This document shows, one piece after another, positions 1 to 64,000 of a stretch of DNA of 64,000 nt (positions are counted from its first letter, which is position 1; each line of letters opens with the position of its first letter). Below the pieces are notes generated by a model that was not told where the DNA came from, did not search any database, and worked only from the letters and a program-made list of their open reading frames with translations. The stretch spans positions 3,737,501 to 3,801,500 of the forward strand of contig NZ_CP117452.1 of assembly GCF_030687895.1 (NCBI RefSeq), read 5' to 3'. A program made the position numbers and the translations under genes. Source of the DNA: Pseudomonas sp. FP198. Lineage in GTDB: Bacteria > Pseudomonadota > Gammaproteobacteria > Pseudomonadales > Pseudomonadaceae.

Positions 1-1
1 C

Positions 2-211
2 CAGGGCGTTGCCTTGGTGCGCAGCGGGCATGTTGAAAGCGAAATCAGCGATGGCCGCCTGGTGCGGCTGTTCGACGTGCCATTCCCGTCACCGCTGGCC
101 TACTATTTTGTCTGCCCCAAGGGCATCGAATCGCAGCCGCATATCGTCAGCTTCCGCCAATGGTTGATCGGCGAAGCGTCGACCGTCCAACGCGCTTATG
201 AAAATGCATGA
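2..211 (+). CDS. LysR-type transcriptional regulator, C-terminal end (partial)
   Basis: Only the last 69 codons are in the window; the gene begins upstream of base 1. The reading frame is open from the edge to a TGA at 209-211. The tail contains a G-R-L-V-R segment, then an A-Y-Y-F-V-C-P strand and a final F-R-Q-W-L helix. This is the usual end of the effector-binding domain of GcvA-like LysR regulators. The family binds DNA through an N-terminal winged helix, which is not visible here, and senses a small ligand with this domain. It may regulate the exporter and dehydrogenase genes that follow on the same strand, but nothing in the window proves that. Confidence 0.8.
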   Translation, partial: QGVALVRSGHVESEISDGRLVRLFDVPFPSPLAYYFVCPKGIESQPHIVSFRQWLIGEASTVQRAYENA

Positions 212-278
212 GGTTTTACTCATGAAACGATGAGGAGACTTCGCTGTAGTACGGCATCAGCGCTGCCTAGAATGGCGC

Positions 279-1106
279 ATGCCTATCCATATCATCTCAC
301 TGGTTCTTTTCGCCGCGCTCCTGCATGCCGGCTGGAACGCCTTGCTGCGCCGCGGTGCCGATCGGCTGTGGTCAATGACGATCATGTGCATCGCCATCGC
401 CGTGACCTGCGTCGTCGCCGCAGCATTCATGGTGCCACCGGCTGCCGCCAGTTGGGGTTATGCGGTGCTTTCAGCCGTACTGCACGTCGGCTACAACCTG
501 TTCCTGGTGCGCAGCTACCGGGTCGGCGACCTGGGACAGGTCTACCCGATTTCCCGTGGTTCATCACCGGCGCTGATCGCCCTGGGCGCCGCCGTCTTCG
601 CCGGAGAAAGCATCGCCCCCGGCGTCCTGCTGGGGATTGCGCTGGTGTCCGGCGGGATCATTTCCCTGGCCTTCAGGGGCCGCCAACTGTCGGTGCCCAG
701 CCTGCCCTACGCGCTGGGCACCGGCTGTTTCATCGCCGCCTATAGCGTCGTCGACGGCATCGGCGCCAGGCTCTCCGGCGCGCCGCTCGCCTACACCGTC
801 TGGATGTGCGCGTTGTGGGGCGTGCTGATGCCGATGGTCTACATCGGCCTGCGCGACGCACGCAGCCTGTTCTCCGTCCGCCCGGGAATATTCAGCGCCG
901 CGGCCGGCGGGCTCGTCTCCTTGCTGGCCTATGGAATCGTCATCTACGCCATGAACGAAGCGCCCCTGGGGGCGGTATCGGCATTGCGCGAAACCAGCGT
1001 GCTGTTTGCAGCGCTGATCGGCGCCATCTTCCTCGGCGAGACACTCACCGCCCGCCGGATCCTGGCGTGCGCAGTGATCGTCTGCGGCACCATTATCATC
1101 GGCTGA
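279..1106 (+). CDS. EamA/DMT-family inner-membrane transporter
   Basis: This 275-residue protein is almost entirely hydrophobic and shows about ten membrane segments, the size and layout of drug/metabolite transporters with two EamA repeats. A second-repeat signature is visible near the C-terminus: A-P-L-G-A-V-S-A-L-R-E-T, then a helix ending F-L-G-E. Members export amino acids, purines or other small metabolites; the substrate cannot be read from the sequence. The ATG at 279 gives an immediate membrane segment, as is normal for the family. The dehydrogenase gene starts 31 bases after the stop, so the two are probably co-transcribed. Confidence 0.85.
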   Translation: MPIHIISLVLFAALLHAGWNALLRRGADRLWSMTIMCIAIAVTCVVAAAFMVPPAAASWGYAVLSAVLHVGYNLFLVRSYRVGDLGQVYPISRGSSPALIALGAAVFAGESIAPGVLLGIALVSGGIISLAFRGRQLSVPSLPYALGTGCFIAAYSVVDGIGARLSGAPLAYTVWMCALWGVLMPMVYIGLRDARSLFSVRPGIFSAAAGGLVSLLAYGIVIYAMNEAPLGAVSALRETSVLFAALIGAIFLGETLTARRILACAVIVCGTIIIG

Positions 1107-1137
1107 CACAGCCAACTGCTCAGGAGGGCTATTCACC

Positions 1138-1899
1138 ATGGTCAATGACTCGCAGGCACCGCTGGTCCTGATAACCGGAGGAAGTCGCGGAGTGGGCGCC
1201 GCCACCGCGCGGCTGGCCGCCGCACAAGGCTACGACGTCGCGATCAGCTACGTTGCCAACGAGCCCGCAGCGCTGGCAGTGGCGGCGGATGTGGAATCAC
1301 TCGGACGCCGCGCGCTGGCCATGCGCGCCGACAGTGCCGACCCCGAACAGGTCGCCGATCTGTTCGCGGCCATCGACCGCTCGTTCGGGCGCATCGACGT
1401 CCTGGTCAATAACGCGGGCATCCTATCGGCTCAGTCACGCCTGGAAGACCTTGGCTTCGAGCGCATGCAGCGCATCTTCGCGGTCAACTCCATCGGCCCG
1501 ATTCTCTGCGCCCAGCAGGCAGTGAAGCGCATGGCGTACCGGCATAACGGCCCGGGCGGCGCGATCATCAACATCTCTTCGGCATCCGCGCGCCTGGGCA
1601 GTCCCAATGAATACGTCGACTACGCGGCCTCAAAGGGCGCCTTGGAGACCTTCACCATCGGCCTCGCCAAAGAAGTGGCCCGGGAAGGCATACGCGTCAA
1701 CTGCATTCGCCCCGGACACATCTACACCGAAATGCACGCCAGCGGCGGCGAGCCGGGACGGGTTGATCGGGTGAAGGATTCGATCCCCATGGGTCGAGGA
1801 GGCCAACCGGAGGAAGTGGCACGGGCGATTTTATGGCTGGCGGGTGGAGAGGCGTCGTTTGTGACGGGGACGTTTCTTGATGTGACTGGGGGGAAATGA
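1138..1899 (+). CDS. Short-chain dehydrogenase/reductase (SDR family oxidoreductase)
   Basis: This is a classical SDR of 253 residues. The nucleotide-binding glycine motif T-G-G-S-R-G-V-G lies at residues 13-20. An N-N-A-G motif follows in the middle, and the catalytic Y-x-x-x-K is at Y162/K166, preceded by an I-S-S-A-S serine stretch. Such enzymes oxidise alcohols or reduce carbonyls with NAD(P)(H); the substrate is unknown. The ATG at 1138 has a strong ribosome-binding site (AGGAGGG) about ten bases upstream. It lies close behind the EamA exporter gene, which suggests a two-gene unit that modifies and exports a metabolite. Confidence 0.88.
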   Translation: MVNDSQAPLVLITGGSRGVGAATARLAAAQGYDVAISYVANEPAALAVAADVESLGRRALAMRADSADPEQVADLFAAIDRSFGRIDVLVNNAGILSAQSRLEDLGFERMQRIFAVNSIGPILCAQQAVKRMAYRHNGPGGAIINISSASARLGSPNEYVDYAASKGALETFTIGLAKEVAREGIRVNCIRPGHIYTEMHASGGEPGRVDRVKDSIPMGRGGQPEEVARAILWLAGGEASFVTGTFLDVTGGK

Positions 1900-1956
1900 G
1901 TTTTTCGCGGTGCAAGGCTGAGAGCCTAACGCTGTTCACTCTAGAGAAACGCAGAC

Positions 1957-2008
1957 CTGTGGCGAGGGAGCTTGCTCCCGCTCGGCTGCGAAGCAGTCGT
2001 AAAACCAG
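1957..2008. repeat. Pseudomonas intergenic repeat (REP-like)
   Basis: The stretch beginning CTGTGGCGAGGGAGCTTGCT and running through CGGCTGCGAAGCAGTCGTAAAAC contains GGGAGC...GCTCCC inverted repeats and matches a short repeat common between genes in fluorescent pseudomonads. It lies between the dehydrogenase and the prophage remnant. The identification rests on recall of the repeat family. Confidence 0.6.
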
Positions 2009-2044
2009 CGGGTGCGGTGTGTCTGATGCTCCGCGCTCGGCAGA

Positions 2045-2374
2045 TCAGGGCGCGTCCGGTACTTCTTCCCAGCCCTTCTTCAAATAGACATCAGCGACAA
2101 TTTTCCGGATAAAAAAGCAGTATCCAATGGGGAGGCAGATAACGGGTATACCCATCCAAGGTGGGCCCGCTATGACCCCCAAGCCAATCGCAGTTACCCA
2201 GATCAATAGATGGAACCAGAGTTGCGCAAAAAACAGATAGATCGGGCCAAGAAAAAGGATCGCTAAAACCTGGAATGCACCAACTTCCTCTGTTTCAGAA
2301 AATCCCAGCGTGGTTCGAATGGACCGTCCGGCCCACCTCCACTGCCAGCAGTCCCAGGCGCCATGGATGGACAA
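2045..2374 (-). CDS. Hypothetical small membrane protein
   Basis: I do not recognise this 109-residue protein. The middle shows two strongly hydrophobic segments (about residues 36-60 and 66-92), followed by a charged C-terminal tail ending K-K-G-W-E-E-V-P-D-A-P. The N-terminal 30 residues look less natural, so the true start may lie downstream of 2374. It sits with a second small membrane-protein gene and an integrase remnant, just outside the genomic island, so it may be left over from an earlier prophage. Function unknown. Confidence 0.45.
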   Translation of the reverse strand: MSIHGAWDCWQWRWAGRSIRTTLGFSETEEVGAFQVLAILFLGPIYLFFAQLWFHLLIWVTAIGLGVIAGPPWMGIPVICLPIGYCFFIRKIVADVYLKKGWEEVPDAP

Positions 2375-2537
2375 GCCAAACGAGCGGGGTGTCAGTGAGA
2401 ACTACAGCGAGAACCTCCGGGCAGCCATCGACCAAGCGATGACTGCTCCGGCCTATCCGCCTGCACGCCCGGAATATCCAGAGATCGACGAAGCGCTAGA
2501 AGCCGCCGCGATCCAGTAACTCCCTCGCCTTCAGAAG

Positions 2538-2816
2538 TCAGACGAAGACCGAGAGGAATTTAGCATTGAAAAAAATGATGATAAGCGCCGTCAACAACCC
2601 GGGTAAGCGCATCAGACCAAACAGGATGTAGAGAAAAGGACTCAGCAGGCCGATGATGAAAAGTAACCAAGCAGGTGTTCTTAAAGGACCAGGATCAAAC
2701 AGCGCCCAAGTCGTGAGCCCGAGCCAAACAGCCCAAAAGAAATACATCGTCACGCCATCTACCCGGAAAAAAGCCCGCTTAAACGTTTGTCCGACCGTAT
2801 CCGTTTCGTTGAGCAT
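2538..2816 (-). CDS. Hypothetical small membrane protein
   Basis: This is an open frame of about 92 residues with three hydrophobic segments (Y-F-F-W-A-V-W-L..., W-L-L-F-I-I-G-L-L..., L-L-T-A-L-I-I-I-F-F) and a short charged N-terminus. The same frame stays open upstream to 3284, but that part runs antisense to the integrase remnant and has no protein-like character, so I place the start at the ATG at 2816-2814. No clear ribosome-binding site is seen. Function is unknown. It lies between another small membrane-protein gene and the integrase remnant, in what looks like prophage debris. Confidence 0.45.
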   Translation of the reverse strand: MLNETDTVGQTFKRAFFRVDGVTMYFFWAVWLGLTTWALFDPGPLRTPAWLLFIIGLLSPFLYILFGLMRLPGLLTALIIIFFNAKFLSVFV

Positions 2817-2939
2817 CTGAGCCACCGCTATAACCGACTCCCTTCGAGAGTAGCCGTAGCTCCAAAAACCTCTACTCCCTCCCCCTTCAAAGTCAGCCGC
2901 TGTTCCTAATACCGGCAGGATTTGGGGGAAGAAGCGCCA

Positions 2940-3396
2940 GGGCTGGCGTGAAGAACCGAGACGAACGTCTGGTCGTGATGAATGACGTTGCCAAGTCAGT
3001 GATCGAGAAGCAGCGCGGCAAGCATCCGCTCTATGTGTTCCCGTTTGGCAAGCCAGATGGCGAGGGGAATGAAACGACCGTTCACCGCATGAATGACTCG
3101 GCCTGGAAGAACGCGCGCATCCGAGCGGCGAAGAAGTGGTAGGAGAAATTTTTGCGGCCGGCACATGACGGCTTTGCCAGAATCCGAATTCACGACTTGA
3201 AGCACACCTTTGGGAGAAGGCTGCGTGCTGCAGGTGTACTGAAGAGGATCGCAAAGCGCTGCTCGGCCACAGGAACAGCATCATCTACCACTACTCGGCG
3301 GCGGAATTGGATCAGCTCATTGCGGCGGCAAATAAGGTATCAGCAACCGATTCGCGTGGACCGGTGCTGACAATCTTGAAGAGGAAGCATGCGTGA
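2940..3396 (+). pseudogene. Decayed phage tyrosine integrase (C-terminal fragment)
   Basis: The fragment reads as the catalytic C-terminal half of a phage integrase. It shows a K-N-R-D-E-R-L-V-V-M-N strand, I-R-I-H-D-L-K-H-T-F-G-R-R (the H-x-x-R region, but with lysine at the fourth position), L-L-G-H-R-N and a final Y-H-Y-S-A-A-E-L, ending at a TGA at 3394-3396. It is broken by an in-frame TAG at about 3140 and by one missing base near 3235, and the N-terminal half is absent. It ends about 75 bases before the tRNA-Pro fragment, the usual position of a prophage integrase next to its attachment site. An older element therefore probably used the same tRNA. Confidence 0.75.
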
Positions 3397-3430
3397 AAAA
3401 TCGAGGAGTCCCGCAAAACTCCCGCCCATG

Positions 3431-3458
3431 AAAAAGCCCAACTGGTTAGAGTTGGGCT
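3431..3458 (-). terminator. Rho-independent terminator (reads leftward)
   Basis: AGCCCAAC and GTTGGGCT form an 8-bp stem around an 8-base loop at 3435-3458. Read on the minus strand it is followed by five T. It lies just beyond the tRNA-Pro 3' fragment in the tRNA's own transcription direction, so it probably was the original terminator of the tRNA or the end of the old prophage. Confidence 0.6.
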
Positions 3459-3472
3459 AAGTCACTGAAAAA

Positions 3473-3519
3473 TATGGTCGGGACGGAGTGATTCGAACAC
3501 TCGACCGCTAGCACCCCAT
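3473..3519 (-). other. Attachment site (left): tRNA-Pro 3' fragment
   Basis: These 47 bases repeat 33831-33877, differing by one base (G at 3507, where the intact tRNA has C). They cover the tRNA from CCA through the T arm and variable loop to the anticodon arm. Beyond the repeat the sequence no longer encodes a tRNA. This is the displaced end of the tRNA left by site-specific integration. Confidence 0.88.
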
Positions 3520-3627
3520 CTCCTTTTTCATACTTCTTGAAAGCTTCCAAAATTTTACTCTGGATTTTTATAAGCTAGTATTTACTTGAGCTCCAGCGGT
3601 GTTCTGCTCTACGAGAGTCCAGCAACG

Positions 3628-3664
3628 TCCATCAAGAGCCGACGTTTTTGTGGGGGTAAAAGTA
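3628..3664 (+). repeat. Candidate integrase arm-type repeat (left copy)
   Basis: This stretch (TCCATCAAGAGCC, then TTTTGTGGGGGTAAAA) is repeated in the same orientation at 33743-33779 with about eight mismatches. One copy lies just inside each end of the island, so in the excised circle they would flank the attachment core. That placement fits arm-type binding sites of a tyrosine integrase. It also overlaps the upstream region of the integrase gene. The role is inferred. Confidence 0.4.
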
Positions 3665-3679
3665 GGGGGAGTCCGTTTC

Positions 3680-5116
3680 ATGGCCAAAATCACCATCAAA
3701 GAACTCGAGTCGCTGACCGCCAACGATGCCGGCCGAATCCTTAGGGAGGATGGCAATCTGGCCGGTCGAATCTCAGTCCGTAAGGACGGTGTGTCGGTCA
3801 GCTTTTTCTATCGCTATCGCTGGGGCGAGCAGAATAAAGAGTACTCCTGCGGGTCCTGGCCGCGCAAATCCCTGACGGACATCCGCAAGGCGCGCAACCA
3901 GGCCCGTGCGCTCATCGATGAGCAGATCAATCCCAACGAGCACAAGAAAACCGCCAAGGCACAGGCTCATGCCGCGACGAACGCAAAAGCCGATCAGGAA
4001 AAATCGACGAAGGTCCAAACTCTGACCGTCCAGGATCTGGCCAAGGCCTGGCTGCTGGATGGCGTCGCGCGTAAAGACGGCAATGCCGAGTTGCAACGGC
4101 GCTTTAACAAGGACCTTTTGCCAGCACTCGGTAGGACAGCGGTGAACAATGTTTCCGAACACGATGTTCGGGCGCTAATCCGGGCCGTGGTCAACCGCGG
4201 CGCTCACCGGCAAGCCATCAGTTTCTTCGCCGACCTCACCCAGATGTTTAGCTGGGCTAGAAAGCGTCAGCCCTGGCGGACCTTATTGATCGAGGGCGAT
4301 CCGACTGAGTTGGTCGACATTTCCCCTCTGATCCCCGCCGACTACGAGGCGGAAAGAAGCCGTATCCTTTCCCCGGCGGAGCTGTTGGAACTGCACAACC
4401 GTTTCCAGCAAATGACCGCCGATTACGACGCCCTCCCCGCGGGCCAAAAATACGACGGCATTCGTCCGCTAAAGAAGGAAACGCAGCTCGCGCTCTGGAT
4501 TAGCCTGGGCACGCTGTGCCGAATTGGTGAATTGCTGCAGGCCGAATGGAAAAATGTCGATCTGGACCAGCAAACCTGGTTCCTCCCCAGCGAAAACGTC
4601 AAAGGCACCCGCGGCAAGAAACAGGACCACCATGTCTTCCTCTCCTCCTTCGCCTTGCATTTCTTTCAGGAACTCAAGACCCTGACGGGAGACTCCCTGT
4701 GGTGCTTTCCGAACAAGCAGGATGATGGGCATGTGGACGTGAAAGTGGTGAGCAAGCAGGTGGGTGACCGTCAAGCCCGGTTCAAAAACCGCAAGGCCCT
4801 CTCCAGACGGTGCCATGACGATACCCTGGTCCTTGCCGACGGCCAAAACGGCGACTGGACGCCGCATGACTTGCGCCGTACGGGGGCGACCATGATGCAA
4901 GCCTTAGGCGTTAGCCTGGACGTCATTGATCGCTGCCAAAATCATGTACTGGCCGGCTCTCGGGTGAGACGCCACTACTTGCATCACGACTATGCCGACG
5001 AGAAGAAAAACGCCTGGAACCTGCTGGGCGATCGACTCAGTGCGGTGCTGTCCTCGACCTACGAGCACACGCCAAACGAGTCGAAGTTGTCTTTTCCAGC
5101 GTACGCGGCGACATAG
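3680..5116 (+). CDS. Tyrosine-type site-specific integrase of the island
   Basis: This 478-residue P4-like integrase presumably inserts and excises the island at tRNA-Pro. The catalytic set is visible: R281 in T-L-C-R-I-G-E-L-L, H396 and R399 in H-D-L-R-R-T-G, and the nucleophile Y433 in R-R-H-Y-L-H-H-D-Y. The N-terminal 90 residues (F-Y-R-Y-R-W..., then S-L-T-D-I-R-K-A-R) match the arm-DNA-binding DUF4102 domain, and a core-binding helical domain follows. The frame is open from 3599, but the ATG at 3680 has a GGGGGAG ribosome-binding site and gives the usual family length. The gene points into the island from the left attachment site. Confidence 0.93.
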   Translation: MAKITIKELESLTANDAGRILREDGNLAGRISVRKDGVSVSFFYRYRWGEQNKEYSCGSWPRKSLTDIRKARNQARALIDEQINPNEHKKTAKAQAHAATNAKADQEKSTKVQTLTVQDLAKAWLLDGVARKDGNAELQRRFNKDLLPALGRTAVNNVSEHDVRALIRAVVNRGAHRQAISFFADLTQMFSWARKRQPWRTLLIEGDPTELVDISPLIPADYEAERSRILSPAELLELHNRFQQMTADYDALPAGQKYDGIRPLKKETQLALWISLGTLCRIGELLQAEWKNVDLDQQTWFLPSENVKGTRGKKQDHHVFLSSFALHFFQELKTLTGDSLWCFPNKQDDGHVDVKVVSKQVGDRQARFKNRKALSRRCHDDTLVLADGQNGDWTPHDLRRTGATMMQALGVSLDVIDRCQNHVLAGSRVRRHYLHHDYADEKKNAWNLLGDRLSAVLSSTYEHTPNESKLSFPAYAAT

Positions 5117-5225
5117 ACGCGAACACCCTCATAGGGTTGTTGCACCCAGCGCTCTCAGGAACTTAACATCCGCGACAACCGGCGTTGTGACCTTAAATTC
5201 GCGATGAGCAAAGGTGACCGACTGC

Positions 5226-6416
5226 ATGTATACATTCGTGAGCTTCACCGTTGCGGAACTGTTCGAAAAAGTGTGGCAAACATCCATGGTCAAACTGGCC
5301 CACGAAATTGGTGTTTCCGACGTCGCCGTCGCCAAAGCTTGTCGCAAAGCCGGCATCCCTCTCCCTGGGCGTGGCCACTGGGCCAAATCGGAAAAGCAGC
5401 GACAACGCAAACCCAAACCTCCTCAGGTCGAAGGCAATGTCCGATTCCAAGTGCTCGACCGTGACAACTCGCTCGTCGCGACTGGCACTGATTTGAACTC
5501 ACCTATAGTCCGGCGGAAGATTGAAGCCCCCTATCAATTATCCGAGCCTCACGCGCTAGTGAGTCAATGGCTAAAGCGCGCAAAAACGTCGAAGGTCAAG
5601 GACGGCTACCTCGACTACGCAGGCAAGCGTGTATTGAATGTGATGATTTCATCGACATTGATAGAACGCTGCGCAATCCTTTTTGATGCATTGATCAAAG
5701 AGGGTGAAGCTGAAGGTTGTTCATGGAAGATCAACGCTGAAGGAAAAACCATTGCCATTGTTAAGGGCGAGACCATGGCCGTGCGACTCATAGAGCGATT
5801 AGACAAACACCCGATCCCACCGCCACCGCCCCCAAAACGCCGCCCAGGTGCTCCATGGGAGCCTAATTTCATGTCCCTGCGACGCCCACAGTTTGAATGG
5901 ACCTCAACTGGCGAATTGACGTTTCAGATCGAAGCGCGGATGGATTACGGAGAACGGAAAAACTGGAAGGACACCAAGACCGCTCCGCTCGAGAAAAAAC
6001 TTTCTAGCATCCTGACGGGCTTAAGTTCCGCATCAGTTTCTATCAAAGTCCTCAGAGAGAAAGAGGAGACAAGAAATCGTGAATGGGCTGAAGATGAAAG
6101 ACGACGTCTTGAACGAGCCCGTACAACAGAGACTCAACGCCGCCTCAGACTAAACGTCGTTAGACATACAGAGCGATGGGAGCGAGCCGAGCGCTTACGA
6201 GCCTTCATAAAAGCGGTGGAAGATCGCCTGAAAATTGCTCCGATTGCAGATCAAGAAATTGCAAAGCCTTGGATCGACTGGGCTCGCAAGCAGGCTAATC
6301 TCTTGGATCCTTTGCAGGGGAATCTGGCATTAATTACCAATTTGGACGTAGAGTTAGAAAGCTGGTTCAGTGGCTCATATTACGGACAGGCAGAGAAAGG
6401 TTGGTGGTCTGAGTAG
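5226..6416 (+). CDS. Hypothetical protein with N-terminal helix-turn-helix
   Basis: The first 50 residues read like a DNA-binding helix-turn-helix: L-F-E-K-V-W, then L-A-H-E-I-G-V-S-D-V-A-V-A-K-A-C, then I-P-L-P-G-R-G-H-W-A. I recall this N-terminus from uncharacterised proteins of mobile regions. A proline run at about residue 200 separates it from a C-terminal half rich in charged helices (E-E-T-R-N-R-E-W-A-E-D-E-R-R-R), which looks coiled. A GTG at 5214 is possible, but the ATG at 5226 has AAAGGTGA at good spacing and gives 396 residues. Part of the gene (5807-6028) is duplicated downstream at 6786-7006. Function unknown. Confidence 0.65.
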   Translation: MYTFVSFTVAELFEKVWQTSMVKLAHEIGVSDVAVAKACRKAGIPLPGRGHWAKSEKQRQRKPKPPQVEGNVRFQVLDRDNSLVATGTDLNSPIVRRKIEAPYQLSEPHALVSQWLKRAKTSKVKDGYLDYAGKRVLNVMISSTLIERCAILFDALIKEGEAEGCSWKINAEGKTIAIVKGETMAVRLIERLDKHPIPPPPPPKRRPGAPWEPNFMSLRRPQFEWTSTGELTFQIEARMDYGERKNWKDTKTAPLEKKLSSILTGLSSASVSIKVLREKEETRNREWAEDERRRLERARTTETQRRLRLNVVRHTERWERAERLRAFIKAVEDRLKIAPIADQEIAKPWIDWARKQANLLDPLQGNLALITNLDVELESWFSGSYYGQAEKGWWSE

Positions 6417-6534
6417 TCGGCGACGATCTAGAGCTCAGGAAATACGACTTTGAATGGGCTCTCATCGTAACGTTTAGACAATTGATCTTCTCAATTTTCC
6501 TGCTGCTACGCTGTCCTGACACGGAGGATAACCA

Positions 6535-6744
6535 ATGACCAATTCAGATCTACTCCCTTCCTTGCTTTTCAAGATCAATCAAAACCAACTCGCCCTCGAA
6601 GCTGCCATCATGGAGCTAACACTTTGGGTCGAGCATCGCGGGTCTGCTGATGTCGCCGAGAATGTTCGCGGTGCGCTAGACACAATCAGCAAAAACGAAG
6701 AGTTTATCAAGATGACACTCGCGGTGCTGATGGCGCCGGAGTGA
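6535..6744 (+). CDS. Hypothetical small protein (69 aa)
   Basis: This is a short acidic helical protein containing the stretch L-A-L-E-A-A-I-M-E-L-T-L-W-V-E, with no recognisable domain. An ACGGAGGA ribosome-binding site sits about eight bases before the ATG, which supports a real gene. It lies between the helix-turn-helix gene and a broken copy of part of that gene, so it may have been carried in by, or enclosed by, the duplication. Function unknown. Confidence 0.6.
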   Translation: MTNSDLLPSLLFKINQNQLALEAAIMELTLWVEHRGSADVAENVRGALDTISKNEEFIKMTLAVLMAPE

Positions 6745-6785
6745 CGTCGTCTGGAGGCGCGCCCCGCTTAACGCCTCCGCGGGCA

Positions 6786-7006
6786 ACACCCGATCTCACC
6801 GCCACCGCCCCCAAAACGCCGCCCAGGTTCTCCATGGAGCCAAATTTCATGTCCCTGCAAAGCCCACAGTTTGAATGGATCTCAACGGACGAATTGACGT
6901 TTCAGATCGAAGCGCGGATGGATTACGGAGAACGGAAAAACTGAAAGAACAGCAAGACTGCGCCGCTCGAGAAAAAACTTTCTAGCATCCTGGCGGGCTT
7001 AAGTTC
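6786..7006 (+). repeat. Partial duplicate of 5807-6028 (gene fragment)
   Basis: These 221 bases repeat an internal part of the helix-turn-helix gene at 5807-6028 with scattered substitutions and one missing base near the former CCATGGGAG. The copy has an in-frame TGA after the E-R-K-N stretch and no functional start, so it is a non-coding relic. Substitutions show the duplication is not recent, or that the fragment came from a diverged homologue. Confidence 0.85.
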
Positions 7007-7350
7007 AGCAGACCAGCGCTTGAGGCAATCCGTCGGCCAGATAATGCGAAATTCGACATGATGAGCTAAAATGCCATCATTGCTTTCACGTGGCGATCAA
7101 GGTCTGGGTACAGCTCAGTTCTTCTAAGCCTAACAATCAAGAAACTCGGCTCATCGACCTTTGACGATGACAAATCAGGACAGGGACGTCATGTTAAAAA
7201 AGAAATCTATTTCTCCCCTTCAGATTTTGCTCAAGCAAAGCCTCAAGCAAGGCAGCTTATATTTTATATAAGTGACACGTGCCCACCCCTCTCCAACTAA
7301 CTCCACCAAGTTAAAGGCCGCACCTTGAATAGTAAGCACAAGGAGAACGA
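7007..7350. other. Non-coding stretch upstream of the DUF262/ATPase pair
   Basis: No gene is seen in these 344 bases. The sequence becomes AT-rich toward the right. It holds two tandem CTCAAGCAAgGC units at about 7232-7256 and an AT palindrome-like TTATATTTTATATAAG at about 7257-7272 that could include a -10 element for the next operon. The promoter reading is a guess. Confidence 0.35.
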
Positions 7351-8544
7351 ATGAACGTTACACCTCGAGACGAAAAGATTAAAAGCGTATTTGACGACAT
7401 TATCGCCGACAACATTGATTTAAGACCCGACTTCCAAAGGGGCGAGGTATGGGACTCAAATAAAAAGAAACTATTAATTGACTCTATTTTTAGGGGGTGG
7501 CAAGTCCCTCCAATTCATCTAGTTCGCATTGATGGACATAAAGCTGAAGTCTTGGATGGTCAACAACGCCTAACTGCCATTCGAGATTTTATGCAAAATA
7601 AATTCGCCATAGATGGAGCTATCGAACCGCTAGACGACGATATCGTTGAATTGGGAGGATTGAAGTACTCATCTTTACCCGAAGATAAAAAGATCGAATT
7701 CCAAAGATATCTTTTGAAAATATATGAGATCACTCACTACAATCACGGCGAACCGGGAGAGCTGTTCCATCGCCTAAATCAGTCGGTAAAGCTTACGTCG
7801 GCCGAACAAAGAAATGCATTTTTTGGAAGCATAAGAGATCAGGTTTCTTCGCTGGTTTCATATATGGCAAAAAAAGGCATTGATAAAACGGTTCTAGGGT
7901 TCTCGAACTCGCGAATGGCGTATAACGACCTTCTAACGAGAGTTTGTTTTATTCTAGAAAACTCGGGATTGAGAACGCCAATTAGCGACCGCTCCCTAAC
8001 TGCTAGATTCAGAAATAAAGACGGATTTTCTCAGGAAATCATCAACGCAGTTAAAGGCGCTATAGACTTTCTAGTGCAAGTAAAAGAAAATCTGATTTCA
8101 AGTGAGGACGATATAAACCTAACCAAAGCCTCCTCCTTTAACTGGCTATATGTTCTGGCAAGCGAGTTAATTGATGGGGGAGACTTAGGTGATGAACGCT
8201 TTTTTAAAGGCTTTATCTATCTAGAGCTTGCAAAAAACAAAGTTAAGAACAACTTGCAGATTGATAAGGATCTCGCAGAATATTTTGGCTTCGATCGTGG
8301 AGCGCTGCGTGAGCTTCTGCTCCTATACATTGAGCGCTCGTCATCCCGTGTAACCTCTACCAGCTCTATACTAATACGCGACTTAGTAATAAATATAAGC
8401 CTGGCCTTGTCTGGTTACAGTAACCGATCATTATACACCGCAGAAGATGAGGTTGTTGCAAGCATAATCGAGTCAATCAGAAATAGCAGCGATGATATTA
8501 AAACATTAATCGAGGATGCTGCAGTGAAATGGAGGTCTGAATAA
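7351..8544 (+). CDS. DUF262 (ParB/GmrSD-like) protein
   Basis: This 397-residue protein opens with a clear DUF262 domain: L-R-P-D-F-Q-R at 24-30, L-I-D-S-I-F-R-G at 42-49, and the diagnostic D-G-Q-Q-R at 69-73. In the ParB-like fold of this family, that motif binds and hydrolyses a nucleotide. GmrSD- and SspE-type proteins join DUF262 to a C-terminal HNH (DUF1524) nuclease; here the C-terminal 200 residues are helical and I see no HNH residues. AAGGAGAA precedes the ATG. The stop overlaps the next start (TAATG), so it is translationally coupled to an ATPase/TOPRIM gene. It is probably a sensor or regulatory subunit of a two-gene defence system. Confidence 0.82.
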   Translation: MNVTPRDEKIKSVFDDIIADNIDLRPDFQRGEVWDSNKKKLLIDSIFRGWQVPPIHLVRIDGHKAEVLDGQQRLTAIRDFMQNKFAIDGAIEPLDDDIVELGGLKYSSLPEDKKIEFQRYLLKIYEITHYNHGEPGELFHRLNQSVKLTSAEQRNAFFGSIRDQVSSLVSYMAKKGIDKTVLGFSNSRMAYNDLLTRVCFILENSGLRTPISDRSLTARFRNKDGFSQEIINAVKGAIDFLVQVKENLISSEDDINLTKASSFNWLYVLASELIDGGDLGDERFFKGFIYLELAKNKVKNNLQIDKDLAEYFGFDRGALRELLLLYIERSSSRVTSTSSILIRDLVINISLALSGYSNRSLYTAEDEVVASIIESIRNSSDDIKTLIEDAAVKWRSE

Positions 8545-10151
8545 TGAGACTAGCCGCTATTGACGATGCATGGCGCGATGTATTGAAAATCGATAAGTAC
8601 CCATGCCGACTTATAGATGTTAGGGTTAGAGGTGTCGCAGGATTTAAAAGCGAAGTCGACTTGAACTTTAAGTCTGCCATAACTGCTATATGTGGGAAAA
8701 ATGGAGTAGGAAAGACAACACTTATAAAGTTTCTTTACTCTGCGTTCATAGATGGCAACGTCAGTGCTGCACACAGCAAATTTGCGGGCACTACGTTTGA
8801 TGCAACCATTTACAAAAATCATAAACTGGTCGCCCCTGAAGCTTCAGCCATAGGCGGATTCAGCGCTTACTACCTAGAACCCTCGAGAGAGTGCACTCGA
8901 ATTATAGAATACCTGAGGAGTACCGATAATGTGGACGAGCTTCTTGAGGGCGTGGATGATAATCGTTCATTCAACGAACAGAAATTCAAGTCAATAATTG
9001 AGAATATTGTAGGAAAAAGCTACCAATCCATAATTTTTTATGAGATTGCTGACGCAATGCCGCATGAGTATGGCTTTCCATTTCCGTACTTCGAAGTTAC
9101 CCTACCCAATGGGTCAAGCTATACAAATACAGACATGGGAATGGGGGAGCTTTCATGCCTATACGTAACGTGGTTTATTTATCACTATATAGAGCCTCAG
9201 AGCTTGCTATTCATTGAGGAGCCGGAAAACTTTATTTCTGCATATAGCCAGTTACGCTTAATGGATTTGATCGCGGATCGCTCGTTCTCGCAAAAGCTTT
9301 GGGTCATCCTTTCAACTCATTCGGAGCACATCCTCTCTAAAGTTGGAATTGAAAATATAAGGATTTTGTCACAATACTGCTTAGAAAGTCGCTCAGCGAT
9401 ATCCAACCCAAAACATGTTAGAAAGTATCTTTCCGCACTAGGCCTATCTAGCAATATCTTGGGTATCTATATTGTGGAAGACGAGCTGGCTAGATTCTTC
9501 CTTGAGTATATTCTGGATAAATCCGATCCTGATATGCTAACAGACTTTCCTATAATTCAAATGCGCTGCGATTCTAATATCGAGAAAATTGTAAAGCATT
9601 TTGAGCCAACCCCCAATCCCCCATTTGAAATTCTTGCTGTATTAGATGCAGATCAGTCAGCGATAATAAAGCCACTATCCGGAAAGCACATTTATGTTAC
9701 CGCCCTTCCGTCGGCACGAAAATTAACCCCGGAACTTGAGCTGTGGTCAGTCTTAGATCTAAACTTAGATGAAATTGCGCAATTTTTAGATATTGGAGCA
9801 GAACGGTTAAAGGATGCAGTTGAGGAAGTTCGTCATGGCGATCATCATGATAGGTATGCGAAAATTTCAAACGTTTGCAGGAAAAGTAAACGCGATCTCG
9901 TAGATGCCATATTAAGAAAATGGTATCAACTTCCAGAAAACGAAGCACTTGCAAAAAAATTCTATCTAGCAATAAAGCTTAGAAAAGAAAAGCTAGCAGT
10001 ACAGCGCCTCGTTGAATCGGTGGAAATGAAAGTTGTTGCAACTGACTTTACAGATCACTTGGAGACTTCTCAGTGTACTGTCAATTGCAATCACTCAAGG
10101 CCATACATTGAGGCAAAAATTGGCTTTGATGGCTCAGACTTTTTTGCATGA
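8544..10151 (+). CDS. OLD-like AAA/ABC ATPase with TOPRIM nuclease domain
   Basis: This 535-residue protein shows a Walker A motif G-K-N-G-V-G-K-T at 51-58, a signature-like M-G-M-G-E-L-S at 198-204, Walker B L-L-F-I-E-E-P-E at 221-228 and an S-T-H-S-E-H switch at 257-262. A TOPRIM-like domain follows: V-E-D-E-L-A at 311-316 supplies the glutamate, and L-D-A-D-Q at 367-371 supplies the paired aspartates. This is the layout of OLD-family nucleases such as GajA. It overlaps the DUF262 gene by one base, and no UvrD helicase (Gabija) follows. It is likely the effector nuclease of the pair. The DNA is AT-rich compared with the flanking chromosome. Confidence 0.82.
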   Translation: MRLAAIDDAWRDVLKIDKYPCRLIDVRVRGVAGFKSEVDLNFKSAITAICGKNGVGKTTLIKFLYSAFIDGNVSAAHSKFAGTTFDATIYKNHKLVAPEASAIGGFSAYYLEPSRECTRIIEYLRSTDNVDELLEGVDDNRSFNEQKFKSIIENIVGKSYQSIIFYEIADAMPHEYGFPFPYFEVTLPNGSSYTNTDMGMGELSCLYVTWFIYHYIEPQSLLFIEEPENFISAYSQLRLMDLIADRSFSQKLWVILSTHSEHILSKVGIENIRILSQYCLESRSAISNPKHVRKYLSALGLSSNILGIYIVEDELARFFLEYILDKSDPDMLTDFPIIQMRCDSNIEKIVKHFEPTPNPPFEILAVLDADQSAIIKPLSGKHIYVTALPSARKLTPELELWSVLDLNLDEIAQFLDIGAERLKDAVEEVRHGDHHDRYAKISNVCRKSKRDLVDAILRKWYQLPENEALAKKFYLAIKLRKEKLAVQRLVESVEMKVVATDFTDHLETSQCTVNCNHSRPYIEAKIGFDGSDFFA

Positions 10152-10162
10152 CCTTTTCTAAC

Positions 10163-10192
10163 TCGGCACTCCTTATTTGTGAGGAGTGCCGA
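10163..10192 (+). terminator. Stem-loop after the DUF262/ATPase operon
   Basis: TCGGCACTCCT and AGGAGTGCCGA form a perfect 11-bp stem with an 8-base loop, starting 11 bases after the ATPase stop. There is no T tract after it, so it is either an imperfect terminator or an mRNA-stabilising hairpin that closes the operon. Confidence 0.5.
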
Positions 10193-10321
10193 TCTACCTG
10201 CCCTACGGCTTGCCATTTACACTCTCTGGAGCCTTTATACAGCGATCCTGCCTCGCCTAACGGTGTGACGGCTTAGCATTTTCGTGGCGCATGATGCCCG
10301 ACTGAGCAGTTAATCTTGCGT

Positions 10322-10350
10322 GTACGTTAAAAATATGCAAAATGACGTAC
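10322..10350. promoter_or_regulatory. Inverted repeat upstream of dndB, candidate DndB operator
   Basis: GTACGT at 10322-10327 and ACGTAC at 10345-10350 form a perfect inverted repeat with a 17-base AT-rich spacer, 26 bases upstream of dndB. DndB homologues are known to repress their own dnd operons, and I recall a TACG...CGTA motif for the Salmonella protein, but with a shorter spacer. Operator function is inferred. Confidence 0.45.
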
Positions 10351-10375
10351 CGACAGAGAAAACACGTGCAGTCTC

Positions 10376-11458
10376 ATGAATACCTACGTCCACTCCTTCC
10401 CTTGTGTCAGAGGCATCCAAGCTGGTAGGCCATGCTATATAGCTATGTGCCCCATGCGCCTCGTGCCTAAAATCTTCATTTTCAACGAGGATAATGTCCC
10501 GGCTGACTTGCGCGCGCAGCGAACATTAAACCTTGCTAGAGTCCCTGAGATCTCTGCATATTTGCTTGACAATCGCGATGACTACACTCTGTCCGCCATC
10601 ACCGCCTCTGTTGATGGAGTTGTCCAATTCAATCCAGCTTCTGACACTGGCCTAGAGCAAAGCATCGGTACCCTCACCATCCCGATGGAAGCCCAGATAC
10701 TCATCAACGACGGTCAGCATCGCCGCGCTGCGATTGAGCAAGCAATTCGTGAAAATCCAGAGCTCGGCTACGATAGTATTCCCGTATTGTTCTTCATTGA
10801 TGAGGGCCTCACTCGTAGCCAGCAAATGTTCGCGGACCTCAACAAGCATGCCGTGAGGCCAAGCAGCTCCATCAGCACCCTTTACGATCATCGGGACCTG
10901 ATTTCCGATCTAGCCCGTTATCTGGCCAAAAACGTAGATGTTTTCTCAAGGATGACGGAACTAGAGAAATCGAGTCTCTCCCCTCGTAGCTCCAAGCTCT
11001 TTACCCTCAGCGCCATAAAAAACGCGTCACGCGTCTTATTGAAAAAAGGGAAAGGCGATCTCATCGCGCAGAATGAACGGGAGCTCGCAAAATCATTCTG
11101 GGGGGAAGTGTCCTTGCAGATGCCCGACTGGATCAGGGCCAAAAACAAGGAGTTGTCGACGTCCGAATTACGAGACAATTACATTCATGCCCACGGCGTG
11201 ATGCTGCAAGCAATGGGACTCGTTGGAGCTGAACTGATTATCCGTAAGGAGACTGAGTGGAAAACAACACTCGGCCAGCTCCGCCAGATTGATTGGTCAC
11301 GGGCTAACCCTGAATGGGAAGGTCGCGCCATGGTCCACGGGCGGATTTCTAAAGCCACAACGAACGTGGCGCTCACCGCTAGTCTTATCAAGAAAAAACT
11401 TGGCGTCCCGCTGTCCACGGCTGAACGAGAGTTAGAAAACAGGTTTCCTCAACAATGA
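10376..11458 (+). CDS. dndB: DNA phosphorothioation regulator DndB
   Basis: This 360-residue protein carries the defining D-G-Q-H-R motif at 112-116, followed by a helical region with F-A-D-L-N-K-H-A-V-R. Both are hallmarks of DndB, whose fold is ParB-like. In characterised systems DndB represses the dnd operon and affects modification frequency without being strictly required for sulfur insertion. The stop overlaps the dndC start (ATGA), and dndCDE follow in the standard order. A second start is possible at M24, but the earlier ATG keeps the normal family length. Confidence 0.92.
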   Translation: MNTYVHSFPCVRGIQAGRPCYIAMCPMRLVPKIFIFNEDNVPADLRAQRTLNLARVPEISAYLLDNRDDYTLSAITASVDGVVQFNPASDTGLEQSIGTLTIPMEAQILINDGQHRRAAIEQAIRENPELGYDSIPVLFFIDEGLTRSQQMFADLNKHAVRPSSSISTLYDHRDLISDLARYLAKNVDVFSRMTELEKSSLSPRSSKLFTLSAIKNASRVLLKKGKGDLIAQNERELAKSFWGEVSLQMPDWIRAKNKELSTSELRDNYIHAHGVMLQAMGLVGAELIIRKETEWKTTLGQLRQIDWSRANPEWEGRAMVHGRISKATTNVALTASLIKKKLGVPLSTAERELENRFPQQ

Positions 11459-12981
11459 GCAATGACCAATTCCTCTACCCATCGCACGATGATTTCGTTC
11501 AAGAAGCGATCATTTCTGGAAGACCGCTAGCGGACGCTGTCCGCGAACTTCAAAGCATCTACAAGGCCGATAATCGTCCTTGGGTAGTGGGGTTCAGCGG
11601 CGGAAAGGACTCAACCGTCATCCTTTCGCTTACTTACTACGCCTTAAAGATGTTACCGCCTAAGGAGCGCCACAAGCACGTATACGTCGTCTCCTCCGAT
11701 ACTCGAGTGGAAACACCCGTTGTAGTGGACATGATCCGCCAAGTGCTTGATTCGGTGAACTCTCAAGCAGTTAAAGATCAGATTCCGATGACAGCCCACT
11801 CTGTCACTCCCAAAGTAGGCGAGACCTTCTGGGCCAACCTCCTAGGTAAGGGCTACCCCGCGCCGACCAAGGCGTTTCGTTGGTGCACAGAGCGGATGAA
11901 AATCGATCCGGTTAGCGAGTTTATAAAAGACAAGGTAGCCCGGTTCGGCGAAGTCGTGGTGGTGCTCGGCTCGAGACGTGAGGAAAGCAACACGCGTGCG
12001 CAGGTGATCACGCGCCATAAAATCGATGGATCAGCTTTGGGCCGGCACACCACCCTGCCAAATGCCTATACCTACATGCCAATTGAGCTATGGCACGCCG
12101 ATGATGTGTGGGAATACCTCATGAGTGCTGCCAGGCCATGGGGTGGCTCAAATAGAGTGTTGTTTGAGCTGTACAAGGACTCCAACGCTGGCGAGTGTCC
12201 ACTGGTGATCGACACCAATACCCCATCCTGCGGTAACTCCCGCTTCGGATGCTGGACGTGCACCGTGGTGACTCATGACAAGGCGATTGAAGGTCTCGTA
12301 AACAGCGGTGAAGATTGGATGCTACCGTTGCTCCAGTTCCGCAATCAGTTGCATGCCAGCTCGCTTCCTGAGAACAAAACTGAGTACCGCAACTACAAAC
12401 GCCGTACAGGGAAAGTCACCTTCGCAAGAGGCGCAATCGACGACGACACAAATGCAGCAACCAAGCACGTTCCTGGCCCGTATTGGATGAAATATCGCAA
12501 AGAGTGGCTCAAGCTGCTTTTGGAAATTGAAAAAGGCATCCGTGAGACCGATCGTGATATTGAGCTGATTGGCCGGGATGAGCTGCAGGTGATCCGCCAA
12601 CAATGGCTGAAAGATCCGAATGAGCCAGACTGGATTGATTCGCTCCCAAAAATTTATGCCGAGGTCTATCCCGCGGATACGGTGGAGTGGATCAAGAATG
12701 ATGCCGGCGCGTTCACTGAGCCTGATGCCGCCATCCTCAATGCACTGGAAGCGGAACATGGCGTGCCAGCTGTATTGATCATGAAGCTGATAGATACAGA
12801 GCTGTCGTTCTCCGGCCTATCACGCCGCAAAGGGATTCTGGAGGAATTGCAGAAGATCCTGGAGCAGGACTGGGGTGGGCTTGATGAGGCTATGGAGCGG
12901 CGCGCCGTTCCTAAAGTTAACGACACATATAAAACCTCTTTCGAATCCCTGAAAGCAGAAATAGATGGCTTGCTGCAATGA
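11455..12981 (+). CDS. dndC: DNA sulfur modification protein DndC (PAPS reductase-like)
   Basis: This 508-residue enzyme has a PP-loop S-G-G-K-D-S at 48-53, the ATP-pyrophosphatase motif shared with PAPS reductases. Cysteines at 144, 248, 259, 266 and 269, the last two in F-G-C-W-T-C, probably hold the 4Fe-4S cluster known for DndC. DndC activates the DNA backbone and transfers sulfur delivered by a cysteine desulfurase. It overlaps dndB by four bases and dndD by four bases. No dndA lies nearby; a housekeeping IscS is the usual substitute. Confidence 0.95.
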   Translation: MSNDQFLYPSHDDFVQEAIISGRPLADAVRELQSIYKADNRPWVVGFSGGKDSTVILSLTYYALKMLPPKERHKHVYVVSSDTRVETPVVVDMIRQVLDSVNSQAVKDQIPMTAHSVTPKVGETFWANLLGKGYPAPTKAFRWCTERMKIDPVSEFIKDKVARFGEVVVVLGSRREESNTRAQVITRHKIDGSALGRHTTLPNAYTYMPIELWHADDVWEYLMSAARPWGGSNRVLFELYKDSNAGECPLVIDTNTPSCGNSRFGCWTCTVVTHDKAIEGLVNSGEDWMLPLLQFRNQLHASSLPENKTEYRNYKRRTGKVTFARGAIDDDTNAATKHVPGPYWMKYRKEWLKLLLEIEKGIRETDRDIELIGRDELQVIRQQWLKDPNEPDWIDSLPKIYAEVYPADTVEWIKNDAGAFTEPDAAILNALEAEHGVPAVLIMKLIDTELSFSGLSRRKGILEELQKILEQDWGGLDEAMERRAVPKVNDTYKTSFESLKAEIDGLLQ

Positions 12982-14992
12982 TTATTGACTCCCTTTCAGT
13001 ACTAGATTTCCGTGTGTTTAGCGGCGCACACAACTTTGACTTGGTACCCAAGATCAAAAGAGGCAAAAACGCTCCTATCGTTTTGTTTGGTGGCTTAAAT
13101 GGCGGCGGCAAGACAACCATTCTGAGCGCACTGAAGCTTGCCTTGTATGGCAAAGGCGTGCTCGGGTCTGGCGCTACGATCGCGGACTATCACCAATATC
13201 TTCGTGATTGCATTCATAGAGCACACAATAGCATTGCCAAACCTACACGAGCGTCCGTCGATCTAACATTTCGCTATGCGCAATACGGAGTGATTTCGAG
13301 CTATCAATTGACTCGAGATTGGTTTGTTGATCATGGCGGCAAGATCAAGGAAGGTCTTATTATTTCAAAGGACGGTCAGCATCTGACCGAACTCTCTCCT
13401 ATGAGCAAGCCCAGGCTTTCCTCAACGAGCTGATCCCAATTGGTGTTTCCGAGTTGTTCTTCTTCGACGGCGAAAAAATCGCGAGCCTCGCAGAAGAAAC
13501 ATCCGGAGATGCCTTGCGAGACTCTATCAACAAGCTTCTAGGTTTGGATCTGATCGACAGACTGCATTCCGATCTATCGGTGATTATCAGAGGGCGCTCA
13601 GTAAAAAAAGCCTCCGATGATCGCAAGCAGAAGATAGCTACGGCCGAGCGCACGTACGAGGATCTAAAAAAGCAACTCGCAGAGACACGCGAAAAGCTTG
13701 TCCATATGCGCGTAAGTACCGTAGAGGCTAATAAGAATCTAGCCAATATTGAGGCGAAGATTAATGCGCGAGGTGGTGCTTGGAGCGCCACAAGAGAGCA
13801 AGAAGCTGCTAGTCTCGACTCATTGCTTAGTGAGAAAAAGGCGATAGAACATACCTTGCATGAGATGCTGAGTGGTTTATTGCCCTTTTCTATTACTTGT
13901 AAACTCAACGAAAAACTTCTTGCGCAATTGGACGCTGAGCAGCGCACGGAAAAAGCACAGGTACTTTCTGAGTATCTGGAACGTCAGCAAAGCAATTTTC
14001 TGGCTGAGCTTGAATCGACGCTAAAAATTAGCAACCAGCAGCGCCCTGCCCTTCAAGAAATTTTCCTTAGGACATTCGGTTCAGAACTCGGTAGTAGCGA
14101 TCGAAACCAACCGCCAGTACATGAACTCTCTGATACTCAGAGATCCAGTATTGCTCATCGGCTGACGAACGATGTGAGCTCACTCCAGCAACGCGCATCT
14201 GCCCTAGCGATGACGCTTCAGGACACGGACACAGGGATCGAATCTGCAAAAGAAAATATCGGGAGAGCCCCAGAAGAAAAAGTGCTGACGCCCCTGTTCA
14301 ACGAACAAGGGCAACTACAGGGGCGCTTGTCCGTTCTGGAGGAACAAAAATCTGTACTTGTTGAAGAAGCAAAGACGATTCTTAATCAATTATCGTCAGC
14401 AGCGCGTCATCTAGATCAGTTATATACAGAGATTTCCGAGTCGCAAGAAGAAGAGAGGCTGTCCGAGCTCGCTCAAAGTGCCAGAGAGGTTCTAAAAGAA
14501 TTTTCTACTCGCGCACGGATCGAAAAGCTGAAGGAACTTGAGTCACAGTTTTACACATCTTTCAATGGTCTCGCTCGGAAAGAAGGTCGAAATCTGAGCA
14601 TTCAGATAGATCCGACTTCCTTCGAGGTTGTCCTTATTGATGATGAGGGTTTAACACTTCGTAAGGATGAACTGTCAGCGGGTGAAAAACAAATTTTTGC
14701 AATTTCTATTCTGGAGGCCTTAGCCCGTACCTCTGGGCGAAGCCTGCCAGTCGTCATTGATACACCGCTTGGCCGACTCGACTCTATTCATCGCAAAAAA
14801 CTCGTGGAAAATTACTTCCCCAAAACTAGCCATCAAGTGATTATCCTGTCGACAGATACTGAAATTGATTATGCATTCTACGAAGGCTTACAAGGAAGCA
14901 TTTCTCACTCTTATCACCTGGTATACAATCCAGAAACTCGTTCCACTCAAGCAGAGGAAGGCTATTTCTGGCGGTGGGCACAACACGCATGA
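12978..14992 (+). CDS. dndD: DNA sulfur modification ATPase DndD (one-base frameshift)
   Basis: This is an SMC/Rad50-like ATPase of about 671 residues once the frame is restored. Walker A G-L-N-G-G-G-K-T is at residues 39-46, a long coiled-coil middle follows, and the C-terminal half carries L-S-A-G-E-K-Q (signature) and V-V-I-D-T-P-L-G-R-L-D (Walker B and D-loop). The first frame ends at a TGA at 13431-13433. Homology continues without loss in the -1 frame from TATGAGCAAGCC at 13400, so one base is missing at about 13398-13400. DndD is thought to open or nick DNA for sulfur insertion. If real, the frameshift would inactivate the whole dnd system. Confidence 0.9.
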
Positions 14993-15354
14993 ACGTATTT
15001 CCGCACAAATTTAAAATTTCAGCTTCTTCTACTGCGAAACTGAAGTATCTAAAATCAAAAACGGGCCTTACACCTAACATCTTAAGTCGATACGCCATTG
15101 CCCTCGCCCTTGCGGATGACAGTGGCTTAGGCAATGCCAGCGTATCGGACCTAGATGGTCAGGAGTTCAATGCTCCTACTTTGTTTGGAGAGCACCTGGA
15201 TATCTATGAGGCGCTGCTCCGACAATTTACACATCAAAACAATCTGAATTGGGATCCCGTCAGGCACGTGGCGTCGCTGATTGAAGTGGGCCTACATAAA
15301 ATTGGACATGTTCGATCAATAAAGGATGTAGCGCGCCTTATTGCAAATGACTAA
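14989..15354 (+). CDS. dndE: DNA sulfur modification protein DndE
   Basis: This 121-residue protein is the usual size of DndE. It opens with a basic helix (F-K-I-S-A-S-S-T-A-K-L-K-Y-L-K) and then L-T-P-N-I-L-S-R-Y-A, typical of the family, which binds nicked DNA and is required for phosphorothioation. A GTG at 14974 is possible, but the ATG at 14989 overlaps the dndD stop (ATGA) like the other junctions of this operon. It is the last gene of the operon; no dndFGH follows. Confidence 0.9.
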   Translation: MNVFPHKFKISASSTAKLKYLKSKTGLTPNILSRYAIALALADDSGLGNASVSDLDGQEFNAPTLFGEHLDIYEALLRQFTHQNNLNWDPVRHVASLIEVGLHKIGHVRSIKDVARLIAND

Positions 15355-15382
15355 AAAAATGCCATTTTAACTAGTTAGAACT

Positions 15383-15412
15383 AATCCAAACTCAAGTTTT
15401 TGAGTTTGGATT
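15383..15412. terminator. Stem-loop after dndE
   Basis: AATCCAAACTCAA and TTGAGTTTGGATT make a 13-bp stem with a GTTT loop, beginning 28 bases after the dndE stop. The AT-rich sequence that follows has no long T run. It probably marks the 3' end of the dnd transcript. The remaining bases to 15669 contain no recognisable gene. Confidence 0.5.
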
Positions 15413-15669
15413 AATAAATCTCTGGCATAATAGTTGCGGAACACTCCGCCAGCAGGACATTGGACCACTTGCTAGGACACATATTAAAGTATCCCCTCCC
15501 ATAGAAATAAGCATCCATCTCCGCCTGCCCCCCCGTTCATCATGCATATAATAATTCTCTAGTTTCATAAAAAACCGCATCATTACCGAATGCTCGAGCA
15601 TCTATCTTCAGTAGCCAAATTTTTTTAGTCATGGCTTAATATCTGCTTGTGCAAATTGAGCCGGTCACC

Positions 15670-16725
15670 ATGAAATTTTACTGTCGGATATTCTTCTCTC
15701 TCTCGATCATGAGCACCCCATTGCTAGCTGACGAGCTTTCGCTTTCGGTTAATAGCCCTCCCGGTGCCCAGTCAGCAGAATCAAAACCGTTACCTACTGC
15801 GATTCAGTTAACTGAATCAAAGCCCTTGAGCACTCAGTTTCAAAACGCTGAGTCACAGCAACCATCTGCATCACCCCAGCCGCTTGAAGCCCCTTCTTCA
15901 ACTGAAGAATTTAAAGCTAAAGAGTTCTCTATCCAACCTCAGCACATCCTTGTGGATAAATTGGATTCGATTTCACGTACTAATGACGAAATAGTAAAAA
16001 GAATTGAGACACTAAAACAAACTACACTTGAAAAATTGTATCCGGCAATATTCGGTTTTCTAGGTATTTTGATTGGCGGAGGTATCAATTTTTTTCTTCA
16101 CAGAAGTCAACTTTCTCATAATCTTAAGGAGCGCAAAGAAAAGTTCTCATTTGAAGTAAAACAAAAAATATTTGAATATAGAAACAAGCAAAATAATGAT
16201 TTCTATGGCCCACTATTAGTTCTTTTAGCCCAAAGCAAAGAGCTTAGCTCCCAGTTACATGATCAGCTTCAGAAATTTGACGGCTCTCGCTATAGGTACA
16301 GAACAAACTTAATGGAGCCCCGGCCAAAGAAAGCACTCCATATTTTTACAGAAGGTACTGCCACCCCCTTTAGATTAATAGAAGACCTACCTTACTTAGG
16401 TAAGCATATAAGAGCTTCACTCCCCCAAGTCTTGGTAATCATTGAGGTAGGCGAGCAGCTCTCTGCGCTAATTGAGCGCTCATCCGGCCTTGCAAACCCT
16501 AAAAACTTAGAGTTAAGTGGATGTCTCGGTACTTACTTGGCCCACTTGCGAGCTTTGAAGGATGCTTATGCCCAGGCCAAGAAACCGAGACAATCTGAGC
16601 CGACTAGATTGTATACCGCCGTATTCCCCCGCCAAATCTACGATTTAGCAAAGAAGGACTATGACGAGATAAATACTCAGATTGAAGTATGGGAAAATCA
16701 AGCTAAACCTATTGAGAGGGGATAA
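15670..16725 (+). CDS. Hypothetical exported/membrane-anchored protein
   Basis: This protein of about 351 residues starts with a signal peptide (basic start, hydrophobic core, L-L-A-D-E cleavage-like site near residue 21). A low-complexity proline/serine segment with repeated A-E-S-K-P-L or A-E-S-Q-Q units follows. A transmembrane segment spans about residues 126-146 (F-G-F-L-G-I-L-I-G-G-G-I), with a long charged domain after it. The topology is a periplasmic tail, one membrane pass and a cytoplasmic domain. The frame opens at 15649, but the ATG at 15670 fits the signal peptide. A methyltransferase gene follows within two bases, so they form a pair. Function unknown. Confidence 0.6.
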   Translation: MKFYCRIFFSLSIMSTPLLADELSLSVNSPPGAQSAESKPLPTAIQLTESKPLSTQFQNAESQQPSASPQPLEAPSSTEEFKAKEFSIQPQHILVDKLDSISRTNDEIVKRIETLKQTTLEKLYPAIFGFLGILIGGGINFFLHRSQLSHNLKERKEKFSFEVKQKIFEYRNKQNNDFYGPLLVLLAQSKELSSQLHDQLQKFDGSRYRYRTNLMEPRPKKALHIFTEGTATPFRLIEDLPYLGKHIRASLPQVLVIIEVGEQLSALIERSSGLANPKNLELSGCLGTYLAHLRALKDAYAQAKKPRQSEPTRLYTAVFPRQIYDLAKKDYDEINTQIEVWENQAKPIERG

Positions 16726-16727
16726 TT

Positions 16728-17333
16728 TTGAACTCGATGAAAGCAGACCCTCAAACCATAGAGTACTATGACAGCTTCGCAAAATCCTATGATTTAAAAA
16801 CATTTCAACTTGAACTTACAGATCAGTGGAATAGCTTCGCAAGCATGTTAAATGTAGGTGCAAAAATTCTTGATGTCGGCTGTGGTACAGGGCGGGATAT
16901 CAAACATTTCCAGAACCTAGGTTTTTTAGTTGATGGCATTGAGCCTTCAAGAAAAATGGCCGCAATCGCCAGATCCAAAACTAACGCCACTATCTTCAAC
17001 ATGGCGGCTGAAGACATTAACTTCATCGATAGCTACGATGGGATATGGGCATGCGCGTCTTTAGTACATATCCAAAAGGCGTTATTCGTTAAAACTTTGA
17101 AAGCAATCCTCAAGGCTCTAAAATCGGGAGGCTACCTATACATTTCGCTCAAGGAAGGTGAAGGTCAAACTCGACTTAATGACGGAAGGTTGTTTAGTTA
17201 TTTTACGAAGTCAGATCTTCATGAAATCGTCTCGACCTTGACAAATGCCAGTATCATCAAATCATGGGCAACGTCAGATTCAGCAGGTCGCGGTGATATT
17301 AGCTGGATAAATATGATTATACAGAAAAACTAA
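16728..17333 (+). CDS. Class I SAM-dependent methyltransferase
   Basis: This 201-residue enzyme has motif I I-L-D-V-G-C-G-T-G at about residues 47-55 and the acidic motif II loop at G-I-E-P-S. A motif-IV-like W-A-C-A-S-L-V-H-I and post-motif S-G-G-Y-L-Y-I-S follow. The overall layout matches UbiE/TehB-like small-molecule methyltransferases rather than DNA methylases, which would show D/NPPY. The TTG at 16728 lies eight bases after GAGAGGGG; an ATG at 16737 is the alternative but its spacing is long. It is tightly coupled to the preceding membrane-protein gene. The substrate is unknown. Confidence 0.82.
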   Translation: MNSMKADPQTIEYYDSFAKSYDLKTFQLELTDQWNSFASMLNVGAKILDVGCGTGRDIKHFQNLGFLVDGIEPSRKMAAIARSKTNATIFNMAAEDINFIDSYDGIWACASLVHIQKALFVKTLKAILKALKSGGYLYISLKEGEGQTRLNDGRLFSYFTKSDLHEIVSTLTNASIIKSWATSDSAGRGDISWINMIIQKN

Positions 17334-17520
17334 TAGCTCTATTATGTTATTACACCCCGCCACCGGGAGCATACGAGCTCTTGGCAGCTTCTATTGCCGT
17401 AGCTAAAATGGTGATACTCTTATTTAGCCATCGAAAAAAATCAACCATGACTCTATATTTTGCATTTAAAAGTTTATGAGTTACAACGTAAGATATTATG
17501 AGCATCGGGGAGAATTGAGC

Positions 17521-18267
17521 ATGAATACTAAAAAAACAAAACCGGTGGTGCGATTTGATCTTTTAGGCCTATGGCCGGGTGCAGATGTCGAAATCACGAA
17601 GGAATTGATGAATATTGTTTTTGATATAGTAGAGGAATTATTTGGTAAAAAGCTTCGTAGTCCAGTATTGATTACCAATTACCCAGACGCCAAAAACCCA
17701 CTTGCTTGTTATGATATGAAGGATGGATGCTATCAAGTGCATCTCTGCGTCAAATCTGGTCTGAGCTGGTGCCAGATCGTTTATCAGCTCGCACATGAAT
17801 TATGCCATCTCCACAGTAACTACGCTGACTCGAAAGGTCACAAACATAAATGGTTTGAAGAAAGCTTGTGTGAGATGTGCTCGATTGTAGTTTTGATTGA
17901 GTTGAGTGAGCAGTGGAAAAAAACCAGTATGCATAGATATAATTATGCTGCCAGCATAAAAGAATACGCTGAGTCACTTAACTCGATGACCGGTTATGTG
18001 CCTAAAAGTCAAGATGCATTTATTTCGTGGCTCGCTATCAATATCGAAGAGCTTGAAAGAAATTCTGAAAATCGGGTACTTAATGGGGTGGTGGCTAGAT
18101 ATCTTTTCAATAATAGATTCAGCACCCAGTCAACGGGATGGGCGTGTGTAGGCATGCTGAATCAATGGAACTGCCATGAGAATTTAAGTTTTACAGAGTA
18201 CAAAGACTCTTGGCGGAGATGCTGTGCTGATTCAGCGGAGGTGAATGAGATCGTAAATTTATTATGA
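17521..18267 (+). CDS. Putative zinc metallopeptidase (HExxH protein)
   Basis: This is a 248-residue protein with a zincin motif H-E-L-C-H at 92-96. W-F-E-E-S-L-C-E follows at 111-118, where a glutamate could be the third zinc ligand. The C-terminal third contains no other motif I recognise. An upstream ATG at 17476 is in frame, but the ATG at 17521 has GGGGAGAA at good spacing. Single zincin genes of this kind occur in mobile islands and in toxin or defence contexts; that role is not demonstrated here. The gene stands alone, about 190 bases after the methyltransferase, and is AT-rich. Confidence 0.62.
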   Translation: MNTKKTKPVVRFDLLGLWPGADVEITKELMNIVFDIVEELFGKKLRSPVLITNYPDAKNPLACYDMKDGCYQVHLCVKSGLSWCQIVYQLAHELCHLHSNYADSKGHKHKWFEESLCEMCSIVVLIELSEQWKKTSMHRYNYAASIKEYAESLNSMTGYVPKSQDAFISWLAINIEELERNSENRVLNGVVARYLFNNRFSTQSTGWACVGMLNQWNCHENLSFTEYKDSWRRCCADSAEVNEIVNLL

Positions 18268-18649
18268 TCCAATTGAGATGTGTAATTACCTAAAGGATGT
18301 ATCAAGGAGTCACTTCTGCGCGAAGTACGCAAGCGCACGGCCAAGTCACCTATCGAACTCCAGTATTTCGGGTGATGTTGTCCGCGTTTTTTTAAACAAA
18401 CGCGATCGCCCTACCACAAGCATTTTCATCCGACAACGAAGCGTCACACCAAACCATCTAGAGCCCAGGTAGTCCAAGAAATACCTGCAACTGGGCCTAG
18501 GATTCCAACGAAGCCATTCATCAAGGCAGAAAGATCCATCGTTTACCTGATGTTCGGGCACCGTAAGCGGCTAAATAATAGGACGTCCTCCTATACACGC
18601 ATAGAAAGGGTAAAACTTAATCATCCGTCACCCTGTGGAAGCCAAGGAC
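18268..18649. other. Intergenic region between convergent genes, no gene seen
   Basis: Short open frames exist on both strands (for example 18278-18472), but none has a ribosome-binding site or protein-like composition. The GC content rises compared with both neighbours, so this could be a decayed insert. I see no clear terminator. Confidence 0.35.
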
Positions 18650-19806
18650 TCATTGTTTTTCCGACAACTTCGAAAGAAACTCTCGAGATATTATCTTCTG
18701 GTTCTTCGCGTTCAACTTAATAATGACTTCTCGCTTCTGTGACCATATCTTATCTTTCAAAATCGATCCACCCAAGCACAAATCCTTTGATAGGATATTT
18801 TTTATTACTGACTCCACATCACCTTTATTTGATTTTAATCCAGATATCACAATATCCGTATATAAGTCCCAACCCACAGGTCTAAACAGAAGGTGCCCAC
18901 CATCATCGCCCCCTCTGTAATCAGAAACCTCTGCCCCCTTATTAATAACCGTGCTTAACTCTGAACAATATTCAAACGTATACTTAAAAAAATCCACCAC
19001 CTGCTTCAGTATTTGCTCATTACCCTTGAAGCGATAGCGATCTAGGTCCGAGACCTTTACGCCGAGATTGTACGCTGCGAGCTTCTGTATGTTGTCATAT
19101 ATATTAACAATTGAAGTAATGCTGGTGCCATCCCTGACAGGCCCCGAGTTGAATGAAACATTGCTTTCATTAAACCAAGGATACTCATCTGACTCGATCA
19201 ATGCTCTGGTTACACACGCAGAAATATCATCTTCATCCAATGCGATTATCGCATCCTTACTCACTAGCTTTGCCTTCTTGTTTAGGGTTGTAAAAAGCCT
19301 CCTAGATCTAACTTTCCCACTTGGGGTATTCGAATGAGCTACAATTATGACGTTAATCAAATCAGCGCCTAACTGCTTATTGCTTTCTACTGCAGATTTG
19401 ATACCTGCCAAGCGATGTTGCCCGTCTAGAGCAAAAAGCTTTTCACCTCTGGTTATTGACAAAAAACCCAGGCAATTTTCAGCATACTCTGGAATTTCTA
19501 GAAGTGAAGCCTCTTCGGTATTAGGTCGCAAACTTTCTACATCGTGCCAGTTTGGATCGCCGTCATAAATCGCCACAACTAGCGAATTAAAAAACCTGTC
19601 TTCATTGCTTAACAAGTAATCAGATATTTCTTTCCCCTTTCCTCATTCAATTCTCGCTGTATTTTATCCGACAGCTTGCCAATCTGATGCAGCTCTTCAG
19701 CAAAGCCGATCAGATCTGCGGCATCCGAAAGCCTCATCATGCAACTATAGGTGTCCCATGATCCCATGTACCCTCGCAAACACGGCAAAACCAATCGCTT
19801 ACTCAT
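18650..19806 (-). CDS. DGQHR-domain (DndB-like) protein, one-base frameshift
   Basis: About 385 residues are read once one base is restored. The N-terminal part (start 19806) runs to E-E-R-G-K. Homology then continues in another frame as I-S-D-Y-L-L-S-N-E-D-R-F-F-N-S-L-V-V, and one G appears lost from the run at 19634-19637. The domain carries A-L-D-G-Q-H-R-L-A-G-I, the DGQHR motif of the ParB-like fold shared with DndB. It overlaps the preceding GIY-YIG gene by four bases (ATGA), so the two are coupled. It is a diverged relative of the dndB product 8 kb away, not a copy. A DNA- or nucleotide-sensing role is inferred. Confidence 0.78.
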
Positions 19807-20349
19807 ATGATCCGCACTCCACGCAACAGACTCCTGACTTCACCTGAAAAATCCATCTGGCAACAGGGTGGGACAAAAATATCAGCCAACGCCCGCTCTA
19901 CTACTGAGGTCGCATCACCATCCGGCACCACAGAATAATAATAAAAAAGATGTTCGGAGAAGTATTTTAATAGCTTCTTAACTTTCGGTCTTTTTTTTAT
20001 AGCCAGAGACATTCACATAATCCATAAATCTTTTGGCAATTGTATTTGACGAATCCGTATCCCCAGCCTTGCCAACATACATCACGTAGGAGTTCATGGG
20101 TAGCTTTTGACTTTCAACACTAACCATGAACATATACACCCCTTGCTGTTCAGGAAAATCATGCCCTGCATGGTCGTCATACTTAACTCTCACCCAATTC
20201 AAAGAAGGCAAATCATCATTTCGCTTGAACAGTGCGGGGCATAACAGGAATGGGAAAGTATTTTTAAAAAAACCTAAATATGCCTCTCTTTTTTCATTCT
20301 CATCAAAACTTGCCATACCCTCATCTAAAGCCTCATATATGCTAACCAC
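19803..20349 (-). CDS. GIY-YIG nuclease-like protein, one-base frameshift
   Basis: The restored protein is about 181 residues. G-V-Y at 70-72 and Y-V-G at 91-93 form the GIY-YIG core; an arginine in I-A-K-R-F and a glutamate in V-V-E-R-A-L could be the catalytic partners. The first frame ends soon after S-G-Y-K-K-K, and the rest (R-P-K-V-K-K-L-L-K-Y-F) is in the next frame. A run of eight A (minus strand; T at 19991-19998) seems one too long. The start is a GTG at 20349. The stop region overlaps the DGQHR gene, making a nuclease/sensor pair. It is AT-rich, like the first half of the island. Confidence 0.72.
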
Positions 20350-20580
20350 CGCGCAACTCCATACCAGAGGAAAACTTATTCACCAACGCTGCAGCCATGT
20401 TGCACTAAGCAAAACCCAAGATAACCGCCCCCTAATAGTCCTTCAATCTGTCTATGAATGGCAGGCCCTGGACCGGGCCGACTTAATGCGAACAAAATTT
20501 ACTCTACCTATGAATTAAGCGAGCCATATTCCGATTTATTAGGCAGGACCGCTAGCCCTTTTCCTGCGTCAATTAGACTT

Positions 20581-23500
20581 TCATTTCATCATTTCAAAAT
20601 CATTAACTTTTAATGATACTGGTACATTCCAAGCATGCTGCATTAACCTCGGAAACAGGTTCTCTTCAGAACCTTTCTTTGAATTCCAACGTCGAAGAAA
20701 GTCACGATGACCAAAAAATAGAAGGTGAAGCTTCGCTCTAGAGCAAGCCACGTTGAGACGTTTCCGGTCGAGGATAAAGTTAAGATTCCCCTCGGTGCGA
20801 ACAGTAGAATAACAAACGATGTCCGCCTCACTCCCCTGAAACGCATCCACTGTATCAACAGCTATCGATAATTGACCAAGCTTCCCTTCCACCCATCCAA
20901 TCTTACGCAAGCTCGCACGCACACATTCTTTCTGCGCTCCATACGGCGTAATGACAGCCACCGAAATAGGCTTCGTTGTACTGTCCGCAAGATTAGCCAA
21001 AAACTGAGTTATCTCCTTCGCCTCCTCCCGATTTTCTTTGCTTTGCGAAACTTTCGGCTGCGATTGACGCCCTTTCACGTCGACCCAGTAAATCGATTTT
21101 TCGAGCAAATATCGCTCTTCGAAATACGCGTCATCTCGGCCATTGTGAAGCACACGTTTACCTTCACGCATGTAGAAAAGTTCTGCCACCAAATCCCCGA
21201 TCGCCGGCGCCATTCGATACTGCAAACTCAAAGTCTCGCGGCACTGTGGCGGAAGGCGCTCGAACATCAATTCAAAGAAGCTGGTATCCAAGAAATTTTC
21301 ACGTAGGAACCCAAGTTCTTCTACGGCTTCATCCTCTCGGAGCAACGGAGCGATGCTTGGTGGAAGCTGGTAGTGATCGCCTACAAGAATCACCTTGTTT
21401 GATCGCAAGATGGGAATGAGGATTTCCGGGATGGTGGCCCTGCCCGCCTCATCAATGATTGCTACGTCGAACTGGAGTTGATCTATACCTCCCTTGTTCG
21501 TAGCCAAGCCCACACAGGTGGCACCGACCAGGTTGCGGTCGGCCAAGAGCGTAATAAAAAATTCGTCCTGGTTGGCGCGCGACTGTGAGGCTTGCTTGAT
21601 CGAGGAAAGCCACATGTGACACAACGCGGCTTCATTATCCGGTAGGCTGACGGCGCCGGCAATTGCGAGATCTTCGAGATCCGTAAGGTATTCACTGAAT
21701 TGGCTGTCGAACCCTAGCGGTTTGATGACGCTACTCATCTTCTCAGGATTACCTATCCGAATAGTGCGAATCGCGTGGTCGAAGCCATCGGCATGCTCGA
21801 CTAGAAACTTCTCCAGGGCGTTGTCCACCGCAGAGTTTTGTTGCGACACCACTAGAATTCGGAGATCAGAGCGCTGACGGTAAAGCTGATACAAAATCTC
21901 AACAATAGCCGTTGTCTTACCAGCGCCAGGTGGCCCCTGAATCAACGCGATATTTCGCTCACTCAGCGCTAACTCCACCACTCGTTTCTGACTCTCATCC
22001 AGAGCCCCGGACCACGCTATGTCCCTACTCCGCACTGCCGGCTCGGCGAGATAATGCTCTGGCGCAAGCAGGATGCTCTTGAGCGCCGGGTTAACCAGTT
22101 GATCGTTGAAAAAGTCTTCTAACGCTTGCGCCTGACGCTTGAGTGCAGCACTGGGTACAGTGACAACCAAACGCAGCATTGCATTTGGCTCTTCTGGCAA
22201 CGAGAAAGCGCTCTCGATGCTAATACTGCTCTTAGTGCAAATGTACAAAGGACGCCGGCGGCGATCGCGGGAGACAACAGGCACAAACTCACAACGGTCC
22301 GCATCCCATAGCAAGAGTCGGACACAGTGGTCAGGATTAAGGAAGTTTTTGTCTGACAGCACCTCGCGAAGCTCTCGACTAGGCCTTCGAAAGCCTCGTG
22401 ATCTGACGACGGGAGACTGTCTCGTTGGAGTACAAGCACATCGTCTTCTTGAACAAGGAGCATGCTTGCTGAAAAATCCAGTACAGAAACTTCTTCCTGG
22501 CTGCGTTGATACGCGATGACCTGCTCCCAGCGCTGATAGAAACGACTGTGAGCCAAGCGCTCAGGTGAGTCTTTCATATCCATTGCAGTTTGAGAGCAGA
22601 AGCGAAGGAACTCTTCTACACCGCTTCGCCATCCAACCTGCGACATCGCCGCCAGCTTCTGATTAAGAAGCGTGAACCGAAATGGGGTATCGAGACCAAT
22701 CTGCAGAGTCCCCGCCTGAACAACCTGATGGACTTCGAGCAAGCTAAAACTGGTCGTCGGCGCGCACTCCACCCTCACTGAGGCTTTGCCCAGAGAAATC
22801 ATTCCCGTCGCACCAGAGTAGCCGAGCAGTGTCCAAGGCTCGTCCTCTTCGAAAAACTGTTGGTCGGTCACACCCTCTAGATACTTCTCATCTACGGTCA
22901 AATAAAGCTGCTGATAGGACTGAACCCCACGAGCGCGATAGTTAAACTCGCTGACCTCTATATTGGTGCGTCCTTGCTCAAAGGGATTACGTAGCAAACA
23001 CAGATCGAACTGCGTCGGATGCACCAAGATCTTTTGGCCAGAGAGCAGTCGTACGCCAGGATGCTTTAGCTGGCTGACAGGAAGCGTGGCGCGGATCAGT
23101 CCATCAAACAACGTCCCAATCATCGATTGCTTCTGCTTTCGTTCAACAATGAAAGGTACGGGTTCACCGGTGATGATGTGGTTATAGTAGAGCGCGCCTC
23201 GGGCGACACAGCCATAGAAGGATCCATTGTCCCACTTGGTAGCAGACTTGATCAGTACGGGTATCTCATCGTTGAACGGCAGTGCTAACGCCTTTTGAGA
23301 CACGTCGTCAGTACCGAACGAGATTCGATGCCCGAAGCGTGGGAGTGGCCTGCTAATTTCTTCCATCGCCACCAATACGAGCTTTCCTGGGTAAAGCCAT
23401 TCCAGAGGAAGAAGCTTGTCTGCCGGGTCAAGCGCTAGCAGCAGCGCGTAATGTTCACCCACAAGCAAGGTGTCGACTTCATTCTCCGCGAATGTCAGAT

Positions 23501-23909
23501 AGCGCTCGTACTCTTTCATGCGTACTACAGCATCTTCGACACGTGCGTACTCTCGACGAAGTGCTGACTTACGGTAGGGGCTGGAGGTCTTATCAGAAAT
23601 TTCCCGGGCAACCATCTGCTCGAGCTTATTCAGCTCCTCTGGAATTCCAACTATCGCCTCGCGGTTTTCCCGGATCACTCTACGTAAAAGTTGAACGTGC
23701 TCAAGAACCATCTCCCGATATTCTTCCCACGCCCTTTGCTCTTGACGTGCCTGAGCGGCAGCTGCCCGGCGTCGAATCTCGTCCGTACGGGCGTGCTCCT
23801 GCGCATGTTTTCGCTCTTCTTCCTCAGTCATGCTGTTAGCTAGCCAGCTGAAGACTTTAGCAACCGCAAAAATCGCAACGCCAATACCGACAACGAGAGG
23901 AGCTGCCAT
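20581..23909 (-). CDS. Membrane-anchored SF1 (Upf1/DNA2-like) helicase, one-base frameshift
   Basis: The restored protein is about 1109 residues. The first 25 residues form a hydrophobic anchor, followed by a charged coiled coil and a long N-terminal region of unknown fold. The C-terminal half is a superfamily 1 helicase: Walker A G-P-P-G-A-G-K-T, then I-I-D-E-A-G-R-A, G-D-H-Y-Q-L-P-P, Q-Y-R-M-A and V-D-A-F-Q-G-S-E-A-D. The N-terminal frame runs from 23930 or 23909; the helicase frame takes over at about 22380, where an A seems lost from CTAAGT. I prefer the ATG at 23909 because AGGA lies about eight bases upstream. It is the last gene of an overlapping four-gene operon. Confidence 0.8.
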
Positions 23910-23913
23910 AAAC

Positions 23914-24351
23914 TTATTCCTGTCCGCCACCTAGCAACATGGCAGCGTCCTCTGCCGTGATTTTTCCAGACTCGAGCTGCTTGAGTACCCGGTCCTCTCT
24001 ATCAGCCTTAGTCTCGAGCGTGGTCATTGCTATGTCGTACTGCTGATCGGCCTCTCGGCTCTGGTTTGAAAGCTCTTGCATTCTTGCCCAATGATCGCGC
24101 TTGTGTTGATCATCCTCGAACTCGGCTTCTTTCAGCTGCTGCTCCCCAAGTAGAATTTGTCGCTGCCCTTCAATCACGGTCCGTTTGGTGACTTCTTCTT
24201 CTTTCTTGTAATCAACAAACGACTTAAATGCATCAATCGATGTGTTGGCCATCTGCATCGCTTGATTCACATTGAATCCACCTCCACCTTTTTTAGGAGC
24301 GGATTTGCCCGGACTGGGCTTGGGGGGCGTAGGTTTGCGAGGTGCTTTCAT
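23914..24351 (-). CDS. Small coiled-coil protein of the helicase operon
   Basis: This is a 145-residue protein. The first 25 residues are basic and proline/lysine-rich, ending in a glycine run. The rest is one long charged helix (E-G-Q-R-Q-I-L-L-G-E-Q-Q-L-K-E-A-E-F-E-D-D), probably a coiled coil. The last 20 residues (K-I-T-A-E-D-A-A-M-L-L-G-G-G) resemble a short degradation- or partner-binding tail. It overlaps the gene before it by four bases (ATGA) and ends within the upstream region of the helicase gene. I do not recognise it. It may tether or regulate the helicase. Confidence 0.65.
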   Translation of the reverse strand: MKAPRKPTPPKPSPGKSAPKKGGGGFNVNQAMQMANTSIDAFKSFVDYKKEEEVTKRTVIEGQRQILLGEQQLKEAEFEDDQHKRDHWARMQELSNQSREADQQYDIAMTTLETKADREDRVLKQLESGKITAEDAAMLLGGGQE

Positions 24352-24884
24352 GCGTTCTCTCCGGTTGGGGTGAGCAGTAGTGCCAACGTCGCGTCAATGC
24401 ACTGATCAAGGCATACCTGTAGGCCGATCAACTGCTGGAAATTACCTAGGTCCTGTCGTTCCTTTTGAAGCAGCACATGCACTCGTTTCAAGGTATCGAG
24501 TTGCTGGCGAACTTTCTTGAGGGTCAACAATTTTTGTTGATTGGAATGCTTCAACACCTGAGCTATTTGTTCCTTACGCCCAGAACTTTCGCGCTGCAGC
24601 TGTTGGAGTTGTTTTTCCCCAATGCGCAGGTCTTGTGCGAGCGTTGCCTCGAGTGTTTTGTTGAATTCCCTCAGCTGTGCTGTGACCTCACGAGCCGCGC
24701 AGAAACGCAGGTAGCTGGCTGTCGCTTCGAGGACGGCGATTGCAGCGTCAACCCACACGGCAGTGGGATTCAGCTTCCCCAGTCCTCTTGCGCCTTGCGT
24801 GAGCAAAATGGTTCCGTAACGGCGAACCTGGGCGTCATCCACCATTTGCTCAGCCATATTGGCGAACACATCAACGACCTTCAT
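24348..24884 (-). CDS. Helical coiled-coil protein of the helicase operon
   Basis: This 178-residue protein has a small hydrophobic patch near residues 42-60 (A-V-W-V-D-A-A-I-A-V-L-E-A-T), then a long heptad-rich helix with many glutamines and leucines (L-Q-Q-L-Q-R-E-S, then L-K-K-V-R-Q-Q-L-D-T-L). The C-terminus is hydrophobic. No enzyme motif is visible. It overlaps both neighbours by four bases, so it is translated together with the winged-helix protein and the small coiled-coil protein. Partner of the helicase by context only. Confidence 0.65.
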   Translation of the reverse strand: MKVVDVFANMAEQMVDDAQVRRYGTILLTQGARGLGKLNPTAVWVDAAIAVLEATASYLRFCAAREVTAQLREFNKTLEATLAQDLRIGEKQLQQLQRESSGRKEQIAQVLKHSNQQKLLTLKKVRQQLDTLKRVHVLLQKERQDLGNFQQLIGLQVCLDQCIDATLALLLTPTGENA

Positions 24885-25999
24885 TGATCATCCTCAATTG
24901 GATACACGCCATCTAAGTCCAGGCTTTCTTGAATCATTGCCCAGTTGAAGCCTAGATGCTGCCAACGTTCCTCTATGGCATGGTGACGATTGAAAACCGA
25001 TGAAACGTTTTCCTCAGCCAGCGCCAACTCTTGGAAGAGATGCTCAATGACTTGATCTTTGGTCGCTCGCTCGACGACTGGCCACACCCAGGAAGCTTTA
25101 GGATCATCAGTAAGCTCAAGCTCTCCTACTGACTCATCATCGTGTTCAACAAACGTGGTGAACCTGCAATGGTTAGCGGGGAGCAAACTGCTCAGATGTT
25201 CGGGCGCGCCTTCGGGCATATTGAATCGAGTCGAAAGGCAAAGGACTGGGCTAGCAAACGTGAAATCGTTGGGTCTCGCATGACGCAAAGAATCAGTTTT
25301 GAGCTCAACTTCAATAGCACGGACGTCGCGTGATATTTCCGCTGCAACCCATACGGACAGAGCCCAATCCGACCTGACAAATTTCTGGTCTCGAAAACAT
25401 TCGTTGAAACTCTCGAAAGCCACTGGCAGATACTGCTCTGGAACATCCCAGATTCGGTTTTTCTGCCGTTCACAATCCTCCCCCCAGTCACTACTCGGCC
25501 ATAAACGTGGCTTACCTTCCCCACGATGCCATGGCCGGATCACAAACTCAGTTTCGTCATTAAGCTCTAACGTCTGCAGCGTGTGTACTCCGCAAAACGA
25601 GTGGCGCCTGTAGTCTCCGTCGAGCCACAGGTATTTTGTTTGCGCATGCAGCAACCGCTTAGCCTTGAGAAGAGGCTTGGCGCGAGCGGTCAGATTGAAA
25701 TTCTCCACCAACCCAAGCCCTTCGAGTCGGCGAATAATAGGATGCAGTTGCTGGGGATTGAGGGCTGTCCGTTCTAAAACCCACTCGATACCCCTGTCAG
25801 GCATCACATCGAGCGCTTCTAAAATCAAATGCGAAAAACCACCCAACTGGTCAAGTAGGCGGTGCTTGAGTGTTAGCTCATAAAGCCGAACTGGGACATG
25901 CACACGTAGACTGCCTTCAATGGCGCACGTGTATTGGCTATGGATCGTCAACCGTCGTACCTGACTATGCTCATGAGAACAATGACATTTTGACATCAT
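24881..25999 (-). CDS. Hypothetical protein with a winged-helix region
   Basis: This protein has about 372 residues. Near the N-terminus C-H-C-S-H-E-H could bind a metal. Residues around 55-95 (L-I-L-E-A-L-D-V, then L-N-P-Q-Q-L-H-P-I-I-R-R-L-E-G-L-G-L-V-E) read as a winged helix. The remaining 270 residues are acidic, mixed and unrecognised. The frame begins at a TTG at 26032; I chose the ATG at 25999 (a second ATG is at 25996), though no good ribosome-binding site marks any of them. The stop overlaps the next gene (ATGA). It is the first gene of the overlapping operon that ends with the helicase. Confidence 0.65.
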   Translation of the reverse strand: MMSKCHCSHEHSQVRRLTIHSQYTCAIEGSLRVHVPVRLYELTLKHRLLDQLGGFSHLILEALDVMPDRGIEWVLERTALNPQQLHPIIRRLEGLGLVENFNLTARAKPLLKAKRLLHAQTKYLWLDGDYRRHSFCGVHTLQTLELNDETEFVIRPWHRGEGKPRLWPSSDWGEDCERQKNRIWDVPEQYLPVAFESFNECFRDQKFVRSDWALSVWVAAEISRDVRAIEVELKTDSLRHARPNDFTFASPVLCLSTRFNMPEGAPEHLSSLLPANHCRFTTFVEHDDESVGELELTDDPKASWVWPVVERATKDQVIEHLFQELALAEENVSSVFNRHHAIEERWQHLGFNWAMIQESLDLDGVYPIEDDQ

Positions 26000-26178
26000 G
26001 GTAACGCCGGTTGGCGTTCTTTGCAGCCCCAACAGCGATCAAATTTGCGCTATCAGCCAGATTAGCTGCAGATCACTACAGTTCTCGAACACGATCGAGT
26101 CGAGGGAGGCACTTCGCTGGATCGGGCGAAGTCGAGTAGCCATCTCCGCGTTCAGCCCGCCACGAAGAACCGCGTTGA

Positions 26179-27297
26179 TCAGTAGGTGATCCCGCTTCTG
26201 CTATCTTGAAAGACTTCTTTCTCATGATATTTAAGGTAAGGCACAAGCTCCTTCGGGACAAAACGAAGCGGTATAGGCAGTCCTAAAGCCTCCCTGTGTT
26301 TTCCATCAAGACGTTTCGAAACGTGCATTTGGCCCAAGCTATCGAATGTAATTAGCCCTTTATCAAACAAAGCGTCTAAATTCGCAGACAATAGAAGGCC
26401 GTTGTGGCGGTCAAGGCGTTGTTTAGCAGTAGAGTCGATCCAAGGCTTCACATGTGAAGCTCGAAGAATTTCCCTGCATGCCAACCCCGTTACCGAGCAA
26501 GCGCCGCCCCAAATCTGCATCAGGTCCTCACGAAACTTACCCTGTCCGCGTCGGGCATTAACTCGAGTAAGCACCTCTGTGATGGGCTCACTTCCCTCGG
26601 TGATGTCCTCGGCAGGCAATGGCTCGGAAGGAGCACATTGAATAGCGTCAATCAGGCGATCCCATTTTTCATGTCGCTGGGCTGCAGGTATGGCGTCCAG
26701 AATTCGCCCTACCGTCGGAAGATCCAGATCGGTGTAGGTACTGTACATTCCAAGCAACCTCTCCTTTCCCGTGATCATCCTTGGGTCCAGAGTAATTGGC
26801 TTTTCAAACCACCAGAAATAATCCTCTGGGCAGATCCAGTTTGGAATCCAGTGCAGGTCCTTCTCCCAAGCCTTCAGGAATTTCTTTTGGTTACCAGCGA
26901 ACCGCTTTCGGACATTTTCAACATTCCAGGCGTCCTCCCAAAAGTCGCCCAGCGATAACTCGCGAACAATTTCTTCGCGCTGAGCAAGATGGTGGTCATC
27001 GAACAGACCGACTGCATTCCCTGCGATGCCCACTAGCTGTTGAATGCTGTCATGCGACGTCGTCAAAAACACGAATGTCTGCCCCGCGTTTTGGTCAATT
27101 GGTGCCGCGCCCACCCCCTCTGTATGAAACACTCGAAAACGATTCTTTCCACGCGAAAGGACCATTTTTGAAGAGTTATTCCACTCCTCATGGCCGTATC
27201 CGTTTGCTGCAGGGAAGCCACTTGTTCCAAGGACCCCGGAGGGCGCAAGGTACTGGTTTGTGTTCCAAAAGATAGGTTTCTGAATGAACAGCGCCAT
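26179..27297 (-). CDS. HNH endonuclease with N-terminal putative reader domain
   Basis: This 372-residue protein has a clear C-terminal HNH nuclease: A-C-S-V-T-G-L-A-C, then L-R-A-S-H-V-K-P-W, then N-G-L-L-L-S-A-N-L-D-A-L-F-D-K-G. This pattern is common in restriction-type HNH proteins (PF13391). The N-terminal half contains G-Y-G-H-E-E-W-N-N; I recall similar G-H-E-E-W segments at the front of other HNH restriction proteins, where a modified-DNA-binding role is suspected. It lies 203 bases after the large ATPase gene and about 180 bases before the winged-helix gene, all on the minus strand. It may belong to the same defence cluster or be an independent type IV-like enzyme. Confidence 0.85.
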   Translation of the reverse strand: MALFIQKPIFWNTNQYLAPSGVLGTSGFPAANGYGHEEWNNSSKMVLSRGKNRFRVFHTEGVGAAPIDQNAGQTFVFLTTSHDSIQQLVGIAGNAVGLFDDHHLAQREEIVRELSLGDFWEDAWNVENVRKRFAGNQKKFLKAWEKDLHWIPNWICPEDYFWWFEKPITLDPRMITGKERLLGMYSTYTDLDLPTVGRILDAIPAAQRHEKWDRLIDAIQCAPSEPLPAEDITEGSEPITEVLTRVNARRGQGKFREDLMQIWGGACSVTGLACREILRASHVKPWIDSTAKQRLDRHNGLLLSANLDALFDKGLITFDSLGQMHVSKRLDGKHREALGLPIPLRFVPKELVPYLKYHEKEVFQDSRSGITY

Positions 27298-27500
27298 CTT
27301 CTTGCTCGTCCTTGTTCAATTGGTATCAATGGATCGTTTAGGTTTATCTTAAGGCGTTTTGCAGCACATCCTCAGGGCGTACCGGGAACACACCTCACGA
27401 ACTTCAGCATTAAGGACGAAAATGTCTACGTAATCTCACGCATCCCTGACTGCTGTGTCGTCGTCCTTAAGTCCTAGCAGACCGTTTCCGCGACCGTGTT

Positions 27501-30500
27501 TCATTTTGGATTGAACTCGTACACGACGCTTCCCTTCCCAACCGCCCGAAACGTTCCAGCACCTTTACTCGAGAAAGGATTGGCAAGGAGTGTAGGAGTC
27601 ATCCGAGCGGGGTCTCCAACATTGGCGAGATATAGGATTCGGTACTTATGCTCGCTATCGCCACGATAGCGTTGTGCCGCAAAGATTTCGGTAGGACCCA
27701 GCTCGAATCTCAATGGATTTCCAGAACTCGCCTTAACCTCGTAGTAGTAAGTACGGCTCTTGGTCGCGACAATGAAGTCATATCCCAAACTGTCCGAACC
27801 GCCGCTCGTGTTTAATACTGCATCGCGATAGCGGGATACCCATATGCTTTCGTCAACTGACTCTAGCTTGTGTCGGCGGCGAAGCCATTCGCGGGCCCAT
27901 AGCTCTCCCATTAAACCTACCGCGAGCTTCTGCTCATCAGACATGCTCGTCTCGGAAAGCTTGGGCATACTTCCATTCCCACCGCCGCCGGAAGTCCCGC
28001 TTGTCTTATAAAAGTCTATCGTTTGTAGCGTAGCCTCTTTCGATGAAACATGATTTAACGCGGGTGCTTGGGCTGCCGCCGCAACAACTGCAGCGGCGAT
28101 GTCGATGTACCCCGCCGTGATCGCGGACATGGATACACCGTCAAACTCTACCTGCATGCGCCGACGTTGCTGTTCCAACCGAATATTCTTTGCCCGCTCC
28201 TCATTGCTAACCATGCTCTCCGCGGATAACCCCCAATACGTCAAATCCTTGCTTGCGGCTTTTCCAACAGGCCAGATACCAGCTTGGGACAACCACTGCA
28301 CGATTTCACCATCATCCAATAAACGGAAGTCCAGCCAGCCACAATCACGCGCATGGGCGGTGCAGGTATCACGCGCCGCTTCTGGGGTACTCCATGACTG
28401 GCGTACCAAGAGGGTTTCAGTGATTCCGCCAGCGCGAACCCAGGCCGACAGTATCGGTGCGTAATGAGTCAAAAAATTACGAAGTTTTGCGCCGTTGGAC
28501 GCTCGACATTCAGTCAGAGTTAGGTCCATTGACGAATCCGAAGCGCTAGCAGGCATCGCTCCATCAATCCAGCTATCGATTTGGGTATCCATCACTGCTG
28601 CGGGTAATTCGTCATACGTTGTGAACCAAGTTGGCTGTGGAGCGATAGCAAGTACCCCTTCCCTAGCGGCAATGTATGCATCCAACCTCAGCTTCTTGTC
28701 GAATAAACCAACGCTACGCTCTCGCAAGCGTTCGATTATGTTTGTCTGCTGTAGGCGCAAATGGCGCATCCAGGCCTCTCGATGCATATGCTCATTGCTG
28801 GCGAGCTCGTATTGGTCGCCAAGAACAGCAATGGCCTCATTGAGTTGGGCGATCGGAAGTAAGAACTCCACCTTGAGGTCGGACAAATCGGCCAGATGAA
28901 TCATCCGAGCCTCAAGGTTCGCAAGCGGTATGCCAACCTCGAATGCCAACGCTTCAAATACCGCACGCAGATCTTCATCCTGAGGTTCGCTCTGTGTCGA
29001 AAGCTCTTGGAGGCGTGCCGTGGTTTGCGGTGACGCTTTACAGGCTGAAAGCGGTATCGCGAGATGGAGCATTCCAATCAAATCACCACTTACGAGAAGC
29101 CGTGTTTGCCGGATTGCTTCCGGTTCCACCCCCAGAGCAGATGCCAAAATCGTATCATCGGGAGTTTCTTCGCCCCCATTCCGCATTGTGGAGGCAAGGC
29201 GCAACAAAGCAGCATCAAGACCATGCGCCAAATCTCGCGCCCCCAGAGCAACAGCCAACTGGGCTGATGCTCCTGCAACATGCTCTAGTGTCAAAGGTTC
29301 CTGCTCTGCTTGGATTATCAGTACGGGACCAGCCGCACGATTGAGAACAAGTGAACCACGCAGTGACAAAGGCATGGGTACCCATTTGTTGCCGTGGGCG
29401 ATTTGAATTTTTTGCCCGCTAACCACCTCCAACGACAATGCCGCACGTCGAATTCGCCCAAGTGTTCTTTGGGTTGACTGCATGAATACACTGCTTTTGT
29501 GTTCTGCAACACACACAAGGAACTCGACAAACCATGACCCTATGACATCGCTCAGAAGACGACTTGGCGTACGGTCATCAAATCTGATGCCGTCGACGTA
29601 GACCTCAGCTGGCTCGTCAGAGATGAGTCGAAACCTTTGCGGAACACTGTTGTTCACCCAACCCCACGCAGCTGCGGTGTCTCCCGGCACGAAGTCGAAA
29701 ATAGGTTCTCCGACCTCCTCCAACAACTGCTTCTTTACCCCATCACGCTCATCATCGAAGTATGGCTCGGTATCTTCTTCGATCGTTCTGGTGAGCACTC
29801 GAATTTCATTGCCTATACGTACTGGCACAGAAGTGCCAGCCTCAGGTGTACCTTTCTTACGTGCGTGGATCCATAGGCGTCTAAACCACTCCTGAAACCG
29901 CCGCACGTCCCGAATATCGGAGATTCCCCCAGAAGCTGATTCGATGAGTGCGAGCAACGCACGCCCAGCATGCAACTCATTATTGAACAATCCAAACTTC
30001 GCTTCGCGTTGAAGCCATTCGAGCGATTGGGAGTCAATCGCTACTGCCACTTGGTGGGCCACGAACTCTACGAAGCGCGGGGGGCGCTCCTCTTCGCTGT
30101 TGAAATACCATGCATCTGAGGGTTTAACGAACCGTAACTTACCTCCCGGGTGAATCACCGGTAACCACTGAGCACCGGTTAGAAAGGCGAGTAGGGGAGT
30201 TGATAGCCGGTGTACCTCTCCATTGCCGATCTCCGTCCGTACGGCGCGGAATGTACGGTGTTCGTCACTAAACGATCGCATAGCCAGTGCAACCTGTACT
30301 GCAAAGTCTCTCCTGACATCTGGCGGAAAGGACTCGCATTCACCCTGACCTGGAATACGCCAAGGCCGCATTTCTGCCCGGTAGTTGCGTGTAAAATACA
30401 TTTGGGAACAGTCTTGCGTAATTTGTGCTTTCCAGTGGGAGCGCAACGTTTCGGTGATTCCTGGCAAATCGCGTGTGACGATTAATGGCAAAAGTGCGGG

Positions 30501-32906
30501 AAAGCCAATAGGATTGGCGGTGATGCTTTCACCGCCAATGGGGCGCAGGCAATCAACCACGCCACTGGCATTGAGAAAGCGAACCCATTCGGATTGGGTT
30601 CCATAACGAATTGGCCACGCAACGAATTCCGGCACCAAGCGTGCCAAAGAGACCTTCATATCGTCAGAGTCATCGGCAGTGATCCGTAGCAACGCTTGCA
30701 ACTTGCTGCCATTCGGAACCTCCCAACCGGCGCCAAACATAGCTGTCTTCGCATCAACCCAGTCGTTGGCGGTCGGTACAAAGAAATCAGCCGAGCGCGT
30801 CTCCTTGTCGGAAAGCGACCGACCACTGCTCCATAATCTAAAGGCCCATTCGAGGGCCTGTTCTCGTGTACGGTCAGGAACGGATGAGCGAGTCACTCCG
30901 GCAAGGGTGCGAAGTACGTCTCGGGTGTCGTACTCGCGGGCCAGCTTACCGGCAATGAGGAAGGAACGGCCAGGTCGATGGCCGCCATCGTCCTTCAACC
31001 AGGGTATATCTCGGCTCAACAAGGCGAATCCCTTACGCAGCGTTGCGGGGAGTTGATCCAAAGGTAAAGCTCGCTTGCTAGCTTCATCGTCGACGTCTGC
31101 GTCGACAGACAGTACTGGCGCGAAATAGACATCCGCTGCCCGCCGGCTGCGGCCGGAGTTAGTGTTCGCAGGTAACTCACTGCTGATTAAGTCGCCACTG
31201 ACGCTCAGCAGAAACTTTTTGCCGGAAAGATACGAAGCATGGTCCGCCATCACGGTAGACACTTCATCATAAAAATCAGCCCACCGCTCCGGGGCGGCGA
31301 TCTGCTCATGCATTTTTACGGCGATTGCCTCAATCCAGCCCGCGATCACTTTGGCGGGAGGTTTAAAGTCAGACTGTCTAAGTCGTATATACAATCGATC
31401 CAATGCTGCTCTCTGCGACAGCGTGAGCGAATCGACTAATACCTTTCCGCCTCCAATCTCGCAAATTGCCTTAGTGGATAGACAGGCATTGCCGGGAGCT
31501 ATCCATGAATACGTTTCCTTGGGCGATGCCCAAGAAATCGTTTCATCATCTCCACGTACAGGGAGAAACTCCCGATTGAAGATGCCTTGGCCGTCGTCGC
31601 CCATGCCGAGCTTCAACGCGGGTTGATACGCTTCGTCCCAACATAGAAGGCTGACGACCGCACTCGGCGCCTGCGCCCACCCACTATTGACCATAAAGTC
31701 GATCAGTTGGCAGCTTAACCAGGCGGCCGTGCGCATAAAGAATTCGTTGAGGCCAATCGATACGTCGACAGTTCTTCGGTCCATCTTCGTGTAGAAGTTG
31801 GCATTGATGTAGCCGCAGAACGGTGCTTTGCCTTCCGCACCAAGCGGTAGGAAGCAATACAGCCTTCCCATCTCCAAGGGGGCATCCAGCGGGACCGCGA
31901 TGCTGATCCTCGCGATACCGTCCCAATCCCTCCAACTTTCCGGTATCTCTTCCCTTTCAAGGCTTGCGTGCAACGCCTGCCTGAACAGCTGGTCATCGAT
32001 GTCCCAATGAGCCGCGACAAACCTCGCATTGCCGAGGCAGAGCTTGGCCACAGTGATTGGCGAGTCCACCTTCAAGCCCTTGGGTATTACAGGCCAGGTC
32101 TCCTCTACCGACCGTTCCAGCACGAAAGGCTCGTTCATTCCAGAATCGATAGAAATACGTCCAACCCGATCCAAAAATAACTGAAGCGGTGTGGACAAGC
32201 TCATCAGTACGTCAATTTGCGCCCTTACGGATTGAAGCGCTTCTAGCGATTTCAAAGGTAAGCGGACAACGGTGGCAAAGCCTGCCTCGGCAAATCGTGT
32301 GACCTTGTCATCGGGCTCAGTGAGAACTGGTATATGCCAACAAGGTAGGTTGCTGGCCATCTCTTGAGCGGCATCGGCCGAGTGCACGTCCTTGTGTGCA
32401 CGCAGATCATCAATGGTCGCAAACCGGAAGCACAATCCGTCGAAGGTAGCTCCTCCCCCTTCGCCACGAACCGAATAGATTTCGGGCCAACTGCACACCT
32501 GAAGCACACTTCGAAATCCCAGTCCCTTATTTCCGATACCGGCATTGACGGGTTTGCTACTCAGCGCAATGTTGGTGATAGCTTGCAAGTTTTTACCAGT
32601 AAAACCAGCACCACGATTAGCAACATACAGACAACCATGGCCCTCAGTAATGTCTAGAACTAGGGCAATTTCACCATCTGTACGCGTTGGATCGTGAGCA
32701 TCATGAGCATTCTGGATAAGTTCTACGAGAAAACGGTTGCCGTAGTCATCGGAGACGAACTGCGACATATTCCGTACGCTCTGATAGAGGCTGGGATCGT
32801 TGCGAGCAGCGAGGTAATTCGAGATACGTTGATTCATCAGCTTCGCGATTGATTCCGCAGGGCCGAGTTCTTGATCTACTAACGGCATTTCAATACTTCC
32901 CGACAT
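27501..32906 (-). CDS. Giant GHKL (sacsin-like) ATPase with C-terminal DUF3883 nuclease-like domain
   Basis: This is an 1801-residue protein. Residues about 56-135 form a histidine-kinase/Hsp90-type ATP site: L-V-E-L-I-Q-N-A-H-D-A at 60-70, N-R-G-A-G-F at 97-102 and G-I-G-N-K-G-L-G-F at 123-131. This N-terminus resembles sacsin-like proteins. The long middle is unrecognised. The last 160 residues carry G-E-L-W-A-R-E-W-L, G-Y-D-F-I-V and Y-Y-E-V-K-A-S, the PD-(D/E)xK-like core of DUF3883. AAGGAGG precedes the ATG at 32906. Proteins with this pairing are found in bacterial defence islands. It is the most upstream gene of the minus-strand cluster that ends with the helicase. Confidence 0.85.
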   Translation of the reverse strand: MSGSIEMPLVDQELGPAESIAKLMNQRISNYLAARNDPSLYQSVRNMSQFVSDDYGNRFLVELIQNAHDAHDPTRTDGEIALVLDITEGHGCLYVANRGAGFTGKNLQAITNIALSSKPVNAGIGNKGLGFRSVLQVCSWPEIYSVRGEGGGATFDGLCFRFATIDDLRAHKDVHSADAAQEMASNLPCWHIPVLTEPDDKVTRFAEAGFATVVRLPLKSLEALQSVRAQIDVLMSLSTPLQLFLDRVGRISIDSGMNEPFVLERSVEETWPVIPKGLKVDSPITVAKLCLGNARFVAAHWDIDDQLFRQALHASLEREEIPESWRDWDGIARISIAVPLDAPLEMGRLYCFLPLGAEGKAPFCGYINANFYTKMDRRTVDVSIGLNEFFMRTAAWLSCQLIDFMVNSGWAQAPSAVVSLLCWDEAYQPALKLGMGDDGQGIFNREFLPVRGDDETISWASPKETYSWIAPGNACLSTKAICEIGGGKVLVDSLTLSQRAALDRLYIRLRQSDFKPPAKVIAGWIEAIAVKMHEQIAAPERWADFYDEVSTVMADHASYLSGKKFLLSVSGDLISSELPANTNSGRSRRAADVYFAPVLSVDADVDDEASKRALPLDQLPATLRKGFALLSRDIPWLKDDGGHRPGRSFLIAGKLAREYDTRDVLRTLAGVTRSSVPDRTREQALEWAFRLWSSGRSLSDKETRSADFFVPTANDWVDAKTAMFGAGWEVPNGSKLQALLRITADDSDDMKVSLARLVPEFVAWPIRYGTQSEWVRFLNASGVVDCLRPIGGESITANPIGFPALLPLIVTRDLPGITETLRSHWKAQITQDCSQMYFTRNYRAEMRPWRIPGQGECESFPPDVRRDFAVQVALAMRSFSDEHRTFRAVRTEIGNGEVHRLSTPLLAFLTGAQWLPVIHPGGKLRFVKPSDAWYFNSEEERPPRFVEFVAHQVAVAIDSQSLEWLQREAKFGLFNNELHAGRALLALIESASGGISDIRDVRRFQEWFRRLWIHARKKGTPEAGTSVPVRIGNEIRVLTRTIEEDTEPYFDDERDGVKKQLLEEVGEPIFDFVPGDTAAAWGWVNNSVPQRFRLISDEPAEVYVDGIRFDDRTPSRLLSDVIGSWFVEFLVCVAEHKSSVFMQSTQRTLGRIRRAALSLEVVSGQKIQIAHGNKWVPMPLSLRGSLVLNRAAGPVLIIQAEQEPLTLEHVAGASAQLAVALGARDLAHGLDAALLRLASTMRNGGEETPDDTILASALGVEPEAIRQTRLLVSGDLIGMLHLAIPLSACKASPQTTARLQELSTQSEPQDEDLRAVFEALAFEVGIPLANLEARMIHLADLSDLKVEFLLPIAQLNEAIAVLGDQYELASNEHMHREAWMRHLRLQQTNIIERLRERSVGLFDKKLRLDAYIAAREGVLAIAPQPTWFTTYDELPAAVMDTQIDSWIDGAMPASASDSSMDLTLTECRASNGAKLRNFLTHYAPILSAWVRAGGITETLLVRQSWSTPEAARDTCTAHARDCGWLDFRLLDDGEIVQWLSQAGIWPVGKAASKDLTYWGLSAESMVSNEERAKNIRLEQQRRRMQVEFDGVSMSAITAGYIDIAAAVVAAAAQAPALNHVSSKEATLQTIDFYKTSGTSGGGGNGSMPKLSETSMSDEQKLAVGLMGELWAREWLRRRHKLESVDESIWVSRYRDAVLNTSGGSDSLGYDFIVATKSRTYYYEVKASSGNPLRFELGPTEIFAAQRYRGDSEHKYRILYLANVGDPARMTPTLLANPFSSKGAGTFRAVGKGSVVYEFNPK

Positions 32907-33742
32907 TCAACGTATACCTCCTTGTTATGGCACCGCACACAGGTTTGTTGGGCCCAACGTCTGTACCAGTCGTTCGCCAGTTTAGTAGCCCTAGCAGATT
33001 TTTAGGTCTTTATTTCAGCCAGTACAGAATCCTCAATTAATGTGATGTTTGGACCTGTACGCAAAGGGCAGCATATGAGATTCAGCAATCCGCATCTGGC
33101 GGCGTCAGTTGGCCTATTCCGAACATCTTGAATTGAGAGTTTAATATGTCGGCACCCAAACAAGTTGTGGCGACATCACCATCTGGGCCGAGGGAAATGG
33201 CATTACCTAGCTGTCGTTCTGGATCTTTACGCACGCTGAATTGTGGGTAGGGCACTGTCAAACAGCCGGATGCGGATCTAGTCATCAAGGCGTTGGACAT
33301 GGCTTACGAGCAACGTTCTAGGCCTTAAGGGCTGCTGTTTGACTCAAATCAGGGCTCGCAATACGGCAGGCTGACGCGCGCTCAGAGTGAGAAAACTTAA
33401 CATTGTCTCCGGAATTAGTTGACCACTACACCCCATTTTTTTTGAGGTCCATTAGCCACCTTTGGCGTGATGCCATTCTGCTTTTTCCGGGCAACTCTCC
33501 ACTCCCTCTCATTTGGGGGCTGACCCGGAAAAAACAGGCAGCCCGACCCTTGTGTCGGTTTTTTATTGTGCGCTATCAACGCCCTATACGAGATCGACAC
33601 AATATCTAGGTCAGGTTTATACGTGTCGAGTCTGCATTATCCACCTCAACTATCCGCTCGACCGGATAGTGCTTTCCTGTAGCAAATATGAAGCGTGATT
33701 AGCTCAAAACACAATGTTCAAGCGCTCGAAAAAGGGGGAAAT
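32907..33742. other. Right-end intergenic region of the island
   Basis: No convincing gene is present in about 830 bases. The promoter of the large ATPase gene should lie just right of 32906. A minus-strand open frame at 33082-33300 (72 codons) has no ribosome-binding site and could be a relic. A plus-strand terminator lies at 33543-33564. The last part before the repeat at 33743 is AT-rich and plain. Confidence 0.4.
33543..33564 (+). terminator. Rho-independent terminator
   Basis: CCGAC and GTCGG form a short stem with a six-base loop, followed directly by six T. It reads toward the tRNA. No plus-strand gene in view ends at it, so it is probably a leftover from deleted DNA. Confidence 0.55.
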
Positions 33743-33779
33743 TCCATTGAGAGCCAGTCGTTTTGTAGGGGTAAAAACG
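33743..33779 (+). repeat. Candidate integrase arm-type repeat (right copy)
   Basis: TCCATTGAGAGCC followed by TTTTGTAGGGGTAAAA repeats 3628-3664 in the same orientation with about eight mismatches. It lies about 50 bases inside the right attachment site. In the circular form the two copies would sit on either side of the core. Confidence 0.4.
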
Positions 33780-33781
33780 AC

Positions 33782-33823
33782 AAAAAATAAAAAAGGGTCG
33801 CGAGATAAAATCTCGCAACCCTT
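33782..33823 (-). terminator. Rho-independent terminator of tRNA-Pro
   Basis: A stem of AAGGGT(T/C)GCGAGAT paired with its complement around a short loop spans 33793-33823. On the minus strand it is followed by a TTTTATTTTTT tract. It begins about ten bases after the tRNA 3' end, so it terminates the tRNA transcript. Because it is inside the island it was supplied by the element. Confidence 0.75.
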
Positions 33824-33830
33824 TGAATTA

Positions 33831-33877
33831 TATGGTCGGGACGGAGTGATTCGAACACTCGACCCCTAGCACCCCAT
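33831..33877 (-). other. Attachment site (right), within tRNA-Pro
   Basis: This is the right copy of the 47-bp repeat found at 3473-3519. It covers the 3' half of the tRNA, from CCA to the anticodon arm, and keeps the tRNA intact. The integrated element therefore restored the gene with its own 3' end. Confidence 0.88.
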
Positions 33878-33909
33878 GCTAGTGCGCTACCGGACTGCGC
33901 TACGCCCCG
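33833..33909 (-). tRNA. tRNA-Pro(GGG)
   Basis: The 77-base minus-strand sequence folds as a tRNA. The acceptor stem pairs CGGGGCG with CGTCCCG and the CCA end is encoded. The T loop is TTCGAAT, and the anticodon stem CTAGC/GCTAG encloses the loop ATGGGGT, giving anticodon GGG (proline). It follows the ihfA-merR genes on the same strand, a normal Pseudomonas arrangement, and is the integration target of the island. Confidence 0.95.
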
Positions 33910-33999
33910 ACTAGGCGTGAATCTTGTTCCGCTTCTCAACGGAACGCTCAGGAATATATCGCAAGCTTTTGAAAACTGGAAGTATTTAAAAGCAGAAAT

Positions 34000-34356
34000 T
34001 TATTTCTTGAGCACCACCAGCACATCTTCAAGCTCGGCGATCATCTGGCGGATCATCTGTTTGTACTGGGTTGTGTCGTCCTTGGCCTCATCACCGGAGA
34101 GGCGCAGGCGCGCGCCGCCGATGGTGAACCCCTGGTCGTACAGCAGCGCGCGGATCTGGCGGATCATCAGCACGTCCTGGCGCTGATAATACCGGCGGTT
34201 TCCGCGGCGCTTGACCGGGTTGAGTTGAGGAAACTCCTGCTCCCAATAGCGCAGCACGTGCGGTTTTACCGCACACAACTCGCTGACTTCACCGATGGTG
34301 AAGTAGCGTTTGCCCGGGATGACGGGTAGCTCGTCGTTATGACTTGGTTCCAGCAT
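34000..34356 (-). CDS. MerR-family transcriptional regulator next to ihfA
   Basis: This 118-residue protein has a MerR-type winged helix near the N-terminus: [10 protein letters not shown], then [10 protein letters not shown], then [10 protein letters not shown] short helical tail follows and there is no ligand-binding cysteine set. This is the small conserved regulator found after ihfA in pseudomonads; its targets are not known to me. The frame opens with a TTG at 34365, but the ATG at 34356 gives the better start. The start overlaps the end of ihfA, so it is coupled to it. Confidence 0.85.
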
Positions 34357-34639
34357 AAGCCTCAACTCGGGCCTTCAACTTCTGCCCTGGACGAAAGGTG
34401 ACCACACGGCGAGCCGTGATCGGGATTTCTTCTCCCGTTTTCGGATTGCGGCCAGGCCGCTGGCGTTTGTCCCGAAGGTCGAAATTGCCGAAACCGGACA
34501 ATTTGACCTGTTCGTTGTCTTCGAGAGCGTGCCTGATTTCTTCGAAAAACAGTTCGACCAATTCTTTGGCCTCCCGTTTATTCAGGCCCAACTCCTCATA
34601 CAGACGTTCCGCCATCTCAGCTTTCGTCAGAGCCCCCAT
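34337..34639 (-). CDS. ihfA: Integration host factor alpha subunit
   Basis: This 100-residue DNA-bending protein of the HU/IHF family shows L-S-G-F-G-N-F at the start of the arm and [11 protein letters not shown] with the intercalating proline region. It pairs with IhfB and serves in nucleoid architecture, site-specific recombination and sigma-54 promoter activation. It lies directly behind pheT (three bases after its stop), the standard pheST-ihfA order. Confidence 0.97.
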
Positions 34640-34642
34640 ACG

Positions 34643-37021
34643 TCACTTCCTTAACGTGGCGTTCAACCTGTGTTCGAGCGAGGTGAGGATATTCTGCGTT
34701 GCGGTATTCACCTCATCGTCGTTAAGAGTGCGCGATGGATGCTGCCAGGTCAAGCCGACTGCAAGGCTTTTTCTATGCGGATCAATGCCTTTACCCTGAT
34801 ACACGTCAAATAGCCTGAGGTCCGTCAGCCATTCGCCTGCATTTTCACGGATTACTGCCAGTACGTCGCTGGACGCAACGCTGACATCGGCCACCAGGGC
34901 AAGGTCACGACGCACTTCAGGAAAGCGCGACAACTCCTGGAATTTCGGCATTTTTCCTTGAGCGACTTCGGCCAGCACCAGCTCGAAAACGAAGACCGGA
35001 CGGTCGAGGCCCAGGGTCTTCGACAATTCAGGGTGAATCGCCCCGACATAACCGACTTCGCGCCCGTCTCGCTCGATGCGGGCGGTTTGGCCCGGGTGCA
35101 GCGCCGGATGCTTGCCCGGCACGAAGGTGAACGCGTCAAGCGCGCCGGCGAAGCCCAGCACCGCTTCCACGTCAGCCTTGACGTCGAAGAAGTCGACGAC
35201 GTCGCGACCTTGCGCCCAGCCTTCCGGCAGGCGGCTGCCACAGACGACACCGGCCAGCATCGGCTCTTGCTTCAAGCCGTCCAACTGCCCCACGAAGCGC
35301 AGGCCACTTTCGAACAGACGCACGCGGTCCTGCTGGCGGTTCAGGTTGTGCTGCAACGACTTGACCAGGCCCGGCCACAAGGACGAACGCATGGCCGCCA
35401 TGTCGTTGGAGATCGGGTTGGCCAGCAGCAGCGGCTCGACACCCGGGCTGAACAGCTCGAACTGACGCGGATCGATGAAGCTGTAGGTGATCGCTTCCTG
35501 ATAACCACGCGCCACCAGCAGGCGGCGCAGCTCCGGCAGCTCGCTGCGCGCTTCAGCCTTGGCCTGTGGGGCCAGGCGGGCTTGCGGGTAGCGAACCGGC
35601 AGACGGTTGTAGCCGTACAGGCGGGCCAGCTCTTCGATCAGGTCGACTTCCAGGCTGATATCGAAGCGATGGCTTGGCACTTCAACCTGCCACTGCCCTT
35701 GCCCATCGGCGCGGATGCCCAGGCCCAGGGCGCTAAGCAGGCGCTCGACTTCGGCCGAGTCCATTTCCATGCCCAGCATCTGGGTGATGCGCTGGGCACG
35801 CAGGGTCACCGGTGCGATCTTCGGCAAATGCTGCTCGCTGACCGTCTCGATGATCGGGCCGGCTTCGCCACCGGTGATTTCCAGCAGCAGGCCAGTGGCG
35901 CGCTCCATGGCTTCACGGGCCAGTTGCCAGTCCACGCCACGCTCGTAGCGGTGCGAGGCGTCGGTGTGCAGGCCGTAGGAACGAGCCTTGCCAGCGACAG
36001 CGATCTGGTCGAAGAACGCGCTCTCGAGGAACACATCACGGGTCGTCTTGGAGACGCCACTGTGCTCGCCGCCCATCACGCCGGCAATCGCCAGGGCGCG
36101 GGTGTGGTCGGCAATCACCAGTGTGTCGCTGCGCAGGGTCACTTCCTGGCCGTCGAGCAGTACCAGCTTCTCGCCTTCGTCGGCCATGCGCACGCGGATG
36201 CCGCCGTTGATTTCAGCCAGGTCGAACGCGTGCAGCGGCTGGCCCAGTTCGAGCATCACATAGTTGGTGATATCGACGGCCGCGTCGATGCTGCGCACGT
36301 CGGCGCGCCGCAGGCGCTCGACCATCCACAGCGGGGTCGGCTTCGACAGGTCGACGTTGCGGATCACACGCCCCAGGTAACGCGGGCATGCGGCCGGCGC
36401 GAGAACTTCAACCGGGCGCACTTCATCATGCACCGCCGGAACGACCGCGACCGCAGGGCGGGTTACCGGAGCGTCATACAAGGCGCCCACTTCGCGCGCC
36501 AGACCAGCAAGGGACAGGCAGTCGCCACGGTTCGGCGTCAGGTCGACTTCGATGCTTGCATCGTCCAGGCCCAGGTATTCACGAATGTCCTGGCCAACCG
36601 GTGCGTCGGCCGGCAGTTCCATCAGGCCGTCATTGCCTTCGCCGATCTGCAGTTCGGCCTGGGAGCACAACATGCCGTTGGATTCGACGCCGCGCAGCTT
36701 GGCTTTCTTGATCTTGAAGTCGCCCGGCAGTTCGGCGCCGATCATGGCGAACGGGATCTTCAGGCCCGGGCGCACGTTGGGCGCGCCGCAGACGACCTGG
36801 AAAGTCTCCGTGCCATTGTTGACCTGGCAAACCCGCAGCTTGTCAGCGTCCGGGTGCTGCTCGGTGCTCAGCACCTCGCCCACGACCACACCGCTGAACT
36901 CACCGGCGGCCGGGGTCACGCTATCGACCTCAAGGCCGGCCATCGACAGGCGAGCAACCAGCTCGTCCCGGCTTACCTGCGGGCTTACCCAGCCGCGCAG
37001 CCATTGTTCACTGAATTTCAT
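34643..37021 (-). CDS. pheT: Phenylalanyl-tRNA synthetase beta subunit
   Basis: This 792-residue protein matches the full length of bacterial PheT. The N-terminal tRNA-binding OB fold (G-E-V-L-S-T-E-Q-H-P-D-A-D-K-L-R-V-C) is clear. The B3/B4 editing domain (Q-P-L-H-A-F-D) follows, then the B5 domain, and the C-terminal FDX-ACB anticodon-binding domain begins near F-P-E-V-R-R-D-L. It forms the alpha2-beta2 enzyme with PheS, which charges tRNA-Phe and edits mischarged tyrosine. It starts 36 bases after pheS. A 1027-codon antisense open frame across this gene is a codon-bias shadow. Confidence 0.97.
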   Translation of the reverse strand: MKFSEQWLRGWVSPQVSRDELVARLSMAGLEVDSVTPAAGEFSGVVVGEVLSTEQHPDADKLRVCQVNNGTETFQVVCGAPNVRPGLKIPFAMIGAELPGDFKIKKAKLRGVESNGMLCSQAELQIGEGNDGLMELPADAPVGQDIREYLGLDDASIEVDLTPNRGDCLSLAGLAREVGALYDAPVTRPAVAVVPAVHDEVRPVEVLAPAACPRYLGRVIRNVDLSKPTPLWMVERLRRADVRSIDAAVDITNYVMLELGQPLHAFDLAEINGGIRVRMADEGEKLVLLDGQEVTLRSDTLVIADHTRALAIAGVMGGEHSGVSKTTRDVFLESAFFDQIAVAGKARSYGLHTDASHRYERGVDWQLAREAMERATGLLLEITGGEAGPIIETVSEQHLPKIAPVTLRAQRITQMLGMEMDSAEVERLLSALGLGIRADGQGQWQVEVPSHRFDISLEVDLIEELARLYGYNRLPVRYPQARLAPQAKAEARSELPELRRLLVARGYQEAITYSFIDPRQFELFSPGVEPLLLANPISNDMAAMRSSLWPGLVKSLQHNLNRQQDRVRLFESGLRFVGQLDGLKQEPMLAGVVCGSRLPEGWAQGRDVVDFFDVKADVEAVLGFAGALDAFTFVPGKHPALHPGQTARIERDGREVGYVGAIHPELSKTLGLDRPVFVFELVLAEVAQGKMPKFQELSRFPEVRRDLALVADVSVASSDVLAVIRENAGEWLTDLRLFDVYQGKGIDPHRKSLAVGLTWQHPSRTLNDDEVNTATQNILTSLEHRLNATLRK

Positions 37022-37057
37022 CCTGCTCCCCTTAATAAATTCGTTACCGACTGCGAC

Positions 37058-38128
<1,071 letters not shown>

Positions 38129-38183
38129 AAGACGTTTGACACCAGGGCCCACAGAGGTGAGCCCCGGTGACTGCCGGGGGTAC

Positions 38184-38540
38184 TTAAGCCAAGGTGGCTT
38201 TAGCTTTCTCGACAATCGCAGCAAACGCCGCTTTTTCGTTCACTGCCAGATCAGCCAGAACCTTGCGGTCGATCTCGATGGACGCTTTTTTCAGGCCAGC
38301 GATGAAACGGCTGTAGGACAGACCGTTAACACGAGCACCAGCATTGATACGAGCGATCCACAGAGCGCGGAACTGACGTTTTTTCTGACGACGGTCACGG
38401 TAGGCGTATTGGCCTGCCTTGATTACCGCTTGCTTGGCAACACGGAATACGCGGGAACGCGCGCCGTAGTAGCCTTTAGCAAGTTTCAGAATTTTTTTGT
38501 GACGCTTACGGGCAATGACGCCACGCTTTACACGAGCCAT
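38184..38540 (-). CDS. rplT: 50S ribosomal protein L20
   Basis: This 118-residue, very basic protein matches bacterial L20 throughout: [14 protein letters not shown], then Y-Y-G-A-R-S-R and W-I-A-R-I-N-A. L20 binds 23S rRNA early in assembly and, in other bacteria, represses the infC-rpmI-rplT mRNA. It follows rpmI by 30 bases. Confidence 0.97.
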
Positions 38541-38570
38541 GAGTTACTTCCTCTATTCTTGATCCAAAAA

Positions 38571-38765
38571 TTAACGAAGGCGCAGCATGCGCTCGACTTT
38601 TGCCACGTCAGACGGATGCAGCAAGCTGCTACCGCGCAGTTGACGCTTACGCTTGGTCGACATTTTGGTCAGGATGTGGCTCTTGAAAGCGTGCTTGTGC
38701 TTGATACCGTTAGCAGTTTTCAGAAACCGCTTAGCAGCACCACTTTTAGTCTTCATCTTTGGCAT
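38571..38765 (-). CDS. rpmI: 50S ribosomal protein L35
   Basis: This 64-residue basic protein ([14 protein letters not shown], then [12 protein letters not shown]) is a typical L35. It lies between infC and rplT in the conserved order. Confidence 0.97.
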
Positions 38766-38825
38766 GTTCGGATACTCCGCATTCAGTTGATAAACATAAT
38801 CGCAAGGCCTGCCGTGCCCTGTTGA

Positions 38826-39377
38826 TTACTTCTTCTTTTTCGGGGCGATGACCATGATCAGCTGGCGTCCTTCCATCTTAGGATGCTGTTCGACCGAACC
38901 GTACTCGAGCAGGTCTTGTTCAACCCGCTTGAGGAGTTCCATCCCCAGCTCCTGGTGGGCCATCTCACGGCCGCGGAATCGCAAGGATACCTTGGCCCTG
39001 TCCCCGTCACTCAGGAAACGTACCAGGTTGCGCAGTTTTACCTGGTAATCCCCTTCCTCCGTCCCTGGACGAAACTTGATTTCTTTTACCTGAATCTGCT
39101 TCTGGTTTTTCTTCGCCGCGGCAATCTGCTTCTTCTTTTCGAAGATCGACTTGCCGTAGTCCATCACCCGGCAAACGGGTGGGACTGCGTCCGCGGAAAT
39201 TTCCACCAGATCAAGCTTGGCTTCTTCAGCAATACGAAGCGCTTCATCAATCGAGACGATGCCAATCTGCTCGCCATCAGCGCCAATTAACCGAACCTCG
39301 CGTGCCGAGATATTCTCGTTGATCGGGGCTTTCGGTGCAGCTCGTTTATCTTGTCTCATTTCACGCTTAATAATAAT
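38826..39377 (-). CDS. infC: Translation initiation factor IF-3 (ATT start)
   Basis: IF-3 binds the 30S subunit and checks start codons. The ATG at 39359 gives 177 residues, but the frame continues upstream as ATT ATT ATT AAG CGT GAA ATG, matching the usual M-I-I-K-R-E-M beginning (183 residues). A rare ATT start, used for autoregulation, is known for infC. The first ATT lies right on the thrS stop (TAA at 39379-39377), and GGAG in the last thrS codons is the ribosome-binding site. Spacing would favour the second or third ATT (39374 or 39371), so the exact start is uncertain. The C-terminus ends P-K-K-K-K as expected. Confidence 0.93.
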
Positions 39378-41299
39378 TACTCCGAATCTGGGCGACCACG
39401 CCGGGAAACCGCTTGCGCGAGAAACTCAGCGAATTCGGCGACGGGCATCGAGCCCAGGTCAGCACCTTCACGAGTACGCACAGCGACAGTCTGCATCTCG
39501 ACCTCCCGATCTCCAATAACCAAGAGAAAGGGAACCTTGAGCAAAGTATGCTCGCGGATTTTAAAGCCGATCTTTTCATTTCTCAAGTCGGACTTGGCAC
39601 GAAATCCGCTTTGGTTGAGAGTTTTTTCGACTTCAGCGGCAAAATCTGCCTGTTTATCAGTGATATTCATGATCACTGCCTGGGTCGGCGCCAGCCACGC
39701 GGGGAACGCACCCTCGTAGTGTTCGATCAGGATACCGACGAAACGCTCGAAGGAACCGAGGATCGCGCGGTGAAGCATGACCGGGTGCTTGCGGCTGTTG
39801 TCTTCGGACACATATTCAGCGCCCAGACGGATCGGCAGGTTAAAATCGAGCTGCAGGGTACCACACTGCCAGACGCGACCAAGGCAATCTTTCAGCGAGA
39901 ATTCGATCTTCGGACCGTAGAAAGCGCCCTCGCCCGGCTGCAGATCGTACGCAAGGCCCGCGCTGTCGAGCGCAGCGGCCAGGGCTGCTTCGGCGCGATC
40001 CCACAGTTCGTCGGAGCCGACGCGTTTTTCCGGACGAGTGGACAGCTTCATCTCGACTTCGGTGAAGCCGAAGTCCCGGTAGACGTCCATGGTCAGCTTG
40101 ATGAACGCGGCGGATTCGGCCTGCATCTGCTCTTCGGTGCAGAAAATGTGGGCGTCGTCCTGGGTAAAGGCCCGCACGCGCATGATGCCGTGCAGCGCAC
40201 CCGATGGCTCGTTGCGGTGGCAGGCACCGAACTCGGCCAGGCGCATCGGCAACTCACGGTAGCTTTTCAGGCCCTGGTTGAACACCTGCACGTGGCACGG
40301 GCAGTTCATCGGCTTGATGGCGTAGTCGCGGTTTTCCGACTGGGTGGTGAACATGTTGTCGGCGTAGTTGGCCCAGTGCCCGGATTTCTCCCACAGGCTG
40401 CGGTCAACCACTTGCGGCGTCTTGATCTCCAGGTAGCCGTTTTCGCGCTGGACCTGGCGCATGTATTGCTCGAGCACCTGATACAGCGTCCAGCCATTCG
40501 GGTGCCAGAACACCATGCCCGGGGATTCTTCCTGGGTATGGAACAGGCCGAGGCGCTTGCCGATCTTGCGGTGGTCGCGCTTTTCAGCCTCTTCGATACG
40601 CTGGATGTAGGCCGCCAGTTGCTTCTTGTCGGCCCAGGCGGTGCCGTAGACGCGCTGCAACTGTTCGTTCTTCGCATCGCCACGCCAGTAGGCGCCGGAC
40701 AGCTTGGTCAGCTTGAAGGACTTCAGGAAACGGGTGTTCGGCACGTGCGGGCCGCGGCACATGTCGACGTATTCTTCGTGGTAGTACAGGCCCATGGCCT
40801 GTTCGTCCGGCATGTCTTCCACCAGACGCAGCTTGTAGTCCTCGCCACGGGCCTTGAAGACCTCAATGACTTCGGCGCGCGGGGTGACCTTCTTGATGAC
40901 GTCGTAGTCTTTCTCGATCAGCTGCTGCATGCGCTGTTCGATGGCGGCCATGTCGTCCGGGGTAAAAGGACGCTCGAAGGCGATGTCGTAATAAAAGCCT
41001 TCGTCGATGACCGGACCGATGACCATTTTCGCGCTCGGATACAGCTGCTTGACCGCATGGCCAACCAGGTGCGCGCAAGAGTGGCGAATGATCTCCAGCC
41101 CCTCTTCGTCCTTGGGCGTGATGATTTGCAGCGTGGCATCGCTGTCGATGACATCGCTGGCGTCGACCAGCTTGCCGTTGACCTTGCCGGCCAGGGTGGC
41201 CTTGGCCAGGCCCGCGCCGATGGATGCGGCGACCTCGGCTACGGAAACCGGGTGGTCGAATGAACGTTGACTGCCGTCGGGAAGAGTAATAGTTGGCAT
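39377..41299 (-). CDS. thrS: Threonyl-tRNA synthetase
   Basis: This 640-residue enzyme has an N-terminal TGS domain (I-T-L-P-D-G-S). The editing domain with [10 protein letters not shown] follows, then the class II catalytic core with the zinc ligand region M-N-C-P-C-H, and an anticodon-binding C-terminus ([13 protein letters not shown]). The frame is open to 41332, but the ATG at 41299 (M-P-T-I-T-L) has GAGGAGG just upstream and gives the family length. It heads the thrS-infC-rpmI-rplT-pheS-pheT-ihfA cluster. Confidence 0.97.
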
Positions 41300-41673
41300 G
41301 GCGCCTCCTCTCCTAGTGGTGACCCCTACCAAAGGTCACGTGGGTTGGGATGAGCCAGTACAAGATCCAGTCCAGGCCGTTCAATGAAGAACGCCTGCCT
41401 TACAGCGGCAGGAGCCTTGCGGCCAACCGGGAAACCGAACCAGAGTGACTGGGATTCAAATCAGGGTTGATCGAACATTTACCGCCGCCGGGGCCTGTTG
41501 CCTCCGGAGCCTGAGAAATACCCGAGCCCGGCATCCTAGCACAGATGAATGGTCATCGCCGCGCCTGGATCGAAGCCGGCGTAAACTGACGATTTTTATG
41601 CCAGAGTGCTGAACCGAAGCGTCTGCTACGCCTCAGATAACAAGACATCGACCCAGAAAAGGAGCATCCCCGC
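41300..41673. other. Divergent intergenic region upstream of thrS
   Basis: No gene is seen in 374 bases. It must contain the thrS promoter and leader on the minus strand and the promoter of the small exported-protein gene on the plus strand. Several GC-rich stretches could fold in the thrS leader, for example around 41488-41515, but I cannot identify a defined regulatory element. Confidence 0.4.
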
Positions 41674-41976
41674 ATGCGTCTGAACACCCTATTGGCAGTA
41701 GTCGCCCCCCTCGCCCTGCTGCTTCCGCTGAGTGCCCACGCCGAATGGCCCAAGGGCGAGCGTGAGAAATACATGGCGCAGTGCACTCAAGCGGCGACCC
41801 CGCAGATTGGCGCAGCGGCGGCCAAGGCCCACTGCGCCTGTGGCGCGGACGCGATCAAATCCTACCCGGCGAGCGATATCCAGGCGCTGATGGACAATAA
41901 GGCCACCCCTGAACTGCAGCAGAAAGCGCTCGGTCAGATCGCCAAATGCAAGGCCAATCCACCCGCGAAAAAATGA
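41674..41976 (+). CDS. Small exported protein with four cysteines
   Basis: This 100-residue protein has a clear signal peptide (M-R-L-N-T-L-L, hydrophobic core, cleavage after A-H-A at about residue 23). The mature part has four cysteines (Y-M-A-Q-C, H-C-A-C-G and I-A-K-C) that could form two disulfides. A good AAAGGAG site precedes the ATG. It is a periplasmic protein of unknown function; I recall similar proteins in other pseudomonads. Confidence 0.8.
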   Translation: MRLNTLLAVVAPLALLLPLSAHAEWPKGEREKYMAQCTQAATPQIGAAAAKAHCACGADAIKSYPASDIQALMDNKATPELQQKALGQIAKCKANPPAKK

Positions 41977-42265
41977 GTGATCGAGCCCCCAGAGACGGCT
42001 CGGAACAGCTGAAAAGGCTTGGATAAGCGGCTTTTTTCAGGATTTATTCAGGTTTTACAGCTTTTTTTATCGTCTTTACGTTCGGCTGAAAGCCTTTGAA
42101 ACCGGGCCTTCCAGCCGGTTCAGGGGGTAAAGGAAACACGACTGATTGGCAAACAGCTCGTCCGGGGGGCTCCCAAATCGAACATTTCGACTATGATACC
42201 CGGGTGTGCCCAGTTGGCCTGAGCAGCACAGTACACTGAAAATATATGTTTCTTGGAGATACACC

Positions 42266-42478
42266 ATGTCTAATCGCCAAACCGGCACCGTTAAATGGTT
42301 CAACGATGAAAAAGGCTTCGGCTTCATCACTCCTCAAGGTGGCGGTGACGACCTGTTCGTACACTTCAAAGCTATCGAAAGCGACGGTTTCAAAAGCCTG
42401 AAAGAAGGCCAGACCGTTTCCTTCGTGGCTGAGAAAGGCCAAAAGGGTATGCAAGCTGCACAAGTTCGCCCAGAGTAA
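42266..42478 (+). CDS. Cold-shock protein, CspA family
   Basis: This 70-residue single OB-fold protein has both RNA-binding motifs, K-G-F-G-F-I and L-F-V-H-F, and starts G-T-V-K-W-F-N. Such proteins bind single-stranded RNA or DNA and melt mRNA structure. The frame opens earlier at 42206, but the ATG at 42266 with GGAG upstream gives the family start. The preceding 289-base region may hold the long leader usual for cold-shock mRNAs. A terminator follows at 42493-42524. Confidence 0.95.
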
Positions 42479-42492
42479 TTTCCCGGCGCGCT

Positions 42493-42524
42493 AAAAAAAC
42501 CCCGTCCATGTGACGGGGTTTTTT
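42493..42524. terminator. Bidirectional rho-independent terminator
   Basis: AAAAAACCCCGTC and GACGGGGTTTTTT form a strong stem with T tracts on both strands. It ends the cold-shock gene on the plus strand and the convergent lipoprotein gene on the minus strand. Confidence 0.92.
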
Positions 42525-42546
42525 ATGGGCTGCTGGAAACCGCCCG

Positions 42547-42861
42547 TCAGCCGCAGTTCACCCGATTGACCACCAGCTTGGCATCGGTGTTGAGGTTGAG
42601 GCGATCGGAGCGGTACTCAAGCGTGATCATGTCGTTGGGTTTGAGAATCCGGGCATTCTGCGCGCCGGATCGAGTGCGCGCTTGCTCCAGCAATTGCGGC
42701 GAAGCCTGCTTGCCGACGGCAAACTCGGCGGCCTTGGCATCGCAGCGGGTATGGCCGGCCTCGGCTGCCACAGGATCAGGCGTCGACTCCGACGTGCTAC
42801 TGCATCCGCTCAAGAACGTGGCGGCCAACAGAATATTCAATGACACGAGCTTCCAAGGCAT
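42547..42861 (-). CDS. Putative I78-family peptidase inhibitor lipoprotein
   Basis: This 104-residue protein begins with a lipoprotein signal ending in the lipobox L-S-G-C at about residues 17-20. The mature part resembles the small I78 inhibitor family: C-D-A-K-A-A-E-F-A-V-G, A-R-I-L-K-P-N-D, L-E-Y-R-S-D-R-L-N-L and a final N-R-V-N-C-G. Such proteins inhibit serine proteases in the cell envelope. The family call rests on recall of the pattern. Confidence 0.72.
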   Translation of the reverse strand: MPWKLVSLNILLAATFLSGCSSTSESTPDPVAAEAGHTRCDAKAAEFAVGKQASPQLLEQARTRSGAQNARILKPNDMITLEYRSDRLNLNTDAKLVVNRVNCG

Positions 42862-43023
42862 GAAGCCTCCTTTTTTCGATGGATAGTAGTGAGCGTGCGA
42901 CAGCCGGGATGACGCTTGGTTTCAACACCGGCGCTATCATTGCGCCCTCACTGGAAAAACCGGCAGTTTGCCCGAGCACGACCGCCAGTCCAGAGCTGAA
43001 TCGTGACTGAATATGAACGGTGC

Positions 43024-43329
43024 TCAATAGATATCGATGTAATCGAAGGCTGGGTTCGGCCAGTTGTCCTTCAGCGCGTTATAGATCTGCATGACCCAGA
43101 CCTCGTCACTGGCCGCGACCCGGCCAACGTAGCCTGACCCTTTCGCCCATGTCTCGAGCCGGAACCGCAGGCCATCGATTTCAGCACCACCCACAATGCC
43201 CGAGGACAGATAGGCGATGCCGTCCTTGGTCACTCGCAGTTGGGTATGCTCGTCATCACTGGCAGAAGCCAGCAATTGGCGAACCGAGTCGAGGGTAAGT
43301 CCATCTGGTTTCTTCAGGTCGATCTGCAT
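43024..43329 (-). CDS. Hypothetical protein (101 aa)
   Basis: This is a cytoplasmic-looking protein, M-Q-I-D-L-K-K-P-D-G-L at the start and D-Y-I-D-I-Y at the end, without recognised motifs. The frame opens at 43413, but the ATG at 43329 has GAGGAG at good spacing and gives a normal N-terminus. Similar small proteins occur in other pseudomonads as far as I recall. Function unknown. Confidence 0.72.
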   Translation of the reverse strand: MQIDLKKPDGLTLDSVRQLLASASDDEHTQLRVTKDGIAYLSSGIVGGAEIDGLRFRLETWAKGSGYVGRVAASDEVWVMQIYNALKDNWPNPAFDYIDIY

Positions 43330-43459
43330 GCCAGGGCTCCTCGAAAAAATCAAAAGCCAAGTGTCGCATACCGCACTTCTGATGCCTAAGTCGCACTGCC
43401 AAACCCGAAGCAAAAATGCTTAACTCAGCCTACTGATCTCCCAACCTGCGAGCCCGACC

Positions 43460-43657
43460 ATGAGCACCGTCAGCATCGAAGCCACCATCAATGCCAAATG
43501 GGCCCAGGGCCACAGCTCATACAGCCCGGGCAGCCCTGAGGAACTGGCAATCATCGGCATCGAGTTGTTGGTGAAAGAGCTCGGGACGCAAGGCGCTCAG
43601 AACTTCATCCAGCAGGCGTTCGAACGCTACCCGAGCATTATCGAGACGGTTGACTAG
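43460..43657 (+). CDS. Hypothetical small protein (65 aa)
   Basis: This is a short protein with an even, natural composition (W-A-Q-G-H-S-S-Y-S-P-G-S-P-E-E-L in the middle) and no known motif. It is convergent with the nucleoside hydrolase gene; a GC-rich hairpin (CCGCAGG...CCTGCGG) lies between their ends at about 43664-43681. Function unknown. Confidence 0.65.
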   Translation: MSTVSIEATINAKWAQGHSSYSPGSPEELAIIGIELLVKELGTQGAQNFIQQAFERYPSIIETVD

Positions 43658-43698
43658 ACCACCGCAGGCCGGCGCCTGCGGGGTCGTTGCGAGAGAGC

Positions 43699-44727
43699 CT
43701 ACTTGAGGCGGGCCAGCCGCTCGGTCAACAGGTCGAAGAACCCCTGGGCATCGCCGTCCTTCACCCAGAAGGCATTCTTGGGCGCCTTGAGGCCGTCGTA
43801 CCAATCGACGACCGTCTGCCCGAACGTCGGGCCTTCACGACTGTCCACCACCAGATTGACCGAACGCCCGGTAAACAACCGCGGCTTGAGCAGATAGGCG
43901 ATCACGGTCGCATCATGCACCGGCCCGCCGGTCATGCCGTAGTGCTCCATATCGCCCTTGACGTACTCATTGAGAATATTGCCGACCAGCTTGCTGGCGT
44001 TGTTGTTCAGCGCGGCGATCTGCTTGAGGCGTGCCTCGCTGGTGAGGATCTTGTGGGTCACGTCCAGTGGCAGATACGTCAGCTTCAGCCCGCTTTTGGC
44101 GACTATCTCTGCCGCCTGGGGATCGGCGTAAAGGTTGAACTCCGCCACCGGCGTGATATTGCCGCCGTTGAAATGCGCGCCGCCCATGATCACCACTTCC
44201 TTGATGCCCTGGACGATGTCGGGCTCCTGGACGAGCGCCAGGGCCAGGTTCGTCTGCGGGCCCAGCATCGCAATGGTGATGCTGTGTGGCTTGGCGGCCT
44301 TGAGCGTGTCGATCAGGTAGTTGACGGCATTGCCCTCGGCCAGTCCTTTCTTCGGCTCATGCACCTCGACACCGGACAAACCTTCCTTGCCATGGATGTT
44401 TTCGGCGTAGATCGGCGTGCGCATCAATGGCTTCGGGGCACCGGCGTACACCGGAACCTCTTCACGCCCAGCCCACTCGCGAGCCAGGCGCGCGTTGCGG
44501 GATGTCTTGTCCAGGCGCACGTTGCCGGCGACGGTGGTCAACGCCCGAATATGCAGCTCTTCGGGGGATGCCAGGGCGAACAACAACGCAACCACGTCAT
44601 CGGCGCCCGGATCGGTGTCGATGATCAGATCGATTTTTTCCGCCGCCTGGGCGCTTGTAGCCGTGAGCAATGACAAAAGCAGCAGACTCCGCAACAGTTG
44701 ATGCATTTTCTGAGCATAGCGGTGCAT
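43699..44727 (-). CDS. Exported inosine/uridine-preferring nucleoside hydrolase
   Basis: This 342-residue protein shows the hallmark calcium-binding D-T-D-P-G-A-D-D near residue 38 and the later active-site region G-G-P-V-H-D-A. These enzymes split ribonucleosides into base and ribose. Unusually, it begins with a signal peptide (L-L-R-S-L-L-L-L-S-L-L then A-Q-A-A near residue 29), so it should act in the periplasm. It is the last gene behind rbsBACRKD, 28 bases after rbsD, which suggests that extracellular nucleosides supply ribose to the transporter. Confidence 0.9.
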   Translation of the reverse strand: MHRYAQKMHQLLRSLLLLSLLTATSAQAAEKIDLIIDTDPGADDVVALLFALASPEELHIRALTTVAGNVRLDKTSRNARLAREWAGREEVPVYAGAPKPLMRTPIYAENIHGKEGLSGVEVHEPKKGLAEGNAVNYLIDTLKAAKPHSITIAMLGPQTNLALALVQEPDIVQGIKEVVIMGGAHFNGGNITPVAEFNLYADPQAAEIVAKSGLKLTYLPLDVTHKILTSEARLKQIAALNNNASKLVGNILNEYVKGDMEHYGMTGGPVHDATVIAYLLKPRLFTGRSVNLVVDSREGPTFGQTVVDWYDGLKAPKNAFWVKDGDAQGFFDLLTERLARLK

Positions 44728-44755
44728 GGCGCACTCCTTGTGCTGGTGGGAAAAC

Positions 44756-45164
44756 CTAGAACGTGACGCCGGCGGCGATCAGCACCACGTTGCAGTATGG
44801 AGAACATTCTCCTGTGCGAATGATCGCCCTCGCCTCGCGGCTGAGCGTCTTGAATTGCTCGTGGCTGACCAGCTCTCGCGTGCCCAGCGCGCCTTCGGCA
44901 TGCAGCGCTTGCAACGTGGCCAGGGCCGACGGTTGTTTATCGAGGATTTTCCTGAGCCAGCACATGGCGCTCGACCTGCATTTCGCTGAGCACCACTTTC
45001 AAGGTACTGACGAAATCCGGAACCCCATGGGTCAGCGCCAGGTCGATCAACTCGACGTGGGGCGGCACCGGCAGGCCGGCGTCACCGATGACCACCTTGT
45101 CGCCATGACCGAGGGAGGCGATCAATCGCGACAGGGCGATGTTCAACAGAGGAGTTTTTTTCAT
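44756..45164 (-). CDS. rbsD: D-ribose pyranase RbsD (one-base frameshift)
   Basis: RbsD converts the pyranose forms of ribose. The protein begins M-K-K-T-P-L-L-N and has [13 protein letters not shown]. After H-V-L-A the frame closes, and the rest (E-I-L-D-K-Q-P-S-A to [13 protein letters not shown]) is in the next frame. One A too many in the run at 44947-44950 (T on the plus strand) explains it; the restored length is 135 residues, normal for the family. The start overlaps the rbsK stop by four bases. Confidence 0.88.
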
Positions 45165-46075
45165 GCTTCGAACGCCTGTACTTCCTGCAGGGTTGGAATG
45201 GAAGGCTGAGCGCCCGCGCGGGTGACCGACAGTGCAGCGGCGACCTGGCCGAAACGAATAGCCTCGACCTCATTCTTGCCGCTGGCCAGGGCTGCGGCAA
45301 ACCCGCCGACAAACGTGTCACCCGCCGCCGTGGTGTCCACCGCCTTGACCCGCGGCGCCGGGAAATGCTCGAAGCTCGAACCGTTGGCGAACATCAGCCC
45401 TTGGGCCCCCAGGGTCACGATCACCTTGCCGGCACCGGCGGCGATCAACTGGGTCGCGGCGGCTTCGGCGTTTTCCAGGGAATCCACGGCCAGGCCGCTG
45501 AGGATCGCCGCTTCACTTTCGTTGGGAATCAGGTAATCGACGCAGGCATACCAGTCGGCCGGCAATGCCCGAGAAGCGGGCGCCGGATTGAGGATGACGG
45601 TCTTGCCGAGTTCACGACCACGCTTGAGTGCATGGCCGACGGTGGCGTCCGGCACTTCGAGCTGGCAGATGATGACCTCGGCGCTTTGCAGCACCGCGTC
45701 GAAACTGTCGAGCACGGCCGGCGTCAGCTCACCGTTGGCGCCGGCGACGATCACGATTGCATTCTGGCTGTTGTCATCGACCACGATCAGCGCCACGCCG
45801 CTGGAACCCTCGACGACACTGACGGCCTGGCAATCAATGCCTTCGGCCACCAGCGCACCGCGCAATTGCTGACCGTAGGCATCACCGCCCACGCAACCGA
45901 CCATGGACACTTGCGCCCCGAGGCGCGCGGCAGCCACCGCCTGGTTGGCGCCCTTGCCGCCGGGGATGGTGGAAAACGATTCCCCGATCAGCGTTTCACC
46001 GCCACGAGGCAGACGTGGCGCACGCGTCACCAGGTCCATGTTCAGGCTGCCTATTACCACTACTTTTGCTGGCAT
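45161..46075 (-). CDS. rbsK: Ribokinase
   Basis: This 304-residue PfkB-family sugar kinase has G-G-K-G-A-N-Q-A near residue 40 (substrate side) and [12 protein letters not shown] near residue 250 (ATP site and catalytic aspartate). It phosphorylates ribose to ribose-5-phosphate. Its stop overlaps rbsD, and rbsR lies just upstream on the same strand. Confidence 0.95.
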
Positions 46076-46098
46076 ACATCATTACTCGTCAATTCGGT

Positions 46099-47118
46099 TC
46101 AGCGGTATTGGGCGAATGTACCGGACAGCGGTGCAGTCGATTCTCGCAAGACAATGCTCGGCGTCACGATCCGCTGGTCGGTGGCAAGCGTCGGCGTGGC
46201 GATCCGGCGTAGCAGCACTTCGGCCGCCATCTCGCCGAGTTGCAGGATCGATTGCCCCACCGTGGTCAGCGCCGGGTAGACGTAGCGGCTCATCTGGATG
46301 TCATCGAAGCCGATGATCGACAGCTCGCCGGGCACCCGCACGTTGCGTTCAGCGGCGGCGCGCAGCGCACCGATGCCGATCATATCGTTGGCGGCGAAGA
46401 TCGCGCTGGGCGGCTGCTGCTCTAGCAGTTGAGCCGCTGCGCGGTAGCCGCCGGTACTGGTGAAATCGCTTTCGAGCATGCGCTCGACGGGCAACTCGAT
46501 CCCCGCCTCTTTCAGCGCACGGCAGTAACCCGCCAGGCGCATCTGCGCCACACTGGTGTCCGCCGGCCCACCGATAAAGGCAATGTCGCGGTGCCCCAGC
46601 TCCAGCAGGTGCCGGGTCGCCAGGTACGCGCCATATTCGTGGTCGATACGCACCAGGTCGGCGTCCACCCCATCGAGCCCGCGGTCGACGATCACCATGG
46701 GCGTGCGCACGTTGGCCAAGCCCTCGGCCAGGCCGACATCGCCGCCGGCCGACGCCACGATCAGGCCGTCGATGCGTTTTTCCAGCAGCACCCGCAGGTA
46801 ACTGCGCTGCTTGTCCGGGTTGTCGTCGGAATTGCACAGGATCACGCAGTAGCCATTGCGCTCGCAGTAATCCTCGATCCCGCGAGCCAGTTCGGCGAAG
46901 TACGGGTTGAGGCTGTTGGGCACCAGCAGGCCGATGGTCGCCGTGGTCTTGGCCTTGAGTGAACGCGCCACCGCGCTGGGCACGTAGTCCAAGCGCTCGA
47001 TGGCCGCCTCGACTTTGCGCCGCACTTCGTCACTGACTGGCCGCGTCTTGTTCACGACGTGAGACACCGTCGTATAGGAGATCCCCGCGAGCGCCGCCAC
47101 ATCCTTGATCGTTGCCAT
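46099..47118 (-). CDS. rbsR: LacI-family ribose operon repressor
   Basis: This 339-residue regulator starts with the LacI helix-turn-helix (T-I-K-D-V-A-A-L-A-G-I-S-Y-T-T-V-S-H-V-V-N) and hinge (S-A-V-A-R-S-L-K-A). A periplasmic-binding-protein-like domain follows for a ribose-type ligand. Gene context (rbsC before, rbsK after) supports RbsR. Its likely target is the palindrome at 50718-50731 upstream of rbsB. Confidence 0.92.
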   Translation of the reverse strand: MATIKDVAALAGISYTTVSHVVNKTRPVSDEVRRKVEAAIERLDYVPSAVARSLKAKTTATIGLLVPNSLNPYFAELARGIEDYCERNGYCVILCNSDDNPDKQRSYLRVLLEKRIDGLIVASAGGDVGLAEGLANVRTPMVIVDRGLDGVDADLVRIDHEYGAYLATRHLLELGHRDIAFIGGPADTSVAQMRLAGYCRALKEAGIELPVERMLESDFTSTGGYRAAAQLLEQQPPSAIFAANDMIGIGALRAAAERNVRVPGELSIIGFDDIQMSRYVYPALTTVGQSILQLGEMAAEVLLRRIATPTLATDQRIVTPSIVLRESTAPLSGTFAQYR

Positions 47119-47121
47119 GCC

Positions 47122-48099
47122 TCAAGCCCGCCGACTGGCGCGCTGGCTGCGGTACGTATCGAGCACCACCGCCACCACGATCACCGCGCCGGTAATGATC
47201 CTTTTGGTCGGCTCGGTCGCGCCGATCTGGGCCAGGCCCGCCGCCAGCACCGAAATGATCAACACACCGAAGAAGGTACTGATGACCGAGCCACGTCCGC
47301 CCATCAGGCTCGTACCGCCGATGACCACCGCGGCGATGACTTGCAGCTCAAGCCCTGAACCGGCGTTGGGGTCCGCTGCCTCCAGGCGCGAGATCTGAAA
47401 CAGCGCGGCGACACCGGCCAGCAGCCCCATCAGGCTGAATACCAGGATCTTGTAGGGTTTGGGATTGATTCCGGCCAGACGCACGGCCTCTTCGTTGGTG
47501 CCGATGCCGATCAGGTAGCGACCGAACACGGTACGGGTCAGCACGGCCTGGGCAATGAAAATCACCAGCAAGGCAATGATGAACGAAGGGGAAATGCCGA
47601 AGGCGATCGGGTTGGACAGCCAGGCGAAGGAGTCGCCGATATAGGCGGTCCGCGAGCCGGTCATCTGGTACGCCAGGCCACGGGCCATTTCCAGCACGCC
47701 CAGCGAGACGATGAACGACGGGATGCGCCACGCCACGGTAATCGATCCGGTCACCGTCCCGGCCAGCGCCGCCACGGCCATGCCGAGCAAGGCCGACGGC
47801 CAGACGCTCCAGCCCCAGCCGAGCACCGCCACGCTGACCGTCGAGGCCGCCAGCGCCAGCACCGAGCCCACCGACAGATCGATGCCGCCGATGATCAGGA
47901 TGAACGTCATGCCGACCGCCAGTACCATCAAATCCGGAATCTGGTTGGCAAGGGTGCTGAAGGTATCGTAGGAAAGGAAATGGCTGCTCAGGACCGAGAA
48001 CAGCGCGACCATGGCCAGCAAGGCGCCGGCCAGGCCCAGGTAGGTGCCAAGGCCATAAAAGTTGCCATTCGATTTGCCGACGGCAGGAGCGGTTTTCAT
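47122..48099 (-). CDS. rbsC: Ribose ABC transporter permease
   Basis: This 325-residue inner-membrane permease has about ten hydrophobic segments and the family signature G-G-I-D-L-S-V-G-S-V-L-A-L, with E-A-V-R-L-A-G-I-N as the ATPase-contact loop. It works with RbsA and RbsB. It overlaps rbsA by four bases and ends three bases before the start of rbsR. Confidence 0.94.
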   Translation of the reverse strand: MKTAPAVGKSNGNFYGLGTYLGLAGALLAMVALFSVLSSHFLSYDTFSTLANQIPDLMVLAVGMTFILIIGGIDLSVGSVLALAASTVSVAVLGWGWSVWPSALLGMAVAALAGTVTGSITVAWRIPSFIVSLGVLEMARGLAYQMTGSRTAYIGDSFAWLSNPIAFGISPSFIIALLVIFIAQAVLTRTVFGRYLIGIGTNEEAVRLAGINPKPYKILVFSLMGLLAGVAALFQISRLEAADPNAGSGLELQVIAAVVIGGTSLMGGRGSVISTFFGVLIISVLAAGLAQIGATEPTKRIITGAVIVVAVVLDTYRSQRASRRA

Positions 48100-49649
48100 G
48101 AGAGTTCCCTAGGCGCTGCTTCGTTGAGCAACGCATCACGTTTCTGGTAGCCGGCGAACGCGGCGGCAAGCAAGTCATCCTGGGTCCAGCTGTCGCGCTC
48201 GAAGGTGTCGATCAGGCGCCCGGCGGACAGCACGCCGATCCGGTCGCAGATCAGCATCAGTTCCCGCAGGTCACTGGACACCACGACCAGCGCCTTGCCC
48301 TGGCGAGTCAACTCACCGAGCAGCGCATAAATGTCGAATTTGGCGCCGACGTCGATGCCCCGGGTCGGCTCGTCGAACAGCAATACCGAGCAATCGCGTT
48401 CGAGCCAGCGGCCGATCACGACCTTCTGCTGGTTGCCGCCGGACAGCTCCGACACCAGCTGCGTCGGGCTGGAGCTGCGGATGCGCATGGCATCGATCTG
48501 CCGCTGCGCCAGCGAGAGTTCCTCGCTGCCGTTGACGAAACCGCCACTGGAAATCTCCGGCATGTTGCCCAAGGCAATATTGGCCGCGATGGATTGGGTC
48601 AGCAGCAAGCCTTCGCCCTTGCGATCCTCGGTAATCAAGGCGATGCCATGAGCTACCGCGTCGGCCGGCGAGCGAATGCTCACCACCTGCGCCGGTGAAC
48701 CCAGCGCCACCGTGCCGCTGTCGGCCGCATCGGCGCCGAAGATCAGCCGCAGCAGCTCGGTGCGCCCTGCCCCGATCAGGCCGGAAATACCGAAGATTTC
48801 GCCACTGCGAACTTCAAAGGACACATCGCGAACCTTGTCGGAACGGCTCAGGCCCTTGACCGTCAGTGCCGGTGCGCCGATCTGGCGCGGGCCCAGGTCG
48901 ATGTGCTCGCCCAGCTCGCGACCGACCATCAGCGTCACCAGTTGCTCGCTGTTGTAGTTGGCCATCGGCTCGACGCAGACCAGGTTGCCGTCGCGCAGGA
49001 CCGCAATGCGCTGGGCCACCCGCGCCAGTTCTTCGAGGCGATGGGAAATGTAGATGATCGACACGCCGCGGGCTTGCAGACGGGTGATCTGTTCGAACAG
49101 CATCTCGACTTCACGGGCCGTCAGCATGGCGGTCGGTTCGTCGAGGATCAGCACATGGCAATCGCCGATCAGGTTGCGAGCGATCTCGACCATCTGTTGG
49201 TGACCGATCCCCAGCTCACCGACCAACGTGTCCGGATCGATGGCATCCAGCCCCACCTGGGCCATGGCCTCGACTGCCGCCTTGCGCAATTGCTTGCGGC
49301 TGATCCAGCCAGCGTGGCTGGGCAGGTTGTCGAGGAACAGGTTTTCAGCCACGGAAAGGGTCGGCAGCAGGTTGAGCTCCTGCATCACCATGCGCACGCC
49401 CAACGATTCAGCCTGGGTCCGGCTGCCGGGACGGTAATCCTGCCCCTGGAATTGCATCTGCCCGGTCGTCGGCGTGACCAGCCCGCCGATGATCTTGGAC
49501 AAGGTACTTTTGCCGGCGCCATTTTCGCCGGTCAGCGCCAGCACTTCACCGCGCATCAACGTCAGGGTGATATCGCTCAGTACCGGCTGCGCATAGGTCT
49601 TGCCGATACCGCTGACGCAAAGGACAGCGTTCGGATCACGAACGGACAT
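48096..49649 (-). CDS. rbsA: Ribose ABC transporter ATP-binding protein
   Basis: This 517-residue protein carries two fused ABC domains. The first has Walker A G-E-N-G-A-G-K-S and Walker B L-I-L-D-E-P-T. The second has G-L-I-G-A-G-R-T-E-L as a degenerate Walker A, with L-S-G-G-N-Q-Q-K-V and L-F-D-E-P-T-R-G-I-D. This fusion is typical of monosaccharide importers. It lies 55 bases after rbsB. Confidence 0.95.
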   Translation of the reverse strand: MSVRDPNAVLCVSGIGKTYAQPVLSDITLTLMRGEVLALTGENGAGKSTLSKIIGGLVTPTTGQMQFQGQDYRPGSRTQAESLGVRMVMQELNLLPTLSVAENLFLDNLPSHAGWISRKQLRKAAVEAMAQVGLDAIDPDTLVGELGIGHQQMVEIARNLIGDCHVLILDEPTAMLTAREVEMLFEQITRLQARGVSIIYISHRLEELARVAQRIAVLRDGNLVCVEPMANYNSEQLVTLMVGRELGEHIDLGPRQIGAPALTVKGLSRSDKVRDVSFEVRSGEIFGISGLIGAGRTELLRLIFGADAADSGTVALGSPAQVVSIRSPADAVAHGIALITEDRKGEGLLLTQSIAANIALGNMPEISSGGFVNGSEELSLAQRQIDAMRIRSSSPTQLVSELSGGNQQKVVIGRWLERDCSVLLFDEPTRGIDVGAKFDIYALLGELTRQGKALVVVSSDLRELMLICDRIGVLSAGRLIDTFERDSWTQDDLLAAAFAGYQKRDALLNEAAPRELS

Positions 49650-49704
49650 AACAAACTCTCCAATGCGCCCGCCCGGACGGGCGAGCGCCGTTGTGTCGCC
49701 AGGG

Positions 49705-50664
49705 TTACGGCTTGGTCACCAGCTCGACCGGAGTTTCAATGACGCCGTTGGTGCCGCTGTCGACTTTTTCGCCCTTGAGCATCTTCAGCGCGGTTGCGAT
49801 GCCGAACACCGCCTGCCTGGCAGCGAACTGGTCGGCTGTCGCCAGGACGCGACCGTCCTGGAGCATCGGTTTGATGGCGTTGATGTTGTCGTAGCCGACC
49901 ACTTGCACCTTGCCCGCCTTGCCAGCGGCACGAACGGCCGAGACCGCACCGACCGCCATGCTGTCGTTGCCGGCCAGCAATGCTTTGATGTTCGGGTATT
50001 CGCTGAGCATCGACGCGGCAACCTGGTTGCCCTTGTTGATTTCCCAGTCACCGGATTGCAGGGAGACGACCTTGATCTGCGCCGCTTCCATCGCATCCTT
50101 GAAGCCTGCGGTGCGCGCCTGGGCGTTGGTGGTGGTCGACACGCCTTCGATGATGCCGACCTCGTCACCGGCCTTGAGCTGCTTGGCCAGGTACTCACCC
50201 ACCAGGCGGGCGCCCTTGCGGTTGTCCGGGCCTACGAACGGCACGTTGATGTTCTTGCTCTTGACCACGGCCGGATCGAGCTGGTTATCGATGTTGATCA
50301 CGGTGATGCCGGCATCCACGGCTTTCTTGATCACCGGCACCATGGCCTTGGAATCAGCCGGCGCGATAATCAGCGCATCGACCTTGGACACGATCATCTG
50401 CTCGACGATGCGAATCTGGTTGGCGGTGTCGGTTTCATCCTTGATCCCGTTGGAGATCAGGTCGAACTCGGCGGAGTGTTCCTTCTGATAAGCCTTGGCG
50501 CCATCTTCCATGGTCAGGAAGAATTCGTTGGCCAGGGATTTCATGACCAGGGCGACCTTGGGTTTTTCGGTGGTCTGGGCGAGCGCCGAGGAGAATGGCA
50601 GTGCTGCGGATGCGGCCGCGAGCATGGCGACGGCGAGAAGGCGTCCAGCGAATGGCAGCTTCAT
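49705..50664 (-). CDS. rbsB: Ribose ABC transporter periplasmic substrate-binding protein
   Basis: This 319-residue protein has a signal peptide (hydrophobic core L-L-A-V-A-M-L-A-A-A, cleavage near A-L-A-Q at about residue 29). The mature part is a type I sugar-binding protein (F-F-L-T-M-E-D-G-A-K, then A-L-I-I-A-P-A-D-S, then N-D-S-M-A-V-G-A). It is the first gene of the ribose operon and delivers ribose to RbsAC. Confidence 0.93.
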   Translation of the reverse strand: MKLPFAGRLLAVAMLAAASAALPFSSALAQTTEKPKVALVMKSLANEFFLTMEDGAKAYQKEHSAEFDLISNGIKDETDTANQIRIVEQMIVSKVDALIIAPADSKAMVPVIKKAVDAGITVINIDNQLDPAVVKSKNINVPFVGPDNRKGARLVGEYLAKQLKAGDEVGIIEGVSTTTNAQARTAGFKDAMEAAQIKVVSLQSGDWEINKGNQVAASMLSEYPNIKALLAGNDSMAVGAVSAVRAAGKAGKVQVVGYDNINAIKPMLQDGRVLATADQFAARQAVFGIATALKMLKGEKVDSGTNGVIETPVELVTKP

Positions 50665-50717
50665 GGGTTCACTCCGATTTTATGATTATTGTGAGCAAAA
50701 TCGTCGCACGACAGCCG

Positions 50718-50731
50718 CGCAAACGTTTGCG
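50718..50731. promoter_or_regulatory. LacI-family operator, candidate RbsR site
   Basis: CGCAAACGTTTGCG is a perfect 14-bp palindrome with the central CG typical of LacI-family operators. It lies about 54 bases upstream of the rbsB start, where the repressor encoded in the same operon would be expected to bind. Confidence 0.75.
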
Positions 50732-50765
50732 TGGAATGAACTATGGTAAAGCATCAGGGTTTTGT

Positions 50766-50793
50766 CAACGTTGCGGTTTCCTCCGCAACGTTG
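50766..50793. terminator. Strong inverted repeat between rbsB and the next gene
   Basis: CAACGTTGCGG and CCGCAACGTTG form an 11-bp stem with a six-base loop just after the end of the coiled-coil gene (its stop is at 50800 on the minus strand). It probably ends that transcript before the ribose promoter. Each arm is itself palindromic (CAACGTTG), so it could also bind a regulator. Confidence 0.5.
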
Positions 50794-50799
50794 AAAACG

Positions 50800-51246
50800 T
50801 CATGCGGTGGTATTCACCAGCGCCCCCGAACCCGAATCCTTGGCCAGCTCCTTGATCAGGTTGCCGGTGACCTGTTGCAGCGCGCCGGTGGTATCGGCGA
50901 TCTGCCCTTGGATAGCCATGACAGCGGTCGTCTTGGCCTCGGGCGTTGAGTACGCACGCGTCTGTGCAGCGGCAAGTTGTTGCTGCTGCTCCCGCAATTG
51001 CTGCTGGAGTTCCTGCATTCGCTTGAGCAGCACTTGCATAGCGATACTTTGCGTACTGCCACTTTTCTCGGTCTTGCCCTCGGCTTCGGTTGCCAGGTTC
51101 GCACGGACCGGGCCGGTTTCCTGCGTTTCGCCAAGCGCCTCGTCAGCCGCGTCGGCGCTCGCCTCCCTCAGGGCATTCAGCGTGGAGATGGATCTACCAC
51201 CGATGGTGATGGTCGCGGCATTGGGAAAGCCGATGGAAAAGGACAT
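50800..51246 (-). CDS. Hypothetical coiled-coil protein
   Basis: This 148-residue protein starts M-S-F-S-I-G-F-P and has a glutamine-rich coiled segment in the middle (L-L-K-R-M-Q-E-L-Q-Q-Q-L-R-E-Q-Q-Q-Q-L). No signal peptide or enzyme motif is seen. I recall similar proteins in other pseudomonads but no function. Confidence 0.72.
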   Translation of the reverse strand: MSFSIGFPNAATITIGGRSISTLNALREASADAADEALGETQETGPVRANLATEAEGKTEKSGSTQSIAMQVLLKRMQELQQQLREQQQQLAAAQTRAYSTPEAKTTAVMAIQGQIADTTGALQQVTGNLIKELAKDSGSGALVNTTA

Positions 51247-51335
51247 GTCTCGCTCCGTGAATGAATTCCTACAAAGGCATCGTCCGTCAGAGCTTTTTCT
51301 TTAGCGCTTCAGACCTTTCTTTCAGCCCTTTCCCT

Positions 51336-51381
51336 TTCGGGTAACCGAACAGTAAACACTCGCGACATTCGGAAACCCGTC
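51336..51381. promoter_or_regulatory. Two AauR-like inverted repeats upstream of ansB
   Basis: TTCGG-GTAA-CCGAA at 51336-51349 is a perfect inverted repeat. TTCGG-AAAC-CCGTC at 51368-51381 is a weaker second copy. The form TTCGG-N4-CCGAA is, from memory, the site of AauR, the response regulator for acidic amino acid use in Pseudomonas. They lie 90-130 bases before a sigma-54-like promoter, as expected for enhancer sites. Confidence 0.6.
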
Positions 51382-51468
51382 CCCGGACTGCTTGCCCGGC
51401 CCCCTCACTCAATGCACATCGTTATGGATATCAACGCCTTAGGCCCTGATCGGCGGCACCGACCGGGC

Positions 51469-51484
51469 TGGTACGGATCATGCT
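51469..51484 (+). promoter_or_regulatory. Sigma-54-like promoter of ansB
   Basis: TGGTACG-GATC-ATGCT matches the -24/-12 consensus (TGGCACG-N4-TTGCT) with GG and GC at the correct 12-base spacing. It lies about 75 bases before the ansB start. Expression of the periplasmic glutaminase-asparaginase through RpoN fits published work on pseudomonads. Confidence 0.6.
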
Positions 51485-51542
51485 CCTCCAGCTGTGTTCC
51501 CGGCATTCAGGTCTGCCGGAACATCTAGATGAATCCTCATGA

Positions 51543-52647
<1,105 letters not shown>

Positions 52648-52655
52648 TACCTCAT

Positions 52656-52677
52656 GCCCGGCCGTTTCCGGCCGGGC
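52656..52677 (+). terminator. Hairpin terminator after ansB
   Basis: GCCCGGCC and GGCCGGGC form an 8-bp GC-rich stem eight bases after the ansB stop, followed by TGTTT. It probably ends the ansB transcript. Confidence 0.65.
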
Positions 52678-52859
52678 TGTTTCGCCACCTGCTTCCTACG
52701 AGAAGGTGGCGCTTCGCCTACACACCCGCTAAAAAAACGTATTTCTCCTACACCAAAGTCGGAAAAGTGTTGTCAGACGATTTTCTTGAATTTTAAGCAG
52801 TTGCGTAATTGCCTACGGTTAAATACTGTATGCCCGTACAGCTTAATAAGGATAATCCT

Positions 52860-53108
52860 GTGGCAACGCCTCTCGCTGCAACTACCCCTTTAGATTCCTA
52901 CACACGACTCGGCCTGCGCGTCTCGAAAATCATCAACTCGCCCACCGCGCAAAAGGCCAAGGCCGCGCTGATCTTCCGCCTGCCCGACGAGCCGATCGAC
53001 GAGTGGGAACGCCTGCTCGAAGGAATCGACGAGAACGACAACGTCACCCTCGCTTATCGCGACGATGGCGGTGTGCAGGTTTTCTGGGTTGTGCCGAAGG
53101 AAGATTGA
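52860..53108 (+). CDS. DUF1654 protein
   Basis: This small protein of about 82 residues matches the DUF1654 pattern known from pseudomonads: S-Y-T-R-L-G-L-R-V, then A-Q-K-A-K-A-A-L-I-F-R-L-P, then D-E-W-E-R-L-L-E. The frame opens at 52809, but the GTG at 52860 has AAGGAT at good spacing, and the earlier codons look unnatural. An in-frame ATG at 52830 is the alternative. Function unknown. The endonuclease gene follows six bases after the stop. Confidence 0.72.
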   Translation: MATPLAATTPLDSYTRLGLRVSKIINSPTAQKAKAALIFRLPDEPIDEWERLLEGIDENDNVTLAYRDDGGVQVFWVVPKED

Positions 53109-53113
53109 GCCCG

Positions 53114-53803
53114 ATGATTGTTCGCTGTTTAGCTTTATTGCTCGTCTTCGTTGCCACGGGGACACAGGCTGGTGCGCCGCGCACCTTCAACGAAGCCAAG
53201 AAAGTCGCCTGGAAACTCTATGCGCCGCAATCCACCGAGTTCTACTGCGGGTGCAAATACACCGGCAACCGGGTGAACCTGGCGGCCTGCGGTTATGTAC
53301 CGCGCAAGAACGCCAATCGCGCCGCCCGCATCGAGTGGGAGCATATTGTCCCGGCCTGGCAGATCGGCCATCAGCGCCAATGCTGGCAACAGGGCGGGCG
53401 CAAGCAGTGCACCCGCTACGACCCGGTCTATCAACGGGCCGAGGCGGATCTGCATAACCTGGTGCCGAGCATTGGCGAGGTGAATGGTGATCGCAGCAAC
53501 TTCAGCTTCGGCTGGTTGCCGGTGCAGAAAGGCCAGTACGGCTCATGCCTGACCCAGGTGGATTTCAAGGCCAAGAAGGTCATGCCGCGCCCGTCCATTC
53601 GAGGGATGATCGCCAGGACCTATTTCTACATGAGCAAACAATACGGTTTGCGCCTCTCCAAACAGGACCGGCGCCTGTATGAGGCCTGGGACAAGACCTA
53701 TCCGGTGCAGGCCTGGGAACGCCAGCGCAACCAGAGCGTGGCGTGTGTCATGGGTCGCGGGAACGAATTCGTCGGCCCGGTGGACCTGAAGGCCTGCGGC
53801 TGA
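53114..53803 (+). CDS. Exported endonuclease I (EndA/NucM family)
   Basis: This 229-residue protein begins with a signal peptide (I-V-R-C-L-A-L-L-L-V-F-V-A, cleavage near T-Q-A). The mature part shows the endonuclease I core I-E-W-E-H-I-V-P-A-W, then A-D-L-H-N-L-V-P-S-I-G-E-V-N-G-D-R-S-N, with the catalytic histidine and the metal-binding asparagine. It degrades DNA in the periplasm or outside the cell. Eight or so cysteines suggest disulfides. The start at 53114 gives the intact signal peptide. Confidence 0.92.
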   Translation: MIVRCLALLLVFVATGTQAGAPRTFNEAKKVAWKLYAPQSTEFYCGCKYTGNRVNLAACGYVPRKNANRAARIEWEHIVPAWQIGHQRQCWQQGGRKQCTRYDPVYQRAEADLHNLVPSIGEVNGDRSNFSFGWLPVQKGQYGSCLTQVDFKAKKVMPRPSIRGMIARTYFYMSKQYGLRLSKQDRRLYEAWDKTYPVQAWERQRNQSVACVMGRGNEFVGPVDLKACG

Positions 53804-53831
53804 CCTGGCATTCGTTAACAGCAGAAAACAA

Positions 53832-53921
53832 TGTGGGAGCGAATTTGCTCGCGATAGCGGAGTGACAGACAACAGGTTTGTCGACTGATATACCGCTATC
53901 GCGAGCAAGCTCGCTCCCACA
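53832..53921. repeat. REP doublet (REPIN)
   Basis: GTGGGAGCGAATTTGCTCGC and, inverted, GCGAGCAAGCTCGCTCCCAC enclose about 50 bases. Similar doublets occur at 55005, 59747 and 61441 in this window, always between genes. Confidence 0.88.
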
Positions 53922-53938
53922 GGTTCTGTATTGACCGA

Positions 53939-54304
53939 TTATTGGGCTGGCGGGAAGTCCACCACCAAGGCCTCGATGTTGCGTTTCTTCGCACGGACCA
54001 GGGCAGCGGTGATCTGCTCCTGCTTCGCTTCGGCTTCAGCCTTGGAGCTTAACGGCCCTACCAGGACGCGGTCCTTGCCGTTTTCCCTGACGACGGTGGA
54101 CATGAAGCTGTGCTCGATCAGCCATCCGGTCAGGTCGCTGACGGCCTGGGGCGTCTGGCCTCGAACCTCGACGGCCCACTGCGGGGCGGCAGCGGCGGCC
54201 GGCGTGGCGCTCGCCACGGGCTTGGACTTCGGCGCCTCGACGTCACGTCCTTCACCACATCCCGCCAGCGCCAATACCACCATTACCCAAGCCAATTTAC
54301 GCAC
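53939..54304 (-). CDS. SPOR-domain lipoprotein
   Basis: This protein of about 121 residues has a lipoprotein signal (K-L-A-W-V-M-V-V-L then lipobox A-L-A-G-C) and an alanine/proline linker. The C-terminal 70-residue domain (W-A-V-E-V-R, then V-L-V-G-P-L-S-S-K-A-E-A-E-A) is typical of SPOR domains, which bind denuded peptidoglycan at division sites. The frame opens with an ATG at 54325; I prefer the GTG at 54304, which has GGGGGA upstream and gives a normal short signal peptide. Confidence 0.8.
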   Translation of the reverse strand: MRKLAWVMVVLALAGCGEGRDVEAPKSKPVASATPAAAAAPQWAVEVRGQTPQAVSDLTGWLIEHSFMSTVVRENGKDRVLVGPLSSKAEAEAKQEQITAALVRAKKRNIEALVVDFPPAQ

Positions 54305-54551
54305 AACGATTCCCCCGAAAGACATGAGGCGGGAATTTTAGCACTCACTGTCGCCAAAAACGCCGCAAACGGAGCTCAAAACACGAGAAACCTCTCCGGC
54401 GTCTCTGTATAGTCGCACCCTGGGAATTAATGCAGCATCTGCACGTCAGAAAGAGGCACCCACATTGTGACACTTAGCACTAATCTATAAGCAGTACCGA
54501 CATCTGCACTGTCTGAATCAGGTGCCCTATAAAGCAATCAAGGAGAACACC

Positions 54552-54746
54552 ATGCTGATACTCACCCGCAAAGTCGGTGAAAGCATAAACATTGGTGACG
54601 ACATCACGATCACCATTCTGGGCGTAAGCGGCCAACAAGTCCGGATCGGCATCAACGCCCCGAAAAACGTTGCGGTGCACCGCGAAGAAATCTATCAGCG
54701 TATCCAGGCCGGCCTGACTGCTCCTGACAAGCCACAAACGCCCTGA
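54552..54746 (+). CDS. rsmE: CsrA-family translational regulator, RsmE-type
   Basis: This 64-residue protein starts [11 protein letters not shown] and has V-R-I-G-I-N-A-P-K, with V-A-V-H-R-E-E-I carrying the RNA-binding arginine. Its length and the tail G-L-T-A-P-D-K fit RsmE rather than RsmA. It binds GGA motifs in mRNA leaders and is titrated by RsmX/Y/Z RNAs under Gac control. CAAGGAGA serves as ribosome-binding site and itself contains GGA, which would allow autoregulation. Confidence 0.88.
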
Positions 54747-55119
54747 GCCCCTGCCGCAATCCGCAGCCAGCCCGTTTGCAGCAGCGCAGTGGCTGGCTAA
54801 AGATCAGGCCGACCGAGCCTCACCCTGCTCTATCCCGCCTTTGACGTTCCGTTAAAACCGATACTACTGGCATGTCTCACAGCATGGCTGTCAGACGTTT
54901 CGTTTTAATGGCGACGAAGCAGGCGTTCGTGACCGGTTCCGGCATGGGGACTGCTGTCAGCGCGAAGGTCGAAGCGACCTATTCCAGAGTGGGCATACAA
55001 AAAACTGTGGGAGCGAGCCTGCTCGCGAATGCGCTATACCAGTCAAACCATTGTTGGCTGATATTGCGCTTTCGCGAGCAGGCTCGCTCCCACAGGGGTA
55101 TTGCGAGGGCTGGAAGGAC
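54747..55119. other. Intergenic region between rsmE and cysS
   Basis: No gene is seen. A possible hairpin (AGCCAGCC...GGCTGGCT) follows rsmE at about 54771-54800, and a REP doublet fills 55005-55095. The end of cysS is at 55120 on the other strand. Confidence 0.5.
55005..55095. repeat. REP doublet (REPIN)
   Basis: CTGTGGGAGCGAGCCTGCTC and the inverted GAGCAGGCTCGCTCCCACAG enclose a spacer of about 50 bases. It lies between the convergent ends of rsmE and cysS. Confidence 0.88.
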
Positions 55120-56502
<1,383 letters not shown>

Positions 56503-56523
56503 AGGGTTTCCCTTAAGACTTGA

Positions 56524-58223
56524 TCACTGACCCCAGGAGTCGCGCAAGGTCACGGTACGGTTGAACACCGGAGCACCGGGTTTCGAGTCCTTGATATCCG
56601 CGCAGAAGTAGCCTTCGCGCTCGAACTGGAAACGGTCTTCCGGCTGTGCGTTGCCCAGCGAAGGCTCGGCACGACAACCGGTGAGTACTTGCAGGGAGTC
56701 AGGGTTGATGTTGTCCAGGAAACTGGCGCTGTCCTCGGCCTTCTCCGGGTTCGGCGAACGGAACAGGCGATCGTACAGGCGCACTTCGCACTCGACGCTG
56801 GCGGCGGCCGGCACCCAGTGGATCACGCCCTTGACCTTGCGACCTTCCGGGTTCTTGCCCAGGGTGTCGGGATCGTACGAGCAACGCAGCTCGACGATAT
56901 TGCCGTCGGCGTCCTTGATCGCCTCGTCGGCACGGATCACGTAGCTGCCGCGCAAGCGCACTTCGCCGGCCGGCTCCAGGCGCTTGTAGCCCTTTGGTGG
57001 TTCTTCCATGAAGTCGTCACGGTCGATGTAGATTTCCCGGGCAAACGGCAGGACGCGCACGCCCATGTCTTCTTTCGGGTGGCACGGCAGTTCGAGATTC
57101 TCGACCTGGCCTTCCGGGTAATTGGTGATGACGACTTTCAGCGGACGCAACACGCACATGGCGCGCGGTGCGCTGTGGTCCAGGTCCTCACGAATGCTGA
57201 ATTCCAGCATGCCGAAATCGACCACGCCGTCGGAACGGTTGGTGCCGACCATCTCGCAGAAATTGCGGATCGACTTCGGCGTGTAGCCACGACGGCGGAA
57301 ACCCGACAGCGTCGACATGCGTGGGTCATCCCAGCCGTTCACGTGCTTCTCGTCCACCAGTTGCTTGAGCTTGCGCTTGCTGGTGATCGTGTAGTTCAGG
57401 TTCAGGCGGCTGAATTCATACTGGCGCGGGTTGGCCGGCACCGGCAGATGCTCGAGGAACCACTCGTACAGCGGACGATGGCTTTCGAATTCCAGGGTGC
57501 AGATCGAGTGCGTGATGCCTTCGATGGCGTCCGACTGGCCATGGGTGAAGTCATAGTTCGGGTAGATGCACCACTTGTCGCCGGTCTGGTGGTGATGAGC
57601 GTGACGGATGCGGTACATGATCGGGTCGCGCAGGTTCATGTTCGGCGAGGCCATGTCGATCTTCGCGCGCAGCGCACGCGGGCACCGTCCGCGAACTCAC
57701 CGGCGCGCATGCGGGCAAACAGGTCGAGGTTCTCTTCCACGCTGCGGTCACGGAACGGGCTGTTCCTGCCCGGCTCGGTCAGGCTGCCGCGATATTCCTT
57801 GGCCTGCTCCGGCGTCAGGTCACATACATAGGCGTTGCCGGACTTGATCAGTTCCACCGCCCAGTCATGCAACTGGTCGAAATACTGCGAGGCGTAGCGC
57901 ACTTCGCCGGCCCATTCGAAGCCCAGCCACTTGACGTCGCTCTTGATCGCGTCGATGTATTCCTGGTCTTCCTTGGCCGGGTTGGTGTCATCGAAACGCA
58001 GGTGCGTGACGCCGCCGAACTCCTCGGCCAGGCCGAAGTTCACGCAAATGGATTTGGCGTGACCGATGTGCAGATAGCCGTTGGGCTCCGGCGGAAAACG
58101 GGTGACGATCTGCGTGTGCTTACCCGAATCCAGGTCCGCCTGGATGATCGGGCGCAGGAAATTGACCGGCACGGCCGGGCCGGTCTTGGAATTCGAGGTA
58201 GGGTCGACAGTGGGCTTGCTCAT
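56524..58223 (-). CDS. glnS: Glutaminyl-tRNA synthetase (two-base frameshift)
   Basis: The restored enzyme has 565 residues, normal for GlnRS. The N-terminal part has [14 protein letters not shown] (HIGH) and R-F-D-D-T-N-P. After G-E-F-A-D-G-A-R-V the frame is lost by two extra bases near 57672-57677; it resumes [14 protein letters not shown] and continues to the end. The class I K-M-S-K-S-like region reads T-S-K-R-K-L. The start at 58223 (M-S-K-P-T) has AAGGAT close by. GlnRS is expected to be essential, so a real inactivating frameshift is unlikely. Confidence 0.92.
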
Positions 58224-58473
58224 AGGATCCTTGAACATACAAGTGCGCGGCCGGGTGCGGCCTGATAAATCAAAGCCCGTATCATAGCCGATGCTGTCAA
58301 GCACCTGACAGGCCAGGCCGGCAAACGACTGAATTTATTCGACAGCCAGATGAAAAACAGCCTCGAAATTCGCGCATGGCGCGCTAAACTGCCCAGCCTG
58401 GCCGATTACAGCCAGACCGGTTGCGGGCGTCTGCGCCCCCGAAACCCACGAATTCCTTGAAAGAGTAGTGATC

Positions 58474-58977
58474 ATGACCCAAGTCAAACTGACCACCAAC
58501 CATGGCGACATCGTCCTGGAGCTGAACGCCGAGAAGGCACCGATTACCGTTGCCAACTTCGTTGAATACGTCAAGGCCGGCCACTACGAAAACACCGTTT
58601 TCCACCGTGTCATCGGCAACTTCATGATCCAGGGCGGTGGTTTCGAACCTGGCATGAAAGAAAAGAAAGACAAGCGCCCGAGCATCCAGAACGAAGCCGA
58701 CAACGGCCTTTCCAACGACAAATACACCGTTGCCATGGCCCGTACCATGGAGCCGCATTCGGCTTCCGCGCAGTTCTTCATCAACGTCGCCGACAACAGC
58801 TTCCTGAACCACAGCGGCAAGACCGTACAGGGCTGGGGCTACGCCGTATTCGGTAAAGTAGTTGAAGGCACCGACGTGGTCGACAAGATCAAAGGCGTCT
58901 CCACTACTTCCAAGGCTGGCCACCAGGACGTCCCGGCAGAAGACGTGATCATCGAGAAAGCCGAGATCATTGAGTGA
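58474..58977 (+). CDS. ppiB: Peptidyl-prolyl cis-trans isomerase B (cyclophilin)
   Basis: This 167-residue cytoplasmic cyclophilin has V-F-H-R-V-I with the catalytic arginine, [26 protein letters not shown] and V-F-G-K-V-V-E-G. No signal peptide is present. The start is the ATG at 58474, six bases inside an open GTG. It is divergent from glnS and overlaps lpxH by four bases (GTGA). Confidence 0.95.
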
Positions 58978-59741
58978 TATTGCTGATTTCAGATCTGCAT
59001 CTGGAAGAGGAGCGCCCGGACATCACCCGGGCGTTTCTGGATTTACTCGCCACACGCGCCCGCTCGGCGCAAGCGTTATACATTCTGGGCGACTTCTTCG
59101 AAGCCTGGATCGGCGACGATGCCATGACGCCGTTCCAGCGTTCCATCTGCCAGGCCCTGCGCGAATTGAGCGACAGCGGCACGGCGATTTTCCTGATGCA
59201 CGGCAACCGCGACTTCATGCTCGGGCAGGCTTTCTGCAAAGCCGCTGGCTGCACCCTGCTCAAGGATCCGACCGTCGTGCAATTCAATGCCGAGCCGGTG
59301 CTGCTGATGCACGGCGACAGCCTGTGCACGCGGGACGTCGGCTACATGAAACTGCGGCGCTGGCTGCGCAACCCGGTCACGCTGTTCATCCTGCGCCACC
59401 TGCCCTTGCGCAGCCGCCAGAAACTGGCGCGCAAGCTGCGCAGTGAAAGCCGCACGCAGGTGAGGATGAAAGCCAACGACATCGTTGACGTCACGCCAGA
59501 AGAGGTCCCGCGCGTGATGCAGCACTATGGCGTGAAAACCTTGGTCCACGGCCACACCCACCGCCCCGCCATCCACAAGCTGCAACTGGGCGAACACGCC
59601 GCCCGGCGCATCGTGCTCGGGGATTGGGACAAGCAGGGCTGGGCGTTACAGATGGATGAGCAGGGCTTTTCGCTGGCGCCGTTCGAGTTTGCGCCGCCGC
59701 CACAACTGCCGGCACCGGACACAATCTCCGATCCAATATAA
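58974..59741 (+). CDS. lpxH: UDP-2,3-diacylglucosamine diphosphatase
   Basis: This metallophosphoesterase has S-D-L-H-L at the start, G-D-F-F-E, H-G-N-R-D-F, H-G-D-S-L and H-G-H-T-H-R-P, the full metal-binding set of LpxH. It removes UMP from UDP-2,3-diacylglucosamine in lipid A synthesis at the inner membrane. The GTG at 58974 overlaps the ppiB stop. At 255 residues it is slightly longer than usual because of a proline-rich tail. Confidence 0.93.
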
Positions 59742-59746
59742 ATCCC

Positions 59747-59837
59747 CTGTGGGAGCGAGCTTGCTCGCGATAGCGGTGCATCAGCCAACGAAAATGTTGG
59801 ATATGAGTCCGCAATCGCGAGCAAGCTCGCTCCCACA
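59747..59837. repeat. REP doublet (REPIN)
   Basis: CTGTGGGAGCGAGCTTGCTC and the inverted GAGCAAGCTCGCTCCCACA flank about 50 bases between the convergent ends of lpxH and the transporter gene. Confidence 0.88.
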
Positions 59838-59856
59838 TTGGAATTGCATTACCCAG

Positions 59857-61386
59857 TCAATGCCCTGCCGAAGCAGGCCCGGCCTTCGCCGCAAACGGCG
59901 GTTTCGCCAGCCACACCAGCAGGATCAACCCCATGAACGCCCAGCCCAGCAGCGTGAAATAATCCACGGTGGAGAGCATGTACGCCTGGCTGGTGAGGAT
60001 CTGGTCGAGCTGCGCGTACACCGGCGTGCTCGCTCCGCCAAGCTGGTTGATCGTCTCGCGCGTGGCCGGTTCGAAGGTGCTGATGCTTTCGCTCAGGTAG
60101 GCATGGTGCTGGTCGGCGCGGCGGATCCAGATCCAGGTGGTCAGCGACGCGGCAAAACTGCCGCCCAGGGTCCGCAGGAACGTCGCCAGCCCCGCGCCAT
60201 CGGCGATCTGCTGGGGTGGCAGGTCGGACATCAGGATGCTCAGGGTCGGCATGAAGAACAGCGCCACGCCAATGCCCATGAACAGCTGCACCAGGGCAAT
60301 GTGCTGGAAATCCACCTCGTTGGTAAACCCGGCGCGCATGAAGCAACTCAGGCCGATCGCCAGGAAAGCCAGCCCGGCCAGCAGGCGCAGGTCGAACTTG
60401 TGGGCGTATTTACCAACGAAAGGTGACATCAACACCGGCAGGATCCCGATGGGCGCGACTGCCAGGCCGGCCCAGGTGGCGGTATAACCCATCTGGGTCT
60501 GCAACCACTGTGGCAGGATCAGGTTGATGCCGAAGAACCCGGCATAACCACCCACCAGCACAATCGTCCCGATGCGAAAGTTGCGATAGGCAAACAGCCG
60601 CAGGTTGACCACCGGATGGCGGTCGGTCATTTCCCAGATCACGAACACCGCCAGCGCAACGACCGAAATCAGCGCGCCGACGATGATGAAGTTCGACTCG
60701 AACCAATCCAGGTCGTTGCCCTTGTCGAGGATCACCTGCAACGCCCCGACACCGATGATCAGGGTGATCAACCCGACGTAATCCATCGGCTGGCGACTGG
60801 TGACCACCGGTCGCGCCTTGAGCTGCTGACGCACCACCAGCACGGCGAATATCCCGATCGGCACGTTGATGAAGAAAATCCACGGCCAGCTGTAGCTGTC
60901 GGTGATCCAGCCACCCAGGATCGGCCCGGCGATCGGCGCCACCACGGTGACCATCGCCAGCAATGCCAAGGCCATGCCGCGCCTGGCCGGCGGGTACACG
61001 GCAATCAGCAAGGTCTGGGTCATCGGATACAGAGGCCCGGCCACCAGGCCCTGAACCACACGAAAACCGATCAGCTCGGGCATCGACGTGGAAACCCCGC
61101 AGAGGAACGAGGCCAGGACGAACAGCATCGTTGCCCACAAAAACAGTTTCACCTCGCCAAACCGGCGGCTCAGCCAACCGGTCAGCGGTAGCGCGATCGC
61201 ATTGCTCACCGCAAACGAGGTGATGACCCAGGTGCCCTGCTCCGAACTGACGCCCAGGTTGCCGGAAATGGTCGGCAAGGCGACGTTGGCGATGGTCGTG
61301 TCGAGCACCTGCATGAACGTCGCCAGCGACAACCCGATGGTGCTGAGCAACAGGCTGGGCGGCGTGAAGGACGCGTTATTGCTCAT
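59857..61386 (-). CDS. DHA2-family multidrug efflux MFS transporter (EmrB-like)
   Basis: This 509-residue inner-membrane protein has about 14 hydrophobic segments and the DHA2 signatures: M-Q-V-L-D-T-T-I-A-N-V-A in segment 1, G-W-L-S-R-R-F-G in the first loop and G-P-I-L-G-G-W-I in segment 5. It pumps drugs with the proton gradient through a membrane-fusion partner. The frame opens at 61434, but the ATG at 61386 (M-S-N-N-A-S-F) fits better. It is the last gene of the efflux operon; a REP doublet separates it from the emrA-like gene. Confidence 0.93.
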   Translation of the reverse strand: MSNNASFTPPSLLLSTIGLSLATFMQVLDTTIANVALPTISGNLGVSSEQGTWVITSFAVSNAIALPLTGWLSRRFGEVKLFLWATMLFVLASFLCGVSTSMPELIGFRVVQGLVAGPLYPMTQTLLIAVYPPARRGMALALLAMVTVVAPIAGPILGGWITDSYSWPWIFFINVPIGIFAVLVVRQQLKARPVVTSRQPMDYVGLITLIIGVGALQVILDKGNDLDWFESNFIIVGALISVVALAVFVIWEMTDRHPVVNLRLFAYRNFRIGTIVLVGGYAGFFGINLILPQWLQTQMGYTATWAGLAVAPIGILPVLMSPFVGKYAHKFDLRLLAGLAFLAIGLSCFMRAGFTNEVDFQHIALVQLFMGIGVALFFMPTLSILMSDLPPQQIADGAGLATFLRTLGGSFAASLTTWIWIRRADQHHAYLSESISTFEPATRETINQLGGASTPVYAQLDQILTSQAYMLSTVDYFTLLGWAFMGLILLVWLAKPPFAAKAGPASAGH

Positions 61387-61440
61387 TGCGAGAATCCTGA
61401 ATCGGAGGTGGTGAAATTTGTCTGGGCAAGACACAAACCC

Positions 61441-61530
61441 TGTGGGAGCGAGCCTGCTCGCGAAAGCGCTGTGTCAGTCACCATGGATGCAAGCTGGCCC
61501 GCCGCCATCGCGAGCAAGCTCGCTCCCACA
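61441..61530. repeat. REP doublet (REPIN) inside the efflux operon
   Basis: TGTGGGAGCGAGCCTGCTCG and the inverted CGAGCAAGCTCGCTCCCACA lie in the 192-base gap between the emrA-like and emrB-like genes. In this position it could attenuate or stabilise the operon mRNA. Confidence 0.88.
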
Positions 61531-61578
61531 AGTCCTGCTCCTTTCCTGATAATGCACAAGGTCTGCCTACGACAGCCT

Positions 61579-62775
61579 TCAACGCTGCGCGGTCTTGCTC
61601 GCCGCCGCGCTGTTCTCATGAATCAGCCGAGTGATCATCGCGTCGGCGTCGGCCAGCTGGCGGTCGTAGACCTGGGTGCTGAACGAGGCTTTTTGCGGTG
61701 GCTGCTGCGCCAGTACCGGGCCGCTCTGGTCGTGGAGATTGACGTTGACCTGGGTCGACAGGCCGACCCGCAGCGGATGCCTGGCCAGCTCCTCGGCATT
61801 GATATGAATGCGCACCGGCACCCGCTGGACAATCTTGATCCAGTTACCGGTGGCGTTCTGCGCTGGGAGCAAGGCAAACGCACTGCCGGTGCCGGCGCCC
61901 AGGCTGTCCACCGTGCCGCTGTACTTCACGTCGCTGCCATAAAGGTCGGTCTCGATGTCCACCGGCTGGCCGATGCGCATGTCACGCAGCTGGGTTTCCT
62001 TGAAGTTGGCGTCGATCCACAGCTGGTCCAACGGGATCACCGCCATCAGCGCCGTGCCCGGCTGCACGCGTTGCCCGAGCTGAACGGTGCGCTTGGCGAC
62101 GTAACCGGTCACCGGCGCAATCAAGGTGCTGCGGGCATTGCTCAGGTAAGCCTGGCGCAGTTGCGCGGCCGCCGCCTGCACGTCGGGATGGTTCGACACC
62201 ACGGTGTCATCCACCAGCGCGCTGGTCGTCATGAGTTGTTGCCGGGCATTGGCCAGGGCGTTCTGCGCCGAGGTCAGGTCGTCCCGGGCGTGGGACAGTT
62301 CTTCCTGGGAAATCGCCCCGCCGGCCGCCAGGTTCTTGCGTCGGTTGTAGTTTTCCCGGGCCTTCTGCACTTCCGCTTCCTGCGCATGTACCTGCGCTTT
62401 CATGCCGTCGACATTGCTGTACAAACCACGCACCTGACGCACGGTATGGGCCAGGTTGGCCTGGGCACTTTGCAAGGCAACCTCGGCGTCGTTCGGGTCG
62501 AACTGCACCAGCACCTGGCCTTCGCGCACCAGGTCACCGTCATCGGCGCCAATGCTCACCACGGTGCCGGTGACTTGCGGGGTGATTTCCACCACGTTGC
62601 CGTTCACGTAGGCATCGTCGGTGCTTTCGCTCCAGCGTCCATACAGTTCATGCCAGGCCCAGACACCGACGCCGGCGAGAATGACGATCAGGGCCAGGGC
62701 CAGCAGCAACACCTTGCGCTTGCGCGGGTTGCCGCTGTCCTGTTGGGTTTCTTGGGTAGTTTCGGCAGTTGCCAT
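61579..62775 (-). CDS. EmrA-like membrane-fusion protein
   Basis: This 398-residue HlyD-family adaptor has an N-terminal membrane anchor (L-L-L-A-L-A-L-I-V-I-L-A-G-V-G-V-W-A-W). The biotinyl-lipoyl first half is V-E-I-T-P-Q-V-T-G-T-V-V-S-I-G. An alpha-helical hairpin of about 100 residues follows, then the second half V-T-G-Y-V-A-K-R-T-V-Q-L-G-Q-R-V. It links the inner-membrane pump to the outer-membrane channel across the periplasm. The channel gene precedes it with a gap of 15 bases. Confidence 0.94.
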   Translation of the reverse strand: MATAETTQETQQDSGNPRKRKVLLLALALIVILAGVGVWAWHELYGRWSESTDDAYVNGNVVEITPQVTGTVVSIGADDGDLVREGQVLVQFDPNDAEVALQSAQANLAHTVRQVRGLYSNVDGMKAQVHAQEAEVQKARENYNRRKNLAAGGAISQEELSHARDDLTSAQNALANARQQLMTTSALVDDTVVSNHPDVQAAAAQLRQAYLSNARSTLIAPVTGYVAKRTVQLGQRVQPGTALMAVIPLDQLWIDANFKETQLRDMRIGQPVDIETDLYGSDVKYSGTVDSLGAGTGSAFALLPAQNATGNWIKIVQRVPVRIHINAEELARHPLRVGLSTQVNVNLHDQSGPVLAQQPPQKASFSTQVYDRQLADADAMITRLIHENSAAASKTAQR

Positions 62776-62790
62776 GACAAGTACCTCGAA

Positions 62791-64000
62791 TCAGTGAGTC
62801 GGCGCGGTGGCGGCCGGAGTGGCCGAAGCGATGGTTTGGGTATCGAAACCACCGCCCAGGGCCTGCATCAGTTGGATCGACAGATCGATCTGCTCGGCAT
62901 TGAGGGTCGCCAGTTGGCGCTGGGCCTGGAGCAGTTGTTGCTCGATGCTCAACACGTCCAGGTAATTGCCGATACCGGAACCGTAGCGCTGGACCACGGT
63001 GTCGTAGGAGTTGCGGGCGATATCCACCGCGTGTTGCTGGGCGCCGAGCTGCCGACCGATGTCGCGCAACTGGTTGATGGTGTCGCTGACGTCGCCAAGG
63101 GCCGTGACCAGGCTCTTGTTGTATTGCGCCACCGCCAGGTCGTAGTCGGCGTCCCGGGCATCCAGGTCCGCCCGCAGTCGGCCGCCGTCGAAGATCGGCA
63201 GCGACACGGTCGGCGCCACGTTGAAGAAACGACTGGGCGCGCCGAACATCGCGTCACCCAGCAGCGATTGCACCCCCGCCGCCGCGCTCAGGTTGAGGTT
63301 GGGGTAGAAGTTAGTCTTGCCGGCCTCGATGTTCTTGCTCGCCGCCTCGACCCGCCACCGCGCCGCGACCAGGTCCGGACGGCGGCCGAGCAACTCGGCC
63401 GGCAGATTAGACGGCAGTGCCACCGCGCTGGCCTGCAGCACGTTGGGCCGGGCGATTTCGTTGCCCCGGTCAGGGCCTTTACCCAGCAGCACCGCCAAGG
63501 CGATCTTTGTGCTTTGCAGGCGCTTTTCCGCGTCGATCAGCGTCGCATCGGCGCTGGCTTCGAGGCTTTCGGTCTGCTGGAACTGGTATTCGCTGTCGAT
63601 CCCGGCACCGAGACGGCGCTTGCCCAGGTCGAGCATCTGCCGCGTGCGCTTGAGGTCTTCATTGGCCAGGTCATAAATGATGTGGGCCTGGCCCAGGTCG
63701 CTGTAGGCCCGGGCCACGTCGGCGGCGAGGGTCAGTTGCGCGGCCTGGCGATCGATCTCGGCGGCGCGGGCCTGGCCCAGGGTCGCTTCCCAGGCGGCAC
63801 GTTGGCCGCCCCAGAGGTCGAAGTTGTAATTGAAATCCACGCTCAGCGAACGCAGCGTGCTATAGGCCCCGCCCTGCCCTTGCGGGTCCTGGTCACGGGC
63901 CAGGCGCGAACGGCTGACACTGCCGCTGGCGTCGAGGGTCGGCAGGCGCGCGGCATTCGCGGCATAGGCAGCGGCACTGGCCTGGTGCACCCGGGCGCTG
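62791..64000 (-). CDS. NodT/OprM-family outer-membrane efflux channel (partial)
   Basis: The open frame runs beyond the window, so the N-terminus with signal peptide is missing. The visible 400 residues show repeated long helices and strands of the outer-membrane factor family: P-T-L-D-A-S-G-S-V-S-R-S, F-N-Y-N-F-D-L-W-G-G, R-R-P-D-L-V-A-A-R-W-R-V-E-A-A and G-K-T-N-F-Y-P-N-L-N-L-S. It is the trimeric exit duct of the tripartite pump encoded by the next two genes. Confidence 0.94.
   Translation of the reverse strand, partial: SARVHQASAAAYAANAARLPTLDASGSVSRSRLARDQDPQGQGGAYSTLRSLSVDFNYNFDLWGGQRAAWEATLGQARAAEIDRQAAQLTLAADVARAYSDLGQAHIIYDLANEDLKRTRQMLDLGKRRLGAGIDSEYQFQQTESLEASADATLIDAEKRLQSTKIALAVLLGKGPDRGNEIARPNVLQASAVALPSNLPAELLGRRPDLVAARWRVEAASKNIEAGKTNFYPNLNLSAAAGVQSLLGDAMFGAPSRFFNVAPTVSLPIFDGGRLRADLDARDADYDLAVAQYNKSLVTALGDVSDTINQLRDIGRQLGAQQHAVDIARNSYDTVVQRYGSGIGNYLDVLSIEQQLLQAQRQLATLNAEQIDLSIQLMQALGGGFDTQTIASATPAATAPTH

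Follow-up and report, generated by a model that had tools for sequence, protein, structure and literature searches.

A conserved four-gene module with a membrane-anchored UPF1-like helicase, putatively of antiphage type, lies beside unrelated Tiamat and HNH genes on a tRNA-Pro island of Pseudomonas

Introduction

Two described defence systems, Mokosh and CoCoNuT, lie closest to the locus analysed here. Mokosh requires a nuclease of the PLD family, which has a gene of its own in type I and is fused in type II, and type I carries a serine/threonine kinase domain (PMC11672841). CoCoNuT systems of types II and III comprise the UPF1-like helicase CnuH, McrB/McrC-type genes (CnuB and CnuC) and the downstream wHTH-nuclease CnuE (PMC11090510). 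The same source states that UPF1-like motors act on RNA and single-stranded DNA and serve RNA surveillance in eukaryotes (PMC11090510).

The window considered here is a stretch of 64,000 nucleotides (C1:3737501-3801500) from the genome of Pseudomonas sp. FP198, which consists of one contig of 5.86 Mb. An initial annotation had assigned to it one minus-strand cluster of six genes over 12 kb, which would combine two nuclease-like domains with a link to the membrane. The reading favoured here, to which we give a probability of roughly 0.55 on the strength of sequence comparisons, is that a conserved four-gene module of antiphage type lies beside unrelated Tiamat and HNH genes on a tRNA-Pro island, and that it would work through a helicase held at the membrane.

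Results

The genes lie on a 30-kb integrative island at tRNA-Pro (3472-33864), which is bounded on both sides by an exact direct repeat of 35 bases. The left copy (3472..3506) marks the island end and adjoins a phage-type integrase (3599..5116, plus strand; PF00589, E 1.6e-15); the right copy (33830..33864) overlaps the tRNA-Pro gene (33833-33909). Also on the island are a gene for a GmrSD_N protein and, overlapping and following it, one for an AAA ATPase (7351-10151), which may form another defence pair and show partial matches of NsnA and HEC-04 type, homologues of DndB, DndC and DndD (10376-14992), and a second DndB-like protein (18650-19615, minus strand; PF14072) distant from the other Dnd genes. 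The dndD gene (12978-14992) appears to be split by a frameshift, the second broken gene on the island beside the helicase discussed below: a 151-aa ORF (12978-13433) stops early, and an ORF at 13454 matches positions 155-657 of the DndD model. Tiamat, Dnd and GmrSD with the AAA ATPase are the known defence genes that accompany the core in the window, and the defence setting described for it at the outset is supported.

The four genes termed the core here, all on the minus strand, were compared with those at three other loci: L001 (P. putida NBRC 14671), L007 (genome G256) and L025 (genome G774, from another family of the class). The gene for the winged-helix protein WH (24881..25951, 356 aa) probably starts with the TTG at 25951, which gives 356 aa as in L001, and its open frame extends back to 26032. 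It is followed by the genes for CC1 (24348..24884), a helical protein of 178 aa and of no known family, for CC2 (23914..24351), a small protein of 145 aa with a Pro/Lys-rich N-terminal tail, a helical middle and a C-terminal SHOCT-like motif, and for the helicase. The ATGA overlaps at 24884 and 24351 claimed earlier are both real, and the junction at 23914, for which either an overlap or a near-overlap had been proposed, is a near-overlap: the helicase most likely starts with the ATG at 23909, which aligns with residue 1 of the 1111-aa protein of L001 and sits 4 bases past the end of the CC2 gene.

The ORFs of the six-gene cluster were confirmed, but the initial annotation had overlooked that the helicase (whole region 20581-23930) spans two frames. 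Its N-terminal piece (22119..23909, minus strand; the ORF runs 22119-23930) comprises a membrane helix and, in outline and with a low-confidence model of the L001 relative as a guide, a long helical stretch and a beta-rich domain, and covers profile positions 1-523. The C-terminal piece (20581..22362, minus strand, other frame) carries the UPF1-like SF1 motor and covers positions 499-1105; the two profile matches overlap at 22338..22413, the zone of the frame shift. The helicases of L001, L007 and L025 (1111, 1148 and 1123 aa) are each encoded in a single frame, and 41 of the 42 helicase relatives listed measure 1,098-1,123 aa (the remaining one 855 aa), in a search confined to candidates of 0.55-1.75 times the query length (about 611-1,944 aa), among which shorter split pieces could not appear. 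A programmed frameshift as the rule of the family was ruled out on these lengths and single frames. Compared with L001, dN/dS is 0.03-0.12 in all four core genes, namely 0.045 and 0.028 on either side of the break and 0.061-0.115 in the other three, values that are rough, with synonymous sites near saturation. Since conservation relative to L001 is as high on either side of the break as in the other core genes, the frame shift would be either recent decay or a sequence error; barring such an error, the module is probably off in this strain.

The order WH - CC1 - CC2 - helicase is identical in the window, L001, L007 and L025, where neighbouring genes overlap by up to 14 bases or stand up to 12 bases apart. 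The respective coordinates for WH, CC1, CC2 and helicase are 10022-11092, 11089-11634, 11621-12058 and 12062-15397 in L001; 8371-9477, 9474-10016, 10027-10467 and 10480-13926 in L007; and 10560-11600, 10027-10557, 9535-10014 and 6164-9535 in L025. Helicase identity is 34% between L007 and L001, about 40% between L025 and the main family, and 31% between L025 and L007. In single comparisons with the family profiles, the L025 partners matched at E 9.7e-21 (WH) and E 1.1e-28 (CC1), and CC2 of L025 matched that of L001 at E 2e-06. The L007 partners matched at E 4.5e-10 for WH, over residues 6-115 only (the winged-helix part), and at E 3.2e-06 for CC1; CC2 of L007 was assigned by position only. As a control served proteins encoded next to a different UPF1-like motor, in L030. 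There an unrelated coiled-coil protein showed no comparable match to the profiles of CC1 (E 0.14) and the helicase (0.34), nor did its small neighbour to that of WH (0.021, spanning 9 residues).

By protein search, 38 relatives of WH, 26 of CC1 and 42 of the helicase were listed, with named sources that include Serratia fonticola, Pokkaliibacter plantistimulans, Pelistega europaea, Pseudomonas japonica, P. aeruginosa and Pseudomonas sp. ABC1. When the longest contigs in the three match lists were compared, 32 pairs of equal size were found on 22 contigs. A null for coincidence of contig size (1,000 shifts of 1-500 bases either way) gave 0.136 pairs on average and never more than 3. A same-size partner was found for 14/26 CC1, 17/38 WH and 18/42 helicase relatives; unpaired ones would be expected where a cluster is represented by its longest contig alone, and were not counted as evidence. 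In a tree of the motors, a branch with support of 95/99 (94% of 200 bootstrap trees) parted 29 core motors from 15 other UPF1-like motors, which were taken from scans and included no verified MkoA or CnuH; several other branches were long. Within the core, the L007 and L025 motors were sisters (96/92). Judged by gene order and homology, WH, CC1, CC2 and the membrane-anchored helicase are a real four-gene unit and one operon, as had been proposed for the last four genes of the cluster from their overlaps in the window. The neighbourhood is likewise conserved: the unit is kept without the HNH and GHKL genes in L001, L007 and L025, and the match of contig sizes supports linkage on 22 more contigs.

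Two further loci were considered as cores and rejected. L030 (G017) was ruled out as a split form, its coiled-coil and small proteins matching no core profile, and L024 (G343) was ruled out because only its motors are related and the neighbours differ. The L030 cluster (6367-11772) encodes proteins of 642, 401 and 133 aa, the second of them rich in charged helices, and a UPF1-like motor of 622 aa, a close relative of which is carried by G1057 (L027). It looks as if this cluster occupies the same site as the island of the window, both adjoining the same three chromosomal genes (merR-like, ihfA and pheT).

The COG1112-type motor named in the initial annotation is supported as a UPF1-like motor by Pfam, by PADLOC and by a PDB search, in which the nearest structures were UPF1, NAM7 and SMUBP-2 (E 9.4e-48). 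Its best PADLOC match is MkoA (PDLC03920; 404.8 bits for the L001 helicase, residues 560-1091 on model positions 539-1095 of 1112), and of the best 20 of 425 plasmid records matching the L025 motor, 12 are annotated as serine/threonine-protein kinase. Both results would fit a core derived from Mokosh, in which a type I motor lost its kinase and PLD partner, gained new partners and acts on phage RNA, the presumed target of Mokosh itself. However, the MkoA match is limited to the motor and its close surroundings (the earliest model position reached among the four proteins tested is 423), Pfam finds no kinase in the N-terminal part of the window's helicase (22122-23930), and no PLD family was found in the seven cluster proteins of the window (Pfam and PADLOC), the L001 helicase (PADLOC) or WH, CC1 and the helicase of L007 (PADLOC), which upholds the earlier separation of the locus from Mokosh. 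Moreover, the three partner families go beyond those described for Mokosh, and the core motors group apart from the motors sampled, with no verified MkoA among these. Descent from Mokosh is accordingly regarded as unlikely.

The N-terminal membrane anchor attributed to the helicase was borne out by a hydrophobic helix at all four loci (19-residue Kyte-Doolittle means of 2.22, 2.22, 1.71 and 1.86, that of the window being 2.22). In CC1, relatives have a moderately hydrophobic stretch near residues 40-60, and the strongest stretch in the window's CC1 lies at residue 153; the CC1 values (1.52-1.61) stand out no more than that of a stretch in the WH of L007 (1.58). Matches of CC1 below threshold were RbcX (E 0.003, below the Pfam cut-off) and phrog_4616 (E 0.065), and the SHOCT-like match of CC2 (PF22746, E 8.3e-06) scored 25.7 bits, below its cut-off of 27. 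Both small proteins had been labelled coiled-coil, a label that is weak: in a test of heptad periodicity it fails for CC1 (178 aa), for which 115 of 500 shuffles scored as high, and is borderline for CC2 (145 aa; 15 of 500). In the predicted fold of WH, residues 57-131 of the 383-aa frame form a MarR-type winged helix within a beta-rich domain without a match. Beyond the winged helix, a fold search of the PDB and BFVD gave no match at E <= 0.001, the rest of the model being barely probed by it, and no nuclease family was found in WH by Pfam, PADLOC or NCBIfam. The Pelistega-type WH relatives P0038 and P0039 are extended at the C-terminus by roughly 100 residues and measure 458 and 456 aa, compared with about 355. 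In PADLOC-DB 2.0.0, no model matched WH, CC1 or CC2 at E <= 0.1, a check that agrees with their earlier placement outside known systems, and none of PADLOC, Pfam, NCBIfam and PHROGs names these three partners.

The membrane-type helix at the helicase N-terminus at four loci, together with the absence of a nuclease from the proteins searched, would also suit abortive infection, with WH and the motor sensing infection and the helicase anchor and CC1 damaging the membrane or draining ATP until the cell dies. Yet the hydrophobic stretch of CC1 is just moderate, no known pore or toxin family was recognised, and a single-pass anchor is the more usual reading of such a helix, which leaves abortive infection rather improbable.

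The core is rare in the genomes sampled. These samples overlap, and few candidates were scored per genome (two in the helicase searches of 298 genus, 339 class and 299 phylum genomes), which makes all counts lower bounds; G017, for instance, was missed in the genus helicase search and found among the 95 relatives. CC1 was detected in 1/298 genus genomes and the WH profile in 1/369 class genomes, in each case in the own genome only. The helicase profile at 1e-60 found 2/298 genus genomes, the own one and G256 (the search matched the motor only, and the N-domain of G256 was aligned afterwards), 2/95 relatives (the own one and a motor-only case) and 2/147 genomes of the family of G774 (G774 and a motor-only case). 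At 1e-30 it found 6/339 class genomes, with the N-domain matched in the own genome only, and 8/299 phylum genomes, with the N-domain matched in the own genome and G774. One locus came from a scan of genome contigs with six strict peptide patterns. A search of 50,697 phage records gave no relative of the helicase N-domain, neither this domain nor WH had a match on plasmids, viral contigs gave no match for the helicase, WH or CC1, and no E. coli genome was found by DNA similarity. Absence from the phage, plasmid and viral sets searched is unusual; it is atypical of a mobile defence gene and counts against an antiphage reading.

The surroundings of the core point the other way. Two GmrSD genes and an MkoC-like gene lie around it in L007, and type I restriction-modification genes (HsdR, HsdM and HsdS) in L025, so that with the window 3/4 loci have a defence-gene setting. 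In L001, the core is flanked by a YhaV/PrlF toxin-antitoxin pair and a LysR gene, the other neighbours being ordinary chromosomal genes. The neighbourhood supports a defence role on the basis of four loci, among which the setting of L001 is weak. The MkoC-like helicase of L007 (1,560 aa; L007:632-5314) lies beside the core. An operon for RNA or DNA maintenance, or one directed against plasmids, that came to lie on islands by chance would be consistent with the ordinary chromosomal setting in L001 and with the role of eukaryotic UPF1-like motors in RNA surveillance, as stated in PMC11090510. Set against this are the very patchy occurrence of the core and the three loci within clusters of known defence genes, and such a function outside phage defence is likewise considered unlikely.

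The remaining two genes of the supposed cluster were resolved into separate units. The giant gene (27501..32906, minus strand, 1801 aa) matches the model of the Tiamat defence protein TmtA, a GHKL ATPase with DUF3883 (PADLOC PDLC03971; 1765.5 bits, E 0, residues 13-1800 of 1801). The GHKL and DUF3883 ends ascribed to it are present: NOV_C (PF13020, DUF3883; 23.7 bits) in Pfam and a sacsin-type ATP-binding domain in NCBIfam lie above their cut-offs, and of the Pfam matches SACS (29.1 bits) and HATPase_c (19.6 bits) neither reaches its cut-off. By this match the gene is Tiamat, a named system separate from the four-gene core; the PADLOC run thus gave a name to the giant gene but none to the core partners. 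The HNH endonuclease gene (26179..27297, minus strand, 372 aa) has the nuclease domain claimed for it, a C-terminal HNH_2 at residues 267-319 (Pfam). Among 147 plasmid records matching it, the neighbourhood was taken from one, the Azospirillum plasmid pAB510e, where a full-length relative with 42% identity lacks both Tiamat and the core within 8 kb. Nor is an HNH gene adjacent to the core in L001, L007 or L025, and the HNH gene looks independent of the core. The claim of a single six-gene cluster was not supported, Tiamat being separate and the HNH relative on pAB510e standing alone. One system of all six genes, which might be suggested by their common strand and by the lack of further long minus-strand genes among them over 12 kb, is highly improbable and refuted as a general rule, given that the cores of L001, L007 and L025 occur without Tiamat or HNH, that Tiamat is by definition a single-gene system, that the relative on pAB510e has neither neighbour, and that gaps of 203 and 227 bases part Tiamat, HNH and core (WH start taken as 25951).

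Discussion

The locus is better read as known Tiamat, an HNH gene that looks independent, and a new core present in a broken copy. This core looks like an undescribed and rare module of antiphage type, a function that we infer from its composition and setting. Among the matches listed from open-licence PMC full text, to which the search was confined, no description of the four-gene set was found.

On the preferred reading of an antiphage-type module with a helicase at the membrane, the core is probably a membrane-tethered translocase of RNA or single-stranded DNA. The N-terminal helix would hold the helicase at the inner membrane, where its long helices, CC1 and the SHOCT-like CC2 might build an oligomeric scaffold. 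The MarR-like WH would bind nucleic acid, or a factor bound to nucleic acid, and load the motor, which may then travel at the membrane along RNA or single-stranded DNA of the phage, stripping, displacing or exposing its substrate. As a result, phage entry, early transcription or replication would fail, possibly with the aid of host nucleases. This final, phage-blocking step is a guess and the weakest part of the mechanism, because a nuclease or other effector was recognised nowhere in the core. A bolder version would have the anchored UPF1-like motor, with its two-protein scaffold and MarR-like loader, pull on or strip incoming phage nucleic acid at the site of entry without any nuclease of its own, as a bacterial membrane counterpart of the eukaryotic RNA surveillance helicases; we regard it as an unlikely, though conceivable, extension.

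If the core protects against phage, three families without recognised relatives would join the UPF1-like defence helicases known from Mokosh and CnuH, and its membrane-placed architecture without a recognised nuclease would provide a compact test case for nuclease-free motors. L001, L007 and L025 are clear members from which models can be built, enabling detection by defence finders.

Among known systems, Tiamat is recognised in the window by its defining architecture, one large protein with a GHKL-type ATPase and DUF3883, which the gene at 27501-32906 has. The likeness of the core to Mokosh lies in the COG1112/UPF1-like SF1 motor, for which MkoA is the best PADLOC match. It differs in that the core proteins tested contain neither kinase nor PLD domain, that an N-terminal membrane helix, long helices and a beta-rich domain are present, and that three partner genes are added. 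With CoCoNuT types II and III (PMC11090510), the core shares an operon that joins a UPF1-like helicase to a winged-helix protein and to coiled-coil parts. In contrast to CoCoNuT, the WH gene lies upstream rather than downstream and has no recognised nuclease, CC1 and CC2 are separate proteins, the helicase has a membrane anchor, and Pfam found no McrB/McrC-type genes among the seven cluster proteins and ten further proteins of the window. As to the features of the CoCoNuT helicase (an OB-fold stalk and a helical insertion after Walker A), the core has a UPF1-like motor, and the predicted model of the L001 helicase is poor (pLDDT 69.2, pTM 0.32); as to CnuE, an elongated wHTH with an effector nuclease, WH has a MarR-type winged helix, the rest of the protein being barely covered by the fold search. 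From the eukaryotic helicases UPF1, SMUBP-2 and Sen1, the core differs in everything that precedes the motor and its surroundings, and in its partner genes.
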